DNA of 64,000 nucleotides from positions 1 to 64,000 of IMG/VR virus record IMGVR_UViG_3300042479_000727; one strand, given 5' to 3'. Shown piece by piece: positions 1-64,000 of the stretch; positions within the stretch are counted from its first letter, which is position 1, and each line of letters begins with the position of its first letter. The position numbers and the translations under genes were made by a program. The DNA comes from a virus. The notes beneath the pieces are model-generated. The model was not told the DNA's origin. It saw only the letters and a program-made list of their open reading frames with translations, and searched no databases.

Positions 1-3000
1 CAGCAAGTGTTACACTGATCACAAATGCTATCACAGCTAGAGCAGCAGCGGTTACAGCACCTCAGATAGCAGCCGCCATAGCTAGTGTGCCGGCAAGACG
101 TAGTCCTAGTAATTTGATCCAAGTGGCTACCGGACAGTATAGAGAAACATTACCTATTATTGTGCCAGAACAGACCTGTATACAAGGTGACGAATTACGC
201 TCAACCAACGCAGGTCCTGCAGGTAGCCTGACCAACAGATCCGATGCAGGCTACAGCATAGGAGCATTGACTAGACTGCAAACAGTGGTTGACCAAATTG
301 TTCGAGGAGCCAACGTTACAGAAAGCTCAGGTAACACTGCAATTCAAAGTGCGTCATTTCCATATGCCAGCACCGAAGAAGCAGCAGATGCAGCACAATT
401 GGTCAGAGTCATGCAGCATCAAATTGATTTCAAGATCAGTTCCACATTCATGGTGAGTTCCGCAGATCCTACAGGATATAATAGTTCATTCTTATCAGGA
501 TTTGGTGATGCAAGAACGCTGCTGATTGAAAACAAAGAATTTATCAAAGACGAAATCACAGCGTTCTTAAATGAAAATTATAGCACATTAAAATTTAGTA
601 GAACCAAATGCAAGCGTGATGTAGCATTTATTGTTGATGCTATGAGCTATGATTTGACCTATGGCGGAACCTGGGCTACACTAGTAGCCGGCACAGCCTA
701 CTTTGACGGAGATAACAGCTCGGCACTGCAAATTGACAGCACAGAAATCGCCGCAACGGCAGCTGCCTACGGTAGACTAAAAACTATTGTGCAACAGATC
801 ATTGCCAATACCACAGTAACAAAATCCACAGGCAACACTGCTACTCAATGGACCGACAGCACTAATTTAACGGGTGGAGCAGCAGCTAACGCTACAGTAG
901 GTGCATTGGTAGACATCATCACTAACATCATACAAGGTGATAGCACAGAAGCCACAACACCACAGATCACAGTTACTACAATATCTGGTACAGACACACT
1001 TACCAGCAACAGTCATGGATTAAGTGTAGGAGATGCAGTTGTTCCAAGAGAAACTGGCAACGGGTTAACCAACGGTGTCAAATATTGGGTAGTAGGCACA
1101 GTAAACACTAACACATTCCAACTGGCAGCTACATATGGCGGCGCAGTGTTAACTACATTTACCAACGGTGCTGGTATTAGCATACCTGTAGAAGTTATAG
1201 ACTATCCTACTGCTACCAATGCCGTGACATCAACAACTGCTTTGATTGCTGCTGCGGTGACATTAGACGCTGCACAAGAAACCATTGTCCAAAATGTTGT
1301 AGATGATCTAAATGCAGTAGCATGGCACACTGACTTTGTAGTAGACGAAACTTCGTTGACCTCGACAGATTTTAGAATCTACGTTGGTAAGCATACTCTC
1401 GCACACACCTATGTCAGTGGTGGAATAGTAACGAAATCCAATGGAACAGAGTTAGCAGTTAGTAACTTTGTCTATAATAACTCTACAGGATATGCGGTAG
1501 TGACTACTGCAACACACGGATTAGCAGCAGGCGACATTGTTAACATAACAAGTATTACTGTATCTTGCCTATCGTCAGGTGGTACTTCCTTTACTGCGAT
1601 ATTCCCAAGTGCATACAAAACTGATGGTGTTACTCCTAAGATTCGATATCTACAAACCAAGTGTATTAGAGATACTCGATTGATTCTAGAAGCTGTGATG
1701 TTTGACTTTATGTTCAACAGCAACTTCAAATCTAGAGAAGCAGCATACTCATATCTAAGAGCTTCAGCAGCAGAGGTATTTGTAGGTAATCAAAAAACCA
1801 TTACTAGAGACGCATTAACTAATGCCAAAACAGAAGCACTGGCCAATGTGGGCGGTAACGCAACTGCACAGGCTCGTATTGAAACACTAATGACCTTAGT
1901 AGATGATATCCTTTACGGTGCCACTAATGAAGGCAGTCGTTGTGCCACAGGCAACAGAATGATTGACTATGCTGTGCTGCAATTAGAGAGAAATAGAGAT
2001 TATATAGTTGCAGAGATTGATGCTTACATCGATTCAACATATACAACTACAGTAACTAATGCCACAGCAGCCACAGATGTGTTTACCTGCACTAGCACTT
2101 CCTGGATGAAACGTAATACAGCAGTAAGATTTACAGGAACTGCATTTGGCGGAATTAGCACAGACACTACCTACTATATACAAAACGTTGTAAGTTCAAC
2201 AACTTTTAAAATTGCTACAACTAGAGATTCAAACACAGCATTTAATATTGCATCAAATGCCACCGGATCTATGACAGTAGCATTGTATTACAATAGTGCA
2301 TCGTGCCTGCGAGATGTTGGCACTTATATCGATGCGCTAAAATATGATTTGAAATATCCAGGCAACTACAAATCTAGATACGCAGCTAGATACTATGCAA
2401 ATAGTGTAACAGGCAGTTTAGAAGAAGACATGTATTATCTCAGGGATGCCACAGGTCTAAGAGATCAAACACTCGAAGGACTTACTGGTGATCTGTTAGC
2501 AGAAAATGAATTCGGTACTTCTAGAGTAAGTGCAGGAGCATATGCTTCGTTGGATCCAGGATGGGGGCCAGAGGATTATCGTACATGGATTATAACACGT
2601 TCACCATATGTGCAGGGGTTGACCACATTGGGCACAGCGGCTGTAGGTCAAAAGATTGATGGCTCACTGCACAACGGTGGTAATGATTCTATAGTTAGCA
2701 ACGACTTCACCCAGGTAATATCAGATGGTATCGGTGCTTGGATTACTAACAACGGTCGTGCTGAACTTGTTTCAGTGTTTACTTACTATGCTCACATTGG
2801 ATATTTGGCTGAAAATGGCGGACGTATCCGCGGAACAAACGGCAACAATTCATACGGAGATTTTGGTTCTGTAGCAGAAGGGGTTGACAACTCTGAAACT
2901 GCCGGCACAGCCATAGTTGATAATAGACTGCAATTTGACGCAGAGATCGATCGTGTTATCACTGACGGATCAGCATTGGTGCAATTAGAATTCACAAATG

Positions 3001-5681
3001 CAGGTATTGACTATACAGAAGTCACTTATACACTCACCGGCGGCGGCTCCGGAGCTATAGTCGAAGCAGATGAATTCCGTGATGACGCTGTGTTTGAAGT
3101 TCGAATGTTAGACCTAATTGACGACAGCACTAATGCTCCTGAGGCTGAGGGAAATCTTGGCGGATTTGGTTATATCACAAACTCCAACACTGCCCAAGGT
3201 GGAACATTGACTTCTGTAACCATAGCTGCCACAGACGGCGAATCTAGTTCTGCTTACATAGGCATGAAGATAGTGCTCACAGGTGGCGCAGGTGTTGGTC
3301 AGTTTGGTATTATCACCACATATAATTCAGGTACAAAAGTAGCTGGGCTGATCAAAGAATCCGACGGTACAGCAGGTTTTGATCATTTAGTAGCAGGCAC
3401 AGCAATTATATCTCCAGATGCTTCTTCGACATATATCATTGAACCTAGAGTAACGTTCTCAGCGCCTGGATACACCAGCACAGCTGCCACTCTGCCAACC
3501 AGCGGAGCCTGGACAGCAGTGAAATATGGCGAAACTGCTGCGGTGTATACTACAGTCACAGGCACATATACAGGCACAGGAGTAGGAGCCACATTCACCG
3601 TGATACGCAATGGATGGAAATATACACCATCAACACAGAGCGCAGGCACAGGATATACCAGACTAGAAACCATAACAATTTTAGGTAATAGTCTAGGCGG
3701 CACAACTCCTGCCAACGATTTAATAATTACTATTACCGCAGTGAATTCTACCACAGGTGCTATCTTAGATTTTGATCACTCAGGTTACGGCATAGGTGGC
3801 AGATATGTAGCTCTACGCAATGGAGTTACCGCTGGTGCAACATCAGAAGATGGCGTTAATTGGACTTCACAAACTAGCTTGATGCCAAGCGGAGCGAACT
3901 GGTCTGCAATGGCCGCCGGTCTGTTTGACGACAATTCCACAGTGGGCAAGGTCAGCAAATTCGTAGCAGTAGCAGGCACAAGTGCAAATACTACCGGAGC
4001 ATACAGTAGTGACGGTATTACCTGGTCAGCAACCAGCATGCAGACTTCTGCGGTATGGGTCGATGTGGCCTTCGGTGCACAGAAATTTGTGGCAGTCAGC
4101 AGCGATGTAACCACAGTGAGAATCAGCAATGACGGCGAAACATGGGATCAGACAGGCACATTGACCACGACTGGATTCACAGCCATAGCCTACGGTAAAA
4201 ATAGATTTGTTGCAATTAAGAGCGGCACTAATGTTACCAATCATGCCACATCAACCACAGTTACAGGAACATGGACTGCAGGCACATTGCCGAGTTCGTC
4301 AAACTGGAACAGTATCGCCTATGGTAACAACAGATTTGTTGCTATTTCGAGCACCAGCGGCACTGTTGCTGCCTATAGTTTAGACGGTATAACTTGGTCA
4401 TCTAGCACATTACCAGCTACAGCATCGTGGACCAAAGTTACATACGGTCAGGGAGTATTCCTTGCCGTGAGCACAACTACAGCAGCAGCAACATCGCCAG
4501 ACGGAGTAACATGGACCACTAGAACTACTTCTACGGCAGCTAGCGGTTTCTCAGCAATCACTTTTGGTAATAGAAATCGCTACGGCCTGTTTGTAGGTGT
4601 AGGTGGCAGCACAGGCACAGTGGCCACTTATATTAGAACCGGAGCCACTGCTAGAGGTCGTGCTAAAGTGGCTGCTGACAAACTGTTCCAGGTTAATATC
4701 ACAGAGCCTGGATCGGGATATGCCTCGGCGCCAACAATTACATTCACTGATCCTAATAACACATTTGAATCCCCCGTGACCGTGAGAACCGGCAGCGGTG
4801 TGTTAGCTAATCCTAGTTTTGTTAACAGAGGATCGGGTTATGTCACAGGTAGCGGTGAAGTAGACATAGGTGATGGTTATTCCAACCTATTCCAACCTGG
4901 TTCGTTTGTGGCGCTGAGAAGAATCAGCATTCAACCAGTGCCCGGAGCCAACGTGGTGTTCAGTCATCTACCTGACAGAACTTTTAAGTTGGTCAACGTG
5001 ATCACATTCTTGGGTGAAAACGAGGGTGCTTACACAGCATTCTTCCAAATTAGCCCACAACTGACAAGATCAGAAGCTCCGGCAGACGGAGTTAGTGTTG
5101 AAACTAGGATTAGATACAGTCAGGTTAGATTAACTGGACACGATTTCTTGGACATAGGCACAGGCAGTTTCATTGACACTAATTATCCCGGTGCGCCTAA
5201 TCAACCTGCTATTCCTGCCAACGAAGCTGTGGACAACGGAGGAGGTCGAGTGTTCTTTACCTCCACAGACCAAGACGGTAACTTCCGTGTTGGTGATCTG
5301 TTTGCTATCGAGCAAAGCACTGGTATTGCTACACTGAATGCAGATGCATTTAACATTAGCGGACTGCAAGAACTTAACTTGGGCAACGTAACACTAGGCG
5401 GCGGTTCAGCTACAATCACTGAATTTTCAACAGATCCATTCTTTACAGCAGATTCGGATAATATTGTGCCCACACAGCGAGCAATCAAAGCTTATATTGC
5501 GGGCCAAATTGGAGGTGGTGGTGCAAGTTTGAACGTGAACTCTATCACAGCAGGTAGTGTGTTTATTAGTTCTAACATTATAACTACTACTACTGGCGGC
5601 CCAATTAAAATAAATGCTAATTTTGAATTCAGAGGCGGAGTTACCGGAGTTCCCCTGGCATTCAACTACTTTTTGAACTAA
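1..5681 (+). CDS. Giant tail-fibre/virion structural protein with beta-propeller (5' partial)
   Basis: The frame is open from base 3 at the left edge, so the true start lies outside the window; at least 1892 residues are visible, and a GTG at 87 is only an internal codon. Three copies of a module with a Cys-x-Arg-Asp motif followed by a YDL or FDF segment occur near 605-670, 1655-1740 and 2297-2400. Six or seven repeats of the type FVAVxx...SxDGITW lie at about 3800-4620 and look like a beta-propeller. The C-terminal part, around 5100-5400, has RLTGHDFLDIGTG and TSTDQDGNFRVG, a tail I know from large fibre proteins of T4-like marine phages. Likely a long tail-fibre or baseplate-linked adhesin. 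Fibre genes follow at once. The exact place in the virion is not shown by the sequence. Confidence 0.8.
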   Translation, partial: ASVTLITNAITARAAAVTAPQIAAAIASVPARRSPSNLIQVATGQYRETLPIIVPEQTCIQGDELRSTNAGPAGSLTNRSDAGYSIGALTRLQTVVDQIVRGANVTESSGNTAIQSASFPYASTEEAADAAQLVRVMQHQIDFKISSTFMVSSADPTGYNSSFLSGFGDARTLLIENKEFIKDEITAFLNENYSTLKFSRTKCKRDVAFIVDAMSYDLTYGGTWATLVAGTAYFDGDNSSALQIDSTEIAATAAAYGRLKTIVQQIIANTTVTKSTGNTATQWTDSTNLTGGAAANATVGALVDIITNIIQGDSTEATTPQITVTTISGTDTLTSNSHGLSVGDAVVPRETGNGLTNGVKYWVVGTVNTNTFQLAATYGGAVLTTFTNGAGISIPVEVIDYPTATNAVTSTTALIAAAVTLDAAQETIVQNVVDDLNAVAWHTDFVVDETSLTSTDFRIYVGKHTLAHTYVSGGIVTKSNGTELAVSNFVYNNSTGYAVVTTATHGLAAGDIVNITSITVSCLSSGGTSFTAIFPSAYKTDGVTPKIRYLQTKCIRDTRLILEAVMFDFMFNSNFKSREAAYSYLRASAAEVFVGNQKTITRDALTNAKTEALANVGGNATAQARIETLMTLVDDILYGATNEGSRCATGNRMIDYAVLQLERNRDYIVAEIDAYIDSTYTTTVTNATAATDVFTCTSTSWMKRNTAVRFTGTAFGGISTDTTYYIQNVVSSTTFKIATTRDSNTAFNIASNATGSMTVALYYNSASCLRDVGTYIDALKYDLKYPGNYKSRYAARYYANSVTGSLEEDMYYLRDATGLRDQTLEGLTGDLLAENEFGTSRVSAGAYASLDPGWGPEDYRTWIITRSPYVQGLTTLGTAAVGQKIDGSLHNGGNDSIVSNDFTQVISDGIGAWITNNGRAELVSVFTYYAHIGYLAENGGRIRGTNGNNSYGDFGSVAEGVDNSETAGTAIVDNRLQFDAEIDRVITDGSALVQLEFTNAGIDYTEVTYTLTGGGSGAIVEADEFRDDAVFEVRMLDLIDDSTNAPEAEGNLGGFGYITNSNTAQGGTLTSVTIAATDGESSSAYIGMKIVLTGGAGVGQFGIITTYNSGTKVAGLIKESDGTAGFDHLVAGTAIISPDASSTYIIEPRVTFSAPGYTSTAATLPTSGAWTAVKYGETAAVYTTVTGTYTGTGVGATFTVIRNGWKYTPSTQSAGTGYTRLETITILGNSLGGTTPANDLIITITAVNSTTGAILDFDHSGYGIGGRYVALRNGVTAGATSEDGVNWTSQTSLMPSGANWSAMAAGLFDDNSTVGKVSKFVAVAGTSANTTGAYSSDGITWSATSMQTSAVWVDVAFGAQKFVAVSSDVTTVRISNDGETWDQTGTLTTTGFTAIAYGKNRFVAIKSGTNVTNHATSTTVTGTWTAGTLPSSSNWNSIAYGNNRFVAISSTSGTVAAYSLDGITWSSSTLPATASWTKVTYGQGVFLAVSTTTAAATSPDGVTWTTRTTSTAASGFSAITFGNRNRYGLFVGVGGSTGTVATYIRTGATARGRAKVAADKLFQVNITEPGSGYASAPTITFTDPNNTFESPVTVRTGSGVLANPSFVNRGSGYVTGSGEVDIGDGYSNLFQPGSFVALRRISIQPVPGANVVFSHLPDRTFKLVNVITFLGENEGAYTAFFQISPQLTRSEAPADGVSVETRIRYSQVRLTGHDFLDIGTGSFIDTNYPGAPNQPAIPANEAVDNGGGRVFFTSTDQDGNFRVGDLFAIEQSTGIATLNADAFNISGLQELNLGNVTLGGGSATITEFSTDPFFTADSDNIVPTQRAIKAYIAGQIGGGGASLNVNSITAGSVFISSNIITTTTGGPIKINANFEFRGGVTGVPLAFNYFLN

Positions 5682-5684
5682 ATA
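5678..5684 (+). promoter_or_regulatory. Possible late promoter variant CTAAATA
   Basis: CTAAATA overlaps the stop codon of the giant fibre gene and lies 20 bases before the ATG at 5705. It differs from the T4 late box by its first base, so it is a weaker candidate. A GGAG ribosome site follows before the ATG. Confidence 0.35.
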
Positions 5685-5704
5685 TATACATGGAGAAATA
5701 AATT

Positions 5705-6025
5705 ATGGCAACAGGAAGATTAGGAACCGCAGATTTATCAGCAGTCACGCTGACAACACTGTATACAGTGCCTGCTACAACATTCACAGTGGCAACAGTC
5801 AGTGTGGTAAATCGTGGTGCAAGTGCAGCACTGATACGAATAGCACTAGCAAGTTCTGCGTCACCCACTGACGCTGAATGGCTGGAATATGACGTGAGTC
5901 TATCTCCTAAAGGTGTGTTAGAACGCACCGGTATTGTTATGGATGCAGCAAAATTACTGGTAGTTCGTTCCAGTGCTACTGGTGTCAATGCAGTGGTCTA
6001 TGGCATTGAAACTGCAACGGCCTAA
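5705..6025 (+). CDS. Small tail-fibre-associated structural protein
   Basis: 106 residues, rich in Ala, Thr, Ser and Val with alternating hydrophobic residues, which suggests an all-beta sandwich. There is no signal peptide, membrane segment or catalytic motif. It starts at ATG with a GGAG site (TGGAGAAATAAATT) in front, lies 24 bases after the giant fibre gene, and is followed after 13 bases by another fibre gene. Small beta proteins at this place in T4-like marine phages are usually fibre parts or accessory adhesins. I do not recognise the exact family. Confidence 0.6.
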   Translation: MATGRLGTADLSAVTLTTLYTVPATTFTVATVSVVNRGASAALIRIALASSASPTDAEWLEYDVSLSPKGVLERTGIVMDAAKLLVVRSSATGVNAVVYGIETATA

Positions 6026-6038
6026 CTAGGAGAATACC

Positions 6039-6941
6039 ATGGGTAGAAAACATACAGCAGGAACAGCAGGCGGCTCAGGAGTTGGTGGTTTTAATATAGA
6101 TAACACCACCCTAACTGCTGCTGACGATCTGGACATTACCATAGATCCTGCCGGCACTGGCATATTTAAAATAGCTGGTGATGCACAGCTACAGGCTCAG
6201 GGGGATCTTCGATTTGCAGATTCAGATAGTTCAAACTGGGTGGCGTTTCAAGGCCCAGCTACAGTCTCATCAAATGTAACCTGGACACTGCCCGGTACAG
6301 ACGGCACAAACACACAGTTGTTATCAACTAATGGATCAGGTGTGTTAAGTTGGGCCACTGCCGGATTATCTTTAACGGATAATACCTCTGATGCTGCATC
6401 TCACTTTGTGACGTTGACTACATCTACTACAGATACTACTATCACCTCAGTGAGACGTAGTTCTTCAAAATTGACTTTCCAGCCCAGCACAGGAACATTA
6501 AGTGTCACTGAGTTAAGAGTAGCAGGACTGGCTACAAGTCTCCAAGTAGAAAATGTGCAGACAAGCAGTTATACCTGTGTATTAGAAGACGCTGGAAAAG
6601 TTGTTACCATGAACAACACCAGCTCAGCAACTATAACCATACCTCCCAATAGCAGTGTGGCGTATCCCATAGGCACAGTGATCAGCATAGCTAGAATCAA
6701 CACGGGTAGTGTAGCTCTCACAGCAGGTGCTGGAGTCACACTCACAGGAAATACTGGTACTGGGGCTATGAATGCTAACGAACAATTATTTTGTAGAAAA
6801 CGCAGCACAGACACCTGGTTGGTAGTTCACACCTTGGTCACTGGTTCCGTTAGCGCCACTGGTGGTACAGTCACAACACCCGCCGGATATAAACTTCATC
6901 AGTTTACATCAACTGGTGCCCAAAGTTTTATTATATCGTAA
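6039..6941 (+). CDS. Tail-fibre protein ending in a truncated Gly-rich-domain strand
   Basis: 300 residues. The N-terminal half has the repetitive beta style of phage fibres (LDITIDPAGTGIFKI, TWTLPGTDGTNTQLLSTNG). The middle resembles a trimeric fibre head with a TITIPPNSSVAYPIGT segment. The last residues, PAGYKLHQFTSTGAQSFIIS, match the opening strand of the glycine-rich adhesin domain that is complete in the next gene, but here the protein stops before any glycine-rich stretch. ATG start with AGGAG five bases upstream. Probably a distal tail-fibre subunit; receptor unknown. Confidence 0.65.
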   Translation: MGRKHTAGTAGGSGVGGFNIDNTTLTAADDLDITIDPAGTGIFKIAGDAQLQAQGDLRFADSDSSNWVAFQGPATVSSNVTWTLPGTDGTNTQLLSTNGSGVLSWATAGLSLTDNTSDAASHFVTLTTSTTDTTITSVRRSSSKLTFQPSTGTLSVTELRVAGLATSLQVENVQTSSYTCVLEDAGKVVTMNNTSSATITIPPNSSVAYPIGTVISIARINTGSVALTAGAGVTLTGNTGTGAMNANEQLFCRKRSTDTWLVVHTLVTGSVSATGGTVTTPAGYKLHQFTSTGAQSFIIS

Positions 6942-6956
6942 GCATAGGAGAAATAT

Positions 6957-7901
6957 ATGCCTTTTATCAGCACAATAAGAAGTCAATCAAATATTCAACA
7001 GCCCGAAAAAGCAATTTCGGAATCTATCTATGAAATCACTGGCGGTGATAAAGTATACACTGCTGGCGGCTATACCATTCACATGTTTACCACCGTGGGA
7101 GATCATCAGCTAAATGTCAAAGTCAAAGACCAATACAAAAATTCAGCAATGAATTTGGTGAATACCGCCGCTGGTATAACTGTGGAGTATCTAGTTATTG
7201 GCGGTGGCGGCAGCGGCGGCCAGGGATACAGCACCAACGGCAATGGTGGCGGCGGTGCCGGAGGATACCTATCAGGCACCACACCCCTGACAACAGGCAC
7301 GACGCCAGTTACAGTTGGCACAGGTGGTGGACCTCAACCTTACAATGGCGGTGCAAATGGCGCTTCTAGTAATCTTGGACCTATACAGGGCATCTATGGA
7401 GGTTACGGCGGCTATTATCATGGCTCAGCCGGCCAATACGGTGGAAGTGGTGGCGGAGCAGCCTACGGCTACGGCGCCGGTTCGAGCCAACCGGGTCAAG
7501 GGTTTCCAGGTAGTCCATACACATATACTTGGTCGGGCGGTGGCGGTGGTGGGTCCAGTCAAGCCGGTCAGAATCATCAAGGTGGACTTGGTACCAGCAG
7601 CTCAATCACTGGCTCTGCATTAGCTCGAGCAGGTGGTGGTGGTGGTGGTGGTAACAGCTCAGAACCAGGTGGAGATGGAGCCAGCGGTGGCGGTAGAGGT
7701 CACGGATCTACTCCAAATTGGGGCTACAGCTACTATTCATACAGTCAAGATCCTCGCGGAGGATGGGGAGTAACTCATGCCTATACAGCTAATTCCGGAT
7801 CAGGCGGCGGCGCAGGCTCATACTGGGCTCCAAACATTGGCTGGGGTGCAGGTTCGGGATACGGTGCCAGCGGCCTAGTGGTAGTAAGGTATCCTAACTA
7901 A
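6957..7901 (+). CDS. Glycine-rich tail adhesin
   Basis: 314 residues. After about 75 residues of ordinary sequence with GGYTIHMFTTVGDHQLNV comes VEYLVIGGGGSGGQG, then about 200 residues of Gly-rich repeats (GGGG, GGYGGYYHG, GGGGGGSS), ending in ASGLVVVRYPN. This is the layout of the phage glycine-rich domain family, which packs polyglycine helices and ends with a conserved ASGxVxVRY strand. Such proteins sit at fibre tips and bind receptors, in the manner of gp38-type adhesins of T-even phages. An AGGAG site precedes the ATG, and the stop codon overlaps the next start (TAATG). Confidence 0.75.
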   Translation: MPFISTIRSQSNIQQPEKAISESIYEITGGDKVYTAGGYTIHMFTTVGDHQLNVKVKDQYKNSAMNLVNTAAGITVEYLVIGGGGSGGQGYSTNGNGGGGAGGYLSGTTPLTTGTTPVTVGTGGGPQPYNGGANGASSNLGPIQGIYGGYGGYYHGSAGQYGGSGGGAAYGYGAGSSQPGQGFPGSPYTYTWSGGGGGGSSQAGQNHQGGLGTSSSITGSALARAGGGGGGGNSSEPGGDGASGGGRGHGSTPNWGYSYYSYSQDPRGGWGVTHAYTANSGSGGGAGSYWAPNIGWGAGSGYGASGLVVVRYPN

Positions 7902-8329
7902 TGGCAATTTTTAAAACCAATCGAGACATATTCACAGCGCCTTGGGAAGATGAATTGTTCAATGAGAATTGGATGGATCATGATGTTCCTTATGCGCCAC
8001 CAACTGTGGATTGGAAATATGATAGAGAAATGAGGATCGAGGATGTGGAAATCTGGGAACAGATTTGCTACAAAACCGGAGGCATAGGGTTATATGCTGC
8101 ATATCTGCCCTATGCTGAATTTTATATTGTCACAGGAAAATGGATACAGGCAAAACCTGGCAATATTGAATGTTTTTACGGCCCAGGTTCCATGCAGGCT
8201 GCATATCGCAGAGCCAAAGAAGTAGGAATGATAGTTGCTGTAAAAGAAACCTGGGTAGACGATAAAGATCTGTGGTTGCATCAACCTGGTGGAGCCAAAC
8301 AGCAAGGCAATGTCACATTGTCTGATTAA
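7901..8329 (+). CDS. Hypothetical protein, paralogue of the 11768 gene
   Basis: 142 residues, ATG overlapping the adhesin stop codon. Function not recognised. The core IWEQICYKTGGIGLYAAYLP with YAEFYIV after it, and a later ETWVDD, match VWEEIYFKPGVIGVYAAWDP, CEFYLV and NVWVDE in the protein at 11768-12112, so the two are paralogues. No signal peptide or membrane helix. It ends nine bases before the convergent oxygenase gene. By position it may be a fibre-linked or accessory protein. Confidence 0.65.
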   Translation: MAIFKTNRDIFTAPWEDELFNENWMDHDVPYAPPTVDWKYDREMRIEDVEIWEQICYKTGGIGLYAAYLPYAEFYIVTGKWIQAKPGNIECFYGPGSMQAAYRRAKEVGMIVAVKETWVDDKDLWLHQPGGAKQQGNVTLSD

Positions 8330-8337
8330 TTCCGGAA

Positions 8338-8937
8338 CTAGGCATATTCAAAGTTTGCGCTAATGCTAATCCTAAGCTCTTTACTGTAATTTTTTTCCAC
8401 CATGTGTGGAACATTAGATCTAAATATCAAAAGCAAATCGTCTACTGGTTCATACGTACAGGTTTTCCTGCTAGCAAAATTTTCAAGATTGCCTTCTACC
8501 GGAAGAGTATACATGTCAGTCATGGCTTCTATGCTTCTAAACCGAATTTTTCCACAATTTTCTAACACAGACAGATAGTAACTAACACTGAAATGAGATC
8601 GTGTGTGTTGATGATATTCTTGATAGGCTCCCGGTTCTGCAAGATTAAACCAAAAGTCTTTGCAGTAAAGAGTTTCGATGGGAAGATTAATACCGTAGTT
8701 TTTACCAAATTCGTGTACCTTGTTTCGAAGCAGCTCAATCAAGGATATAACTATAGTGTCTTGATCAGATCTATAATCATAAAATCCCACAGTATTGTAG
8801 GTATCACAGGCCCACTTGGTAACAGTATGACCTTGAGTCTGAAAATATATGGTCTTGGCCTTGTTTACAAGATACTGTCTATGTTGAAAATTTAATGTAT
8901 CATTGTAGATCAGTGTGGGGAACCAACCGTCTATCAT
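8338..8937 (-). CDS. Fe(II)/2-oxoglutarate oxygenase-like protein (HxH type)
   Basis: 199 residues. The N-terminus WFPTLIYND resembles the TIGR02466-type phage oxygenases. YHQHTRSHFSVSYYL (residues 108-122) supplies an H109-x-H111 pair, and IFRSNVPHMV...LRISISANFEY supplies the distal H178 and R189, as in the double-stranded beta-helix fold of Fe(II)/2OG dioxygenases. HxH replaces the classical HxD. It is the last gene of a five-gene minus-strand operon and overlaps the preceding gene by 4 bases. The substrate is unknown. Confidence 0.7.
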   Translation of the reverse strand: MIDGWFPTLIYNDTLNFQHRQYLVNKAKTIYFQTQGHTVTKWACDTYNTVGFYDYRSDQDTIVISLIELLRNKVHEFGKNYGINLPIETLYCKDFWFNLAEPGAYQEYHQHTRSHFSVSYYLSVLENCGKIRFRSIEAMTDMYTLPVEGNLENFASRKTCTYEPVDDLLLIFRSNVPHMVEKNYSKELRISISANFEYA

Positions 8938-9611
8938 TTGGTGTATTGGATATAGGATTTCTCAGCCACAGCATCACCGGGTTTAGTAGATGTTTTATAT
9001 TCTTTTAGAAGTTCTAGACTAGGGACGGTGCCTAGCATGCCCAAAGAATCACGTTTGTCCCATTTCCATTCTGCATTTGGTCCATGAGCATCTACATAAT
9101 GAAAGAAAGCCTGCACTTGCCAAGCATCTTGACCTTTGTCGAAAGGTTCGCGCCAATGAGGCACATCACATCCTCGATAAATTGCTAGGTCACCGGGTAG
9201 TAGATCCACTCGATTACCATCCATATATATTGACCAAACTTTGTCAGCATCGTAATTGAAATTGAAACACAGAGTTGCAGAAATTTCACAACTAGGCCTA
9301 TCTACATGGGGAGTAAGTGTGTCACCGTTTCTATAAACTCTATAATAGCAATAAGTTGGAAACAGAGAAAAACCCACTGCTTGTTCTAGCACAGGTTGCA
9401 GATGCAACAACATGCTTTCCATTGCAGGATCACAGTATTTTGAATGAGCTTCAGCACACTGAGCTCCGTCGCCCATTAAGGCTTTTTCCGGAGTGAAATC
9501 TTGCATTTCATCAAACAGAGCATATTGAGTGACAAAATCTCTTAGTTCCGTGGAGATTGCGGATCTTAATACTAAGTATTTGTTTTTTTCAAAAAAGTCT
9601 TTATTTTCCAT
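8934..9611 (-). CDS. Fe(II)/2-oxoglutarate oxygenase (HxD type)
   Basis: 225 residues when started at the ATG at 9611, which has AAGGAG at the right distance on the minus strand; a longer reading to 9641 has no such support. YYRVYRNGDTLTPHVDRPSC (residues 89-108) gives H102-x-D104. LLPGDLAIYRGCDVPHWREP gives H152, followed by a WQVQAFFHYVD strand. This is the iron facial triad of a 2OG dioxygenase. It overlaps both neighbours in the minus-strand operon, so translation is probably coupled. The substrate could be a protein or a small molecule. Confidence 0.8.
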   Translation of the reverse strand: MENKDFFEKNKYLVLRSAISTELRDFVTQYALFDEMQDFTPEKALMGDGAQCAEAHSKYCDPAMESMLLHLQPVLEQAVGFSLFPTYCYYRVYRNGDTLTPHVDRPSCEISATLCFNFNYDADKVWSIYMDGNRVDLLPGDLAIYRGCDVPHWREPFDKGQDAWQVQAFFHYVDAHGPNAEWKWDKRDSLGMLGTVPSLELLKEYKTSTKPGDAVAEKSYIQYTK

Positions 9612-10404
9612 TTGAAGCTCCTTGATGAAAAGGACAACCAAGTGCTTGTTGTTCTATTTTTTCATGCAGTCTTTTTTTGTTATTATAAAGTTGAGTAGAA
9701 TCACGATATTCATCTCTTTTCATCACAAATTTATCAATGCCAAATACTCGTTGATATTCGGACTGAGTGACCAAATGATGCACAAGTTTGATCTTCTTTT
9801 CAGTCATAGGGTGCATAATAGCCAGTGGAGTCAACGGCAGTATGGTGCAAGTTTGCAATTCTTTGGTCTGTTTTACAAATAGGTTAATTTCAGTGGCATG
9901 GGTATATTTGTAGTTCACTAAGCCAGGCAATACTGATATAACTCCATGGGTGTCTTGCATATTCCATAACGGTTCAGTCCAAGTAAAATTCATGTCTTTT
10001 TTAGTTTTAATTGCCCAGGGAGAAATAAGTTTTATATTATGACCATGCTGGCCAGCAAAGCCAGGAAATTGCACACCTGGATGATTAGTAGGAGTAGAAA
10101 CGTCCCCGTTAGAACTCACCCATTCCCACTCTTTTTCAGATCCTATGGGATTTACCATCATATTCATTTCAAACCATGAAGGAATAGCTATGCCTTTTTT
10201 ATAGTATTCTATAATTGCGTTACAATGTTTTATGGTTACCAAAGGGGGATCAGAGTCTGGCACTTTTGATGGCAACTGTCTCCACCAATCCGGAGCATAC
10301 TTCATAGCCCAGTCAATTTTAGCGTAGTCGTAGGCATGTGCAAGATGAGTAAAGCAGTCTACTACCACTTCTTCTTGTCTAGTAAAAAAATACGGAAATT
10401 TCAT
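9601..10404 (-). CDS. DUF6065-like protein
   Basis: 267 residues. KLISPWAIKT, then a strand-rich core with GVISVLPGLVNYKY, and CTILPLTPLAIMHPM resemble the DUF6065 family as I remember it, a family of unknown function seen beside oxygenase genes in marine phages. A second member of the same kind is at 16588-17316. The core looks cupin-like, but I see no clear HxD motif. It shares an ATGA overlap with the upstream gene and an 11-base overlap with the downstream one. Confidence 0.6.
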   Translation of the reverse strand: MKFPYFFTRQEEVVVDCFTHLAHAYDYAKIDWAMKYAPDWWRQLPSKVPDSDPPLVTIKHCNAIIEYYKKGIAIPSWFEMNMMVNPIGSEKEWEWVSSNGDVSTPTNHPGVQFPGFAGQHGHNIKLISPWAIKTKKDMNFTWTEPLWNMQDTHGVISVLPGLVNYKYTHATEINLFVKQTKELQTCTILPLTPLAIMHPMTEKKIKLVHHLVTQSEYQRVFGIDKFVMKRDEYRDSTQLYNNKKRLHEKIEQQALGCPFHQGASNGK

Positions 10405-11069
10405 AATAATATTTGTCTCGATGCAGGAATAGGAAAATAATCAGAACTTACTTCTTGAATAAAAAATACCTGTGTAAGTCTGGGCCTGTTATCATGCCCT
10501 GTAAATTTATTTACACCATGATACTGGAATCCGTCATAGGCAACAATTCTATTATAGATATTTTTAAAATTCACAGTTTCTTCAAATAGACTGTTGTTTT
10601 CCTGTAGCTTTTCATTATAGAAATCAGTTTTAGTTCTATCAAAGTTCAAAAACATATCTTGTTTTTCTTCTAGATTGATCGGTATATCAAATGGTTTTTT
10701 TGGTCTAAACAACGAAGTGCCGCAGCCCGTATCTATACCGGGAGTGAGATATATCACCCCAGCATATGGCTTATAGTCTGCATGAATCCATCCTTGATTG
10801 ATTGATGAGTATTGATCTGGTTCTGCAATTTGGAAGTAGGTTTCCACAGCCCATTTAACACTGTTGGTTTTTTTAAAATCAAAGGTCAGGGAAAATAGCT
10901 TATCGCAGAAATTTTTAAAAAATACAGGATTTACAGAATCTAGGGAAGGTGATCTTTTGCCAGGCCATGGCACATTAGAAGTTGTTTTGAATTCTAAAGA
11001 TAACGCAAACTCTCTGATCACATTCGGATCGTTATAAAAATTATCTACACACAGAGAAGGAAAATACAT
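10401..11069 (-). CDS. DUF6445-like, 2OG-oxygenase-fold protein
   Basis: 222 residues. NQGWIHADYKPYAGVIYLTP (residues 91-110) holds H97-x-D99. GTSLFRPK follows, and YDGFQYHGVNKFTGHDNRPR gives H184 and Arg195/197. The pattern fits a 2OG-Fe(II) oxygenase fold and the family labelled DUF6445 as I recall it. FPSLCVDNFYNDPNVIREFA at the start is typical of prolyl-4-hydroxylase-like phage proteins. Second gene of the minus operon, one base after the preceding stop. Substrate unknown. Confidence 0.7.
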   Translation of the reverse strand: MYFPSLCVDNFYNDPNVIREFALSLEFKTTSNVPWPGKRSPSLDSVNPVFFKNFCDKLFSLTFDFKKTNSVKWAVETYFQIAEPDQYSSINQGWIHADYKPYAGVIYLTPGIDTGCGTSLFRPKKPFDIPINLEEKQDMFLNFDRTKTDFYNEKLQENNSLFEETVNFKNIYNRIVAYDGFQYHGVNKFTGHDNRPRLTQVFFIQEVSSDYFPIPASRQILL

Positions 11070-11070
11070 A

Positions 11071-11700
11071 TTATATTTCTCTATCCTTGATCCACGTTAC
11101 CATGCTGTATTTTGTGCCAGATGTTATTGGGTGTGCAATGTGTAGATACGCATAGTTGGATGGGAACAAAATTAACATTCCGGGTTCAGGTTTAATTTTT
11201 ACGTGAAAATTAGGAAATTCCAACTCACCTCCTTCAAAATTGTCATTTAAATAACACAAGCAAGATATTGCTCTTCCTATAGGAGTTCCGCCATCATAAT
11301 GTCCTTTGTATTCTTCGCCTTGATCGTATTTTAACATTTGATAATGTTCGTGCCAAAGACCTTCCTTGATATTAAATCTTTTAGCATAGGGAATTGATGC
11401 TGCTAATAATAACATATAGAACTGATTATGAACATTTTGTAATACAGCATTATTGGTAATTCCTGCTAGATGAGTAACTCCCATCATTTTGTTTGTTCTG
11501 TGTGTTTGATGTGGTCCTTCCTGAGTGGTTTCGGCTCGTTGCCAATGCACTCCGGAATCTGAATTAGAAGCTGCGTTTTCCACCATCTTGATAGTGTTCT
11601 CTGGGTTCGGCCAGGCATTTTCATAAATGGCAATACAACCTGCTATCACAGTGCTTGGCTGTAGTTCCCCAGGAAAAAAATTGTTTATTACCACGGTCAT
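11071..11700 (-). CDS. Prolyl 4-hydroxylase-like 2OG-Fe(II) oxygenase
   Basis: 209 residues. YDQGEEYKGHYDGG (H134-x-D136), CYLNDNFEGGELEFP, and FPSNYAYLHIAHPITSG with K197 give the full P4Hc pattern: two His, one Asp, and Lys to bind 2-oxoglutarate. It is the best match to prolyl 4-hydroxylases in the window. First gene of the minus-strand oxygenase operon, with AAAGGAC before the ATG and a TTAAATA late-type box 27 bases upstream. It may hydroxylate proline in a phage or host protein. Confidence 0.85.
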   Translation of the reverse strand: MTVVINNFFPGELQPSTVIAGCIAIYENAWPNPENTIKMVENAASNSDSGVHWQRAETTQEGPHQTHRTNKMMGVTHLAGITNNAVLQNVHNQFYMLLLAASIPYAKRFNIKEGLWHEHYQMLKYDQGEEYKGHYDGGTPIGRAISCLCYLNDNFEGGELEFPNFHVKIKPEPGMLILFPSNYAYLHIAHPITSGTKYSMVTWIKDREI

Positions 11701-11727
11701 ATTGTTGTCCTTTTATACGAGCTATGC

Positions 11728-11734
11728 TATTTAA
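11728..11734 (-). promoter_or_regulatory. Possible late promoter TTAAATA for the minus oxygenase operon
   Basis: Read on the minus strand the box is TTAAATA, with a 27-base leader containing AAAGGAC before the ATG at 11700. It differs from TATAAATA at one position. It is the only candidate promoter found ahead of the five coupled oxygenase genes. Confidence 0.4.
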
Positions 11735-11754
11735 GAGAGCAACGGAATTATTTC

Positions 11755-11761
11755 ATAAATA
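11755..11761 (+). promoter_or_regulatory. T4-type late promoter, leaderless spacing
   Basis: ATAAATA followed by 6 bases and then the ATG at 11768. With T4 late spacing, the first transcribed base would fall on or beside the A of the start codon. No ribosome site could fit on such an mRNA. Confidence 0.75.
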
Positions 11762-11767
11762 CTGATT

Positions 11768-12112
11768 ATGGCCACCCGTTTTATTTCCAGCGACGAGATA
11801 TTCAGTCACAAGTTTTATAAAAATTATTGTCAAAACATCTCGTCTAACAATTTGCAAACTACTGCTACTCCTTGTGTTGCAGATATAACAGTTTGGGAAG
11901 AAATTTATTTTAAACCAGGTGTAATAGGTGTATACGCTGCCTGGGATCCTTATTGTGAATTCTATTTGGTTTATTATCCTGTGTTAGCGGAAACAAAGTT
12001 CCATTCGTTGACATTTTTTGGAAAAGATGCTTCGAATAGGGTTCAGGAATTTCTTGCAACATATGATATAGATCTTGCTACCAACAATGTATGGGTAGAT
12101 GAAATCAACTGA
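11768..12112 (+). CDS. Hypothetical protein, paralogue of the 7901 gene
   Basis: 114 residues. VWEEIYFKPGVIGVYAAWDP and the ending NVWVDEIN match the 7901-8329 protein. Function unknown; there is no signal peptide, helix or catalytic motif. It has its own late promoter with leaderless spacing. Its last 8 bases overlap the convergent gene at 12105. The two paralogues lie on either side of the minus-strand oxygenase operon, which hints that this block was inserted or that the pair arose by duplication. Confidence 0.7.
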   Translation: MATRFISSDEIFSHKFYKNYCQNISSNNLQTTATPCVADITVWEEIYFKPGVIGVYAAWDPYCEFYLVYYPVLAETKFHSLTFFGKDASNRVQEFLATYDIDLATNNVWVDEIN

Positions 12113-12341
12113 ATTTCAATGAAAAAGTCATCAGATCTAAACTATTTGAAAACTCAATGCAACTCCAATCTTCAGAAATTGATGATTTAAATTCTGTTTG
12201 CCAGTGATGTCTAATCACAGACTGTAGATCTAAAGACAACTGATCTGTATTATTTTGTTTTTCTATAAGATATTCCACGGCTTTGAGAAAAACAGGACTC
12301 ACAGCGCAGTCATCTTGTAGTATTTTGATAGTCAAAGTCAC
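12105..12341 (-). CDS. Small hypothetical protein with GTG start
   Basis: 78 residues, mixed hydrophobic and polar, probably alpha/beta. No known family. It is kept as a real gene because a perfect ATAAATA late box lies four bases before the GTG at 12341 on the minus strand, the same leaderless layout as other late genes here. It is convergent with the 11768 gene and divergent from the fibre gene at 12408. Confidence 0.5.
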   Translation of the reverse strand: MTLTIKILQDDCAVSPVFLKAVEYLIEKQNNTDQLSLDLQSVIRHHWQTEFKSSISEDWSCIEFSNSLDLMTFSLKFS

Positions 12342-12345
12342 TGTT

Positions 12346-12352
12346 TATTTAT
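12346..12352 (-). promoter_or_regulatory. T4-type late promoter, leaderless spacing, minus strand
   Basis: ATAAATA on the minus strand (TATAAATA if the preceding base is included), four bases before a GTG codon that opens a 78-codon frame. It supports both the strand and the start of that gene. Confidence 0.65.
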
Positions 12353-12376
12353 AGGTATCCAGTCTGCATTTTTAGA

Positions 12377-12383
12377 ATAAATA
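12377..12383 (+). promoter_or_regulatory. T4-type late promoter of the 760-residue fibre gene
   Basis: ATAAATA with a 24-base leader before the ATG at 12408. Here the mRNA has room for a short leader, though no strong Shine-Dalgarno is seen. Confidence 0.65.
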
Positions 12384-12407
12384 ATAGACTAATAACAAAG
12401 AATATCA

Positions 12408-14690
12408 ATGGCCAAAATATCCGTATCCGATGCAGTAAGAATAATTCCAAGAGACGCTGAATTTCTGAACAGAAAGTCAGGGCTAAGAGGTGAAGTTTTT
12501 TACGATCAAACAGCTAATACCCTTAGAATTTACAACGGATCATCCACTGGCGGATTAAATTTAGCTAGAGGAGATCTTGCCAATGTGTCAACCAGTGATT
12601 TTAGATCTAAGTCTGTGGTTTCTAAACTGGCTACAGTCACATATCAGGTAACAATCACAGGTCCTCAAGGCGGCGATACAGGCAACAAATACAATCTTAA
12701 CGGTGTTTATCGTCCTATACTGAATTTTGTAGTGGGCTATACCTATGTGTTTGTTCAGGACGATCCTACCAACGTCTACTTTCCTAACGTCAATGGAACT
12801 ACAGTAAATCAGCATCCTTTGAATTTTTCCGCAGATAATCTCAGTGGAAACAATGGCGGCGGCACAAGTTATCTTGTAGATGTGCAATATTACCTAGATA
12901 ATGTTAATGTTACACAGGCAGTGTATAACAGTAATATGTTTGCCACAGCCACTGCACGGCAGGTGCGTATCACAGTCACTAATTCTACGCCAGCTTTGCT
13001 CTACTATTGGTGTTGGAATCACTTGGCCATGGGTCAGTCAATAGCAGTAGCAGATCCTGGATCAGGAACCGGTAGCGGAGGCGCACTAAATGACTTGAGT
13101 GATGTTGTGTTAACAACTCCAACAATTAACCAGGTGTTGAAGTATAACGGCACAAATTGGATTAATGATACAGACTTAGAGTCTAATAGTTTTGCCACAA
13201 TAGCAGTAGCAGGGCAAAGCTCAGTGGCTGCGGGCACCCCCACAGATACGCTGACACTAGTGGCAGGCGCAGGTATAACCCTCACAACTAATGCTGGCAC
13301 AGATGCCATTACAATTACCAGCACAGCCAGCACAGGCAACATAACATTTGTTGCTAACACCATAGACAGCACAGACAGCACAGCTATCACTGTAACTCCT
13401 GCTGTAAATTTTGAATCAGATGTGGTAGTAGGCAATGAAATCGTATTTGCAGACGGCACAAGACAGAATACTTCTGCTGTAGGTGTACCTGGGCCAGTAG
13501 GACCGCAAGGGCCAGCAGGAGCTTCGGGAGCAGGTACAGGAGATGTTCTTAGCAGTGGTGGCGGATATGTCGATAATGCTATTGTACGCTATGACGGTAC
13601 TACCGGTACTATCATACAAACCAGCTCTGCAACCATATCAGATGCTGGACTACTTACGGCCACTAACTTCAGTGGTGGAGGTTCAGCACTTACTTCGTTA
13701 AATGCTACGCAGTTGACTTCAGGCACCATACCGGACGCCAGATTTCCGGCTACGTTGCCTGCAGTGAGTGGCGCAAATCTCACAGCACTTCCTGCAACAT
13801 TACCAGCGGCCAGCGGGGCTAATCTCACAGCATTAAATGCTACACAACTCACCAGCGGCACAGTACCCATCGGAAGACTCGGGTCGTCAGGAACACCTAG
13901 TGCCAGCACCTACCTTAGAGGCGACAATACATGGGCTACTGTTTCGGGCGGAGGATTAGCATCTGACAGTTTTGCCACTATATCTGTGGCAGGCCAATCG
14001 AATGTTGTAGCAGATTCAGCCACAGACACACTAACACTGGTGGCAGGTACAGGCATTACTATTACCACAGATGCAGGTACAGACACTGTGACCATTACCA
14101 ACTCAGGTACTGGCCAAAACACTTTTGAAACAATAGCAGTAGCTGGGCAGAGTTCTGTGGTAGCAGATTCGGCCACTGACACTCTTACTATAGCTGCAGG
14201 CACAGGGATCTCAATAACCACGGATGCCGGCACAGACACAGTGACAATTACCAGCACAGTCAGCGCAGGCGCCACATCATTCACCGGACTAAGTGATCGT
14301 GCAGATCTCACCATAGACCAATTTTATCTACAGGCAATAACAAGACTTAATGTCACAAACAACGGAGCTAGTGCTTACAGATTTGACCAATATGGCACCA
14401 CTGACGATCCTACAGTCTATGCCATCAATGGCACCACCATAGCTTTCAATCTCAATGTGACTGGACATCCATTCTTGATACAAGACGGCGCTGGCGCAAA
14501 TTATAACACAGGATTGGTACACGTGACCACAGGGGGCACCGTAACTACAGGAGCGTCGGCTCAAGGTCAAACATCGGGCACACTATATTGGAAGATTCCA
14601 GATTCAATTACTGGTAGCTACAGATATCAGTGTAGTGTTCATGCTGCTATGATTGGAACTATTCAGATTAAAAACTTTGCCAGTATTTAA
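12408..14690 (+). CDS. Tail-fibre protein with collagen-like stretch and two cupredoxin-like motifs
   Basis: 760 residues. Two regions carry the C-x2-H-x2-M motif of cupredoxin-like beta sandwiches: CWNHLAM near 13010-13030, with a possible upstream ligand in NQHPLNF, and CSVHAAM near 14630-14650, with TGHPFLIQDG upstream. Between them is a repeated fibre motif (TLTLVAGAGITLTT and near copies at about 13250, 14030 and 14190). A short collagen-like run of six Gly-x-y triplets (GVPGPVGPQGPAGASGAG) lies at about 13480-13540. Repeats of LPAxSGANLTALxATQLTSG follow. The protein is clearly a trimeric fibre or baseplate appendage. Metal binding is plausible but unproven. Oxygenase genes flank it on both sides. 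Confidence 0.75.
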   Translation: MAKISVSDAVRIIPRDAEFLNRKSGLRGEVFYDQTANTLRIYNGSSTGGLNLARGDLANVSTSDFRSKSVVSKLATVTYQVTITGPQGGDTGNKYNLNGVYRPILNFVVGYTYVFVQDDPTNVYFPNVNGTTVNQHPLNFSADNLSGNNGGGTSYLVDVQYYLDNVNVTQAVYNSNMFATATARQVRITVTNSTPALLYYWCWNHLAMGQSIAVADPGSGTGSGGALNDLSDVVLTTPTINQVLKYNGTNWINDTDLESNSFATIAVAGQSSVAAGTPTDTLTLVAGAGITLTTNAGTDAITITSTASTGNITFVANTIDSTDSTAITVTPAVNFESDVVVGNEIVFADGTRQNTSAVGVPGPVGPQGPAGASGAGTGDVLSSGGGYVDNAIVRYDGTTGTIIQTSSATISDAGLLTATNFSGGGSALTSLNATQLTSGTIPDARFPATLPAVSGANLTALPATLPAASGANLTALNATQLTSGTVPIGRLGSSGTPSASTYLRGDNTWATVSGGGLASDSFATISVAGQSNVVADSATDTLTLVAGTGITITTDAGTDTVTITNSGTGQNTFETIAVAGQSSVVADSATDTLTIAAGTGISITTDAGTDTVTITSTVSAGATSFTGLSDRADLTIDQFYLQAITRLNVTNNGASAYRFDQYGTTDDPTVYAINGTTIAFNLNVTGHPFLIQDGAGANYNTGLVHVTTGGTVTTGASAQGQTSGTLYWKIPDSITGSYRYQCSVHAAMIGTIQIKNFASI

Positions 14691-14765
14691 TTTTCTTTCA
14701 ATTCTGACATTATAAATCAAATAGTTGATAATAGCTAATTTATTTTTGAATCTGAAATTATTGAA

Positions 14766-14772
14766 TTAAATA
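14766..14772 (+). promoter_or_regulatory. Possible late promoter TTAAATA
   Basis: TTAAATA followed by CT, as in several late boxes here (ATAAATACT), 24 bases before the ATG at 14797. It lies in a 106-base AT-rich gap that holds nothing else I can identify. Confidence 0.4.
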
Positions 14773-14796
14773 CTCGTTTGCAAAGTATATGAGATC

Positions 14797-15396
14797 ATGA
14801 ATCCACAAATTATTCCAATTTTTCCTGCAGCTATCTATAGAATCAATCTTAGAAAGTTATCAGCGGCTGAACGAATTGCATATGACACTAATACCGTAAC
14901 CTCTATAAGTAGACAAGGCAATCAGACATCTGTTAATTCAACCCTGCTTGATAGCGATGTATTCTCAGATTTGAAAAACATATTCATGGAGCATGTACAT
15001 AATTATGCTCGAGAAGTGATTAAAACAAACTGCCAATTTTATATGACAAATTCCTGGAAAAATCAAAATAAAAAAGGACAACCACACGATCTGCACAATC
15101 ACAGAAATAGCGTGATTTCAGGAGTATACTATGTGAATGTTGCAGACAGTGAAAATTCTATCTGTTTCAACAGGCTAACATCACCGTTTTTTATGGAGTT
15201 TGAGTGCAGCGAACGTACACCATTTAACAGCATAGAATGGCAGATTCCTGTTGAAGATGCAATGTTAATACTTTTTCCTTCCACTCTCTTTCACAGTGTG
15301 CCTGTAAATACCACAAACAACGAACGATTGAGTATTTCTTTTAATACTTTCATCAAAGGTAATTTCAATAATAACACTCTTGTGATCAACGCATAG
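14797..15396 (+). CDS. TIGR02466-type 2OG-Fe(II) oxygenase
   Basis: 199 residues. The start IIPIFPAAIYR, SWKNQNKKGQPHDLHNHRNS (H100-x-H102), SGVYYVNV, and LFPSTLFHSVPVN with H166 followed by ERLSISFN (R177) are the ordered motifs of the TIGR02466 phage oxygenase family. HxH stands in place of HxD. It opens the plus-strand half of the oxygenase island and is followed after 44 bases by the rubrerythrin-like gene. A second close relative is at 17848. Substrate unknown. Confidence 0.85.
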   Translation: MNPQIIPIFPAAIYRINLRKLSAAERIAYDTNTVTSISRQGNQTSVNSTLLDSDVFSDLKNIFMEHVHNYAREVIKTNCQFYMTNSWKNQNKKGQPHDLHNHRNSVISGVYYVNVADSENSICFNRLTSPFFMEFECSERTPFNSIEWQIPVEDAMLILFPSTLFHSVPVNTTNNERLSISFNTFIKGNFNNNTLVINA

Positions 15397-15397
15397 C

Positions 15398-15404
15398 ATA
15401 AATA
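15398..15404 (+). promoter_or_regulatory. T4-type late promoter of the rubrerythrin-like gene
   Basis: ATAAATA directly after the preceding stop codon, then a 36-base leader containing CCGGAGA about 12 bases before the ATG at 15441. Confidence 0.65.
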
Positions 15405-15440
15405 CACTATATAATTTTACTCATTCCGGAGATCATTTAC

Positions 15441-15971
15441 ATGAACACAGAATTACCAGTCCCAGAGGGATATCAAGAACCATTAATTCCGCCCCCTGAT
15501 CTTGATCCAAATACACCGTTGGCTATTCCAGTGGCATTGAATAGCAAGACTGCAGCCAATCTTAAACTGGCGTTTGCTGCCGAGGCACGATCTAATGATA
15601 GATATCACTATTTTGCTACTGTGGCTGAAAAATATGAAGATGCAAATGCTACAGCTTATTTTAAACAGATTGCCGAAGAAAAACATATGTTTGCTCAAGG
15701 CCATTTAAAAGAAGCTATTTTAGGTGGATTAGGTGATCCAGATACTGGAAAGCCATCAATGCATATTACCCAGGTATTGGAAACTGCAATTGCTTCTGAA
15801 ATGCAAGCATCGGTTGAGCTGTATACAAAATATGCAGATGATGCTCGAGAAGACAAGTTGCCGCATTTAGCAGAGTGGTTTATTGAATTATCAAGAAGAG
15901 CATCTGCTCATAAAAAATCATTCGAAGACCTGCTGAAATACTACGATCCTGCCCCACCCGACAACGAATAA
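15441..15971 (+). CDS. Rubrerythrin-like four-helix protein with several missing iron ligands
   Basis: 176 residues. After a Pro-rich 30-residue start, LKLAFAAEARSNDRYHYF, then FKQIAEEKHMFAQGHLKEA, then LETAIASEMQASVELY, then AEWFIELSRRASAHKKSF align with the four helices of rubrerythrin. There is no C-terminal rubredoxin domain. E48, E120 and H157 fit iron ligands. The expected Glu and His of the second helix appear as K81 and F84, and two later Glu as A123 and A154. This protein may therefore not hold a normal di-iron site. It lies among Fe(II) oxygenase genes, which suggests a link to iron or oxygen handling. Confidence 0.8.
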   Translation: MNTELPVPEGYQEPLIPPPDLDPNTPLAIPVALNSKTAANLKLAFAAEARSNDRYHYFATVAEKYEDANATAYFKQIAEEKHMFAQGHLKEAILGGLGDPDTGKPSMHITQVLETAIASEMQASVELYTKYADDAREDKLPHLAEWFIELSRRASAHKKSFEDLLKYYDPAPPDNE

Positions 15972-15989
15972 GTTATATAATCTGTTCGC

Positions 15990-16544
15990 ATGAATCGAGT
16001 AGACTCAACTCTACCAATATTTTTACACCAAGGGTTAAAATCTTATCCAATTGATTGGATGAAGACACAGGTGTTAGCCGCACATCACAAGGCAGACTAC
16101 AACACCGGAAATAATTTTCAAATCAACGATTCTTCGGGAGTGTTTCACACCTTATACAAAGATTTTTTTCATATTGCCAACCAGCATTTTGGTCCACTAG
16201 AATTAGATCAAAGAAATCTTGCCAGCTGTTGGGGTTATGTAACGAACAAATTTTTTTACAAAGGTGGCATCCATAATCACCTAAATACCTGTGTAATTAA
16301 TGCTGTTTACTATTTGAATATACCCGAGACTGCAGATAGACATCAAGGGTCTCTAAGTTTTTATGATAATAACTTTCATGAAATCTATAATATAAGACCC
16401 AACGTTGGTGATTTGATTATTTTTCCAGGATATCTTAACCATCAGCCTCATCAATCATTTAGTTTAGATTATAGAGTTTCTATTAACATGGAAATTATTT
16501 GTCAAAATGTCTGGGGTGTTGACAACAACTCTGTTTTGAGTTAA
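15990..16544 (+). CDS. 2OG-Fe(II) oxygenase-like protein (HxH type)
   Basis: 184 residues. GYVTNKFFYKGGIHNHLNTC (residues 82-101) gives H95-x-H97; AVYYLNIPE follows. DLIIFPGYLNHQPHQS gives H151 or H154, and YRVSINMEI gives R162. This matches the phage 2OG oxygenase layout used by its neighbours. The ATG is 8 bases after a TATAAT sequence (15976-15981), but no -35 box is visible, so a promoter there is uncertain. The HNH letters are part of the iron motif, not an HNH nuclease. Confidence 0.75.
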   Translation: MNRVDSTLPIFLHQGLKSYPIDWMKTQVLAAHHKADYNTGNNFQINDSSGVFHTLYKDFFHIANQHFGPLELDQRNLASCWGYVTNKFFYKGGIHNHLNTCVINAVYYLNIPETADRHQGSLSFYDNNFHEIYNIRPNVGDLIIFPGYLNHQPHQSFSLDYRVSINMEIICQNVWGVDNNSVLS

Positions 16545-16551
16545 TGATTGC

Positions 16552-16580
16552 TTGTAAAATCTGTGTTGATGTGTTATAAT
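16552..16580 (+). promoter_or_regulatory. Sigma-70 promoter TTGTAA-N17-TATAAT
   Basis: TTGTAA at 16552-16557 and TATAAT at 16575-16580 with exactly 17 bases between them. The ATG at 16588 is 7 bases after the -10 box, so transcription would start one base before or on the start codon. It predicts early expression of the gene by host RNA polymerase. Confidence 0.75.
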
Positions 16581-16587
16581 CAAAGAC

Positions 16588-17316
16588 ATGACTGCACAAA
16601 AGATTATATTTTATCCCACTATACCTGGCATCGATAAGACAATGCCGATTTTATCTGCAGATAAAATCGTGCATAATTGGAAACAGGAAGCAGCTAGAGA
16701 ATTTAAAAATCAAAAAAATAATCTCGGGCATGCCATACACAGCATTTCTAATTGTCCCGGAATCAACATCTTACAGAGTCAAGGGTTTGTAGTGCGAGCA
16801 TGGCAAGATATCTACGTCAAAGCAGATTCGTCACAGGATAAAATACAGTGGAGAACTCCTATTGATCAAGAAAAAATCAACGGCAGTCCGGCGATTGAGG
16901 AACATCAAGACAGTTTGTTTAAAACATTTCAAAACTGGCCGAATCATTCTAGCCGATCTGTGATAAAATTTATCACTGGCTGGTGCTGTAAAATTCCCAG
17001 TGATTATCTTTTAATACAAACTTCTGTATTCTACGCCGATGAAAATCGATTCACTGCTCTAAGTGGGATTTATTCAAGTGACTACGGAATCAATAACATA
17101 AATGTTCCGGTATTTTGGCACAACCTCAATGAGGAAACCGTGATCAAAGCTGGCACCCCCCTTGCACAATTAATTGCAGTTCCTAAGAATTCCTTGGAAT
17201 TAGAAATCAGAACTGATATTAGCAAAGAAGAACTAACGATAAATTATATATTGATGAACAATACTTTCGTAAGAAATTACGCTAAGATCAAATCATATTT
17301 TCAGGGAAATCAATAG
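16588..17316 (+). CDS. DUF6065-like protein (second copy)
   Basis: 242 residues. VIKFITGWCCKIPSDYLLIQ, then YADENRFTALSGIY, then a closing AGTPLAQLIAVPKNSLELEI follow the order seen in the 9601-10404 protein and in DUF6065 as I remember it. The fold is probably cupin-like; no metal triad is obvious. Biochemical role unknown. It has a consensus host-type promoter directly in front, unlike its neighbours with late boxes. The stop overlaps the GTG of the next gene by one base. Confidence 0.65.
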   Translation: MTAQKIIFYPTIPGIDKTMPILSADKIVHNWKQEAAREFKNQKNNLGHAIHSISNCPGINILQSQGFVVRAWQDIYVKADSSQDKIQWRTPIDQEKINGSPAIEEHQDSLFKTFQNWPNHSSRSVIKFITGWCCKIPSDYLLIQTSVFYADENRFTALSGIYSSDYGINNINVPVFWHNLNEETVIKAGTPLAQLIAVPKNSLELEIRTDISKEELTINYILMNNTFVRNYAKIKSYFQGNQ

Positions 17317-17837
17317 TGCAAAGTACATTGTTTGAAACAAAATTTTATAGTTATTATATCAATGATTGGGAATCAAAGAAAGAAAAAATTTCAAAAAAAA
17401 TTAATGCAGCGGCATTGGTAAGAAAGCCCGGTCAATTGTTTGCAAGCGATCGAGGTAATAACAGCTATCAGTCTGAGTTTGTTGAAATTTTTAAGAATGA
17501 ACTGGCTCTGTTTTCTAATGAAATTAAAGTAGAATCATTAGATATAGGCGACGTATGGACAGTGTCTTATGCAAAAGATGAATTTCATATCCCTCATAAT
17601 CACTCGGGGGTGGGATATTCGGGAATCATCTATTTAGATTACGATGAAACCTTACACAGTCCAACTTATTTTATTAATCCTGTAAATAATCCCATAACTG
17701 ATCAAACAGAGATAAAGAATATTGAAGCCAGTGAAGGATTAATGATTATTGTACCGAGTAATATTTTACATTACACGTTGCCTAATAATTCACACACAAT
17801 CAAAACTATAATTGGCTTTGATTTAAAATTTAGATAA
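17316..17837 (+). CDS. 2OG-Fe(II) oxygenase-like protein, GTG start
   Basis: 173 residues, starting at GTG that shares a G with the preceding TAG. VSYAKDEFHIPHNHSGVGYS (residues 83-102) supplies H94-x-H96, GIIYLDYDE follows, and LMIIVPSNILHYTLPNNSH supplies H152. Where relatives have Arg for the 2-oxoglutarate carboxylate, only K163 is in place. So it is a likely but divergent member. It is AT-rich like the rest of the block and tightly coupled to its neighbours. Confidence 0.7.
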   Translation: MQSTLFETKFYSYYINDWESKKEKISKKINAAALVRKPGQLFASDRGNNSYQSEFVEIFKNELALFSNEIKVESLDIGDVWTVSYAKDEFHIPHNHSGVGYSGIIYLDYDETLHSPTYFINPVNNPITDQTEIKNIEASEGLMIIVPSNILHYTLPNNSHTIKTIIGFDLKFR

Positions 17838-17847
17838 GGCGGTTTCT

Positions 17848-18534
17848 ATGACACATGATGTTATTCCGTTATTTCCAACTCCATTATTTGTTGCAGAGAT
17901 ACAAGGATTCACCAACGAAGAATTAGAATTTGTAAAACAGTCATCTTTGTATTCTCGATACAAAGATGAACCAGGAAGATGTGTAGGATCGGATAGATTT
18001 GATATCATACATTTACCTGAAATGTCAAGAGTATGTGATTTTGTGCAAACACAGTTGAATCTATATGCTCGAGAGGTAATGTCTATATCTAATCAGTTGT
18101 TTCCTACTATCAGTTGGTTGAATCGTACCACAACAGGTGCATATCATTATCAACATCATCATGTGAATAGCATTGTCAGCGGAGTTCTATATTTCACAGA
18201 GGATCCTGCACCTATTGAATTTCACGTAGATAAAAATTGTGTTTGGGGCTCATTAAAGATGTTTCCTATCAAATATAATCAATATAACACTCATAGCACC
18301 ACAGTTGAAATCAAACAAGGAACATTATTGATATTTCCGTCCTACTTAGAACATTCTGTAATGAGATCAATAGCTGACACTGATAGGATAAGTTTATCTT
18401 TTAACACTTGGGTGAATGGAACAATAGGCCTATTAGATAAGACCAGTTTTTTAAATTTAGATGCTCCAACATTAAAATTTGAGCCCAAAGACAATTTGAA
18501 TGTGTTGATAGAACGACAACGATTGCAAAAATGA
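17848..18534 (+). CDS. TIGR02466-type 2OG-Fe(II) oxygenase (second copy)
   Basis: 228 residues. VIPLFPTPLFVAEI at the start, ISWLNRTTTGAYHYQHHHVN (H103-x-H105) with NSIVSGVLYF, and LLIFPSYLEHSVMRSIADTD (H169) then RISLSFNTWVNG (R180). This is the same motif order as the 14797 gene. The extra 30 residues at the C-terminus carry no motif. It overlaps the next gene by 4 bases. Confidence 0.85.
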   Translation: MTHDVIPLFPTPLFVAEIQGFTNEELEFVKQSSLYSRYKDEPGRCVGSDRFDIIHLPEMSRVCDFVQTQLNLYAREVMSISNQLFPTISWLNRTTTGAYHYQHHHVNSIVSGVLYFTEDPAPIEFHVDKNCVWGSLKMFPIKYNQYNTHSTTVEIKQGTLLIFPSYLEHSVMRSIADTDRISLSFNTWVNGTIGLLDKTSFLNLDAPTLKFEPKDNLNVLIERQRLQK

Positions 18535-19058
18535 TTAAACAGTATAACAAATTCACAGACGAATGGTTGCATTCTATAGTTAAAGAACAAGTATTAAATC
18601 CGATGTTAGATTGGAATTTTCCAAGTTATGCAACCGGTGAAATCGATTTAGAAAAGGCGGCATTTGGTAAGTTAACATTTAATAAACAACAAAACATCAA
18701 TAATTGGAACAGAGTAGAATCATTGACCTATGTTCTTGATCGATGGTTAGATCAAAATAAAGAATGGTTTAAAATTGATTTTTTAAATCACTGTATGATA
18801 AATTTTTACACTGCTGGTCAGGTCACTGCCTGGCATAATGATAACTCTTATAAATTACCTGGAACATATAGTTTACTTTATTATGTAGATGATAGCAATG
18901 GCGGGACTGAATTTGAACATCAAAAATGTTTCCACAAAGAAAACACAGGCATATTTTTTGATTCTAATCTAAGTCATAGACCGATTGCGTCAACTAAACC
19001 TAGACGTATAAGTGTAAGTTGGGTTCTAAAAGGAACAATTTTGCACAATGCTCAATAA
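18531..19058 (+). CDS. 2OG-Fe(II) oxygenase, HxD prolyl-hydroxylase-like
   Basis: 175 residues. MINFYTAGQVTAWHNDNSYK (H102-x-D104), SLLYYVDDSNGGTEFEH, and FFDSNLSHRPIASTKPRRIS (H149, Arg158/159) followed by VSWVLKG give a clean 2OG oxygenase core. Last gene of the plus-strand oxygenase block. It converges with the small gene ending at 19066, and no terminator hairpin is visible between them. Confidence 0.8.
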   Translation: MIKQYNKFTDEWLHSIVKEQVLNPMLDWNFPSYATGEIDLEKAAFGKLTFNKQQNINNWNRVESLTYVLDRWLDQNKEWFKIDFLNHCMINFYTAGQVTAWHNDNSYKLPGTYSLLYYVDDSNGGTEFEHQKCFHKENTGIFFDSNLSHRPIASTKPRRISVSWVLKGTILHNAQ

Positions 19059-19065
19059 ATTTTGT

Positions 19066-19344
19066 TTAGTTTTTTTGTGCCTGTGACCAGTCTCTGATTC
19101 TAGTTTCTAATTTTTTTCTTATAGCTGTGATATCTTGTTTCATTTCACTGCCCATGGTAGGTAGCTGACGACTGTAGATCATTTCCATATGCATGCTATC
19201 TAATTTTTTTATTTCTGCAACAAGTTTATTCAATAGTTGTTGAGATTCTTGTTTAGCTGCACCATCAGGCATTGTGTCGATGGCTGTGCGATATCGCTCA
19301 TAATCTTCCTGGAATCTACTAGATTTTTGTAACAGACTTGACAT
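19066..19344 (-). CDS. Small helical hypothetical protein
   Basis: 92 residues, almost entirely charged helix with heptad-like spacing (KLVAEIKKLDSMHMEMIY, IRKKLETRIRDW), so probably a coiled coil. No family recognised. It overlaps the preceding gene by 26 bases at the end of the gp14-gp15 minus-strand transcript. A tail-assembly accessory role is a guess from location only. Confidence 0.6.
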   Translation of the reverse strand: MSSLLQKSSRFQEDYERYRTAIDTMPDGAAKQESQQLLNKLVAEIKKLDSMHMEMIYSRQLPTMGSEMKQDITAIRKKLETRIRDWSQAQKN

Positions 19345-19714
19345 TTTCTAACTCCAATATGGTTTCTATTTTCACACGTATTACTTGATTATTTAATGTA
19401 GTTCTCAATCCCGAGTGTAGTTGTTTGGGAAGGCAATCTAAATCAGCCCAGCATACAGTCTTTGACGCCATAGTCAAAAACTCTTGATCGACCACGCACA
19501 CATAGGTGCCATACTCAAACCCGCGATCTTCAGATAGATACAGTTCGATAGGAACTATACGCCCCTGTGCGTATTGAGTTAACAATGCGTCTGCATCCTC
19601 TAGAAGACTGTTATTGCGTTGAAAGGTAGGCACAGTCCATCGCTCATCATCTAAGATTAGAAATATGCGACCTGTGGTTTTAGCTAAAAATAATAATCCG
19701 GCACGCTGTTGCAT
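19319..19714 (-). CDS. Nudix-like protein lacking an obvious Nudix box
   Basis: 131 residues from the ATG at 19714, eight bases after the gp15 stop; an alternative reading to 19750 would overlap gp15. AGLLFLAKTTGRIFLILDDE and the later CWADLDCLPKQLHSGLRTTL match the strand order and the LPxxLHxGL segment of Nudix-like proteins found beside tail genes in T4-like cyanophages. The catalytic GX5EX7REUXEEXGU box is not present, so enzymatic activity is doubtful. Confidence 0.5.
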   Translation of the reverse strand: MQQRAGLLFLAKTTGRIFLILDDERWTVPTFQRNNSLLEDADALLTQYAQGRIVPIELYLSEDRGFEYGTYVCVVDQEFLTMASKTVCWADLDCLPKQLHSGLRTTLNNQVIRVKIETILELENVKSVTKI

Positions 19715-19722
19715 GCAGATAC

Positions 19723-21300
19723 TTATCCGCCCACTGTCTTGAAGTTCCACTCTCCTGGCAGATATTCACCTTCAAATGCTTTGAGCCATTGAGTGCCATC
19801 CCATTTGTATTTGATGCCTGTGCGGATATTTTGAATATGTGTGGGTGAGAAATCTTCACCTGCAATAGCTGCATCTTCCAATGTATGATCTTCAGGATTC
19901 CAAATTGTGGCCCAGGTTTGCCCAGTCCACTCTACAATAGAGTTGGCTGTGATCACAGGATCCGTGCCGTCTTGATTTTCCCATGATGAATCGTTATTAC
20001 TAGGATCACGCCAGGCCTGCGGACCTCTATATGGTATGTTTGTGCTGTCTGCAGGATTAGAAGGAAGGTTAATGTAACCTCCACGATTCTCACTGTTGTT
20101 GACATCGTCTAACATCAAGAATCTTAAACCTACTGGTATCTGCGAGTATGATCCATAGACTTCTAACGGATTATACTTGTAAGGATCTATGATAGCATCT
20201 ACCGTGCCTCTAGCAGCTATGCCGGGGATACTACTGGCAATGTCGTCATTGGCAGGATATGTGTCTGCATCTAAAGTCACCGTGAGAACAGTCTGGTCTA
20301 GAGGATTGATCACAAACGTGCCCACAATCTCATAGCCACTGGCTTTTTTGAACCATATCTCACTGCCCGGCACATAGCCGCCTTGTATCTCTAGAATCTT
20401 TGACCACTCTACCGGTTCGCCATTTTTAAATTCTTTCTGACTCAGCCCCAATGACTGCACAGCATCTAATGGATTCACGAGTGTGAGATCATATTGATTA
20501 TCATTGACTGTTCCTGTGTTAGATTTGAACAGTAACACTCGATAATTACCATAAGTTTTAGTAACTAGGGTCATACTGGATTGAGAAGTGTTGTATATTA
20601 GATCTGAAAGATCCATCACATCGCCCTGTTCTGTGAACACATTGGCTATTATGCTTTGAACTATGCCTAGTTTTTTGACCTTGGCCGGTGGTGATATATA
20701 CACAGGCATTTCAAAATCAAGACTGCAGATGTCTATATCTGATTCTGCGCCTTGAGGTATTGTCCTACTGGAAAAATTAGTGCCGGTTAGATACATGGCG
20801 CTGAGACTGGTCCAGTCTATATAATTGTCAGTGGTCTGTAGTTCTAAACTGGGATTAAACAGCACTAATATCTGTTCCAACAACTGTAATTTTTGATCGG
20901 TGTTGGATGTCCATATATCAGCTTTCATGGTCAGTTTGAATGGAGTAGGCATGAGCCTTTCAACAGTGTAATTGCCGCCCTGTGCGCCCGAATATTCTCT
21001 TGTGCCACTGGCGTCTGTGAATCTGCGTTCTCTCACATGTATCTTAGACACGAATGTGGGATCACTGAGCCTGTTAGTATCCATCTCAATGCCTGTGATA
21101 TAACAAGCTATTCTCGGCACCGTAGGCATTTTGTTTTCAGAATTATCTTTGATAATGCTGGCTACCTGTCTGGTCAAATCGCCATACATTACAGGAATCT
21201 GTCGTTGTTCGCCATCGCCTGCTTGATATTTAAATCCAATGAACACACGCATGAACTGCGTGACATACCGTCGTATCTGTCCGTCGTAGTGAAAATCCAT
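19723..21300 (-). CDS. gp15: gp15-like tail sheath stabiliser/completion protein (enlarged)
   Basis: 525 residues. The start FHYDGQIRRYVTQFMRVFIG and IPVMYGDLTRQVASI, then LPTPFKLTM-like (MPTPFKLTMKADIWTS) and QILVLFNPSLELQ, match T4 gp15 in order. gp15 caps the tail and connects it to the neck. T4 gp15 has about 270 residues; here a C-terminal half of about 270 residues (from roughly 20500 down to 19723) is extra and holds YVPGSEIWFK and EYLPGEWNFK repeats of unknown role. It lies directly after gp14 on the same strand. Confidence 0.8.
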   Translation of the reverse strand: MDFHYDGQIRRYVTQFMRVFIGFKYQAGDGEQRQIPVMYGDLTRQVASIIKDNSENKMPTVPRIACYITGIEMDTNRLSDPTFVSKIHVRERRFTDASGTREYSGAQGGNYTVERLMPTPFKLTMKADIWTSNTDQKLQLLEQILVLFNPSLELQTTDNYIDWTSLSAMYLTGTNFSSRTIPQGAESDIDICSLDFEMPVYISPPAKVKKLGIVQSIIANVFTEQGDVMDLSDLIYNTSQSSMTLVTKTYGNYRVLLFKSNTGTVNDNQYDLTLVNPLDAVQSLGLSQKEFKNGEPVEWSKILEIQGGYVPGSEIWFKKASGYEIVGTFVINPLDQTVLTVTLDADTYPANDDIASSIPGIAARGTVDAIIDPYKYNPLEVYGSYSQIPVGLRFLMLDDVNNSENRGGYINLPSNPADSTNIPYRGPQAWRDPSNNDSSWENQDGTDPVITANSIVEWTGQTWATIWNPEDHTLEDAAIAGEDFSPTHIQNIRTGIKYKWDGTQWLKAFEGEYLPGEWNFKTVGG

Positions 21301-22691
21301 TATAGGTCTGCCTCAGGTCTTAGAGCCTTGCTGAGACTCTGCTTTTCTTTAACTGTGTGACCGTCTATGGTGTTCACAGTGGGATTGTTTATGAATGTAG
21401 ATTTTTGTGTCTGACGCACATCTTTGTCTGCAAAAGGTTCGCCGGCTGCTACATCACTGGCTCCAAGATTGCTCATAGTCGTGCGCACATTGTCTTCAAA
21501 CTTGCGCCATCTTACTCCGTCAAATCTAAACAGTCTGTTAGGAAGATAATCTGTTCGCAGTGCAAATTGTCCATTAACAGGATTGTTTGGAAAAGAAATG
21601 CCTGCGGTAAATGGAGCACCGTTAGGAGGTAAACCGTCTTTGGTTAGATAACCTTCATAGCCATCACCATCCGCCGGTAATATCACCGAGCTAGCAGTCT
21701 GACCAACAAATATTGGATTACCATCTGAGTCAAATTGGGGAACTCCATTTTCATCAGTGGCTTGTGTAGCTGCGTCAACAGTCACCAACGATGCATCTAC
21801 ACTGGCTAATTCTGCGGTACCGTCGTTGGTTCTCTGTAGAGTATAATACTTGCTGGTATCGTAACCGCTGCGTGGTGCGTCTGCTTCTGCTTGATCTAAC
21901 ACCGCGGCAGTGATCTGCATTTCTTTTTCATAGGTACTGATCACATCTCGCAATGTATCTGCCAATGCATAATAGGTATTATTAGGCGGAGCCACACCAG
22001 TGACTTCTTGTATGACTTGATATTTTTTGCCATTGTCGGCTAATACAACATCGCCGGGATAGTAAGTTATGGTTGAATTATAAGTGCCTTTGAAGAATTC
22101 TCGGTCTGCAATGTCGTCTAGAATCTGTTTGAATTCTTGACTGTCTACTAATGGTTTGCACTTGGCACGATATAAATGTGGATACCATGTGGCTGAAAAT
22201 CCTTCCGCTGCTCTACTAACTTCTTCAATCACAAAGAAACGTTTCAAGGCAAAAGTTAAATCATTCAAAGCGTATTCGTCTTTGAGATGCGGCAGTTCTA
22301 TCACATCCCCTGCTATAATTTTACGACCTAGTTTTTCTACAGTATCGGTGATATGGAATGTGATAAAAATAGTGTCATTCTGTAGGAACAGGCCAAACTG
22401 GCTGAGATTAAAATCGATATCAGATATATTGTATACACCGCGCATGACATAAACATCAGGATCATATTTGCGATCTCGATTTTCTAAAAATAACAGATCC
22501 TGTATGTTTGCTACGTTATCAGTGGCGTAGGTAGGAGTGCTAGGACTATCGCCTTGTATGGCCGTGCCAGGACCTATATATCTGTGCACCAGCACATCTG
22601 TGCCGCCAACTTGGAACATTTCCCAGGCGGTTTTATCAATAAAGCGGAAATCGTTGCCCTTTTCGGGCCGGTATAAACTGAGTCTTGGCAT
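21300..22691 (-). CDS. gp14: gp14-like neck protein (enlarged)
   Basis: 463 residues from the ATG at 22691 (MPRLSLYRPE); a second ATG at 22697 is only one base from the promoter box. IQDLLFLENRDRKYDPDVYV, MRGVYNISDIDFNLSQFGL, and AGDVIELPHL follow the T4 gp14 order (a MYI-type strand, SKFGLxxxDxxxF, GDxIxxP). gp14 joins head and tail. T4 gp14 has about 256 residues; the extra C-terminal part here has no known motif except YLPNRLFRFDGVRWRKFEDN. Its stop overlaps the gp15 start. Confidence 0.75.
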   Translation of the reverse strand: MPRLSLYRPEKGNDFRFIDKTAWEMFQVGGTDVLVHRYIGPGTAIQGDSPSTPTYATDNVANIQDLLFLENRDRKYDPDVYVMRGVYNISDIDFNLSQFGLFLQNDTIFITFHITDTVEKLGRKIIAGDVIELPHLKDEYALNDLTFALKRFFVIEEVSRAAEGFSATWYPHLYRAKCKPLVDSQEFKQILDDIADREFFKGTYNSTITYYPGDVVLADNGKKYQVIQEVTGVAPPNNTYYALADTLRDVISTYEKEMQITAAVLDQAEADAPRSGYDTSKYYTLQRTNDGTAELASVDASLVTVDAATQATDENGVPQFDSDGNPIFVGQTASSVILPADGDGYEGYLTKDGLPPNGAPFTAGISFPNNPVNGQFALRTDYLPNRLFRFDGVRWRKFEDNVRTTMSNLGASDVAAGEPFADKDVRQTQKSTFINNPTVNTIDGHTVKEKQSLSKALRPEADL

Positions 22692-22698
22692 AGTCATA

Positions 22699-22705
22699 TA
22701 TTTAC
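22699..22705 (-). promoter_or_regulatory. Possible late promoter GTAAATA for gp14-gp15
   Basis: GTAAATA on the minus strand, 7 bases before the ATG at 22691. It stands back to back with the plus-strand box at 22713, with 7 bases between them, so one small region may fire both ways. Confidence 0.5.
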
Positions 22706-22712
22706 CGCTACG

Positions 22713-22719
22713 ATAAATA
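22713..22719 (+). promoter_or_regulatory. T4-type late promoter of gp13, leaderless spacing
   Basis: ATAAATA, then CTCGT, then the ATG at 22725. Five bases separate box and start, so the predicted first transcribed base is the A of ATG. Confidence 0.75.
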
Positions 22720-22724
22720 CTCGT

Positions 22725-23483
22725 ATGAGCACATCAGATCAAGCCAAAAATTCCGTATACAACTACTGCAAAACCATGCTAGGCGATGGTATGGTAGATG
22801 TAGAACTAGATCCCATCCACTACGACACAGCACTTAATCGTGCTCTAGCAGTTTTCCGTCAGCGTAGCGACAACGCTGTGGAAGAAAGTTATGCGTTTTT
22901 AACCCTCACAGAAAGCACCAACGAATATATCCTGCCCAAAGAAATACAGCAGGTTCGACAGATATTCCGCAGATCGGTGGGATCAAGAACGGGTAATGGA
23001 ACGGGTGGAACGGTGTTTGAGCCATTTAACTTGGCCTATGCCAATACCTATTTGTTGAGTTCAACGAATATGGGCGGCTTGCTAACCTATGAACTGTTTG
23101 CACAGTATCAAGAATTGGTAGGCAAGATGTTTGGTTCATTTATTAACTACACATGGCATCCACAGAGTCACAAGCTGATCATACATCAACGTCCTCGCGG
23201 CGAAGAATCTGTGATGTTGCAGGTATACAATAGCCGACCTGACTTTGTGATTATTGATGATGTGTATTCCGGACAGTGGATCAAAGACTATGCGTTAGCC
23301 AACTGCAAAATGATGCTAGGACAGGCTCGAAGCAAGTTTGGACAGATCGCAGGTCCGCAGGGTGGTACTCAACTCAATGGTACAGCACTGATCACAGAAG
23401 GTCAAACTGAGATGGAAAAACTCACCGACGATCTGATGAAATTGGTTCCCGGCGGCAGCGGATATACCTGGATAACTGGTTGA
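22725..23483 (+). CDS. gp13: gp13-like neck protein
   Basis: 252 residues. The start SVYNYCKTMLGDGMVDVELD, HYDTALNRALAVFRQRSDNA, FLTLTESTNEYILPKEIQQV, and a C-terminal QWIKDYALANCKMMLGQARS with GTALITEG are the hallmarks of T4-like gp13, the head-completion/neck protein that docks the tail with gp14. Length is close to the usual size. It is divergent from gp14, while in T4 the two are in one transcript. Confidence 0.85.
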   Translation: MSTSDQAKNSVYNYCKTMLGDGMVDVELDPIHYDTALNRALAVFRQRSDNAVEESYAFLTLTESTNEYILPKEIQQVRQIFRRSVGSRTGNGTGGTVFEPFNLAYANTYLLSSTNMGGLLTYELFAQYQELVGKMFGSFINYTWHPQSHKLIIHQRPRGEESVMLQVYNSRPDFVIIDDVYSGQWIKDYALANCKMMLGQARSKFGQIAGPQGGTQLNGTALITEGQTEMEKLTDDLMKLVPGGSGYTWITG

Positions 23484-23508
23484 CCTTATAACTAATCTAT
23501 ATTATAAT
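23480..23508 (+). promoter_or_regulatory. Sigma-70 promoter TTGACC-N17-TATAAT
   Basis: TTGACC at 23480-23485 and TATAAT at 23503-23508 with a 17-base spacer; the -35 box overlaps the gp13 stop codon. A short leader with AAAGGGG follows before the ATG at 23529. Predicts early transcription of the kinase gene inside a late structural region. Confidence 0.75.
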
Positions 23509-23528
23509 TGTTCTAAAGGGGACAATTT

Positions 23529-24185
23529 ATGATTATAGGTGTATGCGGTTTCATAGGCTCGGGCAAAGACACTGTAGCCGACTATCTAGTTAATTTTCAC
23601 GAATTTCGCAGAGAAAGTTTTGCTTCAACACTCAAAGATGCCGTGGCCAGCGTGTTTGGCTGGGATCGAACCATGCTGGAAGGGCGCACAGCACAGGCTC
23701 GAGAATGGCGTGAACAAGTAGATCCTTGGTGGGCAGCACGTTTAGACATGCCCACATTAACTCCTAGATGGGTTCTACAATACTGGGGAACAGAAGTCTG
23801 TCGTAGGTCGTTCCACGACGACATATGGATTGCTTCATTAGAAAACAAACTGCGTCTCAGCAAAGATCATATTGTAATTTCAGACTGCCGTTTCCCCAAT
23901 GAAATTAAATCAATTAAAGATGCAGGCGGCCAAATTGTTTGGGTGCAGCGTGGTGAGTTGCCTGACTGGTATGAGGATGCTATCAGCGCCAATCAAGGCA
24001 ATAATGTAGGGCTAAACGCCATGAAGATGCGTAAAATACATGCATCGGAATGGGCATGGCTGGGCAGTGATTTTGACAAGATCATCGACAACAATGGCAG
24101 CATCGATGAACTTTACGAGCAGAGTGCAAACCTAGTAGTCAGCAATAAGATCGCCTTGCCTCCAAGTTATACCCTCTTTGCCTAA
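23529..24185 (+). CDS. Deoxynucleoside monophosphate kinase-like protein (T4 gp1 type)
   Basis: 218 residues. The P-loop GFIGSGKDT is at residues 7-15, followed by the FASTLKDAVASVFGWDRTML segment typical of phage dNMP kinases. LQYWGTEVCRRSFHDDIWIA and VISDCRFPNEIKSI complete the family pattern; the latter strand ends with the conserved Asp-x-Arg. It would phosphorylate dNMPs for phage DNA synthesis in the cytoplasm. Own sigma-70 promoter and AAAGGGG site. The last 54 bases overlap the convergent zinc-finger gene. Confidence 0.8.
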   Translation: MIIGVCGFIGSGKDTVADYLVNFHEFRRESFASTLKDAVASVFGWDRTMLEGRTAQAREWREQVDPWWAARLDMPTLTPRWVLQYWGTEVCRRSFHDDIWIASLENKLRLSKDHIVISDCRFPNEIKSIKDAGGQIVWVQRGELPDWYEDAISANQGNNVGLNAMKMRKIHASEWAWLGSDFDKIIDNNGSIDELYEQSANLVVSNKIALPPSYTLFA

Positions 24186-24470
24186 GATAGCAGCGCAGTT
24201 CAAGCACACGGTTTTGAGATTTGAGGGTCTGCAGTTGTTGAGATTTTCATCTACATGAAACACTCGAAATACTTCGGCGTGTTGAGATCGAAACCCGCAT
24301 TTTTCACACACGGGTTTGGGTTTGTATCCTGCTCGTTGCCAACGTGGAACATGAGCACTTGCACCGTGTGCTAGACAGATTTCACACAGTGTTCTGTAAT
24401 AGGCACGAGTGTCTTTGTAGTAATTAATGGCTCTAGGTCGCTGTGCGCAGGCCTTGCATAGTGGTCGCAT
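24132..24470 (-). CDS. Zinc-binding HNH-like protein
   Basis: 112 residues. C5-x2-C8 and C29-x2-C32 form one zinc knuckle. C55-x2-C58 with FHVDENLNNCRPSNLKTVCL and then NC form a second zinc site in the style of HNH endonucleases. Similar proteins occur in T4-like cyanophages near gp13/gp18. Whether it cuts DNA is unclear because the first His of the HNH core is not obvious. It is read from a GTAAATA box four bases before its ATG. Confidence 0.65.
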   Translation of the reverse strand: MRPLCKACAQRPRAINYYKDTRAYYRTLCEICLAHGASAHVPRWQRAGYKPKPVCEKCGFRSQHAEVFRVFHVDENLNNCRPSNLKTVCLNCAAILGKEGITWRQGDLIADY

Positions 24471-24474
24471 TTGA

Positions 24475-24481
24475 TATTTAC
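24475..24481 (-). promoter_or_regulatory. Late-type promoter GTAAATA, leaderless spacing, minus strand
   Basis: GTAAATA, then TCAA, then the ATG at 24470 on the minus strand. It is the same geometry as the ATAAATA sites but with G in the first place. Confidence 0.5.
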
Positions 24482-24534
24482 CCTTTTAGACCCCTTTTGT
24501 TCGGTGCCTAACTTGCTGTTTTTGGAATAGTATG

Positions 24535-24541
24535 CTAAATA
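24535..24541 (+). promoter_or_regulatory. Possible late promoter CTAAATA of gp18
   Basis: CTAAATA, then a 33-base leader that holds CCAGGAGAA before the ATG at 24575. A strongly expressed tail-sheath gene should have a late promoter, and this is the best candidate in the gap. Confidence 0.45.
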
Positions 24542-24574
24542 TTATGAGCAACTATTACCAGGAGAATAGGCGAT

Positions 24575-27500
24575 ATGGCACTAACATCACCAGGCGTACA
24601 AGTTACGGTAATCGACGAGAGTTTTTATACACCAGCAGAACCTGGTACGGTTCCTCTTATCGTCGTAGCTACAGCCCAAGATAAAACAAACGGAGCTGGA
24701 ACAAACACAGCTTCAGCAACAACCAAAGCAAATGCTGGCAAGGCATTTAAAATTACGAGTCAGAGAGATCTCACAGATCTTTTTGGGATTCCGTTCTTTG
24801 AACAGACAGCGAGTTCAACTCCTATCCATGGTTCAGAGCGCAACGAATATGGACTATTAGCAGCCTATAGTTTGCTAGGTGTAAGCAACGCGGCATTTAT
24901 TGTTCGAGCTGATGTAGATCTAGACCAACTCGCAGCAGAAGTAGATGCCCCGGGAGCGAACCCTGTAAACGGCAAATGGTGGATGGACACACAGGCCACA
25001 ACTTGGGGTATCCAAGAGTGGAACAGTGCCGCAGCATCAACAGCCGGCGGACAGAAATTTACTAACAAAGTACCGTTAGTGCTAACAGATGCAGACAGTC
25101 CTTCTAAAATTGAAAACAATGCTCCTAAAACATCTGTAGGACAGATCGGAGATTATGCAGTAGTATTTCAAACTGTAGGTGAAGCTGCTGCATATACAAC
25201 TGCAAATGACTTGGCAAGAATATATTACAAGTCTCCAGGCAATGGCGGGGTAAGTGCCGGCGGCACACCAGTTGATGCAGGCGAATGGGTATTGATAGGT
25301 TCCAATGCGTGGAAAGCCAGCTGGCCAGTAGCAGTAAGTAACACATACTCGGGAACACTGTCGGGCACTTTATTCGTTAACGCCCAACAAATTACTGCAG
25401 GAACTTTAACACAAATCGCAAACAACATCAATTCACCCGGTATCGTGGGTGTAACAGCAAAGATGTTGGGTAATAAGTTATACATCTATTCCGATGGTAG
25501 ATCATTAGGAGAAAACACTAATGTTGAAGTTGGAGACAGTGCATTGTCTGCTGATGGACAGATAAAGTTAGAAAATGGCACAGCAAGCTGGAGCACCATT
25601 GGCATTGACACCGGATTATACCTCAGCCCTAAACTGCAACAATCACCGCACACAGATGTGCCGACTTACAAGCGCAGTGATAACCCAACCTCATTGCAGG
25701 GATATGCTACAGGGTCTGTATGGATTAAAACCACAGAGCCAAACAACGGCGCTAGATGGAGAGCCAAGCAGTGGAGTTCAGCTACATTATCGTGGGTAGC
25801 ATCAGAAGCTCCTATATATGCATCTACCAATGCTGCACTTTACTATCTAGATCGCAGTGGAGGTGGTGCTAACATCTCAGCAGATACAGTGTTTGTACAG
25901 AGCAATGCACAAGAACACAGTGGATTTGACGCAACTCCAGACACAGCTGAATTCCGTATGTGGTATAGACATATAGGTATAGGTCAGGGCACCAGCATTA
26001 CATCCAACATTATCAAAAGTGGAACCTTTACCGCTGCTTCTACTAGAACATTTACCTTGGCTGAAAGCATAGTAGGACAGTTGGCTCTAGATGCTGCCAA
26101 AACCATTACTTTGTCAACAGCCGCGGGAAATGCGCCTACAGGCGACAACAGCGATGCAGACAAGTTTGCTGCTGCTATCAACGCAGCCGGCTTCACAAAC
26201 ATCGAAGCCTCTGTGGTGCAGATTACCCTAACACAGAGCAGATTGGTAATTACTCACAATGACGGTGGCGATTTTAGACTCACAGACAGCACAGGTAATC
26301 CATTGTCGACTCTATTCACTCCATACAACATCAAGACCAGAGCTGGCACAGAAAACTTCTACAATATTTCATTGGGTAGTGGTGCTGCAGGCGCAGAAGA
26401 TCTTGCTGCAGGTGCTGCACAAGACTATCTAGCTTCAGGTTATCAGCCGTTAGCCGCACAAGATCCAAGATTCTCAGCCAGTCCAGATGCTCCATTGAAT
26501 GAAGCAGCAGATCAACAACTATGGTACAATCCTAACTTTGCTGATGTTGACATTATGGTTCATAATGGCAACACATGGGTGGGATATAGACACAGCACAG
26601 CACCATATTTTAATCAAACTGACGACACAGCGTTGACAAAGAGAACCGGTTACTTACCAATAGTAGCTGCCAGCAATCCATATGTGTCAGGCGTTACTGT
26701 CACAGGTGATTTGTGGATCAGCACAGCTGATCTAGAAAACTTCCCAACAATTTATAGATACAACAGCAATTTGACCGACATCGGTGATGTTACACTGCGT
26801 TGGGAATTGGTTGATAAGACAGATCAAACCACAGAAGAAGGTGTGCTGTTTGCAGATGCTCGTCAAGGTACAAGTGGTGGTACAGCTACTACAGCACCTA
26901 GTGATGACATTGCCGACTTGATTACCAACAACTTCCTAGACCCAGATGCTCCAGATCCAGCACTATATCCAAAAGGTATGTTGCTGTGGAATCTAAGACG
27001 TAGCGGCGGCAACGTTAAGCAATATCGCAACAACTATATTGATACTGCTACAGATAATCCACGCACAAGCCAATCTGGCGGTACTAATAACGGTGACCCA
27101 TTTGTTAGCGGTTCAGGCCAAACTATGGAAAGCTACTATCCAGATCGTTGGGTTACAGCGTCAGGCAACAACGAAGACGGATCAGGCAGTTTTGGTCGCA
27201 AAGCACAACGCAAGGTAGTTACACAGGCCTTGAAGTCGGTGATTGACACAAGTCAAGAGATCCGTGATGAAGAACGCAGAAACTTCAACATCATAGCTTG
27301 CCCAGGATATCCAGAAACAATGAGCAATCTAGTTAATCTTAACATTGACAGAGGTATCACAGCATTTGTCATAGGTGATACTCCATTGAGATTGCCTGCA
27401 GATGCTACATCATTGAACAACTGGGGAACTAATGCAGAATTAGTCACAGACAACGGCGATGACGGCATTGTAACCTATGATGAATACTTGGCTACATACT

Positions 27501-28129
27501 ATCCAAATGGATTTACCACTGACCTAAGTGGTTCTAATGCAGTGGTTCCAGCAAGTCACATGATGCTGAAGACTATCGCACTCAGCGATAATGTCAGCTT
27601 CCCATGGTTTGCACCAGCAGGAACACGTCGTGGCGGTATTACAAATGCCACAGCAGTGGGTTATATTGATGCTGCCACAGGTGAGTTCCAAACTGTAGCA
27701 CTCAACGAAGGCCAACGTGATACACTATATGAATTAAAGGTCAATCCAATTCCATTCTTCAACGGAGTAGGACTTGTGGCTTACGGTCAAAAGACTCGTG
27801 CAAGAAATGCATCAGCACTAGATCGTATCAACGTAGCACGATTGGTAGTATATCTACGTAGCCAGTTGAACAAGTTGGCTCGTCCATATTTGTTCGAACC
27901 CAACGACAAGATTACCAGAGATGAAATCAAACAAGCGGCAGAAAGCCTATTGTTGGAATTGGTAGGCTTGAGAGCAATCTACGACTTTGCGGTTGTGTGT
28001 GATGAAAGCAATAATACTCCGTCTCGTATCGATCGCAACGAACTTTATGTTGATATCGCCATAGAGCCAGTGAAAGCCATTGAGTTCATTTACATTCCAT
28101 TGCGTATCAAGAACACAGGAGAAATTTAA
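24575..28129 (+). CDS. gp18: gp18 tail sheath protein (very long form)
   Basis: 1184 residues. The start MALTSPGVQVTVIDESFYTP, then VPLIVVATAQDK, FKITSQRDLTDLFG and YGLLAAYSLLGVSNAAFIVR are diagnostic of T4-like sheath proteins. The C-terminal LARPYLFEPNDKITRDEIKQ and IDIAIEPVKAIEFI-like ending is the domain that meshes with neighbouring sheath subunits. T4 gp18 has 659 residues, so about 500 residues are inserted between these conserved ends, including repeated segments that start YKRSDNPTSLQGYATGSVWI. These should decorate the outside of the sheath. A good AGGAGA site precedes the ATG. Confidence 0.92.
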   Translation: MALTSPGVQVTVIDESFYTPAEPGTVPLIVVATAQDKTNGAGTNTASATTKANAGKAFKITSQRDLTDLFGIPFFEQTASSTPIHGSERNEYGLLAAYSLLGVSNAAFIVRADVDLDQLAAEVDAPGANPVNGKWWMDTQATTWGIQEWNSAAASTAGGQKFTNKVPLVLTDADSPSKIENNAPKTSVGQIGDYAVVFQTVGEAAAYTTANDLARIYYKSPGNGGVSAGGTPVDAGEWVLIGSNAWKASWPVAVSNTYSGTLSGTLFVNAQQITAGTLTQIANNINSPGIVGVTAKMLGNKLYIYSDGRSLGENTNVEVGDSALSADGQIKLENGTASWSTIGIDTGLYLSPKLQQSPHTDVPTYKRSDNPTSLQGYATGSVWIKTTEPNNGARWRAKQWSSATLSWVASEAPIYASTNAALYYLDRSGGGANISADTVFVQSNAQEHSGFDATPDTAEFRMWYRHIGIGQGTSITSNIIKSGTFTAASTRTFTLAESIVGQLALDAAKTITLSTAAGNAPTGDNSDADKFAAAINAAGFTNIEASVVQITLTQSRLVITHNDGGDFRLTDSTGNPLSTLFTPYNIKTRAGTENFYNISLGSGAAGAEDLAAGAAQDYLASGYQPLAAQDPRFSASPDAPLNEAADQQLWYNPNFADVDIMVHNGNTWVGYRHSTAPYFNQTDDTALTKRTGYLPIVAASNPYVSGVTVTGDLWISTADLENFPTIYRYNSNLTDIGDVTLRWELVDKTDQTTEEGVLFADARQGTSGGTATTAPSDDIADLITNNFLDPDAPDPALYPKGMLLWNLRRSGGNVKQYRNNYIDTATDNPRTSQSGGTNNGDPFVSGSGQTMESYYPDRWVTASGNNEDGSGSFGRKAQRKVVTQALKSVIDTSQEIRDEERRNFNIIACPGYPETMSNLVNLNIDRGITAFVIGDTPLRLPADATSLNNWGTNAELVTDNGDDGIVTYDEYLATYYPNGFTTDLSGSNAVVPASHMMLKTIALSDNVSFPWFAPAGTRRGGITNATAVGYIDAATGEFQTVALNEGQRDTLYELKVNPIPFFNGVGLVAYGQKTRARNASALDRINVARLVVYLRSQLNKLARPYLFEPNDKITRDEIKQAAESLLLELVGLRAIYDFAVVCDESNNTPSRIDRNELYVDIAIEPVKAIEFIYIPLRIKNTGEI

Positions 28130-28131
28130 AA

Positions 28132-28782
28132 ATGGCAATTACATCGCTTAATAACATTGGTATTCCAACTACCAACGCAGCTGGCAGCACTCAAGTGCTG
28201 TTGATGCCAAAATTAAAATATCGCTTCAGAGTTACACTGTTGGGATTTGGAGTTACCGCAGCCACTGAACTTACCAAACAGGTGCAAGATGTTACTAGAC
28301 CCAAAGTGGCGTTTGAAGAAATGACGCTGGATGTCTATAACTCCAAAGTTAAATTGGCTGGCAGACACACATTAGAACCAATTACATTAACATTGCGTGA
28401 TGATGCTAGTGGTCAAGTTCAGAAAATGGTAGGACAGCAGATCCAGAAACAGTTTGACTTCATGGAACAGGCTTCAGCACGTTCAGGTATTGACTACAAA
28501 TTTACCACACGCATAGAAGTTCTTGACGGGGGCAACGGATTGTTAGTGCCGAGCACTTTAGAAACATTTGAACTATATGGATGTTTCATTCAAAATGCAG
28601 ACTACGGTGATGCAAACTACAGCACCAATGAGCATATGACTGTAGCATTGTCGATTGTTTACGATAATCTATCACAGTTTGCAGCTGGTGCGGCAGCAGT
28701 AAGCCCAATAGGTGGTATTGGCGCAGCAGTAGGAAGAACTATTGGTGCAGCTACTACAGGCGCTTCTACAGCACAAGGTTAA
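28132..28782 (+). CDS. gp19: gp19 tail tube protein
   Basis: 216 residues, two bases after gp18. MPKLKYRFRVTLLGFG, LTKQVQDVTRPKVAFEEMTL, ITLTLRDDASGQVQKMV, FDFMEQ and LYGCFIQNADYG are the ordered motifs of T4-like tail tube proteins. It polymerises inside the sheath to form the DNA channel. The C-terminal 30 residues are Gly/Ala-rich (GGIGAAVGRTIGAATTGAST), an extension absent from T4 gp19. An AGGAGA site lies before the ATG. A strong terminator follows. Confidence 0.92.
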   Translation: MAITSLNNIGIPTTNAAGSTQVLLMPKLKYRFRVTLLGFGVTAATELTKQVQDVTRPKVAFEEMTLDVYNSKVKLAGRHTLEPITLTLRDDASGQVQKMVGQQIQKQFDFMEQASARSGIDYKFTTRIEVLDGGNGLLVPSTLETFELYGCFIQNADYGDANYSTNEHMTVALSIVYDNLSQFAAGAAAVSPIGGIGAAVGRTIGAATTGASTAQG

Positions 28783-28797
28783 TAGTAATATTAGCTC

Positions 28798-28828
28798 AAA
28801 AAGCCCGACTAAAAATCGGGCTTTTTTT
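28798..28828 (+). terminator. Rho-independent terminator after gp19
   Basis: Perfect stem AAAAGCCCGA/TCGGGCTTTT with a 7-base loop (CTAAAAA), ending in a run of T. It separates the gp18-gp19 transcript from the next late promoter at 28834. Confidence 0.9.
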
Positions 28829-28833
28829 GTGGC

Positions 28834-28840
28834 ATAAATA
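28834..28840 (+). promoter_or_regulatory. T4-type late promoter, leaderless spacing
   Basis: ATAAATA, then TTTGT, then the ATG at 28846. Only six bases after the end of the terminator T-run. Confidence 0.8.
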
Positions 28841-28845
28841 TTTGT

Positions 28846-29934
28846 ATGGCAAATAAATTCACAAGATATCTATCAGAATTCGGTTCCGGCTTGATTGAGG
28901 GTGTGACCAAACCCAAAGGTCAAATGAGTAATTATCGCCACGCTACTAGATTGTTTATTGACAACAATCTACGATTAAGCCCAAAAACCAAATTCCTGTT
29001 TTATGTATATTTCGAAATGGATAATTCAGTGCGAGGCATGTCACCATTCAGTGCCAAACACAAGAACGAAGCAGGGTTATTGGTCAAGAGTGCCGATCTT
29101 CCGAAATTTAATTTTGATTCTGTAATAAAGAATCAATACAATCGAAAAAAGATCGTATATAAACAGATAAATTATGATCCAGTAAACATCAACATGCACG
29201 ATGACAGCAACAATGTTATAAGTGCCATGTGGGCTTTGTATTATGGCTACTACATCGGCGATAGGCATAATCCCAACGCTGCCTACGAATCCAATCATTA
29301 TAGAGCCACTGGTACTAACAAAGACAATTTTCGATATGGCCTAGACAATGACAAGAGTGTGGATTTTTTTAAATCTGTAACTATCTATACCATGAGTCGT
29401 AGACGATTTGTCGGTTACACATTAGTAAACCCCCGAATCAAATCATGGAGCCATGGCGGTATGGATTACTCTGCCAGCGAATTCAACGAAAGCACCATGA
29501 CCTTGGAATACGAAGCGGTGCGATACAGCACAGGCAATGTGTCTGTGGGAACACCTAAAGGATTTGCAACCTTGCATTATGACACTGTGCCAAGTCCACT
29601 GAGTGTGGCAGGTGGAGGTGTTGCCACACTAACGGGCGAGGGTGGTGTGCTAGATGGGCTTGAACAGATTTTTGGTGATGTTGGAACAGGCGCTGCCTTT
29701 AACACGCCCGGAGGTTTTATAGGCACCTTGGCCAAAACTTTTAACACCTACAAAAATTTCAATAATCTCAGCAAAGAGCAATTGGCTAGCGAAGCCATTA
29801 ACATACTAAGTAACCCAGGAAATATTTCAACAGCAATTGATAAGGTCAGCGGAGTTGTCGGAACTGTGTTTCCTAAAAGTGCTACAACAGAAGCTACTAC
29901 TAATGCTAGACAACGCAATATCACAGGTAATTAA
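28846..29934 (+). CDS. Tail-tube-like structural protein (gp19/gp54-type fold suspected)
   Basis: 362 residues. KTKFLFYVYFEM, the LLVKSADLPKFNFDSVIKNQ segment, NRKKIVYKQINYDPVNINMH, and FVGYTLVNPRIKSWSHGGMD resemble the strand order of tail tube and tube-initiator proteins (a strand, then a VKSADLPxxxF turn, then a GYxxxNPxIxSWxH segment). The last 110 residues are low-complexity and partly helical. It could be a second tube protein, the gp54 tube initiator, or a phage-specific baseplate part; the sequence does not decide. It directly follows gp19. Confidence 0.6.
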   Translation: MANKFTRYLSEFGSGLIEGVTKPKGQMSNYRHATRLFIDNNLRLSPKTKFLFYVYFEMDNSVRGMSPFSAKHKNEAGLLVKSADLPKFNFDSVIKNQYNRKKIVYKQINYDPVNINMHDDSNNVISAMWALYYGYYIGDRHNPNAAYESNHYRATGTNKDNFRYGLDNDKSVDFFKSVTIYTMSRRRFVGYTLVNPRIKSWSHGGMDYSASEFNESTMTLEYEAVRYSTGNVSVGTPKGFATLHYDTVPSPLSVAGGGVATLTGEGGVLDGLEQIFGDVGTGAAFNTPGGFIGTLAKTFNTYKNFNNLSKEQLASEAINILSNPGNISTAIDKVSGVVGTVFPKSATTEATTNARQRNITGN

Positions 29935-29936
29935 CC

Positions 29937-30302
29937 ATGGCTACAAACTTACCATCACAGACCATTGAAGACAGCGCCGCTGCTACCAAATTGTATTTTG
30001 AAAACTATGGCGAATCTGCTCTAGAGTTTCCCTCCAACGATGTCTCTGCCGCAGTGAGCTTTTTTCAACAGGCTGGATTTGATCTTGATGCTGCCTCAAC
30101 TTCTGCAGCAGTGGTACTAAGACAGGCCAAGCTCGACAATACACCTATTTTTCAAATCTTAGATACACTAAAGAATTTTCCAGGAGTTTCATTGAGCCAG
30201 ATAGTTGCAGAAATACTTAACAACAATCGCGTGCCTACATCTATATTGGGATATAGAACTCAAAACGTCGATAACAATAAGACTAGAAATATCGCTGCCT
30301 AA
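29937..30302 (+). CDS. Hypothetical protein between tail and head-completion genes
   Basis: 121 residues, helical, acidic at the N-terminus, with no motif recognised. The segment FFQQAGFDLDAASTSAAVVL and LNNNRVPTSILGYRTQNVDN suggest a small helical adaptor. It sits two bases after the tube-like protein and its stop overlaps the gp4 start (TAATG), so it is likely made with the virion morphogenesis proteins. No function can be assigned. Confidence 0.6.
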   Translation: MATNLPSQTIEDSAAATKLYFENYGESALEFPSNDVSAAVSFFQQAGFDLDAASTSAAVVLRQAKLDNTPIFQILDTLKNFPGVSLSQIVAEILNNNRVPTSILGYRTQNVDNNKTRNIAA

Positions 30303-30742
30303 TGTCTAAATTTGCACAGGGACGATTTGAAATGAAAAATCCCGACAAGTATGTCGGCAAGAAAATACCATTGGCTCGTAGTTCATGGGAATTTGTGTTC
30401 ATGCGCATGTTGGATGAGCATCAAGGTGTAGAAAATTGGGCCAGCGAAAGCATACAGATACCGTATAGAGATCCCTTGACGGGCAAATACACAATATATG
30501 TGCCTGATTTCTTTGTGGTCTACAAGGACAAAACTGGTAAGAAACATGCAGAAGTTGTTGAAGTAAAACCGCAGAGTCAAACACTAAGAGAGTCGGTGGG
30601 CAAAAGCCGATACAACCAAGAGCAATATATTAAAAACATGGCCAAATGGGAAGCTGCCACAGCTTGGTGCAAACAGCAGGGCCTTAGATTCAGGGTGGTC
30701 AATGAAGGTGATATTTTCCATCAAGGATCAAAAAGAAAATGA
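30302..30742 (+). CDS. gp4: gp4 head completion protein
   Basis: 146 residues. FAQGRFEMKNPDKYVGKKIP, ARSSWEFVFMRMLDEH, VENWASESIQIPYRDPLTGK, YVPDFFVVYKDKTGKK, then VVEVKPQSQT, match T4 gp4 (also called gp50/gp65-region head completion) closely. The D and ExK residues fit a PD-(D/E)XK nuclease-like fold. In T4 it acts on filled heads before tail joining. It overlaps the next gene by ATGA. Confidence 0.9.
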   Translation: MSKFAQGRFEMKNPDKYVGKKIPLARSSWEFVFMRMLDEHQGVENWASESIQIPYRDPLTGKYTIYVPDFFVVYKDKTGKKHAEVVEVKPQSQTLRESVGKSRYNQEQYIKNMAKWEAATAWCKQQGLRFRVVNEGDIFHQGSKRK

Positions 30743-31317
30743 TGCATTATTCACAGGTTGGTCAAGATATCTTTGCGCTTCAAATTTGCAATCACAAATC
30801 ATATGTAGAAATTGGTGCAGCAGATCCTATAAAACTGAGTAATACGTTTTTGTTAGAAAAACAGGGCTGGTCGGGTATTAGTTTAGAACTTAATGCAGAT
30901 TTTAAAGCAGACTGGTCTAACATCAGGGGTAATTCTTGCTATTATACAGACGCAGTTAATTACAAGTATAATTTAAAAGATCGAATAGGATATTTGAGTT
31001 GTGACATTAATCCTCCAGAATTAACATTGCAGGCACTTAAAAATGTAATCAATCAGGGTATTGTTTTTGACTGTATAACTTTTGAACATGACGATTATTG
31101 GCGAGAAGAAAAAGGATTTTTGGAAACATGTAATTCTGCAAAAGAATATCTAGATAGCAAAGGATACAAAGTTGCAGTAAATAATGTGTTTGCTATTAGA
31201 AGAAGAAAATCTTGGACAGGTGAATGTCATTTTGAAACCTGGTATGTGAATAAAGATATAGAATTTAAAACTGTAGAATATAGAGACTGGGTTAAAACAC
31301 AGATAAGTATGATATGA
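30739..31317 (+). CDS. FkbM-family-like methyltransferase inserted in the head genes
   Basis: 192 residues. YSQVGQDIFALQICNHKSYV, EIGAADPIKLSNTFLLEKQG and WSGISLELN are the N-terminal motifs of FkbM-like SAM methyltransferases: SQxGQD, the glycine loop, and the acidic end of strand 2. The usual KIDVEGxE motif is replaced by FDCITFEHDDY. FkbM enzymes methylate hydroxyl groups of sugars. It is inserted between gp4 and gp16 with 4-base overlaps on both sides and is more AT-rich than they are, so it looks like a late addition. Confidence 0.7.
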   Translation: MMHYSQVGQDIFALQICNHKSYVEIGAADPIKLSNTFLLEKQGWSGISLELNADFKADWSNIRGNSCYYTDAVNYKYNLKDRIGYLSCDINPPELTLQALKNVINQGIVFDCITFEHDDYWREEKGFLETCNSAKEYLDSKGYKVAVNNVFAIRRRKSWTGECHFETWYVNKDIEFKTVEYRDWVKTQISMI

Positions 31318-31784
31318 CGAAAAAATTAGAAGAACTATTTGATTTAGAATCTCAAGCCGAGCCTACAGCACCACCACCGCCTGTGCATGAAGAAATTAAC
31401 AGTCTCGATGATCAGTATCAAGCAGTGCAAAAGATCGTGCAAACACTGCCACATATACAAGAACTAGAAAATCTTGATGAGCAAGAACTAGACAATCTTG
31501 CCAAAAAAGCAGAACAAGCCTACGACGATCTCATGGACCTTGGTATGAACGTGGAAGTGAGATATTCGGGTAGGATATTTGAAGTAGCTAGCTCAATGAT
31601 GGGCAATGCTATCACTGCCAAAAGCAACAAGATAGAAAAGAAACTCAAAGCTGTAGATCTACAGCTGAAAAAACTAAAAATAGACAACGATGCTGGGGTA
31701 GATCCCAACAACGTGATAAATGGACAGGGCTATGTGATCACCGATCGCAACGAACTGCTGAAAAAATTAAGCGGAAAAGCATAA
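31314..31784 (+). CDS. gp16: gp16 terminase small subunit
   Basis: 156 residues. Acidic, Pro-rich start, then LDDQYQAVQKIVQTLPHIQE, EQAYDDLMDLGMNVEVRYSG, RIFEVASSMMGNAITAKSNK, and a long coiled-coil helix KKLKAVDLQLKKLKIDN. Length and helix pattern match the T4 gp16 family (164 residues in T4). It forms rings that regulate the gp17 motor and choose DNA for packaging. It lies upstream of gp17, but three other genes are inserted between them. Confidence 0.75.
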   Translation: MTKKLEELFDLESQAEPTAPPPPVHEEINSLDDQYQAVQKIVQTLPHIQELENLDEQELDNLAKKAEQAYDDLMDLGMNVEVRYSGRIFEVASSMMGNAITAKSNKIEKKLKAVDLQLKKLKIDNDAGVDPNNVINGQGYVITDRNELLKKLSGKA

Positions 31785-31787
31785 ATA
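31781..31787 (+). promoter_or_regulatory. T4-type late promoter, leaderless spacing
   Basis: ATAAATA overlapping the gp16 stop codon, then CTCAT, then the ATG at 31793. The same CT after the box as at 22720. Confidence 0.75.
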
Positions 31788-31792
31788 CTCAT

Positions 31793-32389
31793 ATGAAAAC
31801 TTTTAAAGAATATCTCGTCGAAAACAAAAAAATTTACAGCTTTAAGATCAAAGTTGCGGGCGATGTTCCTGAAAAATTCCAAGAAGCACTAAAGTCACGC
31901 CTGGACAGCTGCAAGGTTATGACCTTTGAAAAGCTGTCAACAACACCTATACAAAAATTGCCCTTAGATTTTCCAGGCAAAGAAAACATGCAGGTTACTA
32001 TATATGAAGTGATCTGCGAATATCCTACAACACCGCCTGAAATTGCTACTCATGTCAAAGCCATGGGCATTGATGAAGATTGTTTCCGTGTTAGAAACAG
32101 TGGCGAGCCTACAGAAGCAGATCAGGTATTACTGGACGATGAACCCAGCGGTGAAGCCATGTTGGATGAACAAGATTTAGACAAAGGCACAGGAAAAATC
32201 AAACACAAAGATTATTTTGGTGATGATTTTAACAAAGGGTTTCTTAAAGATTTAAGCAAAACAGCCAAGCAGAGAACCAAAGATGGATTTGCTGCTGAAT
32301 ATAAAATACCCAAGCAAAAAACAGACAAAGCTGGATCTATGAGTCCAATGTCAACTGCTGGCAAACAAGATCCACGCAAAGGAAATTAA
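31793..32389 (+). CDS. Internal-head-protein-like gene with capsid-targeting propeptide
   Basis: 198 residues. The first ten residues, MKTFKEYLVE, match the capsid-targeting propeptide of T4 internal proteins IPI-IPIII (MKTYQEFIAE). The L-V-E at residues 8-10 fits the T4 prohead protease site (Leu/Ile-x-Glu). After it comes a mixed alpha/beta body, then a Lys-rich, disordered C-terminal third. By this analogy the protein would be packed in the head and possibly injected. No other domain is known. It has its own leaderless late promoter. Confidence 0.6.
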   Translation: MKTFKEYLVENKKIYSFKIKVAGDVPEKFQEALKSRLDSCKVMTFEKLSTTPIQKLPLDFPGKENMQVTIYEVICEYPTTPPEIATHVKAMGIDEDCFRVRNSGEPTEADQVLLDDEPSGEAMLDEQDLDKGTGKIKHKDYFGDDFNKGFLKDLSKTAKQRTKDGFAAEYKIPKQKTDKAGSMSPMSTAGKQDPRKGN

Positions 32390-32391
32390 CT

Positions 32392-33069
32392 ATGAACTTT
32401 CAAGAACTAATGGCAAAGATGCAGGAATTAGACAGGCCCGCCACAGAAGCCTGTGGTGACTCACCTATGCCAATGAGCATGCCATCGATGCCAGAGAAAC
32501 CAGACACACCGCCACCAAGCATGAGTTTAAATCTCAATGCACAAGGCATGGACAACATCGAAGAACTAATGAAGCTGATGACCAAAGTTAATCCAGACAT
32601 GATTAATCAGCCAGCACCGATGAATTCTATCAGCATCGAACCTATGGACAAGCCTATGGGCGGACTACCTCCATTGAAAATGCTGCCAGACATGGACAGC
32701 GATTATGATAACAGCGGAGATCTTGATGCACACGAAAAAGATCACGCAGATGAAAAACCCTTGATCAAAACTCTAGATCAAGACGACGACGGTGACCATG
32801 ACATGGATGATCATGACATGGAAAAGAAAAAAGACAAAGAAGAAGCATTTGGTAATTCACTAAACGGATCAGAGACAGAATATGCAGGTATTGACGCTGC
32901 TATCCCGGACGGGAATGATCTAAACAAGCCTAAGAAAAGCTTCAGTGGCAAACCATATCGCGGTGACAACCCTATGGCAGCTGGCGCTTACGAAAGCAAA
33001 GAACAACTACGTGCTAGTATACGAGAAGAACTGCTTCAAAGATTGTCAGAAGCTAAAGGAGCAAAATAA
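32392..33069 (+). CDS. Met/Asp-rich protein with EF-hand-like acidic loops
   Basis: 225 residues. It opens with MNFQELMAKMQELDRPATEA, a start common in T4-like marine phages, followed by a Met/Pro-rich stretch. Then come DMDSDYDNSGDLDAHEKDHA and LDQDDDGDHDMDDHDMEKKK, which look like calcium-binding loops (Asp-x-Asp-x-Asp-Gly pattern). The end SIREELLQRLSEAKGAK is an amphipathic helix. It may be a scaffold or core protein. It shares tight spacing with the internal-protein-like gene before it and with the 33069 gene after it. Confidence 0.55.
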   Translation: MNFQELMAKMQELDRPATEACGDSPMPMSMPSMPEKPDTPPPSMSLNLNAQGMDNIEELMKLMTKVNPDMINQPAPMNSISIEPMDKPMGGLPPLKMLPDMDSDYDNSGDLDAHEKDHADEKPLIKTLDQDDDGDHDMDDHDMEKKKDKEEAFGNSLNGSETEYAGIDAAIPDGNDLNKPKKSFSGKPYRGDNPMAAGAYESKEQLRASIREELLQRLSEAKGAK

Positions 33070-33713
33070 TGTCAGGATTTAAAATTTCAACTGAGTCGCT
33101 AAGACCAGAATTTTATCAAGTGGTAATCACATTGTCTGGTGGTGCAGGAACATATCCTACAGCAGATGGCAACGATAACGGAGCGGTATGCCCACAAGAT
33201 CACAGTGCATTTACAACCAAACCAACTACATTAGCCATTGGTCGTCGTGTAGCCAGAGCTCATCAACGTTTCTTAGCCATTATCGAAAATCTACAAAAAT
33301 ATGCTGATGCACAGATTCAAGACGTGCAGTTTACCAGTGCTGGTGCAACGGTGGCAGACAACCAGGCAACAGCAGTGACTTTTACAGTGAGATATGATCG
33401 TGCAGGTGCAGCAGGTGCAGGCACAGCAGACGGCGTATTGGGCGGCACAAGAGCAGAAATTGGAACACCATTCCAATTTACAGCTACCACAGACGGTACA
33501 ATTACAGTTGATACAACAGCCAAAGCTCTACGCTATCAAATTGGTCAGGCCATTGGCAGAACCAATCACGTTAAAAGCATGAGAGTGTTTGATGGCAGTC
33601 AAGGTGCTGAAATACAAGAATCTTTGACTGTTACGTTGCCCGACTCACTTGCGGACATTTACAAAGACGTGGCCGTAACCCTTGTTGATGCAGCAGAAAC
33701 CATAGACAGTTAA
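33069..33713 (+). CDS. Beta-rich virion protein of unknown role
   Basis: 214 residues. FYQVVITLSGGAGTYPTADG, then IGRRVARAHQRFLAIIENLQ, then a middle of alternating Ala/Thr/Gly strands and IQESLTVTLPDSLADIY. Probably a capsid decoration or head-tail linking protein, judged only from its beta-rich style and place before the large terminase. The stop of the preceding gene overlaps its ATG (TAATG). A strong terminator ends this transcript. Confidence 0.6.
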   Translation: MSGFKISTESLRPEFYQVVITLSGGAGTYPTADGNDNGAVCPQDHSAFTTKPTTLAIGRRVARAHQRFLAIIENLQKYADAQIQDVQFTSAGATVADNQATAVTFTVRYDRAGAAGAGTADGVLGGTRAEIGTPFQFTATTDGTITVDTTAKALRYQIGQAIGRTNHVKSMRVFDGSQGAEIQESLTVTLPDSLADIYKDVAVTLVDAAETIDS

Positions 33714-33730
33714 TATAAACTAATAAATCA

Positions 33731-33757
33731 AATAGGCTCTTCGGAGCCTATTTTTTT
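33731..33757 (+). terminator. Rho-independent terminator with TTCG loop
   Basis: Stem AATAGGCTC/GAGCCTATT with a stable TTCG tetraloop and seven or more T. The late box for gp17 begins two bases after the T-run. Confidence 0.9.
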
Positions 33758-33759
33758 CA

Positions 33760-33766
33760 TTAAATA
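33760..33766 (+). promoter_or_regulatory. Late-type promoter TTAAATA of gp17, leaderless spacing
   Basis: TTAAATA, then AACAT, then the ATG at 33772. Same five-base spacing as the canonical boxes. Confidence 0.6.
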
Positions 33767-33771
33767 AACAT

Positions 33772-35358
33772 ATGTCAAAATCCTTAGACGGCAATCTAAT
33801 TAAGAAAGCCCATGCACAGATACGCTATAATCTCGACGAAGTCAAGCATCTAGAAGCTTGTATGGATCCAGTAACCGGTCCGCTATACTTTGCTAAAAAC
33901 TTTATCAAGATACAACACCCTACTAGAGGATCAATACCATTTGAGCCCTACGGGTTTCAAGAATTGTTGATTGACGCATATCACACAAACAAAGAATGCA
34001 TAGCCATGTTGCCGCGCCAGATGGGTAAGACTACATGTGCAGTGGCATACCTGTTGTGGTATACACAGTTTATGCCAGATGTGCAGGTATTGATAGCGGC
34101 ACACAAGTATGAAGGTGCTCGAGACATCATGGATCGTTATAGATACGCCTATGAAAATTTACCCGACTTTATTCGAGCTGGAGTGTATTCATACAACAGA
34201 AACACCATTGAATACGACAACGGATCACGTATACAAGCAACTACTACCACAGAAAACACAGGTCGTGGTAAATCTCTTTCTCTAATCTATTGCGATGAGT
34301 TTGCATTCGTGCAGCCGCCGGAAAAAGCCAAAGAATTCTGGACAGCATTATCACCTACGCTGGCCACAGGCGGTAAAGCTATTATCACATCAACTCCTAA
34401 CAGTGACGAAGATCAATTTGCTATGATTTGGTTAGAAGCCAACAAACGGTTTGACGACTTCGGCAATGAAACTAAACTAGGAGTCAACGGTTTCTTCCCC
34501 TTCTTCGCACACTGGAAGGAACATCCAGACAGGGATGACGAGTGGGCTAGATTAGAACGTGCCAAGATTGGCGAAGAACGGTTCCGTAGAGAGTTTGAAT
34601 GCGAGTTCTTGATCTATGACGAAACTTTAATCAACTCTGTGAAGTTGGTTGAACTTGCAGGTTCAGACCCTATGATGAACATGGGGCAGACTCGTTGGTA
34701 TAAAGATATAAATCCCAAAGCCACATATCTAATAGCTTTAGATCCCAGCCTAGGCACAGGTGGTGACTACGGAGCCATCCAAGTCTACGAAATGCCTGAA
34801 ATGATACAAGTAGCAGAGTGGCATCACAATACCACGCCTGTGCAGCAACAGGTCAGAGTCTTGAGAGAAATACTAAAATACATACATGACAGAGGCGAAG
34901 AACGAGGCGGTGCACCTATCATGTATTACAGTGTTGAAAATAATACAATAGGTGAATCTGCTCTGATAGTTATCAACGATATAGGCGAAGAAAACTTTCA
35001 TGGACTGTTTCTTAGTGAGCCCATCCGCAAAGGACACATACGCAAGTTCCGTAAAGGATTTAATACCACGCACAGAAGTAAAATATCTGCTTGCAGTCAA
35101 CTAAAAAACATGATCGAAAATCACAAGATGACTATCAACAGCAAACCGTTGATATCTGAGCTAAAAACATATATTGCTTCAGGGCTGGGTTTTAAAGCCA
35201 AGAGTGGAGAACATGACGATTTAGTCAGTTCAACACTGTTAATCATGCGCATGGCAGATGTGTTAGCGGACTGGGATCCGCAGATCTACGATAAAATGAC
35301 AGAAAAAATCACCGATGAATCCATGCCTATGCCGATCTTTGTCAGTATGGGTCTTTGA
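33772..35358 (+). CDS. gp17: gp17 terminase large subunit
   Basis: 528 residues. Walker A PRQMGKTT (81-88), Walker B LIYCDE (171-176), the coupling motif TSTPN (206-210), and the nuclease start ALDPSLGTGGDYGAI (about 322-336) with D324 are in order. This is the packaging ATPase and headful nuclease. Length is slightly below T4 gp17 (610 residues), and the short N-terminus lacks the extended T4 region. The stop codon overlaps the late box of the next gene. Confidence 0.95.
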   Translation: MSKSLDGNLIKKAHAQIRYNLDEVKHLEACMDPVTGPLYFAKNFIKIQHPTRGSIPFEPYGFQELLIDAYHTNKECIAMLPRQMGKTTCAVAYLLWYTQFMPDVQVLIAAHKYEGARDIMDRYRYAYENLPDFIRAGVYSYNRNTIEYDNGSRIQATTTTENTGRGKSLSLIYCDEFAFVQPPEKAKEFWTALSPTLATGGKAIITSTPNSDEDQFAMIWLEANKRFDDFGNETKLGVNGFFPFFAHWKEHPDRDDEWARLERAKIGEERFRREFECEFLIYDETLINSVKLVELAGSDPMMNMGQTRWYKDINPKATYLIALDPSLGTGGDYGAIQVYEMPEMIQVAEWHHNTTPVQQQVRVLREILKYIHDRGEERGGAPIMYYSVENNTIGESALIVINDIGEENFHGLFLSEPIRKGHIRKFRKGFNTTHRSKISACSQLKNMIENHKMTINSKPLISELKTYIASGLGFKAKSGEHDDLVSSTLLIMRMADVLADWDPQIYDKMTEKITDESMPMPIFVSMGL

Positions 35359-35364
35359 TAAATA
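35358..35364 (+). promoter_or_regulatory. T4-type late promoter, leaderless spacing
   Basis: ATAAATA overlapping the gp17 stop codon, then TACTT, then the ATG at 35370. It argues against a longer TTG start at 35355, which would lie within the promoter. Confidence 0.75.
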
Positions 35365-35369
35365 TACTT

Positions 35370-37262
35370 ATGGACGCAACAAACAACATAGCCACCGATT
35401 TATTCTACAAAGTACGCAGCCGCTTCTCTGGGCTGAAATTAGGTGCCGAAACCGGTGAGATAACCATCAATCCGGAACAGGCAAGATTCTTTGATTTTGA
35501 CTACACAGAAGGCCAGAATCCCATAGGGCATGTCAGCATCAGTCTTGCTGAACCCAACTCCATGAAAGTGTATTTTTCCAATGGAATTACCGAAGGCATG
35601 GATGATGGACAAAAAACAAATTGGTACGGATTCTTAAAAGAACTGCGTCAATTTGCCAAACGCAGATTATTGAGTTTTGACACCAGAGACATTGCCAAAG
35701 ACAATCTTGACAAACGAGATTATCAATTCCTTAGTCAGAACGCACAACCTAAACCACAGACAAATACGATACAAAAACCAGTTGGAGAAAGCACAATGAG
35801 TGAAAACATAATGAGCGAAAGCTCAATGTATGGTAGCAAAACAATGAGCTATCAAAAATTAATGGACACACGTTTGATCATTAAACATAATCAAGCAGTG
35901 ATGGATGACACACAACCAGGTTCTAGAACCAGAAATATCGGTGCCTTGTTTGTAGAAAATCAAGACGGTGAAAGATTCAAATATCCATTTATTCATCTAG
36001 CTGGTGCTAGAGCCATGCAGCGCCATGTGGCCAATGGCGGCCTGCCTTACGATGATCTAGGCAAAAGTATTACGCAAATGAGCGAAGAAATTGCACAGTT
36101 GAAAAGTTTTGGTAACTATGTGGTCCGTAACGATCTAATGAATTCCGAAACCAACTCAGTGGTCGAAAGAAGCACAGAATATCTAAATCATCTTAGAGAA
36201 CAGATCAAGGCATTGAGCAAACAAAGTCACTACGAGGCTTACAGAGAATCATTCCAGGCAAACCCCAACGAGGAAATACCTCAAGACGTGGTAGAAGATT
36301 TTAAACAAAAATTCACAGTCAGATCGTTTAAAGAAGATATTGCAACTGTGTTTCCGGTCTTATACAGACTAATGAAAGAAGGAAGCACTATAGGCTATGA
36401 CGACATAGTCGCTATGACACAAGAAGAAATCAACAACGAAGACCTTACAGTTGAAACAGAAGACAATGACCCATTTGCTCAATTTGAAAATTGGGTAATG
36501 GCACTAGGCGAAGAAAGTGCGGTAACCAGTGAAGATCCTGAAGAGCAGGCAGCAGCATTACAGGGACTACAAGAACTTGTAGGACAACACTTCCCAGCAG
36601 GTGTCGATGGAACCAACGCCATTGAAAGTCTTAAAGGATTAATCGAAGATCCAGAATTGTATAAAAGAATCAAAGAACAGGCAGCACAAGATCCAGATGC
36701 ATGTGTAAGACCATTGGTCAAAGATTGGTTGGAATTCAATGCACCTGAAACACTAGAACAGTTGGATTTTGGCGATATGGTAGATGACCCGGAAGCGACC
36801 CAGGGAGTTGATCAAACTGCTCCGGAAGCGGAACCAGCACCAGTTGATCCAGCGGCAGCGGTTGCGCCTGCACAAGAGCCATTGCCGCGAGAAGCTGTGG
36901 ATCCCGACAATCCAAGAGACTACGAAAGACCAGCAGTAGATAGAAAAAAAGCAGGCCAGTCACCGTTAACTATGAAAGATGTAGAATACAAAGACGACAA
37001 ACCCAAACGTGATTTTGAAAAGAGAAAAGAAAGATTAAACACCGAAGAGTTAGCAGAGTTTATCACATCATTTTATGATCGTGACACAGGCACATTTCCC
37101 AAAGGCCCAGAAGGTGTTGCTATTATGGTAGGCAAGAAGTTTGGCGAACAGGCAGAACAAGTTGCTCGTAAATTTGTAGAACGTATGGCACCACAGCAGA
37201 GTACCGATCAAAATCCAGAACTTCAAGAACTATCACGCATTAGAGAATTAGCAGGCTATTAA
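35370..37262 (+). CDS. Large acidic protein of unknown function, conserved style
   Basis: 630 residues from ATG 35370, five bases after a late box; a TTG at 35355 is rejected because it is inside the promoter. The N-terminal 130 residues are folded in style (SISLAEPNSMKVYFSNG), a linker follows, then a helical middle with FKYPFIHLAGARAMQRHVAN and HVANGGLPYDD. An acidic, Pro-rich stretch (36800-36960) separates the C-terminal helical part, which ends in ELQELSRIRELAGY. Similar endings occur in head-linked proteins of marine T4-like phages. Role unknown; a virion protein is likely. A terminator follows. Confidence 0.65.
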   Translation: MDATNNIATDLFYKVRSRFSGLKLGAETGEITINPEQARFFDFDYTEGQNPIGHVSISLAEPNSMKVYFSNGITEGMDDGQKTNWYGFLKELRQFAKRRLLSFDTRDIAKDNLDKRDYQFLSQNAQPKPQTNTIQKPVGESTMSENIMSESSMYGSKTMSYQKLMDTRLIIKHNQAVMDDTQPGSRTRNIGALFVENQDGERFKYPFIHLAGARAMQRHVANGGLPYDDLGKSITQMSEEIAQLKSFGNYVVRNDLMNSETNSVVERSTEYLNHLREQIKALSKQSHYEAYRESFQANPNEEIPQDVVEDFKQKFTVRSFKEDIATVFPVLYRLMKEGSTIGYDDIVAMTQEEINNEDLTVETEDNDPFAQFENWVMALGEESAVTSEDPEEQAAALQGLQELVGQHFPAGVDGTNAIESLKGLIEDPELYKRIKEQAAQDPDACVRPLVKDWLEFNAPETLEQLDFGDMVDDPEATQGVDQTAPEAEPAPVDPAAAVAPAQEPLPREAVDPDNPRDYERPAVDRKKAGQSPLTMKDVEYKDDKPKRDFEKRKERLNTEELAEFITSFYDRDTGTFPKGPEGVAIMVGKKFGEQAEQVARKFVERMAPQQSTDQNPELQELSRIRELAGY

Positions 37263-37283
37263 AAGTTTCGTCGCAGTTAGATT

Positions 37284-37308
37284 GGGCACTTAGGTGCCCT
37301 TTCTTTTT
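37284..37308 (+). terminator. Rho-independent terminator
   Basis: Stem GGGCAC/GTGCCC with loop TTAG and a T-rich tail. It ends the gp17-region transcript. The 106 bases from here to 37415 hold only a possible weak promoter (TTTAGT-N17-TATATA at 37340-37368) and the AAAGGAAAC ribosome site. Confidence 0.8.
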
Positions 37309-37414
37309 GGCGAAATGAAATCAAACTTTTATGTAAACGTTTAGTCTTATTAAAGCGTTATATATATACGTAGGGAATATTCTTTGCGTAAAACAACCTA
37401 AAGGAAACTTTAAA

Positions 37415-37612
37415 ATGAAATCAGTAATCGCAATCATTGTATCAGCATTTGCAGTATCAGCATTTGCACAAGCACCTGCTGCACCTGCTAAGAAAGAAGA
37501 AGCTAAACCAGCTGCATCTGCTCCTGCAAAGGCAGCAACGCCTGCAAAAAGTGAACCTGCTAAGAAAGAGCCAGCTAAAGCAGACGCAAAAGCCGCTACT
37601 CCAGCGAAGTAA
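37415..37612 (+). CDS. Secreted Ala/Pro/Lys-rich small protein
   Basis: 65 residues. MKSVIAIIVSAFAVSAFAQA is a textbook signal peptide with an AFA|Q type cleavage site near residue 18. The rest is a repeat of APAK/EPAK units without fold. It resembles periplasmic Ala/Pro/Lys-rich proteins of Proteobacteria and could act in the envelope after infection. AAAGGAAAC precedes the ATG. The following 58 codons are open in the +1 frame with no start codon, so the true product may be longer by frameshift. Confidence 0.65.
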   Translation: MKSVIAIIVSAFAVSAFAQAPAAPAKKEEAKPAASAPAKAATPAKSEPAKKEPAKADAKAATPAK

Positions 37613-37787
37613 TTTCGGGTTAGACGATAGTGACTTCGTTGTTGATGATGAAGTCACATTTGGTCGTAATCTAAAGGCTCGAGACTTTGGTAAGGTAGTT
37701 GATGATGACTTATCAGAGTATGTAAAATTTAGATTATGGCTAGCTAGGCAACGAGCCATGGCAGCATATAAGAAAAAGTGGGCCTGA
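37611..37787 (+). other. Start-less +1 frame extension of the secreted protein gene
   Basis: Directly after the TAA at 37610-37612 the +1 frame encodes 58 ordinary-looking residues: an acidic stretch with DDSDFVVDDEVTFG, then DLSEYVKFRLWLARQRAMAA and YKKKWA. It has no ATG, GTG, TTG or CTG before residue 52. In the upstream direction this frame reads through the APAK repeats as a Gln/His/Leu-rich shadow. It is therefore a frameshift product, a decayed gene, or a sequence error. The terminator stem overlaps its last codons. Confidence 0.45.
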
Positions 37788-37803
37788 CCCGCTTTTTCTT
37801 TTG
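37771..37803 (+). terminator. Strong rho-independent terminator upstream of gp32
   Basis: A 12-base-pair stem (AGAAAAAGTGGG/CCCGCTTTTTCT, one T-G pair) with a 5-base loop CCTGA and a T-rich tail. It overlaps the last codons and stop codon of the preceding frame. Confidence 0.85.
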
Positions 37804-37835
37804 GTAAGATAAATCAAAAAATACGTAGATAATCG

Positions 37836-37864
37836 TTGACCTTGATAAATAAAAAGCGCATAAT
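37836..37864 (+). promoter_or_regulatory. Sigma-70 promoter of gp32, TTGACC-N17-CATAAT
   Basis: TTGACC at 37836-37841, 17-base spacer, CATAAT at 37859-37864. A chance ATAAATA lies inside the spacer at 37845-37851 and could serve as a late start as well. A leader of about 50 bases follows, ending in AAGGAGG before the gp32 ATG. Confidence 0.65.
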
Positions 37865-37921
37865 AAAACATGTGCATAAGGCATATAAACATTTTAGGCA
37901 TAACACAAGGAGGCATTTAAA

Positions 37922-38890
37922 ATGGCAACATTATCAGAAATCCGTGCTAAACTTCAAGAAGCACAATCAAAGTCCACAGGACAATCCACTGGCGGTGGAG
38001 ACAACGCAATTTACCCACACTGGAATATGCAAGAAGGCAAAGAAGCCGTTGTACGTTTCTTACCTGATGGCAATCCTAACAACACATTCTTCTGGGTAGA
38101 ACGTGCGATGATCAAATTGCCATTCGCTGGCATCAAAGGTGAAACAGACAGCAGAGCAGTGCAGGTACAAGTTCCCTGTGTGGAAATGTATAACGACGGC
38201 ACAGCATGTCCAATCCTATCAGAAGTGCGTGGTTGGTTTAAAGATAAATCATTGGAAGAAATGGGTCGTAAATATTGGAAAAAGCGTTCATACATTTTCC
38301 AAGGCTTTGTGGTTGAAGATCCACTCAAGGAAGATAAACTTCCAGACAACCCTATCCGTAGATTTATTATCGGACCTCAGATCTATGCTATCATCCGTTC
38401 AGCGTTGATGGATCCGGAATTGGATGAGTTGCCAACAGACTATCTGAAAGGTCTCGACTTCCGTATTGCCAAGACATCAAAAGGTGGCTTTGCTGACTAC
38501 TCTACATCAAAGTGGAGCCGACGTGAGCGTTCACTGACAGATGTTGAATCAGCGGCAGTAGAGTCACATGGTCTTTTTGATCTCAGCGGCTTCTTGCCAA
38601 AGAAACCCACTGATGTTGAACTTAAAGTCATGAAAGAAATGTTTGAAGCTTCTGTAGATGGTGAAGCCTATGACATGGAACGTTGGGGACAATATTTTAA
38701 ACCAGCAGGCATGAGCCAAGCCACTGGTGATCCTAATAGACCAACGGCTGTTGCTGCTCCTATTGCAGATGCAGATGACGAACCAGCTCCTGTAGTTAAG
38801 GCCGCTCCAGCAGCCGCTCCGGCAGCTTCAACAGAATCTGCTAGTCGTGCGCAAGACATTCTTGCCATGATTCGCAATCGTCAGAAGTAA
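37922..38890 (+). CDS. gp32: gp32 single-stranded DNA-binding protein
   Basis: 322 residues. YPHWNMQEGKEAVVRFLPDG and VPCVEMYNDGTACPILSEVR (C86 and C96 in the zinc-region) are typical of T4-like gp32. FIIGPQIYAIIRSALMDPEL and DFRIAKTSKGGFADYSTSKW form the OB-fold core. An acidic, Ala-rich tail ends with RAQDILAMIRNRQK for partner binding. It coats ssDNA during replication and recombination. It has a strong AAGGAGG site, its own promoter, and terminators on both sides. In T4, gp32 represses its own translation; here I see no pseudoknot in the leader. Confidence 0.95.
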   Translation: MATLSEIRAKLQEAQSKSTGQSTGGGDNAIYPHWNMQEGKEAVVRFLPDGNPNNTFFWVERAMIKLPFAGIKGETDSRAVQVQVPCVEMYNDGTACPILSEVRGWFKDKSLEEMGRKYWKKRSYIFQGFVVEDPLKEDKLPDNPIRRFIIGPQIYAIIRSALMDPELDELPTDYLKGLDFRIAKTSKGGFADYSTSKWSRRERSLTDVESAAVESHGLFDLSGFLPKKPTDVELKVMKEMFEASVDGEAYDMERWGQYFKPAGMSQATGDPNRPTAVAAPIADADDEPAPVVKAAPAAAPAASTESASRAQDILAMIRNRQK

Positions 38891-38903
38891 TTAGACTAAA
38901 CAT

Positions 38904-38935
38904 AGAGTGCGAGGCAATCTCGCACTCTCTTTCAT
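38904..38935 (+). terminator. Terminator after gp32
   Basis: Ten-base-pair perfect stem AGAGTGCGAG/CTCGCACTCT with loop GCAAT, followed by a weaker CTTTCATTTCT tail. Read-through into uvsX is possible because the tail is not a pure T-run. Confidence 0.75.
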
Positions 38936-38951
38936 TTCTAGGAAAATAATA

Positions 38952-39143
38952 ATGGCAAAACTAACTAAATTAACAAAAGTGAGCGAATCAATCACGATCA
39001 ATCGTTATGATAATGCTTGGATGGTTGAAATTAGCGGGCGTGATAAAAAAGAAGAATGGAAGAATTCTAAAACAGTCTGCAACACAGAAGAAGAATTAAT
39101 TGCGTTAATCAAAGAATACAACGCAATGGACCTGGACAATTAA
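38952..39143 (+). CDS. Small conserved hypothetical protein before uvsX
   Basis: 63 residues from ATG 38952, with AGGAAAA upstream; an in-frame codon at 38907 lies inside the terminator and is rejected. ESITINRYDNAWMVEISGRD then EEELIALIKEYNAMDLDN, a small alpha/beta protein. Similar short proteins stand before uvsX in T4-like marine phages. Function unknown. It ends one base before the uvsX ATG. Confidence 0.65.
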   Translation: MAKLTKLTKVSESITINRYDNAWMVEISGRDKKEEWKNSKTVCNTEEELIALIKEYNAMDLDN

Positions 39144-39144
39144 T

Positions 39145-40224
39145 ATGGCAAAAGCATTTGATATTTCTAAATTTAGAAAGTCAATTACTAAATCTATTGA
39201 CGGTTTAAGTATTGGCTTTAACGACCCAACTGATTGGGTCAGTACAAACAACTATGCATTAAATTATCTTATTAGCGGAGACTTTAAACGTGGTATTCCG
39301 CTAGGTAAAGTTACAGTATTTGCAGGCGAAAGTGGCGCAGGTAAGAGTTTTATCTGTTCAGGCAATCTAGTTAAGAATGCACAAGCACAAGGTATCTTTC
39401 CGATCTTGATTGATACAGAAAATGCGCTTGACGAGAAATGGTTACACGCACTTGAAGTTGATACAAGTCCAGATAAGTTGTTGAAACTTAACATGGCCAT
39501 GATTGACGATGTGGCAAAAACTATTACAGAATTTGTTGCAGAATACAAGACAATGCCAGAAGACGAGCGTCCTAAAGTATTGTTCATCATTGACAGTCTT
39601 GGAATGTTACTGACTCCCACTGATGTTAACCAGTTTCAAGCCGGGGATCTCAAAGGTGACATGGGCCGTAAACCTAAAGCACTCACAGCACTGGTTCGTA
39701 ATTGTGTAAACATGTTTGGTAGTCTAGGTATTGGTCTAGTCGCAACCAATCACACATACGCAAGCCAAGACATGTTTGATCCAGACGACAAGATCAGTGG
39801 CGGTCAAGGCTTTATCTACGCCAGTTCAATCGTGGTTGCCATGCGTAAATTGAAACTGAAACTCGATGCTGATGGCAACAAGACCACAACTGTGCAAGGT
39901 ATTCGTGCTGCTTGTAAGATCATGAAAACTCGTTATGCAAAGCCGTTTGAAAGTGTGCAGGTCGAGATTCCTTATGAAACAGGTATGAGTCCATATAGTG
40001 GATTAGTCGACCTGTTCGAAGCCAAAGGCATGCTCAAGAAAGAAGGTAACAGCCTTGTCTACACTACCAAAGACGGCGAGATCATCAAGCAGTTCCGCAA
40101 GGCTTGGGAACGTAATGAGAAAGACGGCCTAGACATTGCCATGGAAGATATTTCCAAACATGGTGAAATTTCCACATCTGAGATAACTACTACAGTTGAA
40201 CCAGACTTGGAGGAAGCACAATGA
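39145..40224 (+). CDS. uvsX: UvsX RecA-like recombinase
   Basis: 359 residues. Walker A GESGAGKS at 61-68, the LIDTENALDEKWL segment, VLFIIDSLGMLLTP as Walker B, and GLVATNHTYASQDMFDPDDK with GGQGFIYASSIVVAMRK follow the UvsX order. It forms presynaptic filaments on ssDNA with gp32 and UvsY for recombination-dependent replication. The acidic tail TTTVEPDLEEAQ is usual for the family. It overlaps the next ATG by 4 bases. Confidence 0.95.
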   Translation: MAKAFDISKFRKSITKSIDGLSIGFNDPTDWVSTNNYALNYLISGDFKRGIPLGKVTVFAGESGAGKSFICSGNLVKNAQAQGIFPILIDTENALDEKWLHALEVDTSPDKLLKLNMAMIDDVAKTITEFVAEYKTMPEDERPKVLFIIDSLGMLLTPTDVNQFQAGDLKGDMGRKPKALTALVRNCVNMFGSLGIGLVATNHTYASQDMFDPDDKISGGQGFIYASSIVVAMRKLKLKLDADGNKTTTVQGIRAACKIMKTRYAKPFESVQVEIPYETGMSPYSGLVDLFEAKGMLKKEGNSLVYTTKDGEIIKQFRKAWERNEKDGLDIAMEDISKHGEISTSEITTTVEPDLEEAQ

Positions 40225-40454
40225 AAGAAGATTTAATCGCTGACCTGTGGCACGTGGTAATTGGACATATTCCTGAAAAACAAAGACCGGATGTGGCCAC
40301 TGATTTTGTAAACACATTGCTTGACTACGGTATCAAAGAAAGTGTGTTAGACAGTTTGCAAGGAGTAGATCCTTTTCTTGACGAAGCTATCACATACGCC
40401 ATCGACGGTGAAGAGATCGAAGAAGATGTAGACAGCTACGACGAAGAGGAATAA
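40221..40454 (+). CDS. Small acidic hypothetical protein
   Basis: 77 residues, strongly acidic C-terminus (EEIEEDVDSYDEEE). DLIADLWHVVIGHIPEKQRP and FVNTLLDYGIKESVLDSLQG suggest two or three helices. A protein of this type stands directly downstream of uvsX in T4-like marine phages, so it is conserved, but its function is not known to me. It overlaps uvsX by 4 bases and abuts the next gene. Confidence 0.65.
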   Translation: MKEDLIADLWHVVIGHIPEKQRPDVATDFVNTLLDYGIKESVLDSLQGVDPFLDEAITYAIDGEEIEEDVDSYDEEE

Positions 40455-40910
40455 ATGAATTGGTACGACAAGGTTAGTAAAGATATAAGCAACATTCCAG
40501 ATGCTGCGGCCTATTATGAAGCTGAGTTAATCGAAGCAAAACAAGATGTCCGCATAGCGGGTAACATCGAGAAGGCAAGTTCGCAGATGCCCGGCATTGT
40601 GGAAGAACGCTTTAATCAACTTCAAGAAATTGAAGGTATCCTTGAATACTTAAATATTGAACTTCGTAGACTTCGCAGTCAACATTTTCGCAAGTATCTC
40701 GAAAATTATCAACGAGCTTTATCTTCAAGGGACTGTGAAAAGTTCGTTGAAGGTGAAGCTGACGTTGTAGACTTTGAAAAAATTATCAACGATTTCGCTC
40801 TTCTACGCAACAAATGGCTGGGCATTATCAAAGCACTTGACCAAAAACAATGGCATCTCAGCAACATTGTTAAACTACGAGTATCTGGACTAGAAGACGC
40901 CAGTCTTTAA
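40455..40910 (+). CDS. Possible UvsY-like recombination mediator
   Basis: 151 residues, entirely helical. The middle ILEYLNIELRRLRSQHFRKY and the end FALLRNKWLGIIKALDQKQW followed by HLSNIVKLRVSG recall the T4 UvsY layout, where a short basic helical start is followed by a helix ending in a W/F-x-I-K/N segment. UvsY loads UvsX on gp32-coated DNA. Position two genes after uvsX supports this. The match is weak by eye, so it stays a candidate. Confidence 0.45.
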   Translation: MNWYDKVSKDISNIPDAAAYYEAELIEAKQDVRIAGNIEKASSQMPGIVEERFNQLQEIEGILEYLNIELRRLRSQHFRKYLENYQRALSSRDCEKFVEGEADVVDFEKIINDFALLRNKWLGIIKALDQKQWHLSNIVKLRVSGLEDASL

Positions 40911-40930
40911 ATACTAGATAATATACGCAG

Positions 40931-40937
40931 ATAAATA
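40931..40937 (+). promoter_or_regulatory. T4-type late promoter inside a palindrome, leaderless spacing
   Basis: ATAAATA, then TCTGC, then the ATG at 40943. The box lies within the perfect inverted repeat GCAGATA-AA-TATCTGC at 40927-40942, which ends right against the start codon. Confidence 0.75.
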
Positions 40938-40942
40938 TCTGC

Positions 40943-41704
40943 ATGAAAATCGTTTTAATTACTGGTGGATTTGATCCCCTACATTCCGGGCACATTGCCT
41001 ACTTCAAAGCTGCAAAAACTCTAGGAGACATGTTAATTGTTGGATTAAATTCTGACGATTGGCTTGTCCGTAAAAAAGGCGCGGCCTTTATGCCGTGGAA
41101 CGAACGACTGTGCATCATCAATAATCTATCGATGGTTGACGAAGTTTATACCTTTAATGACGATGACGGATCAGCAAAACATTTTATTCAACAAGTGCGA
41201 GCACATTATCCCGATGCCAAACTGATATTTGCCAATGGCGGCGATAGGACCAAAGATAACATTCCAGAGATGGATGTTGTAGATTCCAATTTGTCATTTG
41301 TATTTGGTGTGGGCGGCGAAAATAAAATGAATTCTAGTTCGTGGATTCTTCAAGAATGGAAGGCTCCTAAGACCGGTAGGGCCTGGGGATACTATCGTGT
41401 CTTGCATGAACAAGGTCAAGAAGTCAAAGTCAAAGAACTTACGGTATTACCTAAAACCTGTCTCAGCATGCAACGCCATCAAAATCGAGCAGAACATTGG
41501 TTCGTGTCTGAAGGCATCGCTACAGTCTATACTGTTGACCAATCTACAGACATGGATCTGCTAGGTGAATTTACTCGATTTCAACATATACACATCAACA
41601 AGCATCAATGGCATAAGTTATGCAACGAAACCGATCAGCCTCTGAAAGTTGTAGAAATACAATACGGAGATCAGTGCATAGAAGAGGATATAGAAAGAAA
41701 ATGA
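40943..41704 (+). CDS. Cytidylyltransferase fused to a type-II phosphomannose-isomerase cupin
   Basis: 253 residues. GGFDPLHSGHIAY (HxGH at 14-17) and VGLNSDDWLVRKKG mark a nucleotidyltransferase of the RfaE2/glycerol-3-phosphate cytidylyltransferase kind (residues 1 to about 137). WGYYRVLHEQGQEVKVKELT, then RHQNRAEHWFVSEGIATVY (H179, H185), mark a cupin of the type found at the end of bifunctional mannose-6-phosphate isomerases (about 148-245). The fusion would activate a sugar phosphate with a nucleotide, possibly after isomerisation. It opens the glycan island. Confidence 0.8.
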   Translation: MKIVLITGGFDPLHSGHIAYFKAAKTLGDMLIVGLNSDDWLVRKKGAAFMPWNERLCIINNLSMVDEVYTFNDDDGSAKHFIQQVRAHYPDAKLIFANGGDRTKDNIPEMDVVDSNLSFVFGVGGENKMNSSSWILQEWKAPKTGRAWGYYRVLHEQGQEVKVKELTVLPKTCLSMQRHQNRAEHWFVSEGIATVYTVDQSTDMDLLGEFTRFQHIHINKHQWHKLCNETDQPLKVVEIQYGDQCIEEDIERK

Positions 41705-42381
41705 TTCCAATTTTTATTGGGTATGATCCCCGAGAAGCCATAGCATACCATGTGTGTTCAAACAGTATTATTAGACATTCTAGTCATCCAGTGAGTATTA
41801 ACCCGTTGGCATTGAACATATTAAAAGACTACGAAGAAAAACACACCGACGGTAGTAATCATTTTATCTACAGTCGCTTCCTTGTTCCACACTTAATGCA
41901 ATATAAAGGTTGGGCAATATTCATGGACGGCGATATGTTATTGCGTGACGACATTGAAAAACTATGGGCATTAAGAGATAATTCAAAAGCAGTTATGGTT
42001 GTTAAACACGACTACAAAACTAAAATGTCTGAAAAGTATCTTGGTGCCAAGAACGAAGACTATCCTTGTAAAAATTGGTCTAGTGTGATACTTTGGAACT
42101 GTGGGCACCCTGCCAATGCTGTGGTTACTCCGGAGTTTATACAAAATGCCACTGGAGCACAGGTACATAGATTTACATGGCTTACTGACGACTTAGTCGG
42201 CGAACTTCCAGTAGAATGGAACTGGCTGGATATTGAATACGAGTGGAACCCTCAAGCAAAATTAGTTCACTATACCCTAGGAACACCTTGCTTCCATGAA
42301 TTTTCAGACCAGGGTGATTTCTCCAACGAATGGCATAGAGAAAAAATTTACGTAGATTATTGTCTACAGCACGGTCTATGA
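41701..42381 (+). CDS. GT8-like glycosyltransferase
   Basis: 226 residues from the ATG at 41701, which overlaps the preceding stop (ATGA). IPIFIGYDPREAIAYHVCSN at the start, FIYSRFLVPHLM, then WAIFMDGDMLLRDDIEKLWA with the DxD-type metal motif DGD at 76-78, then the HYTLGTPCFHEF segment, fit GT-A fold family 8-like transferases known from T4-like marine phages. It would move a sugar from a nucleotide-sugar donor in the cytoplasm. The acceptor is unknown. Confidence 0.75.
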   Translation: MIPIFIGYDPREAIAYHVCSNSIIRHSSHPVSINPLALNILKDYEEKHTDGSNHFIYSRFLVPHLMQYKGWAIFMDGDMLLRDDIEKLWALRDNSKAVMVVKHDYKTKMSEKYLGAKNEDYPCKNWSSVILWNCGHPANAVVTPEFIQNATGAQVHRFTWLTDDLVGELPVEWNWLDIEYEWNPQAKLVHYTLGTPCFHEFSDQGDFSNEWHREKIYVDYCLQHGL

Positions 42382-43172
42382 TCTTTTTAAGCAAAGACGG
42401 CAAAGATCCATATATTAACATGTTTGCACAGGGGTGCAACACTAGAACAACTTCAACTGAAGATTTTAATTACAACGACAGTATTGATCCTATTGTATTA
42501 AGAGGTATACTTAAGAAAAAGTGGATACACCAATGTTGGGAAGATAGTCGTGATTTCTATTATATAGACACGGGATATTTTGGCAATGAGAGAACTGATT
42601 CAAATCCCAATGGTTGGAAAAATTGGCATCGTATAGTAAAGAACAATCTACAACATGGCGAGATCGTGCCAAGAAAAGATGATAGATTTAAACATTTTAA
42701 TAAAAAGTTTCAGCCCTGGAAGAAAGATGGAAGAAAGATACTAGTAGCGAAACCAGATGAAAAACCCATGCGATTCTATGACTACAATCTAGATATTTGG
42801 TTAGAACATACAGTAAATGAAATAAAAAAATACACAGATAGACCTGTGGTAGTTAGAGAGCGGGCACCTAAAAGATTAGATAGAACAGTTAACGATACAC
42901 TAGAACAGGCCCTCAATGATGATGTATTTGCATTAGTTACATTCAACAGTGTAGCAGCTACAGAAGCTGTATTCCTTGGAATACCTGCATTTACTCTAGC
43001 ACCGGCTAATGCAGCTAGTCCTGTTAGTTTGCAGGATCTATCTAAAATAAACGAACCTTACTATCCCGACCAAGATAAATTATATGCGTGGGCCTGTCAT
43101 TTGTCATACGGGCAGTTTCATAATTCAGAATTGAGAAACGGCAAAGCCATGGAGATGTTATTAACATTATGA
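42378..43172 (+). CDS. GT-B-like glycosyltransferase, paralogue 1
   Basis: 264 residues from ATG 42378, overlapping the previous stop. FYYIDTGYFGN, WHRIVKNNLQH, PWKKDGRKILVAKPDEKP, IKKYTDRPVVVRERAPKRLD, and FNSVAATEAVFLGIPAFTLA are shared with the next three genes and with 47225. The last motif (N-S-x-A-x-E-A/S-x-x-x-G-I-P-A) resembles the donor-binding part of KpsC/KpsS-like capsule transferases. So these are probably half-size GT-B enzymes or relatives. Order and overlaps suggest co-translation. Confidence 0.6.
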   Translation: MIFLSKDGKDPYINMFAQGCNTRTTSTEDFNYNDSIDPIVLRGILKKKWIHQCWEDSRDFYYIDTGYFGNERTDSNPNGWKNWHRIVKNNLQHGEIVPRKDDRFKHFNKKFQPWKKDGRKILVAKPDEKPMRFYDYNLDIWLEHTVNEIKKYTDRPVVVRERAPKRLDRTVNDTLEQALNDDVFALVTFNSVAATEAVFLGIPAFTLAPANAASPVSLQDLSKINEPYYPDQDKLYAWACHLSYGQFHNSELRNGKAMEMLLTL

Positions 43173-43939
43173 AAGAACTATCTTTAGAAGAATCTCTGGT
43201 CGTAGGGTCGAATCATTTTTGTACTACGGATATGTCCAACATTGATAACCCTATGGTTGTTCGTGGGGTAACAAGCAAAAGCGAAATAGTAGAGTGCAAA
43301 AAGACGAACAGAGATTTTTATTACATAGATACTGGTTATGTAGGTAATTTTCCAAGTGTAGGAAACAAGTCAGGTAAAAAATGGTGGCACCGAATTGTAA
43401 AAAATGATCTACAACATATTACCCCTCAATCAGTTCCCGCCGATCGATGGATCAATCTTCTTAACCAAGATCCTAGATTGAGTTGGAAAGGCTGGAAACC
43501 TTTTAATAAAAAGATATTATTGGTATTGCCGAATCCCAAAGCCTGTAGATATTTTGATATTGATTGTGATACATGGATTAAAGAAACTACTGAAAAAATA
43601 AAAACATATTCTAATTTGCCGATTGAAATCAGGGCGAAAGGATCAAGAAGTGAAAGGGGACATGGATATTCAATTTACGACGCATTTAATTCTGGAGTTT
43701 ACGCCACGGTGTCATTCAACAGCATAGCATCATTGGAAAGTGTGCTATACGGCATCCCGGCATTTGTTTCGGTGCCTTGCGCAGCCAGCACTCTGGCATC
43801 TACCGATCTATCCACACTCGGAAATCCATTCAAACCTTCGACAGAAAATATAACCGAAATGTGTAAGACCTTGGCGTATGGCCAGTTCACCCAAGAAGAA
43901 ATTACCAACGGTACAGCCTGGAAAATATTAAATCAATGA
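43169..43939 (+). CDS. GT-B-like glycosyltransferase, paralogue 2
   Basis: 256 residues. FYYIDTGYVGNFPS, KWWHRIVKNDLQHI, WKPFNKKILLVLPNPKACRY, and FNSIASLESVLYGIPAFVSV align end to end with the preceding gene. Differences concentrate in the first 40 residues and around 43620-43690, which may set specificity. Overlaps both neighbours by 4 bases. Same inferred role: transfer of a sugar or sugar phosphate to a surface glycan or virion protein. Confidence 0.6.
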   Translation: MKELSLEESLVVGSNHFCTTDMSNIDNPMVVRGVTSKSEIVECKKTNRDFYYIDTGYVGNFPSVGNKSGKKWWHRIVKNDLQHITPQSVPADRWINLLNQDPRLSWKGWKPFNKKILLVLPNPKACRYFDIDCDTWIKETTEKIKTYSNLPIEIRAKGSRSERGHGYSIYDAFNSGVYATVSFNSIASLESVLYGIPAFVSVPCAASTLASTDLSTLGNPFKPSTENITEMCKTLAYGQFTQEEITNGTAWKILNQ

Positions 43940-45030
43940 AATTACTAGTAAACGACAAAGAACTTGCACACTATCTTATCAGTCTGATAGATTTAAAAGA
44001 TCATTGCGCACACATTGAGTTAGATGAGCGTAAAACTGCAGAAGCTATACACTTTATCATCGAAAAAAGAGATCATCATAAATTTGATATTGAAAAATTC
44101 CGTGATAAGTTTAAAGAAAAACTATGGCGGGGAGTCTCTGCGGATGCTATAGAATGGCGCAGTAAAGTCAACACAGTTTTAGAAAATTACAGAAAAAATT
44201 ATTTCGGCCAAATACACAAAAAGGCTGAATACGTGATAGAAAAATTAGGTGCTGAAAATATCATTGACGCCTATATGAATAGTGATCAACAATATTTTAT
44301 CAAAACCGTTGGACTACAAATTGATCCCACAGCAACTATGATTCGTCGCAGAGATTTCTTGAACAGCGCAGAAGACTGTCTATTACGAAACACAGTAGGC
44401 AATGAAAATATCATTGTAGATAAAATTGATAATCATCTTCCGTTCTGGTTCATAGATAGCGGGTATACTAATTTTGTTGAATCTAATAAAAAATGGCATA
44501 GGCTTACAAGAAATCACCTGCATTTTAATAATCAATTTGTTGCACCTGCAGATAGATTGAAAAATTTCACAGAATTTCCTAGACCTTGGCGTAACACTGG
44601 CAAAAAAATATTAGTGGTAGAGCCCGGCGAGTTTGCAGCCAGCATCATGCATGTAGATGTGGAATCTTGGACCAAACAAATCGTCGATGAACTGAAAAAA
44701 CACACAGATAGACCTATAGAAATTAGATCTAAAACTAATAAGAAAACACGCACTAGTCTTTATCAAACACTGCTAGATGGAGACTACTATTGCACGGTTA
44801 GTATCAATTCAAACAGTGCTGTGGAATCTATCTGGGCAGGCATTCCTGCTATCACTCTTGACAAACATGTTAGTAACTCTGTTACTAGAAATAATCTAGC
44901 ACAGATCAATGATTTATATTATGGCCCGCTTGGCGATTGGCTAGCATGGCTTAGTTATTGTCAGTTTACCTACAATGAACTCATGGACGGAACTGCATAC
45001 AATATAGTAAAGGAATATCACAGTGTCTAA
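43936..45030 (+). CDS. GT-B-like glycosyltransferase, paralogue 3, with helical N-terminal extension
   Basis: 364 residues. The C-terminal 225 residues follow the paralogue pattern (FWFIDSGYTNFVE, KKWHRLTRNHLHFNN, PWRNTGKKILVVEPGEFA, INSNSAVESIWAGIPAITLD). The first 120 or so residues are a charged helical extension (HFIIEKRDHHKFDIEKFRDK) not found in the others and of unknown role; it may bind the acceptor or a partner. Overlaps the preceding gene by 4 bases and the next by 8. Confidence 0.6.
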   Translation: MKLLVNDKELAHYLISLIDLKDHCAHIELDERKTAEAIHFIIEKRDHHKFDIEKFRDKFKEKLWRGVSADAIEWRSKVNTVLENYRKNYFGQIHKKAEYVIEKLGAENIIDAYMNSDQQYFIKTVGLQIDPTATMIRRRDFLNSAEDCLLRNTVGNENIIVDKIDNHLPFWFIDSGYTNFVESNKKWHRLTRNHLHFNNQFVAPADRLKNFTEFPRPWRNTGKKILVVEPGEFAASIMHVDVESWTKQIVDELKKHTDRPIEIRSKTNKKTRTSLYQTLLDGDYYCTVSINSNSAVESIWAGIPAITLDKHVSNSVTRNNLAQINDLYYGPLGDWLAWLSYCQFTYNELMDGTAYNIVKEYHSV

Positions 45031-45949
45031 CATCACCGCTGTGGCCTATTATGGTGGAATCCCGCCTACAAACAAGAATCCAGAAAAACCTTTGATCTTG
45101 GATAATTTTTTGCAGGGAGTGAAATCGTCCGGGGATCATGCCATTGCACACACTGGGATGAATGCTGTGCCTTGTGATGTAGCATTGATACAGGGGTTTG
45201 TTCACGAACATGGTAAATCGGCTCCTCATCTTCAATTGAGACAAGATGCCGTTGCATTGCAGAAAGAAAACAATCGGAGAAGTTTAATCGTAGACAGCAA
45301 TTTGTTTTTATATGCTGATCCGAATAATACCAAAACCTATCTGAGATACAGTTTTGATGGAGTTTTTCCTACTACTGGATTTTACTTTGATCGAGATATC
45401 GATCCTGGACGTTGGCAAAAAATTAGTCACGATTTACGCATAAGTTTGCAGCCTTGGAGAACACAGGGAGAGCACATATTGATTTGCCTACAGCGACACG
45501 GTGGGTGGAGCATGGGTGGGCTAGATGTTCAGACATGGTTAGATCAAACTATTGCACAAATTAGACAGCATAGTAGAAAACGTCAGATTGTTGTTCGAAC
45601 ACACCCCGGAGATAAAAAAATTAAATCAATTTTAAAAATTTACGGCAAAGGTGTACGATTAAGTGTTAATGAAAGATTAGTCGACGATTTAAGAGGTGCA
45701 TGGGCCACAGTAGTATACAACAGTAGTCCAAGCGTGGCTAGTATTATTGAAGGAGTTCCGGCATTTCTTACAGATCATAATCCACAGCGTAGTCAAAGTT
45801 ACCAAGTAGCGAATACAGATTTAAGTCGATTAGAAAATCCCGAGATGCCCGAGAGAAAATCATGGATTGAACAGATATCTATGTGCCATTGGAATTTTAA
45901 TGAACTTCGATCCGGAGAAGCTTGGCAATTTTTCAAACAGTATCTCTAA
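45023..45949 (+). CDS. GT-B-like glycosyltransferase, paralogue 4 (GTG start)
   Basis: 308 residues from GTG 45023. GVFPTTGFYFDRDIDPGRWQ, LQPWRTQGEHILICLQRHGG, SRKRQIVVRTHPGDKK, and VYNSSPSVASIIEGVPAFLT keep the family order but are more distant. The start AVAYYGGIPPTNKNPEKPL with a full N-terminal domain makes it look like a complete GT-B protein. It converges with the minus-strand gene ending at 45946, overlapping by 4 bases. Confidence 0.6.
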   Translation: MSNITAVAYYGGIPPTNKNPEKPLILDNFLQGVKSSGDHAIAHTGMNAVPCDVALIQGFVHEHGKSAPHLQLRQDAVALQKENNRRSLIVDSNLFLYADPNNTKTYLRYSFDGVFPTTGFYFDRDIDPGRWQKISHDLRISLQPWRTQGEHILICLQRHGGWSMGGLDVQTWLDQTIAQIRQHSRKRQIVVRTHPGDKKIKSILKIYGKGVRLSVNERLVDDLRGAWATVVYNSSPSVASIIEGVPAFLTDHNPQRSQSYQVANTDLSRLENPEMPERKSWIEQISMCHWNFNELRSGEAWQFFKQYL

Positions 45950-46779
45950 CGCCAATACGCTTCTGTTCTTTGAACTTTTAGATCTTCAGGTTTACTACGA
46001 CCTAATTTCTTTCTACCACCCTTGAGGTGATCCAGCCATGCGCCCCATTGGCTATTAATTAATGGGTGTCCTTCGCCCGACGTCATTCCTGGTGCTGGAC
46101 GTAGGTCATGCAAGTGTGCTGCCCAATCTAGTTGTCGCATCTGCGGAAATTTTACTCGTACCGCATCAAACACAAAACTGTCATGCCACTCAGCTAACTG
46201 AAAAATTCCTTGTTCGGCTTGATCATAGACTCTTTGAAATTCTTTGAGAAAAAGTTGAATGTTAGGCGATCGTAGATTCATTGCATACAAACCACACTCT
46301 GAATATTTGCCCCTTCGACCCAGATAGCACAGCTCACTATCAGTGGGAATCATCTTGTATAGATCGGTCATGGTGATAGGACTGTGGCAAATAGTATCTG
46401 CATCCATCCATATTAAAATATCCGCATCTGTTTCTTTGACACAATCAAATATGGCATAAACTTTATGTGCAAATCTCACAGCATGCCATTTGAATCCTTT
46501 GCCTGAATCTTTTCTTAGAGATCTCACAGGATCCGCCGACACATCGCCGTTGGCCTTAGGCACATCTTTCCATGTGTTTTTAAAAGTCATTAGTTCTGCA
46601 ACTTCTTCTAGACGTTTCAGTGTGACACGACTGTGATCACGGATCGCAGGGTTGCACTTTTCGGGATATAAATGAAGTATGACCTCAGTAGGCCAGTTCT
46701 CGCAGAAGGTGTTGATCATACGCTGTGCATATTTGTTAAGTCCGTCTTCGTGAAAGGTTGTTACTACTGCTATTTTCAT
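45946..46779 (-). CDS. GT-A glycosyltransferase-like protein
   Basis: 277 residues from the ATG at 46779, which overlaps the stop of the upstream minus gene (ATGA); longer readings are less likely. KIAVVTTFHEDGLNKYAQRM, then ADILIWMDADTICHSPITMT with the metal motif DAD (126-128), and later YSECGLYAMNLRSPN and WHDSFVFDAV. It is a type seen in T4-like cyanophages. It probably uses a nucleotide-sugar; acceptor unknown. It is read opposite to the surrounding GT genes. Confidence 0.7.
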   Translation of the reverse strand: MKIAVVTTFHEDGLNKYAQRMINTFCENWPTEVILHLYPEKCNPAIRDHSRVTLKRLEEVAELMTFKNTWKDVPKANGDVSADPVRSLRKDSGKGFKWHAVRFAHKVYAIFDCVKETDADILIWMDADTICHSPITMTDLYKMIPTDSELCYLGRRGKYSECGLYAMNLRSPNIQLFLKEFQRVYDQAEQGIFQLAEWHDSFVFDAVRVKFPQMRQLDWAAHLHDLRPAPGMTSGEGHPLINSQWGAWLDHLKGGRKKLGRSKPEDLKVQRTEAYWR

Positions 46780-47174
46780 TGTTGTTTTTCCCATACGTGA
46801 AATGCTCCTTGGAGACTGGTGCATCGCCACCCTGAATCGTATAACGGCGTTGATAGATCCCTAGGCAAAGCGTCGCCGCCTTCAATGAATATCAACGAAT
46901 TATTTTTCTTCCAAAATGTTTGCAGACTTTCTAATTTAGAGATGTGTTTGATGTCAAAAAATACTGCCCTGACATTTACAATGCTATCTAATCTGTCAAT
47001 GCTTTGTCTATAAATGAGATTTTTTGCTTTTAGTTCTGTGTTGTCTTCGTTCACAACAAAAATTGTTGAATATAAGTCTAACAGTTGTTCTAATTGACCA
47101 AATGCGGCACCAATTACCAACGCATTGTCTGCGTTTTTTGACAATTTACTCAGTCTTTTTTTAATCTTATTCAT
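46776..47174 (-). CDS. Rossmann-like protein, possibly a degenerate methyltransferase
   Basis: 132 residues. ALVIGAAFGQLEQLLDLYST then IFVVNEDNTELKAKN and a SLIFIEGGDALPRDLSTPLY strand follow the order of a small Rossmann fold (glycine loop, acidic end of strand 2). The glycine loop GAAFGQ is not a clear SAM site, so activity is doubtful. It heads the two-gene minus-strand unit, with a late box 36 bases upstream. Confidence 0.5.
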   Translation of the reverse strand: MNKIKKRLSKLSKNADNALVIGAAFGQLEQLLDLYSTIFVVNEDNTELKAKNLIYRQSIDRLDSIVNVRAVFFDIKHISKLESLQTFWKKNNSLIFIEGGDALPRDLSTPLYDSGWRCTSLQGAFHVWEKQQ

Positions 47175-47178
47175 GATC

Positions 47179-47186
47179 TATAAATA
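47179..47186 (+). promoter_or_regulatory. Consensus T4 late promoter TATAAATA
   Basis: A full eight-base TATAAATA, with a 38-base leader to the ATG at 47225. It is interleaved with a minus-strand box at 47211-47217, so transcripts would overlap at their 5' ends. Confidence 0.75.
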
Positions 47187-47210
47187 TATGGCAGTATTAA
47201 CTACGTAGAT

Positions 47211-47217
47211 TATTTAT
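47211..47217 (-). promoter_or_regulatory. T4-type late promoter, minus strand
   Basis: ATAAATA on the minus strand, 36 bases before the ATG at 47174. Together with the plus box at 47179 the two promoters face each other across about 25 bases and would collide or give complementary leaders. Confidence 0.65.
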
Positions 47218-47224
47218 CAACATT

Positions 47225-48049
47225 ATGCGCTTCAAATTATATCGAGAATACGGTGCGTTAAACAGTCCTCCTGTGTTTGACGCTCTAGAACAAGGTTTAA
47301 AACAACTAGGGCATACCATTGTGCATGACAACGAAGACGTGTCTGTGATTTGGTCTGTGCTATGGGCCGGTAGAATGCGTTCAAATAAAACAATCTACGA
47401 ACAGTGTCGACAATCAGGCAAATCTGTGATGATCATAGAAGTAGGAAATCTGAAAAGAGGCGAAACTTGGCGCATCAGTCTCGACCATATCAACAATCTT
47501 GGCAGATTCGGCAACGATATCAATCTCGATCCAACTAGACCTGAAAAATTAGGTGTTAAATTGCAGCCAATTGCCACCACACGTCGTGGCGAAATATTAA
47601 TAGCCTGCCAACATCAAGAAAGTCTACAATGGCAAGGAATGCCTGCCATGAAAGACTGGGTAGCAGACACCATTGGAAAAATAAAACAACATACTCATAG
47701 AAGAATCCGTGTGAGATATCATCCTCGGTCAGCATTTCCGTTCAAGCAATCTGGGGTGGAGGTAGAAAGACCCGTGCTTATACCCGATACCTATGACAGT
47801 TTTGATATTTTTTACAATTATCATTGCGTGATCAACCATAACAGCGGACCAGCTATTCAAGCAGCCATAAATGGTGTTCCTATAATGTGTGATTCGTCTA
47901 GTCTAGCTGCAGATCTCAGCATCAAATGGTCAGAATTAGACAGTCCCTATGTGCCAGACAGAACTGAATGGTTTTTAAAACTATGTCACACCGAGTGGAC
48001 CGTGGACGAAATACGTCAAGGCATACCAATTTCTAGATTATTCAGTTGA
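47225..48049 (+). CDS. GT-B-like glycosyltransferase, paralogue 5
   Basis: 274 residues. It starts with a fuller N-terminal domain (FKLYREYGALNSPPVFDALE, then VIWSVLWAGRMRSN). The C-terminal IATTRRGEILIACQHQESLQ, HRRIRVRYHPRSAFPF, and NHNSGPAIQAAINGVPIMCD follow the family pattern of the 42378-45949 genes. The NSGPAIQAAINGVP motif is the nucleotide-sugar or phosphate-binding loop by analogy with capsule GT-B enzymes. Followed by a sigma-70 promoter for the next gene. Confidence 0.6.
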   Translation: MRFKLYREYGALNSPPVFDALEQGLKQLGHTIVHDNEDVSVIWSVLWAGRMRSNKTIYEQCRQSGKSVMIIEVGNLKRGETWRISLDHINNLGRFGNDINLDPTRPEKLGVKLQPIATTRRGEILIACQHQESLQWQGMPAMKDWVADTIGKIKQHTHRRIRVRYHPRSAFPFKQSGVEVERPVLIPDTYDSFDIFYNYHCVINHNSGPAIQAAINGVPIMCDSSSLAADLSIKWSELDSPYVPDRTEWFLKLCHTEWTVDEIRQGIPISRLFS

Positions 48050-48074
48050 CAACCAGAAATCAAGGCTGTATACT
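48046..48074 (+). promoter_or_regulatory. Consensus sigma-70 promoter TTGACA-N17-TATACT, leaderless
   Basis: TTGACA at 48046-48051, exactly 17 bases, TATACT at 48069-48074. Six bases separate it from the ATG at 48081, so +1 is expected at the A of the start codon. The -35 box overlaps the stop codon of the preceding gene. Confidence 0.85.
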
Positions 48075-48080
48075 TGAATA

Positions 48081-49265
48081 ATGTTACCATCAGAATTTGC
48101 CGAAGACATATTTGTTGAGTTTTATAAACTTGTTGCTCAACAAAAAATCTCCATACAAGGTCAAGATTTTTCACCCATCTCAAGTTTTCATGAAAAAATT
48201 ATCAACAGCGGTGAGCTGACCAAAAATCAGGCGAATTTTCTCATAAAATTATTGGAAAAATACAAGATTGTATCTGCTCAGGCAGGTTTTGATTATAGGT
48301 CGCAACTACAAGATCTCAAATGGCGCAAGCCGTTTAGAGTGTTGGATCTCAGTAAAAAAATATATGTAGAACTGCGTGAAAACAAACTGGAAATTTGTCT
48401 AAAATTTCCGTATCAGCTGAAAAAAGAATTTGAAGATGAGATTGAACGTCGAGAAACTCTTTACGCTTACAGCTTTTGGGATCCCGATGATAAGGTAAGA
48501 CGCTTAGATTTGTATCAGTATAACTTAATCACATTATATGAATTTGTCTGTAAGCATAATTTTGAAATTGACGATACTTTTATGAACGTGTTGTCGGATG
48601 TAGAAGAAATTTGGCAAAATTCTGAGGATGCTACACCTTACAGCGAAGTTGATATAAATGGCGTTCAATTGAAAAACGCCAGTGACGAAACAGCGGAGTG
48701 GTGGCAAAGTAATAAAACTAGTAACATCAGCAAAGATTTGTTATTAGCTAAAAGTATGGGGTTTTTATACCAAGAAAAACCACATACTTTAGTGGAAAAA
48801 ATCGCAGCCAGCCAAGAAAACAGCTTCTGGTTGAAAACCAATCAAGATTTTTTTGAGTTATCTAAATCTTTTTCCGGACAAATATGTATATTGCTAGATC
48901 GAAGCAGCGCCACATTGCCGTGGCTGCAAAGTTTTGTAGCCGATGCTGAAAAAAGTGGAGTTGATCGTGAAGAAATCAAGGTGTGTTTTAGAGAAAACAA
49001 AGAATCCACTACTGGGCTGAATGACTGGATCAAGGTTGCAGGAGTTGGCGGCAAAGTCGAAACTGGTAGGATATTAATTTTTGAATCAAAGCCGGCTAAG
49101 TGGTTGTTTAAGACAAGCAATGATGTTACACTAGTAGTAACAAATAACATTTTCCCACCAACAAATACCATGGCACGGGATTGGTTTATGTGTCATCCCT
49201 GTGTGATATATCTTGGTGATACTAGACCAACAGAAACCAAAGGACAAAAAATTGTTGAACTGTAA
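48081..49265 (+). CDS. Hypothetical protein cotranscribed with uvsW
   Basis: 394 residues, no family recognised. It has a helical first half (KLVAQQKISIQGQDFSPISS, AYSFWDPDDKVRRLD), then FSGQICILLDRSSATLPWLQ, an alpha/beta part with VGGKVETGRILIFESKPAKW and VTLVVTNNIFPPTNTMARDW that looks like a Rossmann or helicase-like domain without Walker residues. It stands directly upstream of uvsW, and its end overlaps the uvsW start. An accessory role for UvsW is a guess from that linkage. Early expression is expected from its consensus promoter. Confidence 0.6.
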   Translation: MLPSEFAEDIFVEFYKLVAQQKISIQGQDFSPISSFHEKIINSGELTKNQANFLIKLLEKYKIVSAQAGFDYRSQLQDLKWRKPFRVLDLSKKIYVELRENKLEICLKFPYQLKKEFEDEIERRETLYAYSFWDPDDKVRRLDLYQYNLITLYEFVCKHNFEIDDTFMNVLSDVEEIWQNSEDATPYSEVDINGVQLKNASDETAEWWQSNKTSNISKDLLLAKSMGFLYQEKPHTLVEKIAASQENSFWLKTNQDFFELSKSFSGQICILLDRSSATLPWLQSFVADAEKSGVDREEIKVCFRENKESTTGLNDWIKVAGVGGKVETGRILIFESKPAKWLFKTSNDVTLVVTNNIFPPTNTMARDWFMCHPCVIYLGDTRPTETKGQKIVEL

Positions 49266-50706
49266 GTTAACAATCAAAGACGAAGTAAACATCAAGGTAG
49301 AAGGGCTACGAGTTGAAACACGACGGAAAATTGTCAATAAATTAAAGTTCGATTTACCTTATGCCCGACACATGCCGGCCTATAAACTAGGACGTTGGGA
49401 CGGAACTAAAACTTATTTTAACATTGGCGGCAGTGGATATCTTGCACACCTTGATGTGATTCTAGCAGTAATTGATGATGAAGGTTATGACATCGAAGTC
49501 GAAGATCTTAGACCGCATCAGGAATTAAAATTTGCTGCTATCGATGAAAATTACTGGGCCGACAAAGGCAAAGTCTGGCCCAAAGGACATCAACAGGCAG
49601 GAGAACCTATTGTTCTAAGAGACTATCAGTATGAGGTAATCAACAAGTTTTTAGAGAATCCTCAGGCCTTGCAAGAAGTAGCCACTGGTGCTGGAAAAAC
49701 AATTACCACAGCAACTTTAAGCCATCTATGCGAACCTTATGGTCGCACAATGGTAGTTGTTCCTAATAAATCGTTGGTGGTTCAAACTGAAGAAGATTAC
49801 AAGAACCTAGGCCTGGATGTTGGTGTTTACTTCGGAGATAGAAAAGAATTAGGTAAGACACATACCATATGCACCTGGCAAAGTTTGAATGTGTTAGACA
49901 AGAAAAGCTATGACAACGACACCATGACATTGGCAGAATTCTGTGAAGGAGTCTGCGCGATCATTGTTGACGAAGTGCATCAAGCCAAGGCAGAAGTATT
50001 GACCAAACTACTGACACAAAACTTTCGTAACTGTGCCATACGCTGGGGACTCACCGGAACTGTGCCTAAAGAACAGTGGGAGTTTCAAGGTATATTGGCC
50101 AGTATAGGTCCTGTGATAAATCAAGTATCTGCGTATGATTTACAGGAAAAAGGTGTGTTAGCACAATTGAATATCAATGTGTTACAGACCACAGATGTGC
50201 AGGTGTTTAATTCATTCCAGGACGAATACTCATTTCTTGTCACAGACGATAATCGGCTACAATGGATCGCCGGTAAGATCACTGCGTTATCTGCTACCGG
50301 TAATACTCTGGTGTTAATTAACAGAATCGATACAGGAAAAAAATTAATTGACTTAATACCAGAGGCAGTGTTTGTCAGCGGCGGTATGAAACTCGATGAT
50401 CGCAAGGAAGAATATGATGAAATTAAAACAAGTGATGGCAAGATTATTTTGGCGACTTATGGTGTGGCCGCTGTGGGTATTAATATTCCACGTATTTTTA
50501 ATTTGGTTCTTCTTGAACCCGGAAAGAGCTTTGTCCGTGTTATACAAAGCATTGGGCGAGGCATTAGAAAAGCAGAAGACAAAGATCACGTAGAGATCTG
50601 GGATATTACCAGCACCTGCAAATATGCCAAGCGGCACCTAACAGAAAGAAAAAAGTTTTATAAAGAGGCCAAATACCCCTTTACCATTACCAAGGTTAAT
50701 ATATGA
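49252..50706 (+). CDS. uvsW: UvsW-type DNA/RNA helicase
   Basis: 484 residues from the TTG at 49252, chosen because AAAGGA lies six to eight bases before it; no ATG is near, and a second TTG at 49255 is possible. LLNCKLTIKDEVNIKVEG is the N-terminal domain. EVATGAGKTITTA (Walker A, about 142-154), IIVDEVHQAK (DEVH box), WGLTGT, and IQSIGRGIRKAED (motif VI) mark a superfamily 2 helicase. UvsW unwinds branched DNA and R-loops and helps switch from origin to recombination-driven replication. The stop overlaps the next ATG. Confidence 0.92.
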   Translation: MLNCKLTIKDEVNIKVEGLRVETRRKIVNKLKFDLPYARHMPAYKLGRWDGTKTYFNIGGSGYLAHLDVILAVIDDEGYDIEVEDLRPHQELKFAAIDENYWADKGKVWPKGHQQAGEPIVLRDYQYEVINKFLENPQALQEVATGAGKTITTATLSHLCEPYGRTMVVVPNKSLVVQTEEDYKNLGLDVGVYFGDRKELGKTHTICTWQSLNVLDKKSYDNDTMTLAEFCEGVCAIIVDEVHQAKAEVLTKLLTQNFRNCAIRWGLTGTVPKEQWEFQGILASIGPVINQVSAYDLQEKGVLAQLNINVLQTTDVQVFNSFQDEYSFLVTDDNRLQWIAGKITALSATGNTLVLINRIDTGKKLIDLIPEAVFVSGGMKLDDRKEEYDEIKTSDGKIILATYGVAAVGINIPRIFNLVLLEPGKSFVRVIQSIGRGIRKAEDKDHVEIWDITSTCKYAKRHLTERKKFYKEAKYPFTITKVNI

Positions 50707-51344
50707 TACATCCTCTTGAACCTACTCAGTTTTCTGAAAACACATTTAACTGGGATTTTTACGATACTGATTTTTTCTTTAGCCCAGATGGCACACAAGA
50801 ATTCCCTAATCACCATTGTAAAAAAACGTGGGTAGCTAGTCTTCCTTTTATTACAGAAAAAAGAAATGCTATAGATGTTGGTTGTAGAGACGGCGAATAT
50901 ACAAGATATCTTCACAAAGATTTTAATCATGTTTTTTGTTTTGATTATCGAAGAAGAAAATTATTTCATAAAAATGTTGACCTATCTAAAATTACACATT
51001 TTAAATGTGCGTTGGGTGAAGAACATAAAATTATAAAGGTAAGCGGTGGTGGAAGTATAACTGCTGGAAAAGTACCGCAAGAAAAGTGGTATGATGAACA
51101 GCTATACACTATAGATGAATTTAATTTTTCAGATATTGATTATATTAAAATTGATGTAGACGGATACGAATTAAATGTTTTACAAGGTGCAGTTAACACC
51201 ATTAAAAAATACAATCCTCTGTTGGTTGTAGAACAAGAAAACAGTGATACTAGAGCAATTGATTTCTGTAAGATCAATTTTAACTATGACATTTTAGCAT
51301 GGGATGCTGATCACCGAAACGTAATACTAGGAAAATTAAAATGA
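50703..51344 (+). CDS. FkbM-type methyltransferase
   Basis: 213 residues. NAIDVGCRDGEYTRYL (57-70) is the SAM-binding glycine loop, VFCFDYRRRK the strand-2 end, and YIKIDVDGYELNVLQGAV the diagnostic FkbM motif. Such enzymes O-methylate sugars. It overlaps uvsW by 4 bases and starts a run of coupled genes for sugar and methyl chemistry. The acceptor could be a sugar made by the enzymes at 54104-57739. Confidence 0.8.
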   Translation: MIHPLEPTQFSENTFNWDFYDTDFFFSPDGTQEFPNHHCKKTWVASLPFITEKRNAIDVGCRDGEYTRYLHKDFNHVFCFDYRRRKLFHKNVDLSKITHFKCALGEEHKIIKVSGGGSITAGKVPQEKWYDEQLYTIDEFNFSDIDYIKIDVDGYELNVLQGAVNTIKKYNPLLVVEQENSDTRAIDFCKINFNYDILAWDADHRNVILGKLK

Positions 51345-51847
51345 GAATACTCACACTAAACAATGAAGCATTTGATCTAAACGAATTGCCGGATCAAGTA
51401 GACGAAGATACAAGATTTTCGGTGCTGGATAATTCAAATCCACAGGATCCAGATTTTTATTTCATGCCTTTGATATTTTTAGAATCGTTTAATTCACCGG
51501 CTATAGTGCTGAACATAGGAGGCTATGAAGTGCAAATGCCTTTGGATTGGTGCATGGTAGTAGGTGACAAAGATTGTGGGCTTGATCCCGAAGTGTTACC
51601 GTTGACTAGTATCAATGAGCGTGGATTTGACGCACTAGTGTTTAATCCGATCAAAGGCTTTAGAGCAGAATATATGCCTATAGAAATTGTTAATATCTAT
51701 CAGGATGTGCGTTGGTATTTTCCTAAGATGAAAAACGGACAATTATTAACTGTGCCGCTCAGCGAGGAGGTCAATCCACCTTGCGTGTTCTTTGTCAAAG
51801 AAGTTTCAAGACAAAGCGAAGTTTTGCAATTACATAAATTGATCTGA
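51341..51847 (+). CDS. Conserved phage protein of unknown function
   Basis: 168 residues. DPDFYFMPLIFLESFNSPAI, YEVQMPLDWCMVVGDKDCGL, LPLTSINERGFDALVFNP and VRWYFPKMKNGQLLTVPLSE form a pattern I know from many T4-like marine phages, where the protein is widely conserved but unnamed. All beta with no catalytic motif. It may be a nucleic-acid-linked regulator, but nothing in the sequence proves it. Overlaps the methyltransferase gene by 4 bases. Confidence 0.7.
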   Translation: MRILTLNNEAFDLNELPDQVDEDTRFSVLDNSNPQDPDFYFMPLIFLESFNSPAIVLNIGGYEVQMPLDWCMVVGDKDCGLDPEVLPLTSINERGFDALVFNPIKGFRAEYMPIEIVNIYQDVRWYFPKMKNGQLLTVPLSEEVNPPCVFFVKEVSRQSEVLQLHKLI

Positions 51848-51854
51848 TTAAATA
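51848..51854 (+). promoter_or_regulatory. Possible late promoter TTAAATA before the cupin gene
   Basis: TTAAATA right after the preceding stop, 19 bases before the ATG at 51874, with AAGGAG in the leader. Confidence 0.4.
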
Positions 51855-51873
51855 CACACATTAAGGAGATAGC

Positions 51874-52218
51874 ATGAAAGCAGGAAAAGTATGGGGACAG
51901 ACAGAATTGTTAGAAGCCAACGGTGTATTAGAATTTCATCGTATTGAAGCCAACGCCGGTGGAGTATGTTCTAAGCATAAACACAAATACAAGTGGAATG
52001 GATTCTTTGTCGAGTCCGGTGAAATGATTATTCGTGTATGGAAAGGCAATTATGATCTCGTAGACGAAACTTTGTTAAAGGCAGGCGAATATACAAAGGT
52101 TGCTCCGGGCGAATATCATCAATTTGAAGCAGTCACAGACTGTGTAGCATTTGAATTATATTGGGCAGAATTTGATCACGATGACATTGAGCGTGAAACT
52201 GTGGGGTATTCAAAATGA
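51874..52218 (+). CDS. Small cupin-domain protein
   Basis: 114 residues. CSKHKHKYKWNGFFVESGEM gives the first cupin motif (H-x-H with Gly and the turn), and APGEYHQFEAVTDCVAFELY the second. A single cupin barrel likely binds a metal through the His residues at about 44, 46 and the later His. Single-domain cupins of this kind occur in T4-like marine phages beside sugar genes. It may isomerise or bind a sugar. Good AAGGAG site. Confidence 0.75.
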   Translation: MKAGKVWGQTELLEANGVLEFHRIEANAGGVCSKHKHKYKWNGFFVESGEMIIRVWKGNYDLVDETLLKAGEYTKVAPGEYHQFEAVTDCVAFELYWAEFDHDDIERETVGYSK

Positions 52219-52814
52219 CAAAACAGTGGTTAGGCAGTGGCGGGCTCTGGGAAACAGAATTATATCAAAGCCACAAGAAAGAAAATTTTGAAATTCTAGA
52301 TAAATTCTTAGGCAGCGCACCAATGAAGATTTTAGATATTGGCTGCGGGCTTGCTTGGGAATCGAGAATGTTCAATGAAAAATATAATTCCGAGCTGTGG
52401 TTGTTAGACGGCGATACTAAAGATAACGACTCTAAATCTCCCGAAGCATCAACTGGAAAATATAATAAGACAGCTAACGATTTCTTATTCTATCATCCAT
52501 TGTCAGAGGTAGACGCAGAATTAAAAAAATTAGGCACTAAAAAATATCATTTAATTGATTGCAATAATATTAATATTCCAGAAGATGTTAAATTTGATTT
52601 GATTACGTCGTGGGTGTCTTGTGGTTTTCACTATCCTGTAAACACTTATAAAGATTTGATATTAAAACATTCACATGCAAATACGAGAATTATAATGGAT
52701 TTGCGAGTGATATACAAAAAGACTAATATGCCCGAGCAAGAAGACGGCGTAGAAATTGTTAATGTGATTAATCAACGAAACAAATATATAATGGCTGAGG
52801 TAAAACTATCATGA
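52215..52814 (+). CDS. SAM-dependent methyltransferase
   Basis: 199 residues. MKILDIGCGLAWESRMF (37-53) is the SAM loop and LWLLDGD the acidic strand-2 end. KFDLITSWVSCGFHYPVNTY follows as the typical post-loop strand, and TRIIMDLRVI as strand 5. A class I Rossmann methyltransferase, possibly for sugars. It overlaps the cupin and the next gene by 4 bases each. Confidence 0.75.
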   Translation: MTKQWLGSGGLWETELYQSHKKENFEILDKFLGSAPMKILDIGCGLAWESRMFNEKYNSELWLLDGDTKDNDSKSPEASTGKYNKTANDFLFYHPLSEVDAELKKLGTKKYHLIDCNNINIPEDVKFDLITSWVSCGFHYPVNTYKDLILKHSHANTRIIMDLRVIYKKTNMPEQEDGVEIVNVINQRNKYIMAEVKLS

Positions 52815-53581
52815 TATCAATAGTAATGGCATATTATAATCGATTAGAATTATTAAGACATACTCTAAAAACATTTATTCAAAGTCGGGAAAAAGACTTT
52901 GAAGTAATAATTGTAGATGATTTTAGCAATTTAGAAAACAGTTTAGATACTGTTCCTAGTGAATTTCCGTCGCTGAATATTAAAATAATTAAAATGTCAG
53001 ATCGAGGATCTAAGACTTGGTTTAATCCCTGTGTGCCGTATAATGTTGGATTCCGTGAAAGTTCTGGTGACAAAATTATTATTCAAAATCCAGAGTGCTG
53101 TCATCAAGGCGATGTAATCTCATATGTGAATCAAACATTAACTGATGACAATTATCTAACCTTTCATTGCTGGGCATGTAACAAAGGCGATGTAAGAATT
53201 CTACATCAAGGCGGTACAATAGATGTAGGCGGAACAAAATCTAGTAAAACAAAATGGGTTAATCATAGTGTTCACCATCCAGTGGGATATCACTATACCT
53301 CGGCAATTACTAGGAAGAACTTGTGTGAATTAAATGGTTTTGACGAAGAATTTGCTTTCGGTCATAGTTATGATGACGACGAATTTTTACAAAGAATTAA
53401 AAATAAAAAATTAAATGTAACGTTTGTTGAAGCACCGTATGTTATACATCAATGGCACCCTAAAATGTATAATAACCCGCTGGCGCCGCCAGCAACTGTT
53501 AATAATCAACAATTACTTGCCAAATTGCAAGCATCTGTTCCCCCCACTATTAGAGCTAATAATAAGGACAATATTAAATGA
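52811..53581 (+). CDS. Family 2-like glycosyltransferase
   Basis: 256 residues. ISIVMAYYNRLELLRHTLKT at the start and FEVIIVDDFSNLENSL carry the family 2 nucleotide-binding Asp residues. NVGFRESSGDKIIIQNPECC holds the typical N-x-G segment before the DxD region, which is degenerate here. FDEEFAFGHSYDDDEFLQRI contributes the catalytic-base Asp/Glu cluster. Inverting GT-A enzyme. Acceptor unknown. Coupled on both sides by 4-base overlaps. Confidence 0.8.
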   Translation: MISIVMAYYNRLELLRHTLKTFIQSREKDFEVIIVDDFSNLENSLDTVPSEFPSLNIKIIKMSDRGSKTWFNPCVPYNVGFRESSGDKIIIQNPECCHQGDVISYVNQTLTDDNYLTFHCWACNKGDVRILHQGGTIDVGGTKSSKTKWVNHSVHHPVGYHYTSAITRKNLCELNGFDEEFAFGHSYDDDEFLQRIKNKKLNVTFVEAPYVIHQWHPKMYNNPLAPPATVNNQQLLAKLQASVPPTIRANNKDNIK

Positions 53582-54111
53582 AACACAATATAAACGGAAA
53601 ACGAGCTTCATCGAACGACGAGCTAATGAGATATCTACACTCCGTTGTTAAAGAAGGAGATTCTATTTTAGATCTCGGATGCGGTCCGAAATTATATTCA
53701 GATCCATTTAAAGACAGATGTAGCAAAATTATCACAATTGATGCATGGGAGTCAGTGAATCCAGATTTTGTAGCAGACCTAGAAACTGTTGATCTAAACA
53801 CCTTATTAGGCGGTGAGAAATTTGATTATGTTTTAATGATAGATTTTATCGAACACCTTGATAAAGATGCAGGCATTCGTCTTTTAGATTCTGTGAAAAC
53901 TCTTACCACTAAAAAAATTGTATTATTGACTCCGTTAGAAGAAATTTGGGATGATAATCATAAAAATGTAAATGATCCAAGATTATGGTGCTATGGTAAT
54001 ACTTTTGACATACATAAAAGTCTTTGGCATAAAGAAGATTTTACAGACTGGACACCATTAGACTTACCTAGTCTTTGCCATTATTTTGTTGGGGTATTTC
54101 CAAATGACTAA
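53578..54111 (+). CDS. SAM-dependent methyltransferase
   Basis: 177 residues. DSILDLGCGPKLYSDPF (28-44), KIITIDAWESVNPDFVADLE, and FDYVLMIDFIEHLDKDAGIR are the motifs I, II and IV of class I methyltransferases, of the kind found in capsule and lipopolysaccharide loci. Its last bases overlap the epimerase start (ATGACTAA). Likely methylates a sugar or an intermediate of the glycan made here. Confidence 0.8.
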   Translation: MKHNINGKRASSNDELMRYLHSVVKEGDSILDLGCGPKLYSDPFKDRCSKIITIDAWESVNPDFVADLETVDLNTLLGGEKFDYVLMIDFIEHLDKDAGIRLLDSVKTLTTKKIVLLTPLEEIWDDNHKNVNDPRLWCYGNTFDIHKSLWHKEDFTDWTPLDLPSLCHYFVGVFPND

Positions 54112-55177
54112 GGTTCTAACAATTTTAGGAACAAGACCTGAGATTATAAGACTATCTAGAATTATTCCTAAACTTGATAACATTGTTGATCATAAAATAT
54201 TGCATACCGGTCAAAATTATGATAAAAATTTAAATGATGTATTCTTCAAAGAATTGAGTTTAAGAAACCCAGATTATGTAATTGACAATAAATCTGTATC
54301 CTTTGCAGAACAAATTGGTAATACATTTGTAGGTGTTGAAAAATTTGTAAACGAATTTAAGCCTGATAAAGTTTTGATATTGGGCGACACCAATTCAGGC
54401 CTAGCAGCAATTATATGTGAAAGATTAGGCATTCCGGTCTATCATATGGAAGCTGGCAATCGTTGTTATGATCTTAAAGTTCCTGAAGAAAAGAATAGAA
54501 AAATTATTGATGCCGTGTCTAGTATAAATTTACCTTATACTGAGTTAAGCCGTCAAAATTTATTGCGTGAAGGTGCTGCAAACAACAAAGTATTTGTCAC
54601 GGGGAATCCAATTAAAGAAGTAATAGATTTTTATGCAAATGAAATAGACAGTTCTCCTATATTATCAGCACTTAATCTTGAAAAAAATAACTACATTATA
54701 GCCACAGCGCATCGAGCAGAAAATGTTGATGTTAACGATCGGTTGATTAATATTTTTGAAAGTTTTGAAGAAATATCTAAAGAATATAAGATAGTGTTTA
54801 GTTGTCATCCTAGAACCAAACAAAAATTAGCAAAGTTTAATATTTTAGTTGATAATCCAAACATTATAATAACGGAACCTTTGGGGTTTTTTGATTTTGT
54901 CAACTTAGAAAAAAATGCACATATGGCAATTAGCGATTCAGGAACGGTTCAAGAAGAAATGTGTTTATTCGGTATACCAACAATTACCATTAGAGATACA
55001 ACAGAAAGACCAGAAACAGTTTGGTGCGGCTCTAACGTAATTAGCGGCTTGGATAAAGAAAATATTGTTGCCTGCTTTAACAGAATGAAGTCAGCTGACA
55101 GGAACTGGAAAATACCTGAAGAGTACAATCAAAATAATGTATCAGACGTAGTTGTTAACATACTACTGTCGAACTAA
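54104..55177 (+). CDS. UDP-HexNAc 2-epimerase, FnlC/WbjD/CapG type
   Basis: 357 residues from ATG 54104, overlapping the preceding stop. LTILGTRPEIIRLSRIIPKL, LILGDTNSGLAAI, HMEAGNRCYDLKVPEEKNRK, TAHRAENVDVNDRLI and ISDSGTVQEEMCLFGIPTIT follow the non-hydrolysing UDP-GlcNAc 2-epimerase family. The EAGNRCxDxxVPEExNRKIxD form is typical of the FnlC/WbjD/CapG branch used for N-acetyl-L-fucosamine and N-acetyl-L-quinovosamine. It works in the cytoplasm on nucleotide sugars. Its partners stand at 55935 and 56924. Confidence 0.85.
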   Translation: MTKVLTILGTRPEIIRLSRIIPKLDNIVDHKILHTGQNYDKNLNDVFFKELSLRNPDYVIDNKSVSFAEQIGNTFVGVEKFVNEFKPDKVLILGDTNSGLAAIICERLGIPVYHMEAGNRCYDLKVPEEKNRKIIDAVSSINLPYTELSRQNLLREGAANNKVFVTGNPIKEVIDFYANEIDSSPILSALNLEKNNYIIATAHRAENVDVNDRLINIFESFEEISKEYKIVFSCHPRTKQKLAKFNILVDNPNIIITEPLGFFDFVNLEKNAHMAISDSGTVQEEMCLFGIPTITIRDTTERPETVWCGSNVISGLDKENIVACFNRMKSADRNWKIPEEYNQNNVSDVVVNILLSN

Positions 55178-55186
55178 GGACAATTG

Positions 55187-55942
55187 ATGAAAAAGAAATA
55201 TGTAGAATTTGACAAATTTGATCTAGAAGATCTTTCTAACGAATTTCAATCTAAGCAACCGTTTAACTATATTGCTATAGATGATTTTTTTACAGAAAAA
55301 GTTATTAATGAAACACTAACTGACTTCAACAATGAAAATTTTGAAAGTTGGGACAAGCGTAATCACGATAAGATTCAAATTAAATGGCGTAGTGATTGGA
55401 AAGACGATAGTGATGTTCCTGCTAACACATTGGATTTAATTAATTTTTTAAATGGTGGAACATTTTTAAGATTCTTATCTAAGCTAACTGGAATTAATGG
55501 GCTTATTCCTGATCCCTATCTAACAGGCGGCGGATTTAACCAGATCAATACAGGCGGCACACTAGCAGTACACGCAGACGGCAACTGGCACGATCTAATG
55601 GGAGTACACAGAAGATTAAATGTTATCCTATACTTAAACGATAATTGGCAAGAAGAATGGGGAGGCCATTTAGAAATGTGGTCTAGAACCCCCGACAACA
55701 AACCAGGAGTATGCGTTGATAAAATTAGTCCATTACTTAACAGACTGGTTGTATTTAGAACTGACGATTTTAGTTTTCACGGTCATCCTACTCCGTTAAA
55801 ATGCCCCGAAGATAGAAGTCGTAGATCATTAATTTTGTATTACTATACAAATACAAGACCTGCAGAGGAAGTGGAATCTTTGGATAACAAACATAGAGCA
55901 TTATTCCACAACCCAGATGACATCGGAGTAAAATATGAATGA
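55187..55942 (+). CDS. 2OG-Fe(II) oxygenase within the sugar operon
   Basis: 251 residues from ATG 55187, with AAGGACA upstream (a TTG one codon earlier is less likely). FNQINTGGTLAVHADGNWHD (H129-x-D131), RLNVILYLNDNWQEEWGGHL with EMWS, and FSFHGHPTPLKCPEDRSRRS (H198/H200, Arg210-213) give a complete prolyl-hydroxylase-type core. It is set between the epimerase and dehydratase genes, so it may hydroxylate a sugar intermediate or a protein that is then glycosylated. Confidence 0.85.
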   Translation: MKKKYVEFDKFDLEDLSNEFQSKQPFNYIAIDDFFTEKVINETLTDFNNENFESWDKRNHDKIQIKWRSDWKDDSDVPANTLDLINFLNGGTFLRFLSKLTGINGLIPDPYLTGGGFNQINTGGTLAVHADGNWHDLMGVHRRLNVILYLNDNWQEEWGGHLEMWSRTPDNKPGVCVDKISPLLNRLVVFRTDDFSFHGHPTPLKCPEDRSRRSLILYYYTNTRPAEEVESLDNKHRALFHNPDDIGVKYE

Positions 55943-56927
55943 TAGTATTTTTGACAACGCACGAATTTTAATTACAGGCGGCACTGGCTCGTGGGGGCAA
56001 ACACTGACTCGATTAATGCTTGAAAAACACAACCCTAAAGAAATTATTATTTTTTCAAGAGGTGAACTTCAGCAGGTATTAATGCAACGTAAGTTTAAAA
56101 ATCTCAATATCAAATACATCATAGGAGATGTTAGAGACTACGAAGCAGTTAAGTTTGCTACTAAGAATGTTGATTATATTTTTCACATGGCTGCTCTTAA
56201 ACACGTACCTATCTGCGAAGATCAACCTCAGGAAGCTATTAAAACAAATGTAATAGGTACAACAAATGTTGTTAATGCTGCGATTGAAAATCGTGTTAAA
56301 AAAGTCATCGATGTATCCACCGACAAGGCAGTTGAGCCATTGAACTTATACGGAATGACTAAAGCTGTGGGTGAAAAGTTGATTATTCAAGCCAACGATC
56401 TAACCGATCATACTAGATTTGTCTGTGTACGTGGAGGCAATGTTATGGGATCTAATGGCAGTGTTATTCCATACTTTATAGAACAGATCCGTAACGGTGG
56501 ACCGGTTACTATCACTGATCTAAGAATGACTCGATTCTTCTTAACACTCGAAGAAGCTATTGGTTTACTATTTAAAGCTGCCGAAGAAAGTATAGGTGGT
56601 GAAACATTTGTAATGAATATGCCAGCGGCATACATCAAAGATATCGCAGACATTTTGATAGATGTCTACGGCGATGCAGAAATTACAGAGATGGGGAGTA
56701 AACCCGGTGAAAAATTAGATGAGATGCTGATATCAAAACACGAAGCAGTAATGTCATACAAATATGACGATGCATATTTTGTGATACTACCATTTAATCC
56801 TAAACAAACATTAATAGACAAGTATAGCAGCTTAGAGAAGTTTTCAGAAGAAGAGTTTAGTTCTAAAACATTTATTATGCAACGCAATGCCATTAAAGAA
56901 ATGCTTAAGAAAGGCAATTTTATATGA
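55935..56927 (+). CDS. UDP-HexNAc 4,6-dehydratase/5-epimerase (CapE/FnlA/PseB family)
   Basis: 330 residues. LITGGTGSWGQTLTRLM is the NAD(P) loop, YIIGDVRDYEAV and HMAALKHVPICEDQPQEAIK follow, then STDKAVEPLNLYGMTKAVGE with an intact YxxxK, and GNVMGSNGSVIPYFIEQI. This is the short-chain dehydratase family that turns UDP-GlcNAc into a 4-keto-6-deoxy sugar, often with inversion at C5. CapE/FnlA proteins usually have Met in place of that Tyr, while PseB has Tyr, so this one is mixed. Genetic context favours the FnlA/WbjB role. Confidence 0.85.
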   Translation: MNDSIFDNARILITGGTGSWGQTLTRLMLEKHNPKEIIIFSRGELQQVLMQRKFKNLNIKYIIGDVRDYEAVKFATKNVDYIFHMAALKHVPICEDQPQEAIKTNVIGTTNVVNAAIENRVKKVIDVSTDKAVEPLNLYGMTKAVGEKLIIQANDLTDHTRFVCVRGGNVMGSNGSVIPYFIEQIRNGGPVTITDLRMTRFFLTLEEAIGLLFKAAEESIGGETFVMNMPAAYIKDIADILIDVYGDAEITEMGSKPGEKLDEMLISKHEAVMSYKYDDAYFVILPFNPKQTLIDKYSSLEKFSEEEFSSKTFIMQRNAIKEMLKKGNFI

Positions 56928-57739
56928 AAATCTTAGTAGTTGGCAGTAACGGTATGGCCGGTCATGTTATCACTCGATATCTCAAACAACAAGGCCACGA
57001 TGTAAGCACACTGGCAAGATCTAATGCAGATCTTATTATAGATGTTGAGAATTTTGCAGAAATACAACGCCTCGGTGAAGTTACAAATATTTTTGACTTT
57101 GTGATCAATTGTGTGGGATTGTTAGTTAAAGATAGTAACGATCGTCCGGATCGTGCTGCATTGATCAATGGTTGGTTTCCACACTTTTTAGAACATACCT
57201 TTTTAAAAAGCAAAACACGAGTGGTTCACTTATCAACTGATTGTGTGTTTGATGGCAAGAAAGGAAACTATGTTGAATTAGATACACACACCGAAACTAA
57301 CTTGTATGGCAAGTCGAAATCTCTAGGTGAAATTAACAACGATAAAGACGTTACTTTTAGAATGAGTATCATCGGACCTGAAATAAAATCAAATGGCACA
57401 GGACTCTTTAATTGGATTGTCAATAATTCTGCAAGTGAATTGCAAGGATGGAACAATGCTTGGTGGAACGGCATCACTACCTTACAGTTGGCAAAATGCA
57501 TTGATCAATACATGCAAACTCCGGTAATTACGGGAGTGTATCATCTTGTTAACAATGATAATAAGATTAACAAATATGACTTGTTGTGTAAAATAAACGA
57601 TATATTTGCTCTTAACAAAACCATTATACAAACACAAGGTCCAAAGCCCGTAAACAAAATCTTAATTGACACACGTAAATTATTAGAGTTTAATATTTCC
57701 GATTACGATCAAATGCTTATTGAATTAAAAAATCTATGA
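56924..57739 (+). CDS. RmlD-type nucleotide-sugar 4-keto reductase
   Basis: 271 residues. KILVVGSNGMAGHVITRYLK is the NAD(P) loop, VINCVGLLVKDSNDRPDRAA and HLSTDCVFDGKKGNYVELDT follow, then NLYGKSKSLGEI with YxxxK, as in dTDP-4-dehydrorhamnose reductases. It lacks the cupin domain of CapF/FnlB. An RmlD-like reductase after a FnlA-type dehydratase and before a FnlC-type epimerase is the arrangement of the UDP-L-rhamnosamine/L-quinovosamine route. It overlaps both neighbours by 4 bases. Confidence 0.85.
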   Translation: MKILVVGSNGMAGHVITRYLKQQGHDVSTLARSNADLIIDVENFAEIQRLGEVTNIFDFVINCVGLLVKDSNDRPDRAALINGWFPHFLEHTFLKSKTRVVHLSTDCVFDGKKGNYVELDTHTETNLYGKSKSLGEINNDKDVTFRMSIIGPEIKSNGTGLFNWIVNNSASELQGWNNAWWNGITTLQLAKCIDQYMQTPVITGVYHLVNNDNKINKYDLLCKINDIFALNKTIIQTQGPKPVNKILIDTRKLLEFNISDYDQMLIELKNL

Positions 57740-58419
57740 TTCTTCCTTCTTTGAATATACCGGCTCGATTAACGGGTAACTTTTTTTATTTTGCGGCAGA
57801 TTCAAAATATTTTGATCTATATGGTAAAGCACTGGCCTTAAGTTTACTACAACATGCGCCGTGGGCAAAAGTTCATGTTCACTTGTATAATCCAACAGAC
57901 AAACAACTAGAATGGTGTTCTCAAAAAAATATAAGTTACACCAACGAATTACTAGATGTTGATGATAAAGAATTTAATACCCTATGTGCCTGCATTCGAT
58001 TTATACGAATTCCGGAAATATTTGATCCAGCTGCAAAAATTATAAGTTTTGATTGTGATGTGATTGCCAATAAAACAATTCCATTAATTAAATTTTTAGA
58101 GGCAACTAACATTAGTAAAATTACTATTAGAAAAGGTGGCAAATCGTTAGCCAGTGCAATATCGTTTGGAGATGATGATTTTAGAAATACTTATAGCACT
58201 AGATTACAAGAAAGTTTCAAACAAGGAAACATTTATTGGTTTTTAGATCAAGATATATTAGATGCTATGATGATAGAAAAATCAATACCTCGATTAAGTT
58301 CTGAATGGACCGGTACAAAAATGACCCCCGAACGAATGATATGGACTGCTAAAGGATCTAGAAAACATGAAAACGAACAGTATGTAAACTTATTAAATTT
58401 TTATAATTCGCAGGTATAA
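57736..58419 (+). CDS. GT8-like glycosyltransferase
   Basis: 227 residues. NFFYFAADSKYFDLYGKALA, then LCACIRFIRIPEIFDPAAKI, and the metal motif FDCDVI (D106, D108), then YWFLDQDILDAMMIE. The order matches GT8-like enzymes. It is related in layout to the gene at 60843 and is the last gene of the sugar operon. Donor could be the amino-sugar made by the three enzymes just upstream. Confidence 0.7.
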   Translation: MILPSLNIPARLTGNFFYFAADSKYFDLYGKALALSLLQHAPWAKVHVHLYNPTDKQLEWCSQKNISYTNELLDVDDKEFNTLCACIRFIRIPEIFDPAAKIISFDCDVIANKTIPLIKFLEATNISKITIRKGGKSLASAISFGDDDFRNTYSTRLQESFKQGNIYWFLDQDILDAMMIEKSIPRLSSEWTGTKMTPERMIWTAKGSRKHENEQYVNLLNFYNSQV

Positions 58420-58424
58420 AAAGG

Positions 58425-58453
58425 TTAGCAGGGTTCGAAATTTGTGTTAAAAT
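58425..58453 (+). promoter_or_regulatory. Possible sigma-70 promoter TTAGCA-N17-TAAAAT
   Basis: TTAGCA at 58425-58430, 17-base spacer, TAAAAT at 58448-58453. Weaker -35 match than the others. The leader carries TTAGGAAAT before the ATG at 58473, and the site precedes the gp62 cluster. Confidence 0.45.
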
Positions 58454-58472
58454 TTATAGATTAGGAAATAAA

Positions 58473-58733
58473 ATGGGAAAATTAACACCAAGTGCTACAT
58501 ATATCTACGAACGCAACGGCGAAGAAATCTATGCCAGAGAAGTTGGTAAATTAGAACGAACGATGATTGGAAAATATATCGACCCATTTAACGAAAATAT
58601 AACCATCAATTATGAGTTAGAAAATACTTGGAAAGATATTTTAAGAGAATCTCGGACGAATCCCACTTTACAAGAAGCCCTAGAACGTGTTAAAATATTG
58701 TATCACTTGAGCAAAGACCATGGCCAAAAATAA
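58473..58733 (+). CDS. Small conserved hypothetical protein before gp62
   Basis: 86 residues. LTPSATYIYERNGEEIYARE, then RTMIGKYIDPF, and a helical end with LQEALERVKILYHLSKDHGQ. Small proteins with this start are common in T4-like marine phages near replication genes, but no function is known to me. It overlaps the gp62 start by 14 bases. Confidence 0.65.
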   Translation: MGKLTPSATYIYERNGEEIYAREVGKLERTMIGKYIDPFNENITINYELENTWKDILRESRTNPTLQEALERVKILYHLSKDHGQK

Positions 58734-59199
58734 ACACGTAGATCTATTCAAAGATATCATACCCTGTGTTGATCAGGGAATCAAAGAACTCTGGGACGCT
58801 GCCACAGAAGAAGGCCGAAAAGAAATCAAAGGAGATCTGTGGAATCTCAACAGATATATCAGCAGTGTATCGGGCTCTGATAGAGAAATACAAGAACACT
58901 ATCTGCTCACTGTAAATCAATACTACAACAAAAACTGGGCCAACATTAGCCAACACCCTAAACTGCAATGGCTGACATTAGTGGCTTGCAGTCACGAATC
59001 TAAAGCCAAACAGTTTCATGAATGGATTCCTCTGAAAAAAGAAAAGAACAGGAAAGAAGAATTTCTTGCCACGATATTTCCAACTATGAAAAGGGCAGAC
59101 ATTGCTACACTTGCAGCCATCACTACAGATCGAGAAATCAAAGACTATTGTCAAACCCTTGGATGGGACAAAAAAGAAGTCAATGCAATTAAATTTTAA
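58720..59199 (+). CDS. gp62: gp62 clamp-loader small subunit
   Basis: 159 residues. FKDIIPCVDQGIKELWDAAT, then GRKEIKGDLWNLNRYISSVS (the G-D-L-x-x-L-N-R motif), ILTVNQYY-like LLTVNQYYNKNWANISQHPK, then LQWLTLVAC, match cyanophage-type gp62. It forms the clamp loader with gp44, which loads gp45 on primed DNA; neither partner is in this window. The end overlaps the next gene. Confidence 0.8.
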   Translation: MAKNKHVDLFKDIIPCVDQGIKELWDAATEEGRKEIKGDLWNLNRYISSVSGSDREIQEHYLLTVNQYYNKNWANISQHPKLQWLTLVACSHESKAKQFHEWIPLKKEKNRKEEFLATIFPTMKRADIATLAAITTDREIKDYCQTLGWDKKEVNAIKF

Positions 59200-59866
59200 G
59201 TGCGAACATTGCAATAAATTATTTGCCAAAGAAAAAACTTTGGTAGTGCATATTTGTGAACAAAAGCGTCGCCATCTTAGCCGCAATGAAAAACATGTGC
59301 TAATGGGATTGTTGACATTCCAAAGATTCTATCAGCTCACACAAAAAGCACAACAGCCCAAGACCTTTGAAGAGTTTGCCACTTCTAGTTTCTATACAGC
59401 CTTTGTGAAATTTGGCAGTTTCTTGGTTAATACAGCGCCTATATATCCTGAGCGATTTGTAGACTACGTGGTCAAGAGCGGAGTTAAACTAGATCATTGG
59501 TGCAGAGATGAATTGTATCAAAGCTATATCGCAGATTTAATCAAAGTAGAGCCTGCTGATGGTGCCATACAACGCAGTATCATGACCATGATGTCATGGG
59601 CGGAATCAAACTCTGCAGCATGGGAACATTATTTTGCCTATGTAAATCTAAACAGAGCCACTCATGATATCAAAGAAGGATTAGTAAGTCCTTGGATGAT
59701 ATTGAATACTCGATCAGGCAAAGAAATGTTGACCCGCATGAACGATGAACAATTAGAAATCATCGGGCCTATGATAGATCCTCAGTTTTGGTTGCGTAGA
59801 TTTAAAGCTCTGCCAGCAGATCATGAATTAGTAAAAGATGTCATCAAGGAGGCCAAAATACTGTGA
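59183..59866 (+). CDS. Zinc-finger protein of the clamp-loader cluster
   Basis: 227 residues from ATG 59183, overlapping gp62 by 17 bases; longer readings would be gp62 shadow. FKCEHCNKLFAKEKTLVVHI (C7, C10, H23, C25) is a zinc finger. FQRFYQLTQKAQQPKTFEEF, FARFG-like AFVKFGSFLVNTAPIYPERF, KVEPADGAIQRSIMTMMSWA, and IDPQFWLRRFKALPADHELV are helical segments of a protein conserved in marine T4-like phages. Possibly DNA- or RNA-binding; role unknown. Confidence 0.7.
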   Translation: MQLNFKCEHCNKLFAKEKTLVVHICEQKRRHLSRNEKHVLMGLLTFQRFYQLTQKAQQPKTFEEFATSSFYTAFVKFGSFLVNTAPIYPERFVDYVVKSGVKLDHWCRDELYQSYIADLIKVEPADGAIQRSIMTMMSWAESNSAAWEHYFAYVNLNRATHDIKEGLVSPWMILNTRSGKEMLTRMNDEQLEIIGPMIDPQFWLRRFKALPADHELVKDVIKEAKIL

Positions 59867-60060
59867 CTGAAGAAAACAAACAAGAATTAATTTCTAGTGA
59901 TGACATAGATATAGAAGTAATGACTACAGAAGAAGATAGTGAACACTGTGTATATGTTAAATTTTCAAACTTTGCAGATGAAGAATCTGCAGAAGAATAT
60001 GCAGCATTTTTAGCAGAGACACTTCCGTTGTTGCTATTCGAAACAACAAGGATGCAGTAA
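59863..60060 (+). CDS. Small conserved hypothetical protein, GTG start
   Basis: 65 residues from GTG 59863. ISSDDIDIEVMTTEEDSEHC, YVKFSNFADEESAEEYAAFL, ETLPLLLFETT. A single small alpha/beta domain. Similar short proteins appear in the same place in T4-like marine phages. The stop overlaps the next ATG (TAATG). Confidence 0.65.
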   Translation: MTEENKQELISSDDIDIEVMTTEEDSEHCVYVKFSNFADEESAEEYAAFLAETLPLLLFETTRMQ

Positions 60061-60272
60061 TGTCAAGACAACTCATAGACGGAACCACAGTTCAAGAATA
60101 CAATACGGCAGTAGAATTAACAATTACAACTAAATGCCCAGAGAAATGGTTGTTGGTTGATAGAGAGACTGGCGAGATATATACTCCTTACACCACACCC
60201 GGGCCTAGACAGTGGAAGAAGATAGACTATGCTACATGGACTCCACCCGCAGAGATCAAAAACAATGCCTGA
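60060..60272 (+). CDS. Small conserved hypothetical protein
   Basis: 70 residues. QLIDGTTVQEYNTAVELTIT, KCPEKWLLVDRETGEIYTPY, GPRQWKKIDYATW. Looks like an all-beta small domain. Same neighbourhood in other T4-like phages by memory; function unknown. It overlaps the DnaE-like gene by 8 bases. Confidence 0.65.
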   Translation: MSRQLIDGTTVQEYNTAVELTITTKCPEKWLLVDRETGEIYTPYTTPGPRQWKKIDYATWTPPAEIKNNA

Positions 60273-60843
60273 TATCGACATAGACTTTGTAGACAGAGCC
60301 CATGCTCTAAAGTTATTCAAGCATGTGCCAGCCAGCCGTGTTGACAACGAAACTCTGACCAAACACAACACCGGTGTGTATTTACATAGTGTTCCAATGA
60401 ATGCTGAGAAAGCTGTGTGCAGTATACCATACGATCATGCAGCAGCCGAAGAATATTTCAAGATTGATTTTTTAAATGTTGGCATTTACAAAGGTGTTCG
60501 AGATGAGGCGCACCTTATTCAACTCATGGAGACTGAGCCATTATGGGATCTACTACAAGACGAAGAGTTTATCCAGAATCTGTTTCATGTGAACGGTCAT
60601 GGATCTATACTAAGAAAGATGGAACCAAAATCTATCGAACAACTAGCAGCCGTTTTAGCGATGATCCGACCAGCGAAACGTTATCTGATTGGGAAAGAAT
60701 GGACCACGGTGATGACGGAAGTTTGGACGAAACCCGACAATGAAGAATATTTCTTCAAACAATCGCATGCCACTGCCTATGCTGTAGCTATTGTGGTGCA
60801 GATGAATTTGATCTGTGAGCAGATCAGTTACGGGTATAGTTAA
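60265..60843 (+). CDS. Miniature DnaE-like (C-family polymerase-derived) protein
   Basis: 192 residues from ATG 60265. MPDIDIDFVDR (D3, D5, D7) matches the first catalytic strand of DNA polymerase III alpha, KHNTGVYLHSVP (33-44) the following H-x-x-G-V-x segment, YFKIDFLNVG (64-73, D68) the second catalytic Asp strand, SIEQLAAVLAMIRPA (123-137) the fingers segment, and FFKQSHATAYAVAIVVQMNL (163-182) the late SHA-x-AYA helix. These motifs span over 400 residues in bacterial DnaE. So it is a compressed relative, and whether it polymerises DNA is not known. It stands in the replication cluster. Confidence 0.75.
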   Translation: MPDIDIDFVDRAHALKLFKHVPASRVDNETLTKHNTGVYLHSVPMNAEKAVCSIPYDHAAAEEYFKIDFLNVGIYKGVRDEAHLIQLMETEPLWDLLQDEEFIQNLFHVNGHGSILRKMEPKSIEQLAAVLAMIRPAKRYLIGKEWTTVMTEVWTKPDNEEYFFKQSHATAYAVAIVVQMNLICEQISYGYS

Positions 60844-61604
60844 TGTTTTTTCAAGATGTAGAATTAATTTCTAGACCAAACGGTAGAGAAAAAGTAATTT
60901 TTCAATGTGATGAGAATTATTTTATAAATTATGGAATTTATAATTTATTTTCTTGCGACAATCACGGTCACGACGTTCATTTACATTTAATAAATCCTTC
61001 CGATTTACTACTTGAGCAAATTAAAAATTTAAAATTATCAATCGATCTTTCAATTAGTAAAGAGAAGTTAACAACTACAAATATTAATTTTTATAAACTA
61101 AAAAGTTATTATTTTTGTTCGAGATATTTTATTTCTAATCTATTGTTCGAACAAAATTTAATTTCTAAAGCATACATAGTAGACGCAGATATTATTTTTA
61201 ATGAAAGAATAAATTTTGACAATAGCGTAGAGTTGGGTATTCTATATTATCCACAGTATGATACTTTGTGGAAGAAAACCGGAGCTAATTTTCTTTATGT
61301 TACTGACAAAAGAAAAAACTTTATAAAAAATATTGTAAATTTATACAACGAAAAAATTCAACATATTCCGTTTGAAACTATTACCGAAAATATGGAAAAA
61401 CTGCAAAGAGCGAATATGTATGGATTAGATCAGGTCTGCATGTCGGAACTAATAACTCAAGAACACGATTTTTTTAATTTGTGCAATTTAGAAAATTTTG
61501 TAACTAAAAAGCAAGATTCTAAGATTTGGTCTCTAACAGGTCCTTGGAAAAAGAATCCCGATATAAAAAAATTATTAGAAAAACAAGTTAACCGATCTTT
61601 CTAA
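60843..61604 (+). CDS. GT8-like glycosyltransferase (AT-rich)
   Basis: 253 residues. REKVIFQCDENYFINYGIYN, HDVHLHLINPSD, KAYIVDADIIFNERI (metal motif DAD, 114-116), and MYGLDQVCMSELITQEHD are the GT8-like order also seen in the 57736 gene. It is clearly more AT-rich than its neighbours, which suggests recent arrival. It begins on the last base of the DnaE-like stop and converges with the 61588 gene. Confidence 0.7.
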   Translation: MFFQDVELISRPNGREKVIFQCDENYFINYGIYNLFSCDNHGHDVHLHLINPSDLLLEQIKNLKLSIDLSISKEKLTTTNINFYKLKSYYFCSRYFISNLLFEQNLISKAYIVDADIIFNERINFDNSVELGILYYPQYDTLWKKTGANFLYVTDKRKNFIKNIVNLYNEKIQHIPFETITENMEKLQRANMYGLDQVCMSELITQEHDFFNLCNLENFVTKKQDSKIWSLTGPWKKNPDIKKLLEKQVNRSF

Positions 61605-61959
61605 CTAGAGTAATCGACTTACGCTTGATTCGTTTGACAATAATGTCATTTAAACTAGTGCAGGGACCGTGCATGAGTTTGACATCTTTAGTTGAAAAAT
61701 TTCTAATTACGTATCGAAATTCAATGATTTCTCTGGCCAAGAAAATGTTGATAGGAATTTGCCTGTTCGACTCCCACCACCAGGCTTCGCCTAGTTCTAG
61801 AAATCGCTGTTTTTCCTCGTCTGTTTTTATCATAGAATAGTCATACATACTAGTGACTTGAGCATCTTGGTTAATAATGATGCCCACATATTCATGGTTA
61901 ACATGCACTATAACACTGATAAAGGGAAAATTTTCTTGTAGGTTAGTTGTTATTCTCAT
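61588..61959 (-). CDS. Conserved hypothetical protein
   Basis: 123 residues. FPFISVIVHVNHEYVGIIIN, EKQRFLELGEAWWWESNRQI, PINIFLAREIIEFRYVIRNF, STKDVKLMHGPCTSLNDIIV with RIKRKSITLVRKIG. I know this pattern from T4-like marine phages, where it is unnamed. The basic C-terminus could bind nucleic acid. It is on the minus strand between two plus-strand genes, with no late box on its own strand. Confidence 0.7.
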   Translation of the reverse strand: MRITTNLQENFPFISVIVHVNHEYVGIIINQDAQVTSMYDYSMIKTDEEKQRFLELGEAWWWESNRQIPINIFLAREIIEFRYVIRNFSTKDVKLMHGPCTSLNDIIVKRIKRKSITLVRKIG

Positions 61960-61962
61960 TCG

Positions 61963-61969
61963 ATAAATA
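61963..61969 (+). promoter_or_regulatory. T4-type late promoter of the structural gene
   Basis: ATAAATA, then CTGCTAAAGG in a 21-base leader before the ATG at 61991. Confidence 0.7.
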
Positions 61970-61990
61970 CTGCTAAAGGTCCGTTAGTGT

Positions 61991-63073
61991 ATGCAATTTA
62001 ATCCTGTTTATTTATATGTCAACAAACTCGATGTATTTACCACCCCGGCGGACACTTGGTCAACTGAGAGGTATCGCAGAGTGTATAACAGAAATCTAAA
62101 AATATTTCGAGGTGTTGATAATCGCATTGACATCCAAGTTCGTAATAGTGATCAAAAGGCCAGCAACATTGCGGGCAGCACTTTGGTATTTAATCTCGTC
62201 AGTCAAGACACTAAAGATTTAGTGCTACAAAAAGACTTCACTGCTATGGATCTTGCTACCGGCAAGGTCACTGTGATTGTTACTGCCGACGAACTGCTGG
62301 ATCTTAATACAGGATTCTATAACTACAGCATAGTCAAAGAAGTTCGATCTACAGTAGACAGCACAGACTATATAGTAAATTCTAAAATGCCTTTATATAT
62401 GGACAGCCAATATGATACTATAGGCACCTTAGAAATCACTGGCGATGTATACGGCGGGGTAGCAGACAGTGTAATAGTAGACACATTTAATTATACCAAT
62501 CCTTTCACTCAAGGTGCCACTGATCCTCAACCATTTTACACCAGTGCTATTATAGATGCTCGTCCTAAAACATCGCCAGCCTATCCTATTCACACATTTC
62601 AATTTTACTCTACTAATTACAAAGGCACAGTAGAGATACAGGCCAGTTTAGACGATCAAGGAGCCACACCAAGAGAGACTAAATGGATCACAGTGTCTAC
62701 CGTGGATCTTGATACCGAACAGTATAAAAACGTCACAGGCAAGTATAATTGGTTTAGAATCAAACACACTCCAGGCGAAATTTCCAGCGTCGCAAGATTT
62801 ACCATAGCTCAAACTCTTCTACTAACATATAATGTTACTATTGGTGAGATTGGCAAAGGTTATGATGTAGGTGATATTATTGTCATCACAGGTAATAAAT
62901 TGGGTGGAGAATTGGGAACCAATGATCTCACTATCACGGTTTCTGCTGTTAATGCAGACGGCGGCATTACTGGATTTACATATACCGGCCTTTCATATAA
63001 TGGAGTCAAAACATTTGTGTTAAATGACTCTAATATTCCTGTTGGAACCATTGACAAGATACTGTATAGATAG
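61991..63073 (+). CDS. Tail-fibre/baseplate-type structural protein
   Basis: 360 residues. FNPVYLYVNKLDVFTTPADT at the start, then all-beta domains (FRGVDNRIDIQVRNSDQKAS, FTQGATDPQPFYTSAIIDAR). A C-terminal unit at about 62845-63000 (IGKGYDVGDIIVITGNKLGG, NDLTITVSAVN) also occurs in the giant fibre protein near 3650-3790. A long-tail-fibre or baseplate-linked virion protein is likely. A consensus sigma-70 promoter overlaps its last codons. Confidence 0.65.
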   Translation: MQFNPVYLYVNKLDVFTTPADTWSTERYRRVYNRNLKIFRGVDNRIDIQVRNSDQKASNIAGSTLVFNLVSQDTKDLVLQKDFTAMDLATGKVTVIVTADELLDLNTGFYNYSIVKEVRSTVDSTDYIVNSKMPLYMDSQYDTIGTLEITGDVYGGVADSVIVDTFNYTNPFTQGATDPQPFYTSAIIDARPKTSPAYPIHTFQFYSTNYKGTVEIQASLDDQGATPRETKWITVSTVDLDTEQYKNVTGKYNWFRIKHTPGEISSVARFTIAQTLLLTYNVTIGEIGKGYDVGDIIVITGNKLGGELGTNDLTITVSAVNADGGITGFTYTGLSYNGVKTFVLNDSNIPVGTIDKILYR

Positions 63074-63079
63074 TATACT
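63051..63079 (+). promoter_or_regulatory. Consensus sigma-70 promoter TTGACA-N17-TATACT of primase, leaderless
   Basis: TTGACA at 63051-63056, 17-base spacer, TATACT at 63074-63079, six bases to the ATG at 63086. The stretch TATACTTG before the ATG is the same as at 48069. The -35 box and spacer lie within the preceding gene. Confidence 0.85.
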
Positions 63080-63085
63080 TGTAGT

Positions 63086-64000
63086 ATGACTCTTGTCGTT
63101 GATAAATTTCGAACACTGCTCCCACCTCGTGCTAAATCGAGCCCATCAGGATGGACATCATTCAATGCACCCTGCTGTCAACATCGAGGGCATAGTCCTG
63201 ATACTCGCAAACGTGCCGGCATAAGATTTGACGGTGATGGTGTAATCTATAACTGTTTCAATTGCAAATTTACCACAGGGTGGCAACCTGGTAGCACCAT
63301 AGGCGAAAAGATGAAAACGCTGTGCAGATGGTTAGGCGCCAGCGAAGACACTATTAAAGAACTAGTGTTCGAAGCCATGAGAACAGAAGGCGATGATTAC
63401 CGCCCAGAACACCAGGAAATCAAGCTAGAATTCACAGACAAACAATTACCAGAGGGTGCAATGCCTTTGTTAGAATGGCTAGATGCTAAATTAACTACTG
63501 AAGAAGAGCAAAAGTTAGTAGAAGTTGTTGAATATGTAGTTAGTAGAGGATACGATCCCACTAGCGAAAACTTCTACTGGAGTCCCGCACCAGGATATGT
63601 TGATAGAGTAATTATTCCCTTTAGGTGGCAAGGACGTATTGTAGGTAATACTGCAAGAAAAGTAACTGCCGGAAAACCTAAATATCTATCAGATCAGCAT
63701 CCTCATTTTGTTTTCAATTTTGATCAACAAAAAGAAAATCAGAAGTATATATTTGTGTGTGAAGGCCCGTTTGATGCCTTGGCCATTGACGGTGTAGCCC
63801 TTCTTACCAACGAGATTGCCGAACAACAAAGTAGAATAATTAACAGTCTAGGTGCAGAAGTTATTGTGATCCCAGACCAAGATCGAGCAGGATTGGTGTT
63901 GTATGATCGTGCAGCAGAACTTGGTTGGTCAGTGGCTATACCAAATTGGGATGCCGATGTCAAAGATGTAGCAGATGCAGTATATCGTTATGGGAAGTTA
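63086..64000 (+). CDS. gp61: gp61-like DNA primase (3' partial)
   Basis: At least 305 residues; the frame runs off the window end. C30, C31, H33 and later C57-x2-C60 (around NAPCCQHRGHSP and YNCFNCKFTTG) form the zinc-binding head. RVIIPFRWQGRIVGNTARKV precedes the TOPRIM fold: VCEGPFDALAIDGVALLT and IVIPDQDRAGLVLYDRAAEL carry the catalytic Glu and the D-x-D. Like T4 gp61 it would make RNA primers for lagging-strand synthesis with helicase gp41. Leaderless early promoter in front. Confidence 0.9.
   Translation, partial: MTLVVDKFRTLLPPRAKSSPSGWTSFNAPCCQHRGHSPDTRKRAGIRFDGDGVIYNCFNCKFTTGWQPGSTIGEKMKTLCRWLGASEDTIKELVFEAMRTEGDDYRPEHQEIKLEFTDKQLPEGAMPLLEWLDAKLTTEEEQKLVEVVEYVVSRGYDPTSENFYWSPAPGYVDRVIIPFRWQGRIVGNTARKVTAGKPKYLSDQHPHFVFNFDQQKENQKYIFVCEGPFDALAIDGVALLTNEIAEQQSRIINSLGAEVIVIPDQDRAGLVLYDRAAELGWSVAIPNWDADVKDVADAVYRYGKL

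Follow-up and report, generated by a model that had tools for sequence, protein, structure and literature searches.

An exchangeable island of Fe(II)/2-oxoglutarate oxygenase-type genes at the host-recognition locus in a T4-like phage

The closest described systems come from cyanophages and pelagiphages. Pelagi- and cyanomyophages have a host recognition cluster whose cargo, in the portion of PMC7029224 devoted to it, comprises glycosyltransferases and metabolic genes; it is hypervariable and places tail fibre genes beside T4-like neck and gp14-gp15 genes. The cyanomyovirus g15-g18 hyperplastic region, treated within PMC2984593, is a further point of comparison. The jumbo cyanophage S-SSM6a encodes a cluster of carbamoyltransferase, halogenase and 2-oxoglutarate (2OG) genes that is read as secondary-metabolite or capsule chemistry in the part of PMC7824862 concerning it. 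2OG oxygenases are widespread auxiliary genes among cyanophages, with 76 of 153 in the table of PMC10452541.

We analyzed a 64,000-nucleotide stretch (hereafter the window; positions 1 to 64,000 of the 86.6-kb record IMGVR_UViG_3300042479_000727) from a T4-like phage with a near-identical relative of 281 kb. Its gp15 is less than 60% identical to that of all 89 matching named records, placing this phage far from named phages. The window holds an island of nine Fe(II)/2OG-type oxygenases, two DUF6065-like proteins, and one rubrerythrin, arranged as two compact opposite-strand blocks on either side of a connector gene, no gap inside a block exceeding 44 bases. As in the T4-like host recognition cluster, variable content lies between conserved borders and together with tail fibres. 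The borders of that cluster are VrlC on the left and gp14 on the right; those identified here are a large tail fibre gene (87..5681, plus strand, 1864 amino acids; phrog_9851 tail fiber protein, E 3.9e-63) and the conserved tail sheath stabiliser gp15 (19723..21300, minus strand; PF16724, 86 bits). The cargo differs from that set out in the relevant portion of PMC7029224, being mostly oxygenases.

A minor tail/fibre protein (6039..6941, plus strand; phrog_8780 minor tail protein, E 2.2e-15) follows the large fibre gene. The minus-strand oxygenase block is bracketed by two small plus-strand paralogues (7901..8329 and 11768..12112; 30% identity). The gene between the blocks (12408..14690, plus strand) had been called a fibre gene in an earlier note made from the sequence; it does belong to the tail locus, and its identity is that of a baseplate wedge/tail-fibre connector (phrog_677, E 1e-49). 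It contains a short collagen-like Gly-X-Y run. Because this run occurs both with and without oxygenases, a collagen prolyl-4-hydroxylase role for the island is not supported. T4-type late promoters were not enriched (3 TATAAATA versus 5.15 expected).

All nine oxygenase reading frames proposed in the earlier note are present with complete iron motifs, as are both motif types that it described, with HxH in five genes and HxD in four. We refer to genes by their lower coordinate. On the minus strand lie a PF13759 oxygenase (8338..8937; 59.4 bits; HQH(109-111)..H), a prolyl-hydroxylase-like oxygenase (8934..9641, TTG start; phrog_2954; HVD(112-114)..H162) placed by an AlphaFold2 model and PDB fold matches, a DUF6445 oxygenase (10401..11069; PF20043, 51.4 bits; phrog_1644; HAD(96-98)..H184..R197), and a prolyl-4-hydroxylase-like PF13640 oxygenase (11071..11700; 58.5 bits; HYD(134-136)..H187). 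The plus strand carries four further PF13759 oxygenases – 14797..15396 (78 bits; HNH(100-102)..H166), 15990..16544 (35.6 bits; HNH(95-97)..H), 17316..17837 (GTG start; 34.5 bits; HNH(94-96)..H152), and 17848..18534 (73.3 bits; HHH(103-105)..H) – and a PF13640-like oxygenase (18531..19058; phrog_274; HND(102-104)..H149) that scores 24.9 bits, just below the cut-off of 27. Seven of the nine thus exceed Pfam cut-offs (five PF13759, one PF13640, one PF20043); gene 8934 has no Pfam match, and gene 10401 is linked to the 14797 type by HHalign (78%). A double-stranded beta-helix fold is assigned by family membership, and by a model for gene 8934 alone. Names transferred from PHROGs hide these families: gene 8934 becomes 'ferrochelatase', 10401 'minor coat protein', and 18531 'DNA endonuclease V'.

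The iron motifs are conserved well beyond the window. Genes 8934, 10401, 11071, and 18531 have the H-x-D/E...H facial triad, and the five PF13759 members have a triad without a carboxylate. Since the solved PF13759 relatives 2rg4 and 3bvc carry the same HxH, this arrangement appears normal for the family. HxH..H is present in all 48 island proteins of the 14797 type (<90% identity) and in 92 of 93 further members. At the same identity limit, island proteins of the 18531 type have HxD..H in 17 of 17 (alignment read by eye) and those of the 11071 type HxD/E..H in 16 of 17; the 8934 family has HxD..H in 46 of 46 members (<80% identity). The DUF6445 alignment keeps the aspartate and distal histidine in 12 of 12 sequences, with the first histidine aligned in 10 of 12. 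An arginine after the distal histidine, the putative 2OG-binding residue, is found in 43 of 48 PF13759 members, and R197 of DUF6445 in 12 of 12. By our reading of the alignment, gene 8934 has no evident 2OG-binding arginine or lysine at the usual place past the distal histidine. For PF13759, where HxH replaces HxD, 2OG use of the standard type is putative.

Two of the oxygenases resemble bacterial prolyl 4-hydroxylases (3itq and 5hv0; 4j25 of Pseudomonas putida), at low identity, which speaks for a protein-type substrate. For gene 11071 the likeness is one of sequence: its best solved relatives are the prolyl 4-hydroxylases 3itq and 5hv0 (E 3e-8), with PHD2 and the lysyl hydroxylase LH3 lower down. 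For gene 8934 it is one of fold: the AlphaFold2 model (mean pLDDT 87.3) matched 579 PDB chains at E<=0.001 in Foldseek, headed by the P. putida prolyl-4-hydroxylase (E 1.4e-10). VIA, however, placed the natural-product epimerase SnoN first (Z 18.0, rmsd 3.5, 185 aligned) and also ranked the amino-acid halogenases HalB, HalA, and BesD high, so the fold does not separate a protein from a small-molecule substrate. One PDB entry of the P. putida enzyme is a complex with EF-Tu, consistent with these enzymes hydroxylating host proteins such as translation factors, ribosomal proteins, or regulators and so reprogramming the infected cell. JmjC_2 genes in the islands of cyanophage Syn9 and relative G019 point the same way. 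We nevertheless consider this reading unlikely, as it leaves unexplained both the placement among tail genes and the set-wise replacement in a host-recognition locus described below.

The companion genes reported in the earlier note are also borne out. The rubrerythrin/ferritin-like gene (15441..15971, plus strand) matches PF02915 at 43.5 bits. The two DUF6065-like genes (9601..10404, minus strand; 16588..17316, plus strand) both match phrog_7084, and their families are homologous (HHalign 99.2% once shared members were taken out). Neither passes the DUF6065 Pfam cut-off, and one relative's gene reaches 26.0 bits against a cut-off of 26.6. The 16588 model (AlphaFold2 pLDDT 93.2) has a dUTPase/dCTP-deaminase-type fold by Foldseek and VIA (VIA Z up to 11.2, rmsd 2.4, 120 aligned). 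dUTPases have a conserved catalytic motif containing an aspartate. This motif is not conserved in the 16588 family, whose consensus across 44 sequences is GxLxxxxG. The DUF6065 protein may act as a binding or adaptor part, and the rubrerythrin might supply or protect Fe(II).

Comparison with relatives established that the island is a hypervariable, exchangeable cassette, turned over as whole sets among phages that share the same gp15 side. The gp15 proteins of other island types are 76-100% identical to that of the window, and no oxygenase is common to two island types at 80% identity. Blastn against relative G007 gave 99% identity over 19065 to 21300 and no match longer than 150 bases across the oxygenase blocks. 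Four relatives compared (G006, G007, G008, and G018) have a clean empty site: blastn and the junction letters show the end of the connector abutting the sequence from 19065 onward, with the plus-strand block (14695..19064) missing. The cassette is not tied to a particular fibre: the window's island type is found alongside one connector gene (G000) as well as three fibre-like genes (G024-G026), and in G006 the 20 kb contain no oxygenase despite a large tail gene at 91% identity over 1023 amino acids and a gp15 at 97%. The reverse is seen in G025 and G026, where cassette oxygenases are 83-95% identical (dS 0.26-1.06), against dS 1.8-3.1 for genes on the gp15 side, where one more gene is saturated; G024 keeps the left side, the large tail fibre gene travelling with the cassette (92% identity, dS 0.59).

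The island genes derive from a wide phage pool, in line with the earlier suggestion of a gene pool. With window-type copies and all hits at or above 70% identity excluded, nine of nine island oxygenases scored higher against another phage's gene than against any of their paralogues within the window. At the distant L200 locus, the 11071, DUF6065, 8934, and 8338 types occur in the same order without the window's intervening 10401 gene, the three oxygenases being 63%, 50%, and 47% identical to those of the window. Orthologous oxygenases are under purifying selection (dN/dS 0.045-0.31), so the observed diversity reflects exchange and not rapid protein change. The arms race that had been proposed is compatible with the cassette swapping. 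High turnover, with at most two oxygenases in 5 of 24 relatives' records, would fit neutral accumulation of transient genes; given purifying selection, near-complete conservation of the iron motifs, recurring operon order, and enzymes mostly of one chemical class, this explanation is already disfavoured and highly improbable.

The density of oxygenases had been thought unusual for such phages, but a similar density is found in most fetched relatives: at least six oxygenases lie within 20 kb in 19 of 24 records and in 8 of 12 island types besides the window's, and three of those 12 have more than nine. The clustering itself exceeds chance. In the 281-kb relative, 8 of 13 PF13759, PF13640, or PF20043 places fall inside the 10.7-kb island (our own tally; binomial P 5e-9), or 9 of 14 when the 8934 gene, sought in the island only, is counted. 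Searching with our own profiles at gp15 flanks, we found 57 oxygenases across 155 kb of island flank versus 0 across 193 kb of the opposite flank for 20 of 80 loci, a set that includes near-duplicates. The exact order 11071-type, 14797-type, 8934-type recurs in 26 of the 80 loci, which does no more than suggest the multi-step system envisaged earlier.

The phage has oxygenases elsewhere. The tenth that had been noted in a sugar operon is a PF13640 gene (55184..55942, plus strand; 61.3 bits, over cut-off) outside the island, in a nucleotide-sugar operon with PF02350, PF02719, and PF04321 neighbours, and an eleventh is encoded beyond the window, near 71.3-71.9 kb in the record. Earlier cyanophage proposals, in the parts of PMC3037559 and PMC9146016 (which cites them) that deal with such genes, would have the enzymes act mainly on 2OG level or nitrogen signalling, or in DNA repair. 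Consuming one cofactor needs no nine divergent enzymes, the island is situated among tail genes, and Pfam gave no AlkB-type or TET/JBP match over cut-off among the oxygenases (PF13532 and PF12851 sub-threshold only); we regard these roles as improbable for the island.

Relatives' islands also hold VirX1-type FAD halogenases, carbamoyltransferases, a JmjC hydroxylase, and a luciferase-like monooxygenase. Halogenase profiles matched nothing in the window but gave matches within the fetched stretch of 9 of the 12 other types, eight with oxygenases and one (G009) without. After removal of the oxygenase, halogenase, DUF6065, carbamoyltransferase, and fibre/border families, 28 other genes remain between the relatives' island oxygenases. 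Pfam scans of 11 of these placed JmjC_2 and luciferase-like monooxygenase over cut-off and AdoMet_dc and DUF6071 below it, with nothing for the other seven.

A rival account is that the enzymes tailor host surface glycans, or that they tailor a small molecule made from amino acids or sugars under phage direction, with superinfection exclusion or competition as the benefit. The halogenases and carbamoyltransferases in relatives' islands, being of natural-product type, support it. It is also the published reading of the S-SSM6a cluster in the relevant part of PMC7824862, which likewise has several 2OG oxygenases, and surface alteration is proposed, in the section of PMC7029224 on LPS-type glycosyltransferases, for the pelagimyophage host recognition cluster. 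The oxygenase-containing sugar operon elsewhere in the window, the high rank of natural-product enzymes by the 8934 fold, and a glycosyltransferase match below cut-off (PF01075, 16.0 of 22 bits) adjoining the G020 carbamoyltransferase, just past the counted stretch, all fit. Unlike the S-SSM6a cluster as presented there, however, the window island has no halogenase or carbamoyltransferase profile match – the record's carbamoyltransferase is far away, at about 64.2-65.7 kb – and no recognised glycosyltransferase or ligase. No scaffold-making enzyme was recognised by Pfam in the 11 of 28 remaining relatives' genes scanned, and the nearest solved relatives of gene 11071 are prolyl 4-hydroxylases. 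We consider this account possible but doubtful.

Cultured cyanophages have islands of the same kind. Syn9 and Syn10 have nine oxygenase profile matches each: past tail fibre-type genes lie a DUF6065 gene and clustered PF13759, PF13640, DUF6445, and 8934-type oxygenases. They differ from the window in having two halogenases each, all genes on one strand, and no annotated rubrerythrin; Syn9, the one covered by our Pfam scan, also has a JmjC gene. Part of the Syn9 island is masked by annotations like "minor coat protein" and "ferrochelatase", and the Syn10 island encodes the characterised viral halogenase VirX1. Genes annotated as tail fibre or 'tail fiber assembly' precede comparable islands in Syn9, S-RIM44, P-RSM6, P-TIM40, and S-SSM7, and the genes ahead of the Syn10 island are noted to resemble Syn9 genes. 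In HTVC008M, the oxygenases lie near curli genes rather than fibre genes.

We favour reading the oxygenases as tailoring enzymes that belong to the host-recognition locus and whose likeliest targets are adhesion proteins of the virion (probability about 0.4). In the window, the large tail fibre and minor tail protein lie to the left, the connector sits mid-island, and gp15 lies to the right. The oxygenases would be produced during infection inside the host cell and would hydroxylate accessible residues of proteins. The likeliest substrates are adhesins of the phage's own fibres and baseplate, whose genes surround those of the oxygenases; hydroxylation would alter attachment chemistry or fibre stability, and the relatives' halogenases, carbamoyltransferases, JmjC hydroxylase, and luciferase-like monooxygenase would add more decorations. 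Points against the virion-protein target are that the cassette is not tied to a particular fibre, that late promoters are not enriched, that the 8934 fold is ambiguous as to substrate, that the active sites of gene 8934 and of PF13759 differ from the standard 2OG pattern, and that the HTVC008M oxygenases lie near curli genes. That the island is a swappable tailoring cassette, whatever its target, is far more secure.

Related viruses carry similar but different oxygenase sets at the same spot, and the island therefore looks like an exchangeable chemical toolkit, probably one that decorates attachment proteins or surfaces. Across distantly related phages, the oxygenases together make up a cassette of the host-recognition locus that is both swappable and selected, and the natural roles of VirX1 and of cyanophage oxygenases merge into one testable question: what the island modifies. 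As a tentative general model, interchangeable sets of peptidyl hydroxylases, with the relatives' VirX1-type halogenases and carbamoyltransferases, might install non-standard residues on the fibre and baseplate proteins of T4-like aquatic phages, such that swapping a set changes surface chemistry and hence host recognition or evasion. If so, the natural substrate of VirX1 would be a virion protein, and T4-like aquatic phages would diversify their adhesion apparatus by chemistry as well as by sequence.

Nine oxygenase genes had been read from the sequence alone in an earlier note, and we located open reading frames for all of them in the window. They form a minus-strand block (8338, 8934, 10401 and 11071, named by start) and a plus-strand block (14797, 15990, 17316, 17848 and 18531), with a baseplate wedge/tail-fibre connector gene (12408..14690) between the two. 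Seven of the nine score above a Pfam family cut-off: 8338, 14797, 15990, 17316 and 17848 belong to PF13759, 10401 to DUF6445, and 11071 is PF13640-like. The PF13640-like 18531 falls slightly below the cut-off, and a Pfam search with 8934 returned no match. PDB sequence searches gave no clear relative for either the 8934 family (best E 0.25) or the DUF6445 family (best E 0.08). Because HHalign linked the 8934 family only weakly to other oxygenase families (27% at best), we built an AlphaFold2 model of 8934 from a 46-sequence alignment. The model was good (pLDDT 87.3), its top Foldseek match was a prolyl-4-hydroxylase, and VIA matched it equally well to prolyl hydroxylases and to natural-product/amino-acid 2-oxoglutarate (2OG) enzymes (Z 15.7-18.0). 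Based on the Pfam placements and the 8934 model with its fold matches, all nine genes are of the 2OG oxygenase type.

Iron motifs are intact in the window's island genes and nearly invariant across their families. Family alignments have HxH..H in 48/48 sequences of the 14797 type (PF13759), HxD..H in 46/46 of the 8934 type and HxD..H in 17/17 of the 18531 type. The replacement of the carboxylate by histidine in PF13759 members also occurs in the solved relatives 2rg4 and 3bvc. The 11071 type (n=17, including the window's separate oxygenase 55184 from a nucleotide-sugar operon) retains HxD/E..H in 16/17 (12 HxD..H, 4 HxE..H), the remaining sequence having HxD..Y. Within the DUF6445 alignment (n=12), the Asp and the distal His are invariant and the first His is aligned in 10/12. 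Existing names point elsewhere: PHROGs 2954, 1644 and 274 are called ferrochelatase (the name given to the 8934 family), minor coat protein and DNA endonuclease V, though their window members are 2OG-oxygenase-type. The same three names occur in deposited cyanophage annotation, including that of several Syn9 island genes.

The island also encodes two DUF6065-like proteins (9601 and 16588) and, in the plus-strand block, a rubrerythrin (15441), as the earlier note had proposed. The families of 9601 and 16588 align at 99.2% in HHalign with members common to both removed, so that, at the level of sequence profiles, the two are one family. A model of 16588 (pLDDT 93.2) has a dUTPase-type fold: dUTPases and dCTP deaminases made up 50/50 of the Foldseek rows listed, at modest E-values (best 4.6e-4), and dUTPases 50/50 of the VIA rows listed (Z up to 11.2, rmsd 2.4, 120 aligned). 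dUTPases have a conserved Asp-containing motif. Since this motif is absent from a 44-sequence consensus of the 16588 family, the protein is probably not a dUTPase.

Viral contigs gave 213 loci with a DUF6065 gene; we examined the best 80, of which 16 are closely related to the window. Among the other 64, an oxygenase is present in 50, two or more in 38 and a halogenase in 30; in 14/64, no oxygenase was found in the DNA stretch examined. Scanning 84,980 prokaryote genomes with one peptide pattern, too narrow for its result to mean bacterial absence, identified a single contig (PBNR01000075.1) that carries a halogenase, a DUF6065 gene and two oxygenases next to one another. This contig is binned as a gammaproteobacterial MAG and may be of viral origin. 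Many records of haloarchaeal viruses, namely tailed viruses of Halorubrum and Haloarcula, also contain DUF6065-like genes. In HRTV-5, the one such virus examined, the DUF6065 relative lies near a ribonucleotide reductase gene and lacks adjacent annotated oxygenases.

The window lies within an 86.6-kb viral record. Searching named phages for near-identical sequence gave no match, and the window's gp15 (19723..21300, tail sheath stabiliser) is less than 60% identical to that of all 89 named records matched. A relative with a 100% identical oxygenase 14797 is 281,658 bases long. To place the island among relatives, we counted oxygenases with our own profiles in 24 related records, using 20 kb adjacent to gp15 or, in records missing gp15, 20 kb surrounding the island. 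Six or more were present in 19/24 records and at most two in 5/24, with zero in two of those five. Grouping records by common oxygenases at 80% identity gave the window's type (including records G024, G025 and G026) and ten other types, while records G006 and G009 have no oxygenase. Of the 12 types other than the window's, 8 have six or more oxygenases and 3 more than nine. The earlier suggestion of an unusual density is therefore not borne out. In 20 of 80 gp15 loci, near-duplicates included, the far side of gp15 contains 0 oxygenases in 193,180 bases and the island side 57 in 155,223. The island is a real, well-supported feature whose density is ordinary for its kind.

Named phages have similar arrangements. 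Syn9 and Syn10, cyanophages cultured on Synechococcus, have nine oxygenase profile matches each, eight clustered and the ninth about 1 kb further; tail fibre-type genes lie before the island, and two halogenases and a DUF6065 gene precede the oxygenase run. Ten Syn9 genes were compared with Pfam: five exceed the cut-off (two PF13759, one PF13640, one DUF6445, one JmjC_2), three have sub-cut-off matches and two have none. The Syn10 gene adjoining DUF6065 is VirX1, the characterised viral FAD halogenase (PDB 6qgm; residues 1-530 matched, 1271 bits). For the one halogenase tried from the island of a window relative, VirX1 is again the best solved relative (E 1.6e-106). Similar runs lie downstream of tail fibre/tail fibre assembly genes in S-RIM44, P-RSM6, P-TIM40 and S-SSM7. 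In HTVC008M, by contrast, the oxygenases and a carbamoyltransferase are close to curli genes; DSL-LC04 carries just one oxygenase, amid lectin-like genes. The window locus resembles the host recognition cluster and the hyperplastic region described in excerpts of PMC7029224 and PMC2984593, respectively. We conclude that the island represents a version of a known hypervariable locus that is rich in oxygenases and lacks halogenases.

Comparisons among relatives indicate how the island varies. Record G007 matches the window at 99% identity over 19065 to 21300, yet has no oxygenase in common with it at 80%. G025 and G026 present the reverse case, with a close cassette and a divergent gp15 side: their cassette oxygenases are 83-95% identical to the window's (dS 0.26-1.06), whereas on the gp15 side identity is 54-72% in the four adjoining genes (19066 to 22697) and 79-90% in two genes farther to the right, with dS of 1.8-3.1 unless saturated. 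In G024, the large tail fibre gene (92%, dS 0.59) matches the window as closely as the cassette does, so the exchanged piece can include this gene. The connector gene's end directly adjoins the position of 19065 in four relatives (G006, G007, G008 and G018), which therefore have a clean empty site where the window has the 4.37-kb plus-strand block. The ends of the window's block carry a short similar TTTA(A/G)TTTT. Small paralogues of 30% identity (7901-8329 and 11768-12112) lie either side of the minus-strand oxygenase block.

Recent tandem duplication is rejected as the origin of the nine genes, since each scores higher with another phage's gene than with any window paralogue; this comparison excluded a paralogue at 71 kb, and 55184 found no relative in it. 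The minus-strand order 11071, DUF6065, 8934, 8338 recurs at a distant locus without 10401. At least 599 loci have an 8934-family gene. Among the best 80 of them, three or more oxygenase genes are present in 63, the exact order 11071-type, 14797-type, 8934-type in 26, and an 8934 gene within 100 bases of another same-strand island-type gene in 66; the 8934 gene is alone in 6. Orthologous oxygenases have dN/dS of 0.045-0.31, and late promoters showed no enrichment.

The island cargo is mostly oxygen-dependent tailoring chemistry. One relative has a luciferase-like flavin monooxygenase within its island (L176:7137-8138, record G020; PF00296, 115 bits), another a chaperonin gene between island and gp15 (L168:15768-17432, record G012; PF00118, 248 bits), and a carbamoyltransferase (PF02543/PF16861) lies directly beyond the window end, at about 64211-65680 of its record (L185:211-1680). 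By eye, two stretches of the connector protein (12408-14690) look like the Cys-His-Met sites of type-1 copper (cupredoxin) proteins. A PDB search with the end of this protein returned no more than a weak match to pseudoazurin (E 1.5).

We favour virion proteins as the putative substrate because of the fibre/baseplate placement, because prolyl hydroxylases are relatives of both 11071 and 8934, and because no scaffold-making gene was recognised among the 11/28 leftover island genes scanned with Pfam. The VirX1 active site, described as large and accessible in PMC8407142, would suit a bulky substrate. Against a virion-protein target, however, the cassette does not follow the fibre type, G006 has no oxygenases, natural-product enzymes match the 8934 fold equally well, and a weak glycosyltransferase match adjoins one relative's island; an excerpt of PMC7824862 attributes capsule or metabolite chemistry to a related cluster in a cyanophage. 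Collagen prolyl hydroxylation is not supported as a specific role, because a Gly-X-Y run of 5-6 triplets occurs in relatives both with and without oxygenases. Earlier proposals, in excerpts of PMC3037559 and PMC9146016, were DNA repair and nitrogen/2OG control. In the excerpted texts of these two papers and of PMC2984593, PMC10452541, PMC8407142, PMC7029224, PMC7824862 and PMC4164917, tail fibre location, a 2OG set and halogenases are nowhere brought together to propose a role on virion proteins. What the island enzymes of these phages modify, with virion proteins the favoured candidate, is a testable question.
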